NCBI GenBank assembly: GCA_946481605.1
Contig: CAMLPA010000009.1
Coordinates: 1-19,813, forward strand
Reading direction: 5' to 3'
Source of the DNA: an uncultured Flavihumibacter sp.
GTDB taxonomy: Bacteria; Bacteroidota; Bacteroidia; Chitinophagales; Chitinophagaceae
Length of the DNA stretch: 19,813 bases
The position numbers and the translations under genes are program-made. The notes beneath the pieces are model-generated. The model did no database searches, was not told where the DNA came from, and was given only the letters and a program-made list of their open reading frames with translations. Positions 1 to 19,813 of the stretch are shown one piece after another. Position 1 is the first letter of the stretch; every line of letters begins with the position of its first letter.

Positions 1-437
1 TGATCGTAATGTTCATCCACGTAGTGGATGGTGATGCCACTTTCTTTCTCCCTCGCGTTCACTACGGCCTCATGCACAAAACTGCCATACATGCCCTTTC
101 CGCCAAATTTGGGCAGCAATGCCGGGTGAATGTTTACGATGGCCTGGGGATATGCATTGATGAGGGCGATGGGCACTTTCCAGAGAAAGCCGGCCAACAC
201 GATAAATGAAATGCCTTTCTGTTGCAGGTCGGGAACATAAGCGTCGCCTCTGAAAAAACGTTCCTTCTCTATATTAAGTGTATCGATGCCTTCTTTCACG
301 GCAATATTCAAAACGCCCGCGCCAGGCTTATTGGTAACGATCAGTGCGATTTTAACGGAAGGATGGTTCCTGAAATGGTCGATGATCTTCTGTGCGTTTG
401 ATCCGGTGCCTGATGCGAAGATGGCCAGTTTTTTCAT
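1..437 (-). CDS. purN: Phosphoribosylglycinamide formyltransferase (GART), C-terminus cut off by window edge
   Basis: Transfers the formyl group of 10-formyltetrahydrofolate to GAR, the third step of de novo purine synthesis, in the cytoplasm. Reading the minus strand from the ATG at 437 gives about 145 residues. These begin MKKLAIFASGTGSNAQ, the phosphate-binding GxGSN loop of PurN. Further on come VLAGF, then NIHPALLPKFGGKGMYG, which holds the catalytic Asn and His, and SGITIHYVDEHYD, which holds the catalytic Asp region. The order and spacing match E. coli PurN, so the family call is firm. The last third or so lies beyond base 1. The ATG cannot move much because the first beta strand starts at residue 3. 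A complete Bacteroidota promoter ends only four bases upstream, so the mRNA is probably leaderless. Confidence 0.95.
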   Translation of the reverse strand, partial: MKKLAIFASGTGSNAQKIIDHFRNHPSVKIALIVTNKPGAGVLNIAVKEGIDTLNIEKERFFRGDAYVPDLQQKGISFIVLAGFLWKVPIALINAYPQAIVNIHPALLPKFGGKGMYGSFVHEAVVNAREKESGITIHYVDEHYD

Positions 438-441
438 GTTC

Positions 442-472
442 CAAAGCTAAAATCAAACTTCAATAGCACAAA
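442..472 (-). promoter_or_regulatory. Bacteroidota-type promoter of purN
   Basis: On the minus strand, TTTG (472-469), 19 bases, then TAGCTTTG (449-442) match the Bacteroidetes -33/-7 consensus TTTG-N19-TAnnTTTG exactly. The G of the -7 box is followed by four bases and then the purN ATG at 437, so transcription should start at or within a few bases of the start codon. Confidence 0.75.
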
Positions 473-644
473 ATGAATGTAATGTTATGCCAAAAAAGCA
501 GTATCTATGTGCCGTTTAGGGATTGTTAAAGTGCAATGGTACTATTCAACAATGGAGTTGGAATAATCACGACTAAGGAAAAAATACCATGTATGAAATC
601 GGCTGAAACCCGCGTCAATACTGGCAAAAAAAAAATTTAACAGG

Positions 645-677
645 TTGCGAATTTGTCAACATCGTGTCATATTTTTG
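645..677 (+). promoter_or_regulatory. Promoter of the act-cox operon
   Basis: TATTTTTG at 670-677 is an exact TAnnTTTG -7 box. TTG at 645-647 lies 22 bases upstream, inside the 17-23 range described for Flavobacterium promoters. An alternative TTTG at 652-655 is too close (14 bases). A run of ten A at 626-635, followed by TTTAA, sits where an UP element would be expected. The start site would be near 683, giving a leader of about 40 bases before actA. Confidence 0.6.
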
Positions 678-725
678 CAGCCGACTTTGGATATTTTTCC
701 ACATCCCAAACCAATTATTGTGGAT

Positions 726-1970
726 ATGATGCATAATAGACCGTCTGCCAAAAAAGTAATTTTTAGTCTTCTGCTCGCTACAGTTTTCTCCTTTGGTACT
801 GCGGTACAAGCTCAGGATGGCAAAGCTTTGTTCACTGCCAACTGTGCTTCCTGTCACAATCCCCTGAAGGATGCGACCGGTCCCGCGCTGAAAGGAGCTG
901 AAGCCCGCTGGGGAGACAAGGCCAAACTTCACGCATGGGTGAGGAACAGCCAGGCAGTTATAGCTAGTGGTGATAAGTACGCAAATGAACTCTTTGCCAA
1001 ATGGGGTAGAGTGGCAATGACCAGTTTCCCTTCTCTGAGCGATGAAGAGATTGATGCGATCTTTAAATATGTGGAGAGCGTTCAGCCGCCTAAAGCACCT
1101 GAAGGTCCTGTAGGTGGTGCAGCCAAAGAATCAGGTGACAACAGCCTGCTCTTCGGTATCCTCACACTCGTTCTTGCGGTTGTGGCGCTGATCCTGCTTC
1201 AGGTAAACAGCAACCTCCGTAAACTGGCTGACGACAAAGACGGTATCCCCGCTTCCGAACCAGTTCCCTTCTACCGTAATAAAGCGTACATCGCACTGGT
1301 GGTAATTGTATTGTTCATCGTAGGTGGCATCTTCACCGTGAATGGCGCGATCAACTTGGGACGCAGCAAAGACTATCAGCCTGAACAGCCCATCTATTAT
1401 TCCCACAAGGTACACGCCGGCATCAACCAGATCAACTGTCTGTACTGCCACGGTGGTGCACAGGAATCCAAACACGCTGGTATTCCCTCCCTCAACGTAT
1501 GTATGAACTGTCACATGGCCATCAACGAATACAATGGTGAGCCACTCTTTACCGAAGACGGAAAAGAAGTGAACGGTACGGCTGAAATTCAGAAACTCTA
1601 TAAGTATGCAGGCTTCGATCCAGCAGTTTCAAAACAATGGGATCCTTCCAAAGCGAAGCCGATTGAATGGGTGAAAATCCACAACCTACCCGACCACGTT
1701 TACTTTAACCACGCGCAGCACGTTACGGCCGGTAAGGTTCAGTGCCAGACCTGCCACGGTGAAATCCAGAACATGGGTGAAGTGAAGCAATTTACCGACC
1801 TGAGCATGGGCTGGTGTATCAACTGCCACCGCGAAACAAAGGTGCAGTTCGTGGAAAACAAATTCTACAGCATTTACGAGAAATTCCACGATGAGATCAA
1901 GCAGAAGAAAAGAGATGGTGTAACCGTGGAAGAAATCGGTGGAACAGAGTGCCAGAAATGTCACTACTAA
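726..1970 (+). CDS. actA: Alternative complex III subunit ActA: membrane-anchored multiheme cytochrome c with six heme motifs
   Basis: Periplasmic electron-transfer subunit of alternative complex III (quinol:cytochrome c/oxidase oxidoreductase). From the ATG at 726 (414 aa) there is a signal peptide ending near AVQA (29), then a class I cytochrome c domain with CASCH at 40-44 and a likely Met ligand at 98. Two membrane helices follow (139-160 and 187-209). A C-terminal multiheme domain carries CLYCH (238), CMNCH (259), CQTCH (340), CINCH (364) and CQKCH (409). The open frame extends upstream to a TTG at 645, but that would overlap the promoter and spoil the signal peptide. ATG 726 or 729 is therefore preferred. 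It is the first gene of the operon, 89 bases before actB. Canonical ActA is described as pentaheme; the extra N-terminal heme domain is noted as a finding. Confidence 0.93.
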   Translation: MMHNRPSAKKVIFSLLLATVFSFGTAVQAQDGKALFTANCASCHNPLKDATGPALKGAEARWGDKAKLHAWVRNSQAVIASGDKYANELFAKWGRVAMTSFPSLSDEEIDAIFKYVESVQPPKAPEGPVGGAAKESGDNSLLFGILTLVLAVVALILLQVNSNLRKLADDKDGIPASEPVPFYRNKAYIALVVIVLFIVGGIFTVNGAINLGRSKDYQPEQPIYYSHKVHAGINQINCLYCHGGAQESKHAGIPSLNVCMNCHMAINEYNGEPLFTEDGKEVNGTAEIQKLYKYAGFDPAVSKQWDPSKAKPIEWVKIHNLPDHVYFNHAQHVTAGKVQCQTCHGEIQNMGEVKQFTDLSMGWCINCHRETKVQFVENKFYSIYEKFHDEIKQKKRDGVTVEEIGGTECQKCHY

Positions 1971-2059
1971 GCGAAACAACAGACCAAAGTAATTCATAGT
2001 ATAATCGTAGAAACAGAGGGATGACCGCGCAAGCAGCGCTCTTTGTACAAGTCAACTAA

Positions 2060-5000
2060 ATGAATATGGAGCAAAAAAAGTACTGGCAAAGTTTTGGAGA
2101 GCTGAACAACAGTGAAGCCCACAAAAAACAGGCTCAAAATGAATTCCAGGAAGATCTGCTGCCCTTGGAGGATCTGGATGGTAAGGGCCTGCTTGATGCG
2201 AAGGCTCCCCGCCGTGACTTTTTGAAATACCTCGGATTCAGCACCGCCGCTGCCGCCGCCGCCGCGAGCTGCGAAATCCCCGTAAAAAAAGCAATTCCCT
2301 ACGTTAATAAGCCCGATAACCTGGTGGCAGGTATCGCGAACTACTATGCTACCACCTATGTACAGGATGGTGATGTGGTGCCCGTGATCGCCCGTGTGAG
2401 AGATGGCCGTCCTATTAAGGTGGAGGGGAATAATCTTTCCACCATTACTTCAGGCGCTACTTCCGCCCGCGTGCAGGCTTCCGTACTGGACCTGTATGAT
2501 ACCGCCCGCCTGCGTTTCCCGCTGGCCGACGGCAAGGAAGTTTCCACCCTCGAAGCTTTCGATAAAATGGTAGGTGACGCGTTCGCTTCCCTTGGTGGCG
2601 CACCCATCGTATTGCTCACCAGCACGGTTACTTCTCCTTCTTCTAAAGAAGTGATTGCGGGTTTCCTCGCGAAATACCCCGGAAGCCGTCACGTAACATT
2701 CGATGCGGTTTCTTACGCAGGTATGTTGCTGGCCAACGAAGCATCTTACGGTAAAAGAGCTATTCCTTCTTACCATTTCGATAAAGCGAAAGTAGTGGTG
2801 AGCCTTGGCGCCGATTTCCTCGGTTCATGGCTCAGCCCGGTAGAATTCGCCAAACAATATTCAACAGGAAGGAAACTGGATGAGACCAAACTCGAAATGA
2901 GCAAGCACTTCCAGTTTGAAAGTTTCCTGAGCATGACCGGCGCAAACGCCGATGAGCGCTTTACACACCGTGCCTCCGAAGCAGGTGCCGTGGCCGCCGC
3001 ATTGCTGAGTGCAGTAAGAGGTCAGGGTGCAACCGGAATCGCTGACGCTGAACTGAAAAAAGGAATTGAAAAAGCTGCTGCCGCACTGAACGCTGCTAAA
3101 GGCACTGCCCTGGTGGTGAGCGGAAGCAACGATGTGAATATTCAAACCGTTGTGAACGCCATCAACGAAGCAGTTGGCGCCAACGGAACCACCATCAACT
3201 GGGCCGCTCCGGTGAACTATCGCCAGGGTATAGACGCAGATATGGTGAAACTGGTGGCCGATATGAATGCAGGCGCTATTGGCGGCCTCATCGTTTACGG
3301 TGCCAACCCCGCCTACGAATACTTCGATGCACCGAAGTTCGTTGCCGGAATCAAAAAAGTAAGGGCTACAGTGTCGCTCAGTCCCAAAATGGACGAGACC
3401 ACCCAACTCTGTAAATATGTTATTTCCGATCACCACTACCTCGAAAGCTGGGGTGACGCGGAACCTAAAGCGGGTTACTATTCGCTGATGCAGCCCACCA
3501 TCGCTCCCCTGTTTAAAACAAGGCAGTGGCAGGATTCTCTCCTGAAATGGAGCGGCAGCACCAACGATTACCTCGCTACACTGAAAGCATACTGGCTTGG
3601 TAAACTCGGTTCTCAGGAAGCATGGGACAAAGCCCTGCAGGATGGTGTGATCGAACCAGCAGTAGCTACCGTTTCAGGTGCTGCATTCGCAGGAAACGAA
3701 GCCGGTGCACTCGCTGCGATTTCTTCCTACAAAAAAGGAACCGGCGCTGAACTGGTGCTTTACCAAAAAACAGGTATCGGTGAAGGTAAACAGGCCAGCA
3801 ACCCATGGTTGCAGGAAATGCCCGACCCCATCTCCAAAGCAACATGGGACAACTATGTGCTGATGAGCTGGAGCATGGCAAAAAGCATCGTAGGCATCGA
3901 CCTTACCCACAGCGGCCAGAGCGATGATTATGAAGTGAACCGCCCCAAGCCTGTGGTAAAAGTGACCGTTTCCGGAAAAGAACCCATCGAATTGCCCGTG
4001 GTGATCATCCCGGGTATGGACAGCAATACCATCGCCATCGCCGTAGGTTACGGCCGTGATTCCAAAGTGGGTAAATCCGTGATTGGTGTGGGAAGGAACG
4101 CTTATCCCCTTGCCGCTTTCAACGGAACCACCGTTCAGTATGAACTGGCTGCTGTTACTGTAGAAAAAACCAACGCTACTTATCCTGTGGCCATTACACA
4201 GGTACACAATACTTACGAAGACCGTAAAGAAGTGGTGAAAGAAGCCTCCCTGGCAACTTTCGTTCACAACAGAGAAGTCTTCTCCGCCGACCGCAAGCAC
4301 CTGGTTGAGACTTATGCGCCCAAAACAGGCAGCTACCGCGACGAGGCTTCCATGTACGACAAGGAACTGAACGAGCGTCCTGGTATCCACTGGGGAATGA
4401 GCATCGACCTCAACTCCTGTAACGGTTGTAACGCCTGCGTGGTGGCTTGTAACGCCGAAAACAACATTCCCGTTGTTGGTAAAGCGGAAGTACTACGCGG
4501 CCACGAAATGCACTGGCTCCGTATCGACCGCTACTTTGTAAGCGATGCGGCACATCCCGACAAAATCAAGGATGTGGTGTTCCAGCCGATGATGTGTCAG
4601 CACTGCGACAGTGCGCCCTGCGAGAACGTTTGTCCCGTAGCCGCCACCAACCACAGTTCTGAAGGGCTGAACCAAATGACTTACAACCGTTGTATCGGGA
4701 CAAGATATTGTGCGAACAACTGTCCGTATAAAGTACGTCGCTTCAACTGGGCTGATTACACCGGAGCGGATAGCTTCAAAGGCAACCAGGACGAAGCTTC
4801 AGATGTGATCCTGGAAATGAACGACGACCTCACCCGTATGGTGCTGAACCCGGATGTTACCGTGAGAAGCCGTGGTGTGATCGAAAAATGTTCTTTCTGC
4901 GTACAACGCCTGCAGGAAGCGAAACTCGAAGCCAAAAAAGCCGGTCGCCCCGTACAGGACGGCGAAGCGAAAGTGGCCTGTGCTACCGCCTGCGCCAGCG

Positions 5001-5236
5001 ATTGTATCGTATTCGGTGATGTGAACGACAAAAACAGCCGCGTACGCAAGATGAGGGACGAACATCCGAACAGGTTGTTCCATGTCCTGGAATCAGTGCA
5101 CACCCTGCCGAACGTGAGCTACCTGGCTAAAGTGCGCAATACAGATGAAGTGGAAATGGCAGATGCACACCATGCAGCCCCCGCTGAACACGGAGCAGAA
5201 CATGGCACAAAGAAAGAAGCGGAGGCGCACCACTAA
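2060..5236 (+). CDS. actB: Alternative complex III subunit ActB: molybdopterin-oxidoreductase-like domain fused to a four-cluster iron-sulfur domain
   Basis: Large periplasmic subunit of complex III, 1058 aa. The N-terminal two thirds resemble molybdopterin oxidoreductases; in this family the domain is known to lack the cofactor. The C-terminal part is a ferredoxin-like subunit with motifs beginning at CNGCNACVVAC (787), CQHCDSAPCENVC (846), CIGTRYCANNC (878) and CSFC (944) plus CATACASDC. The third motif has Thr in place of one Cys, which fits three 4Fe-4S clusters and one 3Fe-4S cluster. Export is by a Tat-type signal PRRDFLKYLGF at 50-60, preceded by an unusual 50-residue extension, as in the known 'extended Tat' MoCo/4Fe-4S family. 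An Ala run and Cys71 follow, a possible lipidation site. The C-terminus is His-rich. ATG 2060 was chosen; ATG 2066 is possible. Confidence 0.95.
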   Translation: MNMEQKKYWQSFGELNNSEAHKKQAQNEFQEDLLPLEDLDGKGLLDAKAPRRDFLKYLGFSTAAAAAAASCEIPVKKAIPYVNKPDNLVAGIANYYATTYVQDGDVVPVIARVRDGRPIKVEGNNLSTITSGATSARVQASVLDLYDTARLRFPLADGKEVSTLEAFDKMVGDAFASLGGAPIVLLTSTVTSPSSKEVIAGFLAKYPGSRHVTFDAVSYAGMLLANEASYGKRAIPSYHFDKAKVVVSLGADFLGSWLSPVEFAKQYSTGRKLDETKLEMSKHFQFESFLSMTGANADERFTHRASEAGAVAAALLSAVRGQGATGIADAELKKGIEKAAAALNAAKGTALVVSGSNDVNIQTVVNAINEAVGANGTTINWAAPVNYRQGIDADMVKLVADMNAGAIGGLIVYGANPAYEYFDAPKFVAGIKKVRATVSLSPKMDETTQLCKYVISDHHYLESWGDAEPKAGYYSLMQPTIAPLFKTRQWQDSLLKWSGSTNDYLATLKAYWLGKLGSQEAWDKALQDGVIEPAVATVSGAAFAGNEAGALAAISSYKKGTGAELVLYQKTGIGEGKQASNPWLQEMPDPISKATWDNYVLMSWSMAKSIVGIDLTHSGQSDDYEVNRPKPVVKVTVSGKEPIELPVVIIPGMDSNTIAIAVGYGRDSKVGKSVIGVGRNAYPLAAFNGTTVQYELAAVTVEKTNATYPVAITQVHNTYEDRKEVVKEASLATFVHNREVFSADRKHLVETYAPKTGSYRDEASMYDKELNERPGIHWGMSIDLNSCNGCNACVVACNAENNIPVVGKAEVLRGHEMHWLRIDRYFVSDAAHPDKIKDVVFQPMMCQHCDSAPCENVCPVAATNHSSEGLNQMTYNRCIGTRYCANNCPYKVRRFNWADYTGADSFKGNQDEASDVILEMNDDLTRMVLNPDVTVRSRGVIEKCSFCVQRLQEAKLEAKKAGRPVQDGEAKVACATACASDCIVFGDVNDKNSRVRKMRDEHPNRLFHVLESVHTLPNVSYLAKVRNTDEVEMADAHHAAPAEHGAEHGTKKEAEAHH

Positions 5237-5295
5237 GAAAACGGATCCTTAAAGACAGATCATAACTCAGTACAGAAGCGAAAAGCAGACAAAAT

Positions 5296-6744
5296 ATGGC
5301 ATCATTAAAGTACGAATCACAGTTAAGAGAGCCATTGGTGAACGGCACCAAAGATTACCACCAGGTAACCGAAGACATCGTTCGCCCTATTGAAGCCAAG
5401 CCGGCCCGACTGTGGTATGTAGGTTTCTACATTTCCGTGGCCCTGTTGTTGTTCGGTGTGTATTCCGTTTACCGTGAGGTGGCTTACGGTATCGGGGAAT
5501 GGAACCTGAACAAGACCATCGGATGGGGTTGGGACATCACCAACTTCGTATGGTGGGTAGGTATCGGTCACGCGGGTACGCTGATCTCCGCGATCCTCCT
5601 CCTGTTCCGTCAGGGTTGGAGAACTGGGGTGAACCGCGCTGCGGAAGCGATGACTATCTTCGCCGTAATGTGTGCCGGTCAGTTCCCGATCTTCCACATG
5701 GGTCGTGTATGGATGGCCTTCTTCGTACTGCCTTACCCCAACAGCCGCGGTCCGCTGTGGGTGAACTTCAACTCACCTTTGCTTTGGGACGTGTTCGCGA
5801 TCTCTACTTACTTCACGGTATCCCTGTTGTTCTGGTACTCAGGTCTTCTGCCCGACTTCGCTACCGTTCGTGACCGTGCAAAAACAAAATTCAGAAAAAT
5901 GATGTATGGTGTGGCCGCCTTCGGATGGACAGGCTCCACCAAACACTGGCAACGCCATGAAGCGCTTTCGCTGGTACTGGCCGGTTTGAGTACACCACTC
6001 GTACTTTCCGTACACACCATCGTATCGTTTGACTTCGCCACCTCTGTAATTCCCGGATGGCACACCACCATCTTCCCACCATACTTCGTTGCGGGTGCGA
6101 TCTTCTCTGGTTTCGCCATGGTGCAAACCCTGATGATCATCGTTAGAAAGATTCTTTATCTGGAAGATTATATCACACTGGGCCACATTGAAGCGATGAA
6201 CAAGGTAATCGTACTCACAGGTTGTATTGTGGGTTGTGCTTACCTCACCGAATTGTTCATTGCCTGGTACTCTGGTGTGGAATACGAAAGATATGTGTTC
6301 TTCGAGAACCGTGCCGATCCGCTGAGTCCATACGGATGGAGCTACTGGCTGATGATGACCTGTAACGTGGTATCACCGCAGTTGTTCTGGTTCCGCAAGC
6401 TCAGGAGGAACATCGCGTTCACCTTCTTCATGAGTATCATCGTGAACATCGGGATGTGGTTCGAACGTTTCGTGATCATCGTAACTTCTTTGTACCGCGA
6501 TTACCTGCCTTCATCCTGGTCGGCTTACTACAGTCCGTCCATCTGGGAGATCGGCTTCTATCTCGGAACCTTCGGTTTGTTCTTTACCTGTTTCTTCCTG
6601 TTCGCCAAATATTTCCCTGTAATTGCGATCGCGGAGATCAAACACGTACTGGCTACCACAGGTGAGGCACAGAAAGAGAAGATGGAAGTGATTGAGACCA
6701 CAAGCGTGAATGATTTCGCACATGACCATGCGCATCACCACTAG
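5296..6744 (+). CDS. actC: Alternative complex III subunit ActC: NrfD/PsrC-like quinol-binding membrane protein
   Basis: Integral membrane subunit of complex III, 482 aa, of the NrfD/PsrC (polysulfide reductase membrane subunit) family. It contacts the iron-sulfur part of ActB and holds a menaquinol site. About ten hydrophobic segments are visible, starting with the helix near residue 40 (LWYVGFYISVALLLFGVY) and ending near 420-445. Polar residues inside the membrane region typical of the family are present, for example the GHAGTLISAILLLFRQGWR stretch and the QFPIFHMGR stretch. A short C-terminal tail ends HDHAHHH. It starts 59 bases after actB and is followed 42 bases later by actD. ActF is its paralogue-like partner in the complex. 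Confidence 0.94.
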   Translation: MASLKYESQLREPLVNGTKDYHQVTEDIVRPIEAKPARLWYVGFYISVALLLFGVYSVYREVAYGIGEWNLNKTIGWGWDITNFVWWVGIGHAGTLISAILLLFRQGWRTGVNRAAEAMTIFAVMCAGQFPIFHMGRVWMAFFVLPYPNSRGPLWVNFNSPLLWDVFAISTYFTVSLLFWYSGLLPDFATVRDRAKTKFRKMMYGVAAFGWTGSTKHWQRHEALSLVLAGLSTPLVLSVHTIVSFDFATSVIPGWHTTIFPPYFVAGAIFSGFAMVQTLMIIVRKILYLEDYITLGHIEAMNKVIVLTGCIVGCAYLTELFIAWYSGVEYERYVFFENRADPLSPYGWSYWLMMTCNVVSPQLFWFRKLRRNIAFTFFMSIIVNIGMWFERFVIIVTSLYRDYLPSSWSAYYSPSIWEIGFYLGTFGLFFTCFFLFAKYFPVIAIAEIKHVLATTGEAQKEKMEVIETTSVNDFAHDHAHHH

Positions 6745-6786
6745 GAAGACACGGTAACAAATTGAATTATTATTAATTGAAGAATA

Positions 6787-7383
6787 ATGGCTGTTAAAAA
6801 ATTCGTAGTAGGTTGTTTCAGTGAAGAGGCTACACTGTTTCCTGCGGTAAAAAAGGTACGCACAGCGGGTTATAAAATCCACGATGTGTACACGCCGTAT
6901 CCTGTGCATGGTCTGGATCATGCGCTGGGCCTTCGCGAGACGAGCCTTCACACGGCAGGTTTCATTTACGGCATCACAGGAACTACCACGGCGCTTAGCT
7001 TTATGGGTTGGGTCTTCACAAAAGACTGGCCGATGAACATTGGTGGCAAACCGCATTTCCCGCTGCCAGCGTTCATTCCCATCACGTTTGAGCTGACGGT
7101 GTTGTTTTCCGCGGTAGGAATGGTACTTACTTTCTGCTACCTGTGCCAGTTGGCGCCTTTCGTGAAAAAGCACCATTTCCACGCACGTGCCACAGATGAC
7201 CTGCATGTAATGGCCATTGAATGTACTTCCAAAACCAATGAGGCCGAAGTAATGGCATTCCTCGAAGCCAATGGCGCGCAGGAAGTGCATACGCAGATGG
7301 CTGAAACCGGTTGGTGGCTGGGCCGCTACGACAAGGAAACAAAATTGTCTGAAGCAAAAGGTGTACGCCAGGAAGGACATTAA
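6787..7383 (+). CDS. actD: Alternative complex III subunit ActD (DUF3341 family)
   Basis: Small membrane subunit, 198 aa, of the DUF3341 family that defines ActD. The first 50 residues form a soluble domain (KKFVVGCFSEEATLFPAVKK, then VYTPYPVHGLDHALGL, the family signature). Two membrane helices follow near 57-82 and 97-123, then a soluble C-terminal domain. No cofactor motif is visible. In the solved complexes this subunit packs against the membrane partners and has a structural role. ATG at 6787 directly follows an AT-rich spacer without a Shine-Dalgarno. The next gene begins only 59 bases after its stop, which suggests co-transcription. Confidence 0.92.
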   Translation: MAVKKFVVGCFSEEATLFPAVKKVRTAGYKIHDVYTPYPVHGLDHALGLRETSLHTAGFIYGITGTTTALSFMGWVFTKDWPMNIGGKPHFPLPAFIPITFELTVLFSAVGMVLTFCYLCQLAPFVKKHHFHARATDDLHVMAIECTSKTNEAEVMAFLEANGAQEVHTQMAETGWWLGRYDKETKLSEAKGVRQEGH

Positions 7384-7442
7384 TCATTTAAATGAGCAGC
7401 AGGCTGATCCGGGTAACCGGCCAGCTAAAAAAATACCATCGG

Positions 7443-8096
7443 ATGAAGAAATTATCAATCATAGCAGTTGTTACCGGCGCCGTAGTACTGGCCGCCTGCA
7501 GCGATGTAAAGCGCAAGCCCGGGAAAATATATATGCCCGATATGGCTTACAGCCGTGCATACGAGGCTTATTCGGTAACCGAGGAGCAACGCGCCGAATT
7601 GAAAAAGCAAGGGATCAATTTCAGCAACCTGCCTGTGGAAGGAACCATCAGCCGCGGCGAAATGCTTCCTTACAGCCTGAAAAATGATTCCGCAGGTTAT
7701 GCCCTCAGTGCAGGAATCAGGAACCCGCTGCCCGCGCTCACCGAACAGGAGATGCAGGAAACCGAAAGGCTCTACCTCATCAACTGCGGTATCTGCCATG
7801 GTCAGGCGCTCGACGGAAACGGTCCGTTGTACAAAGATGGCGCTGGTCCTTACCCCGCCGCGCCACGGAACCTGCTGGACGACTATTCTAAAAAGCTCGC
7901 CGACGGTACCATGTTCCACGTGATGACTTACGGCCGGAACCTGATGGGCAGCTACGCTTCTCAATTGACACGCAAGCAAAGATGGATGATCGTTAGCTAT
8001 ATCAGGAACAAGCAGGGACTTGGCGGCGCAACAGCAGCCGCAGCTTCGGATTCCACCGCAGCGGCCCCTAAAGCAGATTCAACAGCAACGAAGTAA
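7443..8096 (+). CDS. actE: Alternative complex III subunit ActE: monoheme cytochrome c lipoprotein
   Basis: Periplasmic heme subunit that relays electrons from ActA toward the oxidase. From ATG 7443 the protein is 217 aa and begins MKKLSIIAVVTGAVVLAAC, a clean lipoprotein signal with Cys19 as the lipid anchor. The frame is open back to 7392, but that start would bury the signal peptide behind 17 polar residues, so 7443 is preferred. One heme motif, CGICH (115-119), and a likely distal ligand Met168 in NLMGSYASQL are present. Upstream of the heme is the family segment YMPDMAYSRAYEAYS. The C-terminus is a low-complexity Ala/Ser/Thr tail ending DSTATK, a peptide that also appears in the tail of subunit II. 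Confidence 0.94.
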   Translation: MKKLSIIAVVTGAVVLAACSDVKRKPGKIYMPDMAYSRAYEAYSVTEEQRAELKKQGINFSNLPVEGTISRGEMLPYSLKNDSAGYALSAGIRNPLPALTEQEMQETERLYLINCGICHGQALDGNGPLYKDGAGPYPAAPRNLLDDYSKKLADGTMFHVMTYGRNLMGSYASQLTRKQRWMIVSYIRNKQGLGGATAAAASDSTAAAPKADSTATK

Positions 8097-8138
8097 ACCA
8101 AAACAGCATTTCGAAAAATCATTAAATAACAGTTGATA

Positions 8139-9368
8139 ATGGCTATCAGAGAACAATTTCAAATCACCGGCAGGATGCGCAACTGGGGACTGGGATTAAC
8201 AGCGGTAGGCGCACTCGCGCTGATCCTGGGAGTCTTCACCCTCGGTATGAGTAAAGATGAGCATGAAGTAGCGCGCTTCTGGGCCGTTCTGTTGCAAAAC
8301 AGCGTATTCTTCCTGCTGGTAGTGAACGCCGCCATGTTCTTTATTTGCGCCACCACCCTCGCAATGGGCGGATGGCAGGTGGCTTTCAGAAGAGTTCCCG
8401 AAGCCATTTCAGCGCTGGTTCCTGTTTTCGGTATCCTCGCCTTCATCGTGCTGATGGGTATTGTACTCGGTCACCAACACCATATTTACCACTGGCTCGA
8501 TAAGGAGCATGTGGAGCATGACCCTATTCTGAAAGGAAAATCCGGGTTCCTGAACGCAGGTTTCTTCACTACCTGGACAGTCATCACACTGGTATTGTGG
8601 AGCTTCCTGGGCTGGAAAATGCGGAAAATGTCTTATGACTCCGATAAGAACGGTGTGATGAGCAAAGAACAAGGCCAGAAATTCATCTGGAAGAACACGG
8701 TTTGGGCCGGTCTGTTCCTCGTGTTCTTTGGTTTAACCGTTGCCTCCACCATTCCCTGGCTCTGGATCATGAGTATTGACGCGCACTGGTTCTCTACCAT
8801 GTTCAGTTGGTACACTTTCGCGAGCACCTTTGTTTCAGGTATGGCGCTGATCGCCCTGTTCGTGGTGTTCCTGAAAAACAACGGTTACCTGGAATATGTA
8901 AACAACGAGCACCTGCACGATATCGGTAAGTTCATGTTCGCATTCTCTATCTTCTGGACCTACCTCTGGTTTTCCCAGTTCATGCTGATCTGGTACGCCA
9001 ACTTCCCTGAAGAGACCATTTACTTCAAGGCCAGGCTGGAAGGCCCGTACAGGGGACTGTTCTTCTTCAACCTGATCGTGAACTTCGTGGCGCCGATCCT
9101 GATCCTGATGTCACGCAATTCAAAAAGAAACTATTCCGTTGTAACATTTATGGCGGTACTGATCATATTCGGTCACTGGATTGATGTGTACCTGATGGTG
9201 CAGCCCAGTGTGCAGAAAGAACATTTCCACCTGAACTGGTTCGATTTCGGCATCGCGGTATTGTACGTTGGACTGATTATTCTGCTGGTGGGAAGGCAGC
9301 TTACAAAGCATTCCCTGCTCGCGAAGAACCATCCTTTCCTGAAAGAAAGTATTATTCACCATACTTAA
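8139..9368 (+). CDS. actF: Alternative complex III subunit ActF: NrfD-like membrane protein
   Basis: Second large membrane subunit of complex III, 409 aa from ATG 8139. The reading frame also contains a TTG two codons upstream, which is less likely. It has about ten hydrophobic segments, the first near residues 17-36 (WGLGLTAVGALALILGVFTL). Family-typical stretches are present: GHQHHIYHWLD around 112, MSIDAHWFSTMFSWY and FWTYLWFSQFMLIWYANFPEE. In the known structures ActF resembles ActC but is not the quinol-oxidising subunit; it has been discussed as a possible proton path. It is the last act gene. The spacer of 72 bases before the oxidase subunit II gene holds no terminator, so act and cox genes are probably one transcript. 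Confidence 0.93.
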   Translation: MAIREQFQITGRMRNWGLGLTAVGALALILGVFTLGMSKDEHEVARFWAVLLQNSVFFLLVVNAAMFFICATTLAMGGWQVAFRRVPEAISALVPVFGILAFIVLMGIVLGHQHHIYHWLDKEHVEHDPILKGKSGFLNAGFFTTWTVITLVLWSFLGWKMRKMSYDSDKNGVMSKEQGQKFIWKNTVWAGLFLVFFGLTVASTIPWLWIMSIDAHWFSTMFSWYTFASTFVSGMALIALFVVFLKNNGYLEYVNNEHLHDIGKFMFAFSIFWTYLWFSQFMLIWYANFPEETIYFKARLEGPYRGLFFFNLIVNFVAPILILMSRNSKRNYSVVTFMAVLIIFGHWIDVYLMVQPSVQKEHFHLNWFDFGIAVLYVGLIILLVGRQLTKHSLLAKNHPFLKESIIHHT

Positions 9369-9440
9369 TCCGGAAAGTTCAGTAAACGAAAAGAGGAAGA
9401 AGCCATTTTATTTAGAAACTTTGTTTAATAGATCAATATC

Positions 9441-10496
9441 ATGTATTTATTAATTGTTACAGTAGTAGTATTGGTTTTTGTAGTGATCTTCCAGATTGCC
9501 AAAGCCAGTGAATACGTGTCTGTACTGAAGGGCGAAGAAAGAACGCGCCAGCAGAGCAACCGTATCAACGGTTTCCTGATGGTAGGTTTCCTGCTGCTCG
9601 GATTGGTAGGCGTATGGTGGTGCAACGACCTGCTGTACAACAAGACCCTTTTGCCCCAGGATTCCGCCTCCGTGGAAGGTGAACTGATTGACAGGATGAT
9701 GTGGATCACCCTCGCAGTTACCGGCGCCGTGTTCATTATCACACAGATCATACTGTTTGTGTTCGCTTTCAAATACCAGGAAAAGCCCGGTCAGAAAGCG
9801 TTCTACTACCCACACAACAACAAACTCGAACTTTTGTGGACCGTTGTTCCTGCCCTGGTGCTCACTACCATGGTTGGTTTCGGTCTGAAATACTGGTTCC
9901 GTATTACTTCCGACGCGCCTGAAAATGCACTGGTGGTGGAAATTACTGGTAAGCAGTTCAACTGGCTGTATCGTTATGCAGGTAAAGACCAGCAGTTCGG
10001 TAAGAAATATTACAAGAATATTGACGACTCCAAGTCAAATGAACTGGGGCTTCTCTGGGATGATCCCGCCGCACAGGATGATGTTACGCCTACGGTGATG
10101 TACATCGTGAAGAACCGTCCCGTGAAATTGGTGATCAACTCCCGTGATGTGGTACATGATGTGGGTCTGGCGCACTTCCGTATGAAGATGGATGCGGTAC
10201 CCGGAACCCCTACAACGATGTGGTTCACCCCGAAGTTCACCACTGCGGAAATGAAGGAAAAGACGAACAATCCCAACTTCACCTACGAAATTTCCTGCGA
10301 CCAGATGTGCGGCAAAGGGCACTACTCCATGAGAGGGGTGATTGAGGTGGTAACCCAGGAAGAATTCGACCTGTGGATGATGAAGCAGAAACCACAGTAC
10401 CTGGTGGCGCATCCCGATAAGGATCCGGCCAACCAGAAGCCTGCCGGAACACCAGCCGGTGATTCCACTGCTACCAAAAGCATTGCCCAAAACTAA
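9441..10496 (+). CDS. coxB: Cytochrome c oxidase subunit II (CuA subunit)
   Basis: Carries the binuclear CuA centre that takes electrons from complex III or cytochrome c and passes them to subunit I; 351 aa. CuA ligands are visible: His239 in DVVHD, Cys286 and Cys290 in CDQMC, His294 and Met297. The usual CxExC glutamate is Gln288 here. Four hydrophobic segments are seen (2-20, 44-62, 86-110, 130-152), two more than the classical subunit II; the last two correspond to the classical hairpin. There is no C-terminal cytochrome c domain, so this is an aa3-type rather than a caa3-type subunit. The tail is Ala/Thr-rich with DSTATK. No separate promoter is convincing upstream. Confidence 0.95.
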   Translation: MYLLIVTVVVLVFVVIFQIAKASEYVSVLKGEERTRQQSNRINGFLMVGFLLLGLVGVWWCNDLLYNKTLLPQDSASVEGELIDRMMWITLAVTGAVFIITQIILFVFAFKYQEKPGQKAFYYPHNNKLELLWTVVPALVLTTMVGFGLKYWFRITSDAPENALVVEITGKQFNWLYRYAGKDQQFGKKYYKNIDDSKSNELGLLWDDPAAQDDVTPTVMYIVKNRPVKLVINSRDVVHDVGLAHFRMKMDAVPGTPTTMWFTPKFTTAEMKEKTNNPNFTYEISCDQMCGKGHYSMRGVIEVVTQEEFDLWMMKQKPQYLVAHPDKDPANQKPAGTPAGDSTATKSIAQN

Positions 10497-10546
10497 TTTG
10501 AACAAGAGACGCGAAGTTTATTAAGGTTATTGAAAAAAACATTCTC

Positions 10547-12364
10547 ATGAGCAACGAAGCCACAATACACGCACACGGAACAGAACATGCGCACGATGTG
10601 CACCACGACAGCCATGGTGATCATCACCATCATGAGACCTTCATTTCGAAGTACATCTTCAGTATGGATCACAAGATGATCGCCAAGCAATTCCTGGTAA
10701 CAGGGATCATCTGGGCCATCATCGGCGGTCTGTTCTCCGTGATCTTCCGTTTGCAACTCGGCTACCCCGATCAAACCTTCCCCTTCCTGGAAGACCTGCT
10801 CGGTAAATGGGCCAAAGGCGGCAAACTGAACGCTGAATTCTACTATGCACTCGTTACCATGCACGGAACCGTACTCGTGTTCTTCGTACTGACAGCGGGC
10901 CTCAGCGGGACGTTCTCCAACTTCCTCATTCCCCTGCAGATCGGTGCACGCGATATGGCTTCGCCTTTCATGAATATGCTGAGCTACTGGTTCTTCTTCC
11001 TGGCCAGCGTGGTAATGTTCTCTTCTATCTTCGTACAAACAGGCCCTGCGAGTGGCGGATGGACCTCTTATCCTCCGTTAAGCGCCCTCGGCGCGGCTTC
11101 TGAAGGCTCTAAAGTGGGTATGGACCTCTGGCTCGTTTCCATGGCGCTCTTCGTGGTATCTTCCCTGCTGGGCGGCCTGAACTATATTTCAACCGTATTG
11201 AACATGCGTACCAAAGGTATGAGCATGACGAGGTTGCCGCTCACCATCTGGGCGTTCTTCTTCACCGCTGTACTGGGTGTACTTTCTTTCCCTGTATTGC
11301 TGAGCGGATTCATCCTGCTGCTGTTCGACCGCCACGGCGGTACCAGCTTCTACCTCAGCGATATCTTCATTTCAGGTGTGGGTGCCCTTCCCAACGAAGG
11401 TGGTAGCGCTATCCTTTACCAGCACTTGTTCTGGTTCCTGGGACACCCTGAGGTGTACATCATCCTGCTCCCTGCGATGGGTATGGCTTCGGAGATTCTT
11501 TCTACCAACGCCCGCAAACCCATCTTCGGATACATGGCCATGGTGGCCTCCCTGTTTGCGATCACTGTACTGGCGTTCCTCGTATGGGCACACCACATGT
11601 TCGTGACAGGTCTGAACCCCTTCCTCGGCGCGTTCTTCGTACTGCTTACGCTGCTCATCGCGGTACCTTCCGCCATCAAGGTGTTCAACTGGCTCACCAC
11701 CATCTGGAGGGGTAACATCAGGTTTACACCCGGGATGCTTTTCGCGATCGGTTTCGTGAGCCTGTTCATCTCCGGCGGTCTTACAGGGATCTTCCTTGGT
11801 AACTCTACCCTGGACATTCACCTGCACGATACCTACTTTGTAATTGCCCACTTCCACATTGTAATGGGTGTATCAGCGTTCTTCGGCATGTTCGCCGGGG
11901 TGTACCACTGGTTCCCCAAAATGTTCGGACGTTACCTGAATAACACACTGGCCTACATTCACTTCTGGATCACGCTGATCGGTGCTTACCTGATCTTCTG
12001 GCCCATGCACTATGAAGGATTGGCCGGTATGCCCCGCCGTTACCTCGATTACAGCGGATGGGAATCGTTCAAACAATTCGTGGAACTGAACAAGTTCATC
12101 AGTATTGTAGCAATCCTGGTATTCGCGGTGCAACTGTTGTTCGTATTCAACTACTTCTATTCCATGTTCAAGGGAAGAAAAGTAACGGACACCAACCCGT
12201 GGAAATCCACTACGCTGGAATGGACCACCCCCATCAATCCTGGTCACGGCAACTGGCCTGGTGAAATTCCTGAAGTACACCGTTGGGCGTACGATTACGG
12301 AAAGGATGGCAAGGACTTCATTCCGCAAACGGAGCCGGTTCATCCTCAGGAAAGCAAGCACTAA
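10547..12364 (+). CDS. coxA: Cytochrome c oxidase subunit I (heme-copper, A-family)
   Basis: Catalytic subunit that reduces oxygen and pumps protons; 605 aa with about twelve membrane helices. Visible ligands are low-spin heme His106 (MHGTVLVFF) and His437, CuB His300, His349 and His350 (GHPEVYI and WAHHMF), high-spin heme His435 (AHFHI), and the cross-linked Tyr304. Proton-path residues Glu302, Asp136 (GARDMASP) and Lys378 (SAIKVF) are present, which places it in the A-type with D and K channels. The first 30 residues are extremely His-rich (about twelve His), an extension absent from textbook subunit I. ATG 10547 lies 50 bases after coxB. An intrinsic terminator follows twelve bases after the stop. 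Confidence 0.97.
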   Translation: MSNEATIHAHGTEHAHDVHHDSHGDHHHHETFISKYIFSMDHKMIAKQFLVTGIIWAIIGGLFSVIFRLQLGYPDQTFPFLEDLLGKWAKGGKLNAEFYYALVTMHGTVLVFFVLTAGLSGTFSNFLIPLQIGARDMASPFMNMLSYWFFFLASVVMFSSIFVQTGPASGGWTSYPPLSALGAASEGSKVGMDLWLVSMALFVVSSLLGGLNYISTVLNMRTKGMSMTRLPLTIWAFFFTAVLGVLSFPVLLSGFILLLFDRHGGTSFYLSDIFISGVGALPNEGGSAILYQHLFWFLGHPEVYIILLPAMGMASEILSTNARKPIFGYMAMVASLFAITVLAFLVWAHHMFVTGLNPFLGAFFVLLTLLIAVPSAIKVFNWLTTIWRGNIRFTPGMLFAIGFVSLFISGGLTGIFLGNSTLDIHLHDTYFVIAHFHIVMGVSAFFGMFAGVYHWFPKMFGRYLNNTLAYIHFWITLIGAYLIFWPMHYEGLAGMPRRYLDYSGWESFKQFVELNKFISIVAILVFAVQLLFVFNYFYSMFKGRKVTDTNPWKSTTLEWTTPINPGHGNWPGEIPEVHRWAYDYGKDGKDFIPQTEPVHPQESKH

Positions 12365-12376
12365 AGATATTTGGCA

Positions 12377-12407
12377 ATGCCCTGAACCAGTGTCAGGGCA
12401 TTTTTTT
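12377..12407 (+). terminator. Intrinsic terminator after subunit I
   Basis: A perfect nine-base-pair stem (ATGCCCTGA, 12377-12385, with TCAGGGCAT, 12393-12401) and a seven-base loop is followed by a T tract to 12407. It ends the act-cox transcript, yet lies only 33 bases before the ctaB start codon. Confidence 0.9.
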
Positions 12408-12427
12408 CAGATTCAGATTTAAACCGG

Positions 12428-12434
12428 AAGGAGG
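12428..12434 (+). promoter_or_regulatory. Strong Shine-Dalgarno that supports the TTG start of ctaB
   Basis: AAGGAGG stands six bases before TTG 12441. Good Shine-Dalgarno sites are rare in this window, so this one decides the start. Confidence 0.75.
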
Positions 12435-12440
12435 AAGATT

Positions 12441-13364
12441 TTGAGCGAAAAAGCAACCAGGCACTCTAAAGTGCGCGATTACATGTTGCTCATGAAATTC
12501 ACACTGAGTTTCACGGTGGTCTTCTCCTGTGTGATCAGTTATCTCCTGGTGCCCGGGGTGTTCTTTAACCTTAAAATGGTGTCGCTGCTGTTTTTGGGTG
12601 GTATGCTGGTAACGGGTGCGGCCAACGCCATCAACCAGATTGTGGAGAAGGATACGGACGCGATGATGAAACGTACCGCCGTAAGGCCCATCGCCTCTGG
12701 CAGAATGAGTGTTACGGAAGGTTGGCTGTTTGTTTGGGTCGCCGGAATAGCCGGAACCCTGATTATGTGGTATTATTTCAACTGGATGGCCGCCTTATGG
12801 TCGGTATTCAGTTTGTTTTTATACGCTTACATCTATACGCCACTGAAGAAAGTAAATTCAGTAGCAGTATTGGTGGGAGCGGTTCCCGGGGCGCTTCCCT
12901 GCCTTATTGGCTGGGTGGCTGGCGCTGATGCGCATACGCCGGGTGGATGGGTGCTCTTTGCCATACAGTTTTTCTGGCAACTGCCGCATTTCTGGGCCAT
13001 CGCCTGGGTGGCGCATGGAGATTATTCCCGCGCGGGATTCAAATTTATGCTCCCCACAGCTGAAGGTCCAACAAAGTTTACGGCAGTACAAACGATCATG
13101 TATTCAGCCCTGCTTATCCCGATTTGTATCCTTCCCTATGTATTGGGAATGAGTGGGAAAGCGAGCCTGATCCTGATTTTCTTCGCCAACCTGTACATGG
13201 TATTGCAATGTGTACGGCTTTTCAGAAGAATGGATGTGCCTTCGGCCAGAAGGGTAATGTTTACAAGCTATCTCTATCTCCCGATTGTGCTGTTGTTTTT
13301 GCTGTGGGATAAGGGAGAACTCGGTGGATCGTTGTCCGTTTTGCTTGGACTTTATGGAAAATAG
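12441..13364 (+). CDS. ctaB: Protoheme IX farnesyltransferase (heme O synthase)
   Basis: Adds a farnesyl group to heme B to give heme O, the precursor of heme A for the oxidase; inner-membrane UbiA-type prenyltransferase, 307 aa with about nine helices. The Asp-rich prenyl-diphosphate motif is NQIVEKDTDAMMKRT (near 67-81), in which the first Asp of the usual NxxxDxDxD is Glu. VRPIASG and YTPLKK follow, and LPHFWAIAWVAHGDY in the middle is typical of the family. The start is TTG at 12441, backed by AAGGAGG at 12428; the next ATG (12483) would leave the Shine-Dalgarno unexplained. It lies directly behind the coxA terminator with no visible promoter, so expression probably depends on read-through or on a promoter inside coxA. 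The next gene starts 31 bases after it. Confidence 0.94.
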   Translation: MSEKATRHSKVRDYMLLMKFTLSFTVVFSCVISYLLVPGVFFNLKMVSLLFLGGMLVTGAANAINQIVEKDTDAMMKRTAVRPIASGRMSVTEGWLFVWVAGIAGTLIMWYYFNWMAALWSVFSLFLYAYIYTPLKKVNSVAVLVGAVPGALPCLIGWVAGADAHTPGGWVLFAIQFFWQLPHFWAIAWVAHGDYSRAGFKFMLPTAEGPTKFTAVQTIMYSALLIPICILPYVLGMSGKASLILIFFANLYMVLQCVRLFRRMDVPSARRVMFTSYLYLPIVLLFLLWDKGELGGSLSVLLGLYGK

Positions 13365-13395
13365 AACAGATTTTTAATTTCTTAATAAGTGAAGA

Positions 13396-13962
13396 ATGAA
13401 CCTGACCATGAGTGAACAAAGAAAAAAGATACACCCCCACAAGTTTACCATGTGGATCGCGCTGGGCAGCATCATTATGATGTTCGCCGGTTTAACGAGT
13501 GCGTATATTGTAAAAAGGAACCAGGGCAACTGGCAGGAGTTCCGCATTCCTATGGAGTTTTATTATTCCACCGCGGTAATCCTGGTAAGCAGCCTCACGA
13601 TCCAGATGGCGCTGCGCGCCTTTAAAGACCGTGAAATGGTGAAGTACAGAAGGCTCATCACCATCACAGCCCTGCTGGGTGTGGTATTTATGGTGATGCA
13701 GTGGTTTGGTTTCGGGGAATTGTACCAGACGGGTATCCGTTTAGACGGAAACGTCTCCGGGTCTTTCCTGTTCGTGATCACCGGGCTGCACATGGTACAC
13801 GTATTGGGTGGGGTGGTAGCGCTGATTGTGATGTTCTTTAAAGCGTTCAGAAGACAAAAAAGAACATACAGCTCAGTAGGCATAGAAGTGGCGAGCACGT
13901 ACTGGCATTTTGTGGATATACTCTGGATTTATCTTTTCGTGTTTTTTCTGTGGATCCAGTAG
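13396..13962 (+). CDS. Cytochrome c oxidase subunit III-like protein (first copy)
   Basis: 188-aa membrane protein of the heme-copper oxidase subunit III superfamily, with five hydrophobic segments (about 18-38, 57-77, 86-106, 122-146, 166-187). Family signatures are the N-terminal KIHPHKFTMWIALGSIIMMFAGLTSAYI, given here only as a region (residues about 10-37), the middle GLHMVHVLGG and the C-terminal YWHFVDILWIYLF. It is short, like the five-helix CyoC/CtaE forms. ATG 13396 is used; ATG 13408 gives a four-residue shorter product. It is followed by a longer paralogue after a 73-base spacer that contains a promoter-like box. Which of the two copies is the stable oxidase subunit cannot be told from sequence. 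Confidence 0.85.
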   Translation: MNLTMSEQRKKIHPHKFTMWIALGSIIMMFAGLTSAYIVKRNQGNWQEFRIPMEFYYSTAVILVSSLTIQMALRAFKDREMVKYRRLITITALLGVVFMVMQWFGFGELYQTGIRLDGNVSGSFLFVITGLHMVHVLGGVVALIVMFFKAFRRQKRTYSSVGIEVASTYWHFVDILWIYLFVFFLWIQ

Positions 13963-13981
13963 CAATAAAATTGACGGAAAA

Positions 13982-14014
13982 TTAAACAGTTAACAGGATT
14001 GTAAATTAAATTTG
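13982..14014 (+). promoter_or_regulatory. Candidate internal promoter before second subunit III gene
   Basis: TAAATTTG at 14007-14014 is an exact -7 box placed 21 bases before ATG 14036. The upstream element is weak: TTA at 13982-13984 lies 22 bases away instead of TTG. It could restore transcription downstream of the coxA terminator. Confidence 0.4.
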
Positions 14015-14035
14015 CGAATCTATTAAAACAATCAC

Positions 14036-14707
14036 ATGGCACAAGCAGTTCCAACCGGACAAAAGCTGTGGGGCGGAGGAAAAAGCCCTTTCAATGTAGA
14101 GTACGGCAAGTTGATGATGTGGTACTTCCTGATGAGTGATGCCTTTACATTTGGCGCGTTCCTCATTTCTTATGGAACCATCCGCTTCGCTACCAACGGA
14201 TGGCCCGACCCCAACGAAGTATTCCAGTCGTTCCCCGGACTTGGTTCAGGCTACCCCCTGCTGTTCGTGAGTGTGATGACCTTCATCCTGATCATGAGTT
14301 CCGTAACCATGGTACTGGCCGTACACGCGGGACACAACAACGACAAACAAGGTGTAATCAAAAATATGGTTTGGACCATTATAGGTGGACTGGCATTCCT
14401 CGGTTGCCAGGCCTGGGAATGGACACACCTGCACCACGAAGGCGCCTGGTGGGGCATGAACCCCTTCCTGAACGCTGATGGTACACAAGCGACCACCAAC
14501 TTCACCAACTTCTTCTTCACCATCACCGGTTTCCACGGTTTCCACGTATTCTCCGGTGTGGTAATCAACATCATCATGCTGATCATGACCATCAACGGCG
14601 TGTTCGAAAAGAAAGGGCATTACCTGATGATCGAAAAAGCCGGGTTGTACTGGCACTTCGTTGACCTCGTATGGGTATTCGTATTCACCTGCTTCTACCT
14701 GCTTTAA
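14036..14707 (+). CDS. coxC: Cytochrome c oxidase subunit III
   Basis: Non-catalytic core subunit of the oxidase that stabilises subunit I; 223 aa, five hydrophobic segments. Recognisable parts are KLMMWYFLMSDAFTFGAFL near residues 25-43, QAWEWTHL around 125, GFHGFHVFSG around 162 and the C-terminal YWHFVDLVWVFVF, all standard for subunit III. It is about 35 residues longer than the preceding paralogue, mainly in a loop with GAWWGMNPFLNADGTQ between the third and fourth helices. Twenty-four bases separate it from the subunit IV gene, with no terminator, so the two are co-transcribed. Confidence 0.92.
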   Translation: MAQAVPTGQKLWGGGKSPFNVEYGKLMMWYFLMSDAFTFGAFLISYGTIRFATNGWPDPNEVFQSFPGLGSGYPLLFVSVMTFILIMSSVTMVLAVHAGHNNDKQGVIKNMVWTIIGGLAFLGCQAWEWTHLHHEGAWWGMNPFLNADGTQATTNFTNFFFTITGFHGFHVFSGVVINIIMLIMTINGVFEKKGHYLMIEKAGLYWHFVDLVWVFVFTCFYLL

Positions 14708-14731
14708 TCACCAATTCAAGAAGATATTATC

Positions 14732-15178
14732 ATGGAACACAACCAACATACAGCACACGCGGAAAACCACGGCGGAGGAACCAAAGAAATCTGGAGAACC
14801 TTCTGGATACTGCTGATTCTTACCATCGTAGAACTCGCACTCGGTTACTGGATCATCGGTATGCCACATGGCGGACTGCTCACCGGTATCAAAGGAGCGA
14901 TCATCATCCTGATGCTGGCCAAAGCTTTCTATATCGTGGCCTACTTCATGCACCTGAAGCATGAACTGAAAACGATCATCATGACCATCGTGGTGCCCCT
15001 GTTCCTCTTCGTTTGGTTCATCATCGCCTTCCTGGCAGATGGTAATTCTTACAAGAACCTGAAGAACGAATACGATCCTTACCACAAGGAGCAATCCACC
15101 AAAAAAGTGGAGAAGAAAGAACATGGCGCGCACGAGGAACACAAGCCCGAAGCGCAGAAAGAAGGTGCGATGGATTAA
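14732..15178 (+). CDS. coxD: Cytochrome c oxidase subunit IV (prokaryotic COX4 type)
   Basis: Small accessory subunit of the oxidase, 148 aa. Three hydrophobic segments (about 23-44, 51-72, 80-102) carry the prokaryotic subunit IV pattern, including LAKAFYIVAYFMHLKHE, in which the YFMHLKHE end of the second helix is the family hallmark. The N-terminus is His/Asn-rich (MEHNQHTAHAENHGG). The C-terminus is a charged, His/Glu/Lys-rich tail of about 45 residues beyond the membrane part, longer than in most relatives. It is the last oxidase structural gene and is followed by a terminator-like hairpin. Confidence 0.9.
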   Translation: MEHNQHTAHAENHGGGTKEIWRTFWILLILTIVELALGYWIIGMPHGGLLTGIKGAIIILMLAKAFYIVAYFMHLKHELKTIIMTIVVPLFLFVWFIIAFLADGNSYKNLKNEYDPYHKEQSTKKVEKKEHGAHEEHKPEAQKEGAMD

Positions 15179-15212
15179 CCCGGATTTGAAAGGAACTTTT
15201 TATATTTTTCAG

Positions 15213-15240
15213 AACCATCGCAGCTATGCGGTGGTTTTTT
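15213..15240 (+). terminator. Terminator-like hairpin between subunit IV and SCO
   Basis: A ten-base-pair stem (AACCATCGCA, 15213-15222, with TGCGGTGGTT, 15227-15236, one G-U pair) has a GCTA loop and is followed by four more T, six T in a row in all. The hairpin overlaps the ATG at 15226, whose A is the last loop base. Confidence 0.7.
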
Positions 15241-15975
15241 ATTAAACGATTTGAAGTGAAAAAGAGTGCGTTACTGGCCCTGTGCATCGCGATCCTGTTA
15301 CCGGTGGTAAGCTATTTCATCGTGAAATCTTTCAGCGATGATTCCTATGCCATGCCCCGCCGGTTTTATTATGATACCGTGCTTACCAAAGTGGTGGATG
15401 GAAAAACGACCACCGATACAGTATGGCATAAAATACCTGCGCTTCCACTGGTTAACCAACTGGGCGATACGGTAAGTTTTGAAGACCTTCCAGGTAAAGT
15501 GATTGTGGCGAACTTTTTCTTCACCCGCTGCCCCACTATCTGCCCCAGGCTCACCACCAGTATGAAAGGATTGCAGGACGCGCTGAAGTTGAAAAGCCAG
15601 ACCAGGATGATCGATACCACATTCGTTCATTTCCTTTCCTACAGTATTGATCCGCAGCGAGACAGTGTTCCCGTGCTGAAAAACTATGCGGACCGATATG
15701 GCGTGAACCACGATGTATGGTGGATGCTTACCGGCGATAAGAAATCTATCTACGACCTGGTGCTGAACGAATACAAACTTGCATTGGTGGATGGAGAACA
15801 TGTAGACAGTGCCTTTATCCACAGCGAAAAATTCGTCCTCCTCGATAAAGACCGTGTGATCCGCGGTTACTACAATGGATTAGATACTGCTTCTATGGCA
15901 ACGCTGGCGGAAGACATTGTGTTCCTGATGCTGGAAAAAGACAAAAAGAAAAAACGAAACCTCTTCAGAAAATAA
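15226..15975 (+). CDS. SCO1/SenC/PrrC copper chaperone for the CuA site
   Basis: Membrane-anchored thioredoxin-fold protein that delivers copper to or reduces the CuA site of subunit II. The single N-terminal anchor (KKSALLALCIAILLPVVSYF) is followed by a periplasmic domain with the copper motif CPTIC in NFFFTRCPTICPRL and the distal ligand His in AFIHSEKFVLLD. Numbered from GTG 15256, these are Cys92, Cys96 and His189, all three ligands intact. Two starts are possible. ATG 15226 (249 aa) lies inside the terminator-like hairpin. GTG 15256 (239 aa) gives a textbook MKK signal anchor beyond it. ATG is listed, but GTG may be the real one. DUF420 follows after 10 bases. Confidence 0.9.
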   Translation: MRWFFIKRFEVKKSALLALCIAILLPVVSYFIVKSFSDDSYAMPRRFYYDTVLTKVVDGKTTTDTVWHKIPALPLVNQLGDTVSFEDLPGKVIVANFFFTRCPTICPRLTTSMKGLQDALKLKSQTRMIDTTFVHFLSYSIDPQRDSVPVLKNYADRYGVNHDVWWMLTGDKKSIYDLVLNEYKLALVDGEHVDSAFIHSEKFVLLDKDRVIRGYYNGLDTASMATLAEDIVFLMLEKDKKKKRNLFRK

Positions 15976-15985
15976 ACCCCTCGTT

Positions 15986-16528
15986 ATGCTCGCTCCGGTA
16001 ATTAAGAAGAATGATAAGTCGGCAAGATTGCTGATCGGTGTGGTGTCCTTTGTGGTGTTCGCCGCCGTGGTATTGCTTTCGAGGGTGAAACTTGAAGTGG
16101 ACCTGGGGTTTGATGTACACGTATTTGCTAAGATTAATGCCATCCTCAATACAGCTGTAACATTATTACTTGCTGCCGGACTTATTTCAGTGAAGCTGAA
16201 ACGCTTCAACGCACACAAAAACATCATGCTTACAGCGATGGTTTTCTCCGCGCTGTTCCTGGTTTCTTACATCTGCTACCACCTGTTTACGGGTGAAACA
16301 AAGTTTGGTGGAACGGGCGCCATCAGAACCTTTTACTATTTCATCCTCATCACCCATATCTTCCTGGCCGCAGTGATCCTGCCTTTTATCCTGTTCACGG
16401 TTTACAGGGGGCTGACGGCTGAATTTCCCCAACACAAAAAGATCGCCCGCATCACCTGGCCGATCTGGTTCTATGTAGCGGCTACCGGTGTGATTGTTTA
16501 CCTGATGATTAGTCCCTATTACGTGTAG
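15986..16528 (+). CDS. DUF420 membrane protein, CtaM/YozB-like oxidase assembly factor
   Basis: 180-aa membrane protein with five hydrophobic segments (about 14-34, 50-70, 78-98, 115-140, 152-175). It matches the DUF420 family: the second helix leads to KRFNAHKNIML, then SYICYHLFTGETKFGG, then FYYFILITHIFLA and a C-terminal HKKIARITWPIWFYVAATGV. Staphylococcal CtaM, which I believe belongs to this family, is needed for aa3-type oxidase maturation. Here the gene stands ten bases after the SCO chaperone at the end of the oxidase cluster, which fits that role, but function is inferred from family and neighbours. It ends only 16 bases from the convergent alkyltransferase-like gene, with no visible terminator. 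Confidence 0.85.
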   Translation: MLAPVIKKNDKSARLLIGVVSFVVFAAVVLLSRVKLEVDLGFDVHVFAKINAILNTAVTLLLAAGLISVKLKRFNAHKNIMLTAMVFSALFLVSYICYHLFTGETKFGGTGAIRTFYYFILITHIFLAAVILPFILFTVYRGLTAEFPQHKKIARITWPIWFYVAATGVIVYLMISPYYV

Positions 16529-16544
16529 AAGAATTGCGGTATTG

Positions 16545-16898
16545 TTAAACGGAAAGTTCCTTTGAGGGATCCCAGAATTTATTTTTGAAGTCTTTCACCT
16601 GATGCTCCTCCACTGTAATGCCTTCTTTCCGAAGGAGTTCTTCCATTTTCTCGGGAGGAGAAAAATGATGCCTCCCGGTAAGCAGTCCTTTGCTGTTCAC
16701 CACGCGGTGGGCGGGTACTTTGGGGCGTGCCGTACCGGCCACGTTCATCGCGTAGCCTACCATCCTGGAGGAGGAGCGTGCGCCCAGGGCCGCGGCGATG
16801 GCGCCGTAGCTGGTTACCATGCCTTTTGGAATGGCCCGCACAATGGCAAATACCGATTCATAAAATGATTCCCGGTTATACGTTGGCGTTTCCTTCAT
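16545..16898 (-). CDS. Alkyltransferase-like protein (ATL; AGT/MGMT fold without the active cysteine)
   Basis: Binds O6-alkylguanine in DNA and flags it for nucleotide excision repair in the characterised ATLs, without removing the alkyl group. From ATG at 16898 the protein has 117 aa, the size of the lone DNA-binding domain. The active-site motif of alkyltransferases, PCHRV, reads PAHRV here (Ala63; codon GCC), so alkyl transfer is impossible; the Thermus ATL is also described as having Ala. The DNA-binding and base-flipping residues remain: Tyr31 in VTSYGAIA and Arg45 in SSRMVGYAMN. The frame is open upstream to 16964, but those residues would overlap DUF5522 further and have no family match. 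It overlaps DUF5522 by 23 bases, so translation is probably coupled. Confidence 0.9.
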   Translation of the reverse strand: MKETPTYNRESFYESVFAIVRAIPKGMVTSYGAIAAALGARSSSRMVGYAMNVAGTARPKVPAHRVVNSKGLLTGRHHFSPPEKMEELLRKEGITVEEHQVKDFKNKFWDPSKELSV

Positions 16899-17076
16899 GC
16901 ATGCGGCGTTTTCTGTCTTCCTTGCAAACCGAACGTTTAGGTTCAGGCACGGCTTCATAATCATAAGGGCAATGCCTGCAGCCGTTGCCGCAACAATGGC
17001 CCCGTTTCAGGTGAAAAACTTCCGTTAACACCATCAGTCCGGCTTCATTAAAATAAAAATCAATTCCCTCCTTCAT
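16876..17076 (-). CDS. DUF5522 small cysteine-rich protein
   Basis: 66-aa protein of unknown function. Its core reads IDFYFNEAGLMVLTE, then HLKRGHCCGNGCRHCPYDY, which is the DUF5522 signature. The four close cysteines (28, 29, 33, 36) suggest a metal site, perhaps zinc or iron-sulfur, but this is inference. ATG 17076 is chosen; GTG 17088 would add four residues. The gene overlaps the 3' end of trmB by 17 bases and the start of the alkyltransferase-like gene by 23, so the three are one tight operon. The C-terminal 25 residues are Arg/Lys-rich. It is easily missed because of its size. Confidence 0.8.
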   Translation of the reverse strand: MKEGIDFYFNEAGLMVLTEVFHLKRGHCCGNGCRHCPYDYEAVPEPKRSVCKEDRKRRMHEGNANV

Positions 17077-17773
17077 CGGCTGTTTCACGGAGCATTTCTT
17101 TTAAGATGGCATCTTTTTCGATGGGCAACTCAACATTTAGTCTGAACTGAAGATAATGTATCCGGTTGGACCCGGCAATGTCCAGGCTTTCATAATGGGT
17201 TTTGATCTGAAGTTCGGGATGAACGCTTTCTTCCGAGAAAACATTCTCTTTGTCAACAATCAGTTCAAGCCCGTACAATGCTATTACGGTTTTTGTAAAA
17301 TGGTAGAGGCTGGGCGAATCTGTTTTCAGGTGAACAACACCATCTTTCTTCAGCAACTGCTGGTATCTCCGGAGAAACATGGGGTGTGTCAATCTTTTTT
17401 TCAGTTTAGAGAAGCGCAGTTGTGGGTCGGGGAACGTGATCCAGATTTCAGCGACTTCTTCCGCAGCGAAATATTGTGTTACCTGGTCGATCTGTGAGCG
17501 GATGAACGCCACGTTGCCGAGATTTTCCTTCAATGCTGTTCTTGCCCCAACCCAAATTCTGTTCCCTTTCAGGTCCACGCCTATAAAATTTCTTTCCGGG
17601 TACATCCTGCCCAGCCCAACGGCGTATTCTCCTTTTCCACAGGCCAGTTCCAGTGTAATGGGATTGGTGTTGCCGAAATGGTTTTTCCACTGTCCCGGCA
17701 TATTGGGTGGATATTCAAAAACGTTGGAGAAACCGCGGATATCGGAGAAGCGCTCTAATTTATTCTGTCCCAT
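17060..17773 (-). CDS. trmB: tRNA (guanine-N7-)-methyltransferase
   Basis: Methylates G46 in the variable loop of tRNAs using S-adenosylmethionine; cytoplasmic, 237 aa. The SAM-binding motif is LELACGKGEY (41-50), followed by GVDLKGNRIW (65-74). The catalytic region is WITFPDPQ (111-118) with LTHPMFL (128-134) and LKTDS (149-153), all in TrmB order. The usual FPDPWPKKRH segment reads FPDPQLRFSKLKKR, a common variant in Bacteroidota. It heads the trmB, DUF5522, ATL operon. An exact -7 promoter box stands four bases before the ATG, so the mRNA is probably leaderless. It lies about 550 bases downstream of the tRNA-like RNA on the same strand, beyond that RNA's terminator. Confidence 0.95.
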   Translation of the reverse strand: MGQNKLERFSDIRGFSNVFEYPPNMPGQWKNHFGNTNPITLELACGKGEYAVGLGRMYPERNFIGVDLKGNRIWVGARTALKENLGNVAFIRSQIDQVTQYFAAEEVAEIWITFPDPQLRFSKLKKRLTHPMFLRRYQQLLKKDGVVHLKTDSPSLYHFTKTVIALYGLELIVDKENVFSEESVHPELQIKTHYESLDIAGSNRIHYLQFRLNVELPIEKDAILKEMLRETADEGGN

Positions 17774-17777
17774 AGCG

Positions 17778-17785
17778 CAAAGGTA
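17778..17785 (-). promoter_or_regulatory. -7 box of the trmB promoter
   Basis: On the minus strand TACCTTTG (17785-17778) is an exact TAnnTTTG box, followed by CGCT and the trmB ATG at 17773. No clear TTTG stands at the -33 position, so only the -7 element is marked. Confidence 0.55.
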
Positions 17786-18193
17786 AGCTGCCAGAAGAAG
17801 AAATACACCGATTGAGAAGGCCTATAAACGCTGTCTGGAAACTGGTGAATGGTGGCATCCCGGAGATGATTGTGCTCCTGCCATCTTCTTCCCCTCAACT
17901 TGTTACCTGTAAATGATTATGTAAACGGACTACAACCCTCCCGGACCAAAAAGTATTTGAACGGACAAAAGGAGCGGTAAAAACCCTGTTCTACCCCAGG
18001 GAAAACAACGTCGGTGGCACCGGTTCGGGAAACCGCTGTTAGCACGAAACACCCCCAAACCCTTGCCCCCAAAGGCTTCGGCCAAATTCCAAGGTAAAAA
18101 ATCCAAAAAATGTTTAATCACTGAGATTCAGGAAGAAAAACACTGATAAAAAGCACCCAGCACCAAATGTAGATTGCAGATAATCAACAGCCA
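17786..18193. other. Non-coding spacer without a recognised gene
   Basis: About 400 bases between the trmB promoter and the tRNA-like transcription unit. No open frame with family features is seen on either strand. Two small hairpins are visible, CCCTG/CAGGG near 17988-18005 and CGGTT/AACCG near 18021-18036, without T tracts or conserved motifs. I cannot assign a function. Confidence 0.6.
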
Positions 18194-18227
18194 GCGTTGC
18201 GCCTCCGCGCCGTTGCGAGAAAAAAAA
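18194..18227. repeat. GCG-rich intergenic micro-repeat relic
   Basis: GCGTTGCGC, CTCCGCGCC, GTTGCGAGA and an A run form an imperfect period of about nine bases. It resembles the short 'tttgcgcctttgcgtgaaa' type repeats scattered between genes in several bacterial phyla. Only one copy is in the window, so the repeat nature is inference. Confidence 0.35.
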
Positions 18228-18244
18228 CTTCGGAAAAAGAAAAC

Positions 18245-18301
18245 AAAAAAATTGCAAGCCGCAACCATGTTTGTGTGGTAGAACATAGCAACGACTTGCA
18301 A
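18245..18301 (-). terminator. Strong intrinsic terminator of the tRNA-like RNA
   Basis: On the minus strand a 20-base arm beginning TTGCAAG (18301-18282) pairs with the arm ending CTTGCAA (18271-18252), with one mismatch and a few G-U pairs. The loop has ten bases and seven U follow (18251-18245). It begins about 20 bases after the 3' end of the tRNA-like RNA and ends no protein gene, so it supports an independent minus-strand RNA gene. Confidence 0.85.
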
Positions 18302-18321
18302 CTTATACGCAAAACAGAGAG

Positions 18322-18488
18322 CTGTAGAGGGAGGAGTCGAACCTCCACGGAGTAGTTAGCCATAGCACAAAATATTGAGTGGTCAACCCTTCCTGAAAGC
18401 ATTGCTGCCCGCAGGTCTATGCTACGTTTATCCCATGATCCCCACCCCCGAGACAAGAGGGCATGTCTGCCAGTTTCATCACTCCACA
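18322..18488 (-). ncRNA. tRNA-like RNA with type II (Leu-like) core and a 98-nt structured variable arm
   Basis: Read on the minus strand, TGTGGAG (18488-18482) pairs with CTCTACA (18329-18323), a seven-base-pair acceptor with one G-U. U8 and G9 follow, then a three-base-pair D stem ATG/CAT around the loop AAACTGGCAGA, the same length and pattern as tRNA-Leu D loops, including the GG pair. The anticodon stem CCCTC/GGGGG holds the seven-base loop TTGTCTC. The T arm is GGAGG-TTCGACT-CCTCC, fully canonical. Base 73 is G and no CCA is encoded. Between the anticodon and T arms lie 98 bases (18444-18347) instead of the usual 15 or so. They are closed by GGGG/CTCC and contain a longer helix (18417-18425 with 18355-18365), a hairpin with a GCAA tetraloop (18392-18415) and a small hairpin (18374-18387). 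The anticodon position reads GUC, which does not fit a leucine tRNA. It may be a processed, tRNA-derived regulatory or structural RNA. Confidence 0.75.
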
Positions 18489-18525
18489 GTATGTATCGGC
18501 TTCTGCCGTAAGAACTTTGATAGTG

Positions 18526-18558
18526 CAATATTAAGGCAATTCTCCTTTGGTTTGCAAA
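18526..18558 (-). promoter_or_regulatory. Candidate promoter of the tRNA-like RNA
   Basis: On the minus strand TTTG (18558-18555), 21 bases and TAATATTG (18533-18526) match the Bacteroidota consensus with one mismatch. The start would be near 18520, leaving a leader of about 30 bases before the tRNA-like 5' end. Confidence 0.4.
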
Positions 18559-18642
18559 TTATTCAAATAAAATTTTGTAATTATAGAAATTGTTCAAATA
18601 TTTGTATATACGATTCGAAACCATCAAAACTGTTATCTAAAA

Positions 18643-19110
18643 ATGGCGGCTAAATTAAATCTTGACAAACTGGATATCCAGATCATCCATGAAATGATGG
18701 AGAATGCAGAGATATCCTACGCCGATCTGGGTAAAAAACTCTTTGTTTCCGGCGGCACCATCCACGTACGCATCAAAAAACTCCAGGAATTTGGTATTGT
18801 GAAAGGCACCCGGCTCAATGTTGACCTCAAACAACTGGGCTATGATGTGATCGCTTTTATTGGCGTTTACCTCGAGAAGAGTTCACTTTATGATACCGTG
18901 GCCAAAGAACTGAAGAAGATACCACAGATTGTGCGGCTGAATTATACGACCGGCAACTATAGTATGTTCGCCGAGATCGTGTGTAAAGACATCAACCAGC
19001 TTCGTTTCGTGCTCCACGATGAATTGCAGAAAATCAAAGGTATTGAGCGTACCGAAACCTTCATTTCGCTGGAAGAAAGTTTTATCCGCAACGTGGAAGT
19101 AAGCCTGTAA
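18643..19110 (+). CDS. Lrp/AsnC family transcriptional regulator
   Basis: 155-aa DNA-binding regulator. Residues 5-60 form the winged helix-turn-helix (LDKLDIQIIHEMMENAEISY, then ADLGKKLFVSGGTIHVRIKK, then LQEFGIVKGTRLNVD), the standard Lrp arrangement in which the LDxxDxxIL start is well kept. Residues 65-150 form the RAM effector and oligomerisation domain (DVIAFIGVYLEKSS, TTGNYSMFAEIVCKD, IERTETFISL). The family usually senses amino acids and binds as an octamer or dimer. Targets cannot be read here. ATG 18643 is preceded by an AT-rich stretch without a Shine-Dalgarno. It is divergent from the tRNA-like RNA, with about 120 bases between their presumed starts, so the spacer may serve both. 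Confidence 0.9.
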   Translation: MAAKLNLDKLDIQIIHEMMENAEISYADLGKKLFVSGGTIHVRIKKLQEFGIVKGTRLNVDLKQLGYDVIAFIGVYLEKSSLYDTVAKELKKIPQIVRLNYTTGNYSMFAEIVCKDINQLRFVLHDELQKIKGIERTETFISLEESFIRNVEVSL

Positions 19111-19226
19111 ACCCTGTCCGGATCATCCTTCCACAAAAAACGGCGGCATTGGTGCTTTTTATTATCTTTAAAAGTAATTCCGTCTGATGTGTGTATGCCA
19201 TCATTCGGGCAGCTAAAAACACACTG

Positions 19227-19649
19227 ATGAAAAAAATATTGTCGATTGCGTTCTTCGCTATAGCCGTATCCGGTATCATGTCTTCTTCCTGTGGAAAAGG
19301 TGGCGGGGGAGGAGATCCTCAGCCTCCGGCAGAACAAAATCTGGTAATTACGACAACACCTGCGAACGGATCCGTTTCACCGGCAGCTGCGCAGCAAACT
19401 TTTACGGTATCCATCCGTGTTGATTCCCAGATGCCTTCGCAGGGTGTAAAGATTGAAGTGTCCGCTGCTCCTGAATCGGGAGGCGCTTCTTTCTTCACGC
19501 AAACACTTACCCCGGTTACAGCGGCTACTTCCACTGTAACCATCACGGGTACTCCGGTGCAGCAATCCTGTATTGCCACTATTAAAGTAAGTTCTATTGC
19601 CAAACCCAGCAATACGGCTACCAGCTCCTACAGGTTTTCGCGGAAATAA
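19227..19649 (+). CDS. Small hypothetical lipoprotein with Ig-like beta-rich domain
   Basis: 140 aa from ATG 19227, beginning MKKILSIAFFAIAVSGIMSSSC, a lipoprotein signal with Cys22, followed by a Gly/Pro linker (GKGGGGGDPQPPAEQ). The remaining 100 residues alternate Ser/Thr/Val (TPANGSVSPAAAQQTFTVSI, then VKIEVSAAPESGGASFF) and look like one immunoglobulin-like beta sandwich, ending SSYRFSRK. No enzyme motif is visible and I do not recognise a named family. The open frame extends to 19191, but ATG 19227 gives the signal peptide at the right place. It ends two bases from the convergent permease stop. Probably exposed on the periplasmic or outer surface. Confidence 0.75.
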   Translation: MKKILSIAFFAIAVSGIMSSSCGKGGGGGDPQPPAEQNLVITTTPANGSVSPAAAQQTFTVSIRVDSQMPSQGVKIEVSAAPESGGASFFTQTLTPVTAATSTVTITGTPVQQSCIATIKVSSIAKPSNTATSSYRFSRK

Positions 19650-19651
19650 AC

Positions 19652-19813
19652 TCAGGACCTGGTATTGAAAGCTTCTTTTAACCCGTTTCCAACGAGGTTG
19701 AAGGCCAGTACCAGCACCATGATGGCGATCCCTGGTACCAGGGCAAGAAAAGGTTGATTGGTAATGATGAAGTTGAAGTTTTCCCTGATCATCAGTCCCC
19801 AACTGGGTTGCGG
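19652..19813 (-). CDS. ABC transporter permease, oligopeptide/dipeptide type (DppC/OppC-like), C-terminal end only
   Basis: The minus strand from the window edge to TGA (19654-19652) encodes the last 53 residues of a binding-protein-dependent permease: PSWGLMIREN, then LALVPGIAIMVLVLAFNLVG, then NGLKEAFNTRS. This is the typical end of DppC/OppC inner-membrane proteins, whose PSWGxxI follows the EAA loop and whose last helix is followed by GLRxALDPR. The 5' part lies outside the window. It is convergent with the lipoprotein gene and the two stops are two bases apart, so their transcripts must overlap. Confidence 0.88.
   Translation of the reverse strand, partial: PQPSWGLMIRENFNFIITNQPFLALVPGIAIMVLVLAFNLVGNGLKEAFNTRS

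Follow-up and report, generated by a model that had tools for sequence, protein, structure and literature searches.

A tRNA-like RNA with a giant variable arm in bacteria and phages and its candidate role in asparagine synthesis

A tRNA-like RNA, here called X, is encoded on the minus strand of a 19,813-nucleotide stretch of DNA (the window) from an uncultured Flavihumibacter sp., at the place where an initial annotation had put one, and is confirmed as a member of a large RNA family and a real tRNA-like RNA. Judged by published identity elements, X would combine an aspartate anticodon loop with the amidation-directing end of tRNA-Asn. We put at roughly 55% the probability that X does not decode but receives aspartate from AspRS, is amidated by GatCAB and serves as a carrier for asparagine synthesis under the control of AsnC. 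The initial annotation had offered an unusual tRNA, a tRNA mimic or a regulatory RNA as options. The tRNA-like RNA is real, but these options are vague, and the evidence points to an RNA of Asp identity that would be open to amidation, would not decode and is linked to both GatCAB and an AsnC-type regulator. That annotation had noted neither the AspRS-like loop nor the U1–A72/G73 end, and it had overlooked the divergent gene of asnC type, the connection with GatCAB and the copies in phages.

X has the acceptor, D, anticodon and T arms, the T loop and the 73/74 end of a tRNA (Table 1). All eight acceptor pairs, including –1:73, are formed in 32 of 32 aligned copies, and the D, anticodon and T arms together with the two helices at the base of the variable arm are paired in 99–100% of the alignment cells. 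The D arm is of the Leu type, as first described, with a 3-bp stem, a G18G19 loop and a tRNA-Leu-like D loop; its stem shows a U–A to C–G change in 3 of the 32 copies. A genome-encoded C74 is found also in all 34 ordinary tRNAs read from G001, the genome nearest to the window.

Table 1. Features of X and of its surroundings in the window
Feature	Position	Strand	Basis or remark
Respiratory gene cluster	645-16528	+	ORF translations; SCO1 and DUF420 confirmed
trmB, tRNA m7G46 methyltransferase	17060-17773	-	NF001080
Probable X terminator, TTGCAAGTCG (18292-18301) / CGGCTTGCAA (18252-18261), then 7 T	18245-18301	-	sequence reading
tRNA-like RNA X, C(-1) to C74	18321-18489	-	R1 covariance model, 153.6 bits; window copy among the 32 in the model
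X acceptor 3' strand CUCUACA, G73 (18322), C74 (18321)	18321-18329	-	G73 and C74 in 62/62 A5 copies
X T arm GGAGG-UUCGACU-CCUCC	18330-18346	-	100% of cells paired; both-sided changes in 1/5 pairs
X giant variable arm	18349-18443	-	helices 18440-18443/18349-18352 and 18433-18435/18353-18355
X variable-arm internal loop GAUAAA / CUAA	18427-18432 / 18356-18359	-	
X variable apical domain	18360-18426	-	
X anticodon-like arm CCCUC-UUGUCUC-GGGGG	18445-18461	-	100% of cells paired in 32 copies; 4/5 pairs invariant
X loop 32-38 UUGUCUC: G34U35C36 (18454-18452), U37, C38 (18450)	18450-18456	-	A5 column counts
X D arm, stem AUG (18477-18479)/CAU (18463-18465), G18G19 loop, Leu-like	18463-18479	-	99% of cells paired
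X acceptor stem 5' strand UGUGGAG, U1 at 18488	18482-18488	-	partner 18323-18329
GUUCUU leader, boxA-like	18510-18515	-	sequence motif
Promoter-like TAATATTG, Bacteroidota -7-like box	18526-18533	-	TTG at 18555-18557 possible -33
Direct repeat of 14 nt in two copies (18556-18569 and 18587-18600), 31 nt from start to start	18556-18600	-	between X and AsnC-type gene
AsnC-type transcriptional regulator, divergent from X	18643-19110	+	PF01037/PF13404

The window copy of X found blastn matches in 31 of 59 relatives, a few of them partial. In an alignment of 32 copies with a 36-pair structure, 97.3% of the cells pair, and 18 of the 36 pairs are changed on both sides, as against 10.4 in shuffled alignments (0 of 500 reach 18) and 2–6 with slid partners. 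The homologues and the covariation that the initial annotation had named as checks are thus both present. The folding energy of the window copy is unremarkable and uninformative (z = –0.97), yet the comparison across relatives settles X as real.

The most telling new part of the structure is the base of the variable arm. Its conserved part consists of GGGG/CUCC, UGG/CUA and the internal loop GAUAAA/CUAA; in the alignment a helix GGGG/CCCC is followed by a helix CAG/CUG, and the latter also occurs as UGG/CCA, CGG/CCG, CAA/UUG, CGA/UCG and ACG/CGU. The two helices pair in 100% and 99% of the cells, and five of their seven pairs are changed on both sides. The earlier view of a huge folded variable region, about 95 nt long in the window copy, was right. 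Above this base the arm ranges from a simple hairpin, as in the short members of 119–129 nt (L013, 123 nt; L018, 119 nt; L026; L027), to a three-way junction. The latter had been drawn for X from the window alone; it is, however, the variable part of the RNA, with a closing helix paired in 91% of the cells and a hairpin at the place of the proposed second one in 79%. No conservation was seen for pairing between the GUC loop and an internal GAY motif of X. A 78-nt relic or minimal form (L379; G127:C23:55200-55560) has the loop CUAUCUC, with an AUC triplet, and no variable arm; its genome, G127, has GatB and no GlnRS match.

X is absent from Rfam and missed by ARAGORN as far as searched. Rfam 15 gave no match in the window at the gathering threshold and none on the X strand at E ≤ 10, in keeping with the early statement that no named family is like it, and X is not among the 43 RF00005 matches of G001. 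ARAGORN reported no tRNA or tmRNA in the window and no gene in 30 X loci; one short phage member (L237) was called tRNA-Asp. A tmRNA, which the initial annotation had discounted, and an intron-interrupted tRNA were both rejected: neither ARAGORN nor Rfam makes a tmRNA call at X, and the variable insert is absent only from the G127 relic among the copies read. tmRNA is likewise tRNA-like and, as predicted for X, non-decoding at its own anticodon position, and the two occur together in six of 38 phage loci scanned; X differs from it in its normal D arm and in carrying Asp rather than Ala signals. A search of the open-access (PMC) literature found no description of such an RNA. What is new, as far as found, is a dedicated, putatively non-decoding RNA with a giant arm, its location across from a gene of asnC type and its occurrence in phages; the proposed chemistry itself, tRNA-dependent asparagine synthesis, is known.

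A covariance model (R1) built from the 32 copies, all with GTCTC, was run over 395 genomes of the phylum. Its scores fall into two groups, at least 89.9 bits in the 40 genomes with X and at most 62.2 bits for the remaining matches; four of the lower group were read and are three tRNA-Leu genes (in G150, G096 and G047; 50.7–62.2 bits) and the G127 relic. Pattern scans of hosts and of viral contigs gave at least 120 stretches each, of which 80 loci each were kept. The model confirms X in all 80 host loci (106 copies at 92.7 bits or more, some in tandem) and in all 80 viral loci (at least 66 bits, one copy truncated by the stretch end). Five pairs of host loci are repeats (L140/L031, L120/L006, L097/L051, L126/L056 and L129/L025). 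The family is widespread: among bacteria it spans Chitinophagales, Cytophagales, Sphingobacteriales and Saprospiraceae and reaches one Ignavibacteriales MAG, and it is carried on many phage contigs; the named-genome matches listed include Chitinophaga, Terrimonas, Mucilaginibacter, Pedobacter, Dyadobacter and Spirosoma and, among others, Algoriphagus, Cyclobacterium, Saprospiraceae and the Ignavibacteriales MAG.

Since the pattern in both scans fixes GTCYCG, the pattern-chosen sets (A3 and A4) were not used for claims of loop invariance. These rest on 62 copies from blastn and model hits that were not chosen by loop pattern (A5), a set that is also not bias-free because the model was built on 32 GTCTC copies. 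In A5, U1–A72, G2–C71, G73 and C74 are each present in 62 of 62 copies, G34 in 61, U35 and C36 in all 62, and C38 in 61 with one gap; in the pattern-chosen sets, U1–A72 is found in 105 of 106 host copies (A3) and 77 of 79 complete phage copies. According to the available part of PMC9976931, Asp identity consists of G73, G34, U35, C36 and C38, with G1–C72 and G2–C71 conserved in bacterial tRNA-Asp, and U1–A72 of tRNA-Asn directs the amidation of Asp-tRNA, which G1–C72 and U20a oppose. X has all of the Asp set except G1–C72, in whose place stands U1–A72; its D loop reads GGCAG, with A at 20a (in our own numbering), so that the published signs of a GatCAB substrate, U1–A72 and the absence of U20a, are both found. 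Among 34 distinct tRNAs of G001, read at loci that cover 30 of its 43 RF00005 matches, tRNA-Asn alone has U1–A72 with G73; this combination is also missing from all 280 distinct ARAGORN calls made in the phage loci. The loop of G001 tRNA-Asp is CUGUCAC, compared with CUGUCUC or UUGUCUC in X. Nine distinct tRNA-Asn genes from phage and named-genome loci all start with G1, as against U1 in the tRNA-Asn of G001.

The sole exception at G34 in A5 is the copy of genome G370 (L058/L384), which reads UUC, a Glu anticodon, and is possibly a natural switch from Asp to Glu identity; we count it in favor of a carrier amidated by GatCAB because Glu-tRNA is the other substrate of that enzyme. Adjacent pairs of X at four Mucilaginibacter loci (L062, L101, L130 and L132) consist of one copy with a GUCCC loop and one with a GUCGC loop, possibly two specialized paralogues.

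Two points count against a carrier of aspartate. X has U1–A72 where bacterial tRNA-Asp has G1–C72, a pair said in the accessible text of PMC9976931 to aid positioning of the 3' end on AspRS, and the long variable arm and G73 would also suit SerRS. A SerRS substrate would fit the arm and G73 and the tRNA-Ser genes found beside X in several phage loci, but would leave the GUC–C38 loop and the link to GatB unaccounted for. Leu identity was rejected on the discriminator, which is G73 in 62 of 62 copies rather than A73. X shares with tRNA-Leu and class II tRNAs the 3-bp D stem, the D-loop sequence and a long variable arm, and differs from tRNA-Leu also in its GUC triplet, which is no Leu anticodon, in a far longer variable region in most members and in the internal-loop motif.

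Elongator tRNAs as a rule have U33 and a purine at position 37. X departs from this rule in both positions: in A5, position 37 is U in 60 copies and C in two, and position 33 is U in 45, C in 13, A in three and G in one; G37 was seen in four copies, from Mucilaginibacter. A decoding tRNA with this mix of signals would insert Asn where the codon calls for Asp, and the loss of decoding features is in line with this; U37, the unfixed position 33 and the giant arm lead us to predict that X does not decode. That X is an odd but working tRNA-Asp for GAC and GAU with a long arm, as the GUC triplet in a 7-nt loop and the carriage of X by phages along with tRNA arrays might suggest, is on these grounds highly improbable: an ordinary tRNA-Asp(gtc) is present in the same host genome and in phage loci (L197, L230, L235, L245 and L256), and U1–A72 would cause mis-decoding as Asn wherever GatCAB exists. 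With A73 absent, U37 in the loop and this ordinary tRNA-Asp at hand, a decoding tRNA for either Asp or Leu was rejected.

The acceptor end of X would make it a substrate of GatCAB, the presence of which was judged by a search for GatB. The class to which G001 belongs, presumably Bacteroidia to judge from its named relatives, makes up 98 of the 395 genomes. Of these, 37 have both X and GatB, four GatB only, none X only and 57 neither, so that X is found in 37 of 41 genomes with GatB and in 0 of 57 without it. Among the 59 relatives the corresponding counts are 31, 10, 1 and 17, the one genome with X only (G013) being 72% complete. X status changes three times on an AspRS tree of 28 genomes, as compared with a shuffled mean of 7.9; as losses are few and clustered, the Fisher p-values of 7.5e-23 (class) and 4.2e-7 (relatives) overstate the co-occurrence and are indicative only. 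GlnRS above the cut-off is absent from eight of the 10 relatives with GatB only, so GatCAB is needed for Gln there. It is also absent from two of the four such genomes in the class (G096 and G127); the other two (G208 and G256), together with G047 and G057, have GatB and GlnRS without X and count against the carrier reading. The GatB of G208 and G256 scores lower (E about 1e-94) and is perhaps acquired; in their family, f24, GatB is not matched in any other sampled genome, and X is missing throughout. Outside the class of G001, GatB is common without X, and many genomes with GatB and GlnRS lack X; in the three genomes of f67, X and GatB are both present, while GlnRS gives no match at E ≤ 1e-60.

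In most relatives with X, GatCAB is not needed for decoding, since AsnRS is above the cut-off in 57 of the 59 relatives (31 of 32 with X) and GlnRS in 47 (30 of 32). It does have a decoding job in G043 and in three genomes of the class with X (G220, G325 and G437), all of which lack GlnRS. AsnA was found in two of the 59 relatives, and AsnB-like proteins (TIGR01536, paralogues not separated) above the cut-off in 51, with and without X alike, so that X need not be the sole source of asparagine. Seven genomes with X have neither AsnA nor AsnB above the cut-off (G016, G017, G019, G023, G025, G037 and G052, the last 83% complete), and one genome (G032) lacks X, GatB, AsnA and AsnB.

Some bacteria, including Bacteroidetes, combine AsnRS, GlnRS and GatCAB with only one AspRS. 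They are described in the available part of PMC4206432, which suggests as possible for them a Bdellovibrio-type route: a non-discriminating AspRS would act on tRNA-Asn, and this would account for GatCAB. Such a route would be simpler than one through X, and the tRNA-Asn of G001 has the U1–A72 that it requires. The AspRS sequences, however, fit a discriminating enzyme. All 28 genomes searched have one bacterial-type AspRS above the cut-off, and the residue that is His in the Asp/Asn ligase 4rmf and in 4o2d and Leu in 1efw, which we take to govern discrimination, is F, L or K and never H in the 25 genomes in which it could be read (three were unmatched; genomes with and without X are mixed). Judged by this single residue, the comparison suggests that the AspRS of these genomes is discriminating and unable to use tRNA-Asn; such an enzyme could not aspartylate tRNA-Asn, and X would then be needed.

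The same identity set and GatB link could also arise if X were a scaffold, binding AspRS on its anticodon side and GatCAB on its acceptor side in a transamidosome whose substrate is tRNA-Asn or another tRNA. Known transamidosomes hold 5–14 components (PMC9976931, in the part available), and PMC4206432, as far as its text was at hand, expects tRNA-Asn as the substrate in such bacteria. Against this stand the AspRS without the 4rmf His at the one position inspected, by which Asp-tRNA-Asn may not form, and the full conservation of G73 and C74, for which a scaffold has no obvious need. The palindromes described below speak for it in phages, where long forms of X would dimerize, and hardly in hosts. 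On balance we consider a scaffold unlikely.

The gene 153 nt upstream of X in the window, on the other strand, encodes an AsnC-type regulator. Among solved structures, the best match of its product is AsnC of E. coli (2cg4, E = 5.9e-33; Lrp 2gqq, 2.6e-9); against the NCBIfam AsnC model NF008384 it scores 157 bits, below the cut-off of 227, with the next family at 67 bits. Of 123 host loci with sufficient flanking sequence, 88 have a relative of this gene (44.5–90.9% identical) that is divergent from X at a distance of 121–252 nt, or 85 of 118 without repeated loci, among them loci of Chitinophaga, Dyadobacter, Spirosoma, Pedobacter, Mucilaginibacter and the Ignavibacteriales MAG. The remaining 35 of the 123, including Algoriphagus, Cyclobacterium, Fulvivirga and Saprospiraceae, have no such neighbor. 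The idea that the largest ORF cluster (50 loci, opposite strand) is an antisense reading of X was rejected, as tblastn places the AsnC-type gene there. E. coli AsnC activates asnA, an activation abolished by asparagine (PMC4482635, in part), and is listed among regulators divergent from their own target (PMC8707732, in the excerpt available). X and its neighbor would form a pair like asnC–asnA if the predicted role of X in asparagine synthesis and its control by the regulator hold.

The two 14-nt repeats between the two genes are possible AsnC operators. The motif TANNNTTG, which we take to be the –7 promoter consensus of Bacteroidota, occurs within 90 nt upstream of X in 104 of 160 host copies, as compared with 25.6 expected, and G[TC]TCTT, whose window form we liken to boxA, within 60 nt upstream in 53 of 160 (4.0 expected from shuffles) and in 0 of 65 phage copies. 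Downstream, a script that requires a perfect hairpin flagged a terminator at 64 of 158 host loci, the window not among these.

In 80 host loci the AsnC-type regulator is the only strongly recurrent neighbor of X, other clusters reaching at most 10 loci. This weighs against an aspartylated RNA that serves another non-ribosomal reaction, such as one in which Asp or Asn is passed on to a protein, a lipid or a small molecule and for which GatCAB is retained; Asp identity without decoding features would suit it, and we regard it as quite unlikely. A decoy or regulatory RNA directed at a tRNA nuclease, a modification enzyme or an mRNA is very unlikely. Phage carriage and the trmB gene adjoining X in the window and in some relatives would agree with a decoy, but identity elements left over from a tRNA would hardly stay invariant over such distances, and the GatB and AsnC links would be unaccounted for. 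In the window, trmB is the first gene to follow X downstream and has the same orientation. The long respiratory cluster farther off presumably encodes multihaem cytochrome, iron–sulfur and membrane proteins like those of alternative complex III, and a cytochrome c oxidase.

Phage copies of X are found in a different setting. An AsnC-type gene lies beside X in 0 of 72 phage loci. In a selected, non-random 38 of the 80 phage loci run through ARAGORN, 30 have at least one other tRNA gene, besides the six with tmRNA mentioned above, and four (L197, L230, L235 and L256) have 24–25 tRNAs each, including the ordinary tRNA-Asp(gtc). Nine viral loci (L187, L197, L213, L230, L235, L236, L245, L252 and L256) combine X with tRNA arrays of up to 25 tRNAs, several of them also with tmRNA. 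Four copies of X gave no blastn match in 50,697 annotated phage records. In the long forms from phages, the stretch after GACCAC remains self-complementary while its letters vary (GCCGGCCGGC, GCTTGCAAGC, GCATGCATGC, TCCTGCAGGA). A palindrome of at least 8 nt is present in 45 of 64 distinct phage long forms, many of them close relatives, as against 5.1 expected; host long forms show little excess (9 of 78 compared with 5.8). The 68 distinct phage copies as a whole include close relatives, and related phages are not independent. Homodimers would be the simplest reading of the palindromes, a small hairpin being the alternative.

If X is a carrier, the following route can be proposed. X would be a stable RNA, transcribed and processed like a tRNA. 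The host AspRS would read G34U35C36, C38 and G73 and charge it with aspartate, and GatCAB would read U1–A72 and convert Asp-X to Asn-X. U37, the unfixed position 33 and the giant variable arm would keep X from decoding Asp codons, and asparagine released from X would enter metabolism and serve AsnRS. X, AspRS and GatCAB would thereby replace or supplement an asparagine synthetase, and the divergent AsnC-type regulator would tune X to the asparagine supply, as E. coli AsnC does with asnA. More tentatively, and with somewhat less than even confidence, we suggest that a non-decoding RNA acting as the dedicated carrier in a catalytic cycle of amino-acid biosynthesis, here of asparagine, is regulated by AsnC like a synthetase gene, and that the phages' own dimerizing X keeps asparagine flowing during infection.

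The nearest known system is the tRNA-dependent asparagine synthesis of Deinococcus radiodurans and Bdellovibrio bacteriovorus by a non-discriminating AspRS, GatCAB and tRNA-Asn. There, as proposed for X, an RNA with U1–A72 is aspartylated and amidated by GatCAB, in organisms that have AsnRS and GlnRS and may lack AsnA and AsnB; the RNA is a decoding tRNA-Asn and the AspRS is non-discriminating (PMC4206432, in the part available). X differs in its Asp anticodon, its giant variable arm and its apparent lack of decoding, and through it a discriminating AspRS could supply GatCAB with substrate. There is also a precedent for a tRNA that serves metabolism and does not decode: the cell-wall tRNA-Gly of Staphylococcus, a non-translating isoacceptor. 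That RNA carries a different amino acid and has no giant arm and no tRNA-dependent amidation.

If the proposed role is right, X would account for a case that work on GatCAB has left unaccounted for, namely the bacteria that have AsnRS, GlnRS, GatCAB and a single AspRS. It would mean that a tRNA can give up decoding and become an RNA cofactor of primary metabolism, that an RNA takes the position of an enzyme gene regulated by AsnC, and that phages carry a further class of RNA beside their tRNAs and tmRNA.
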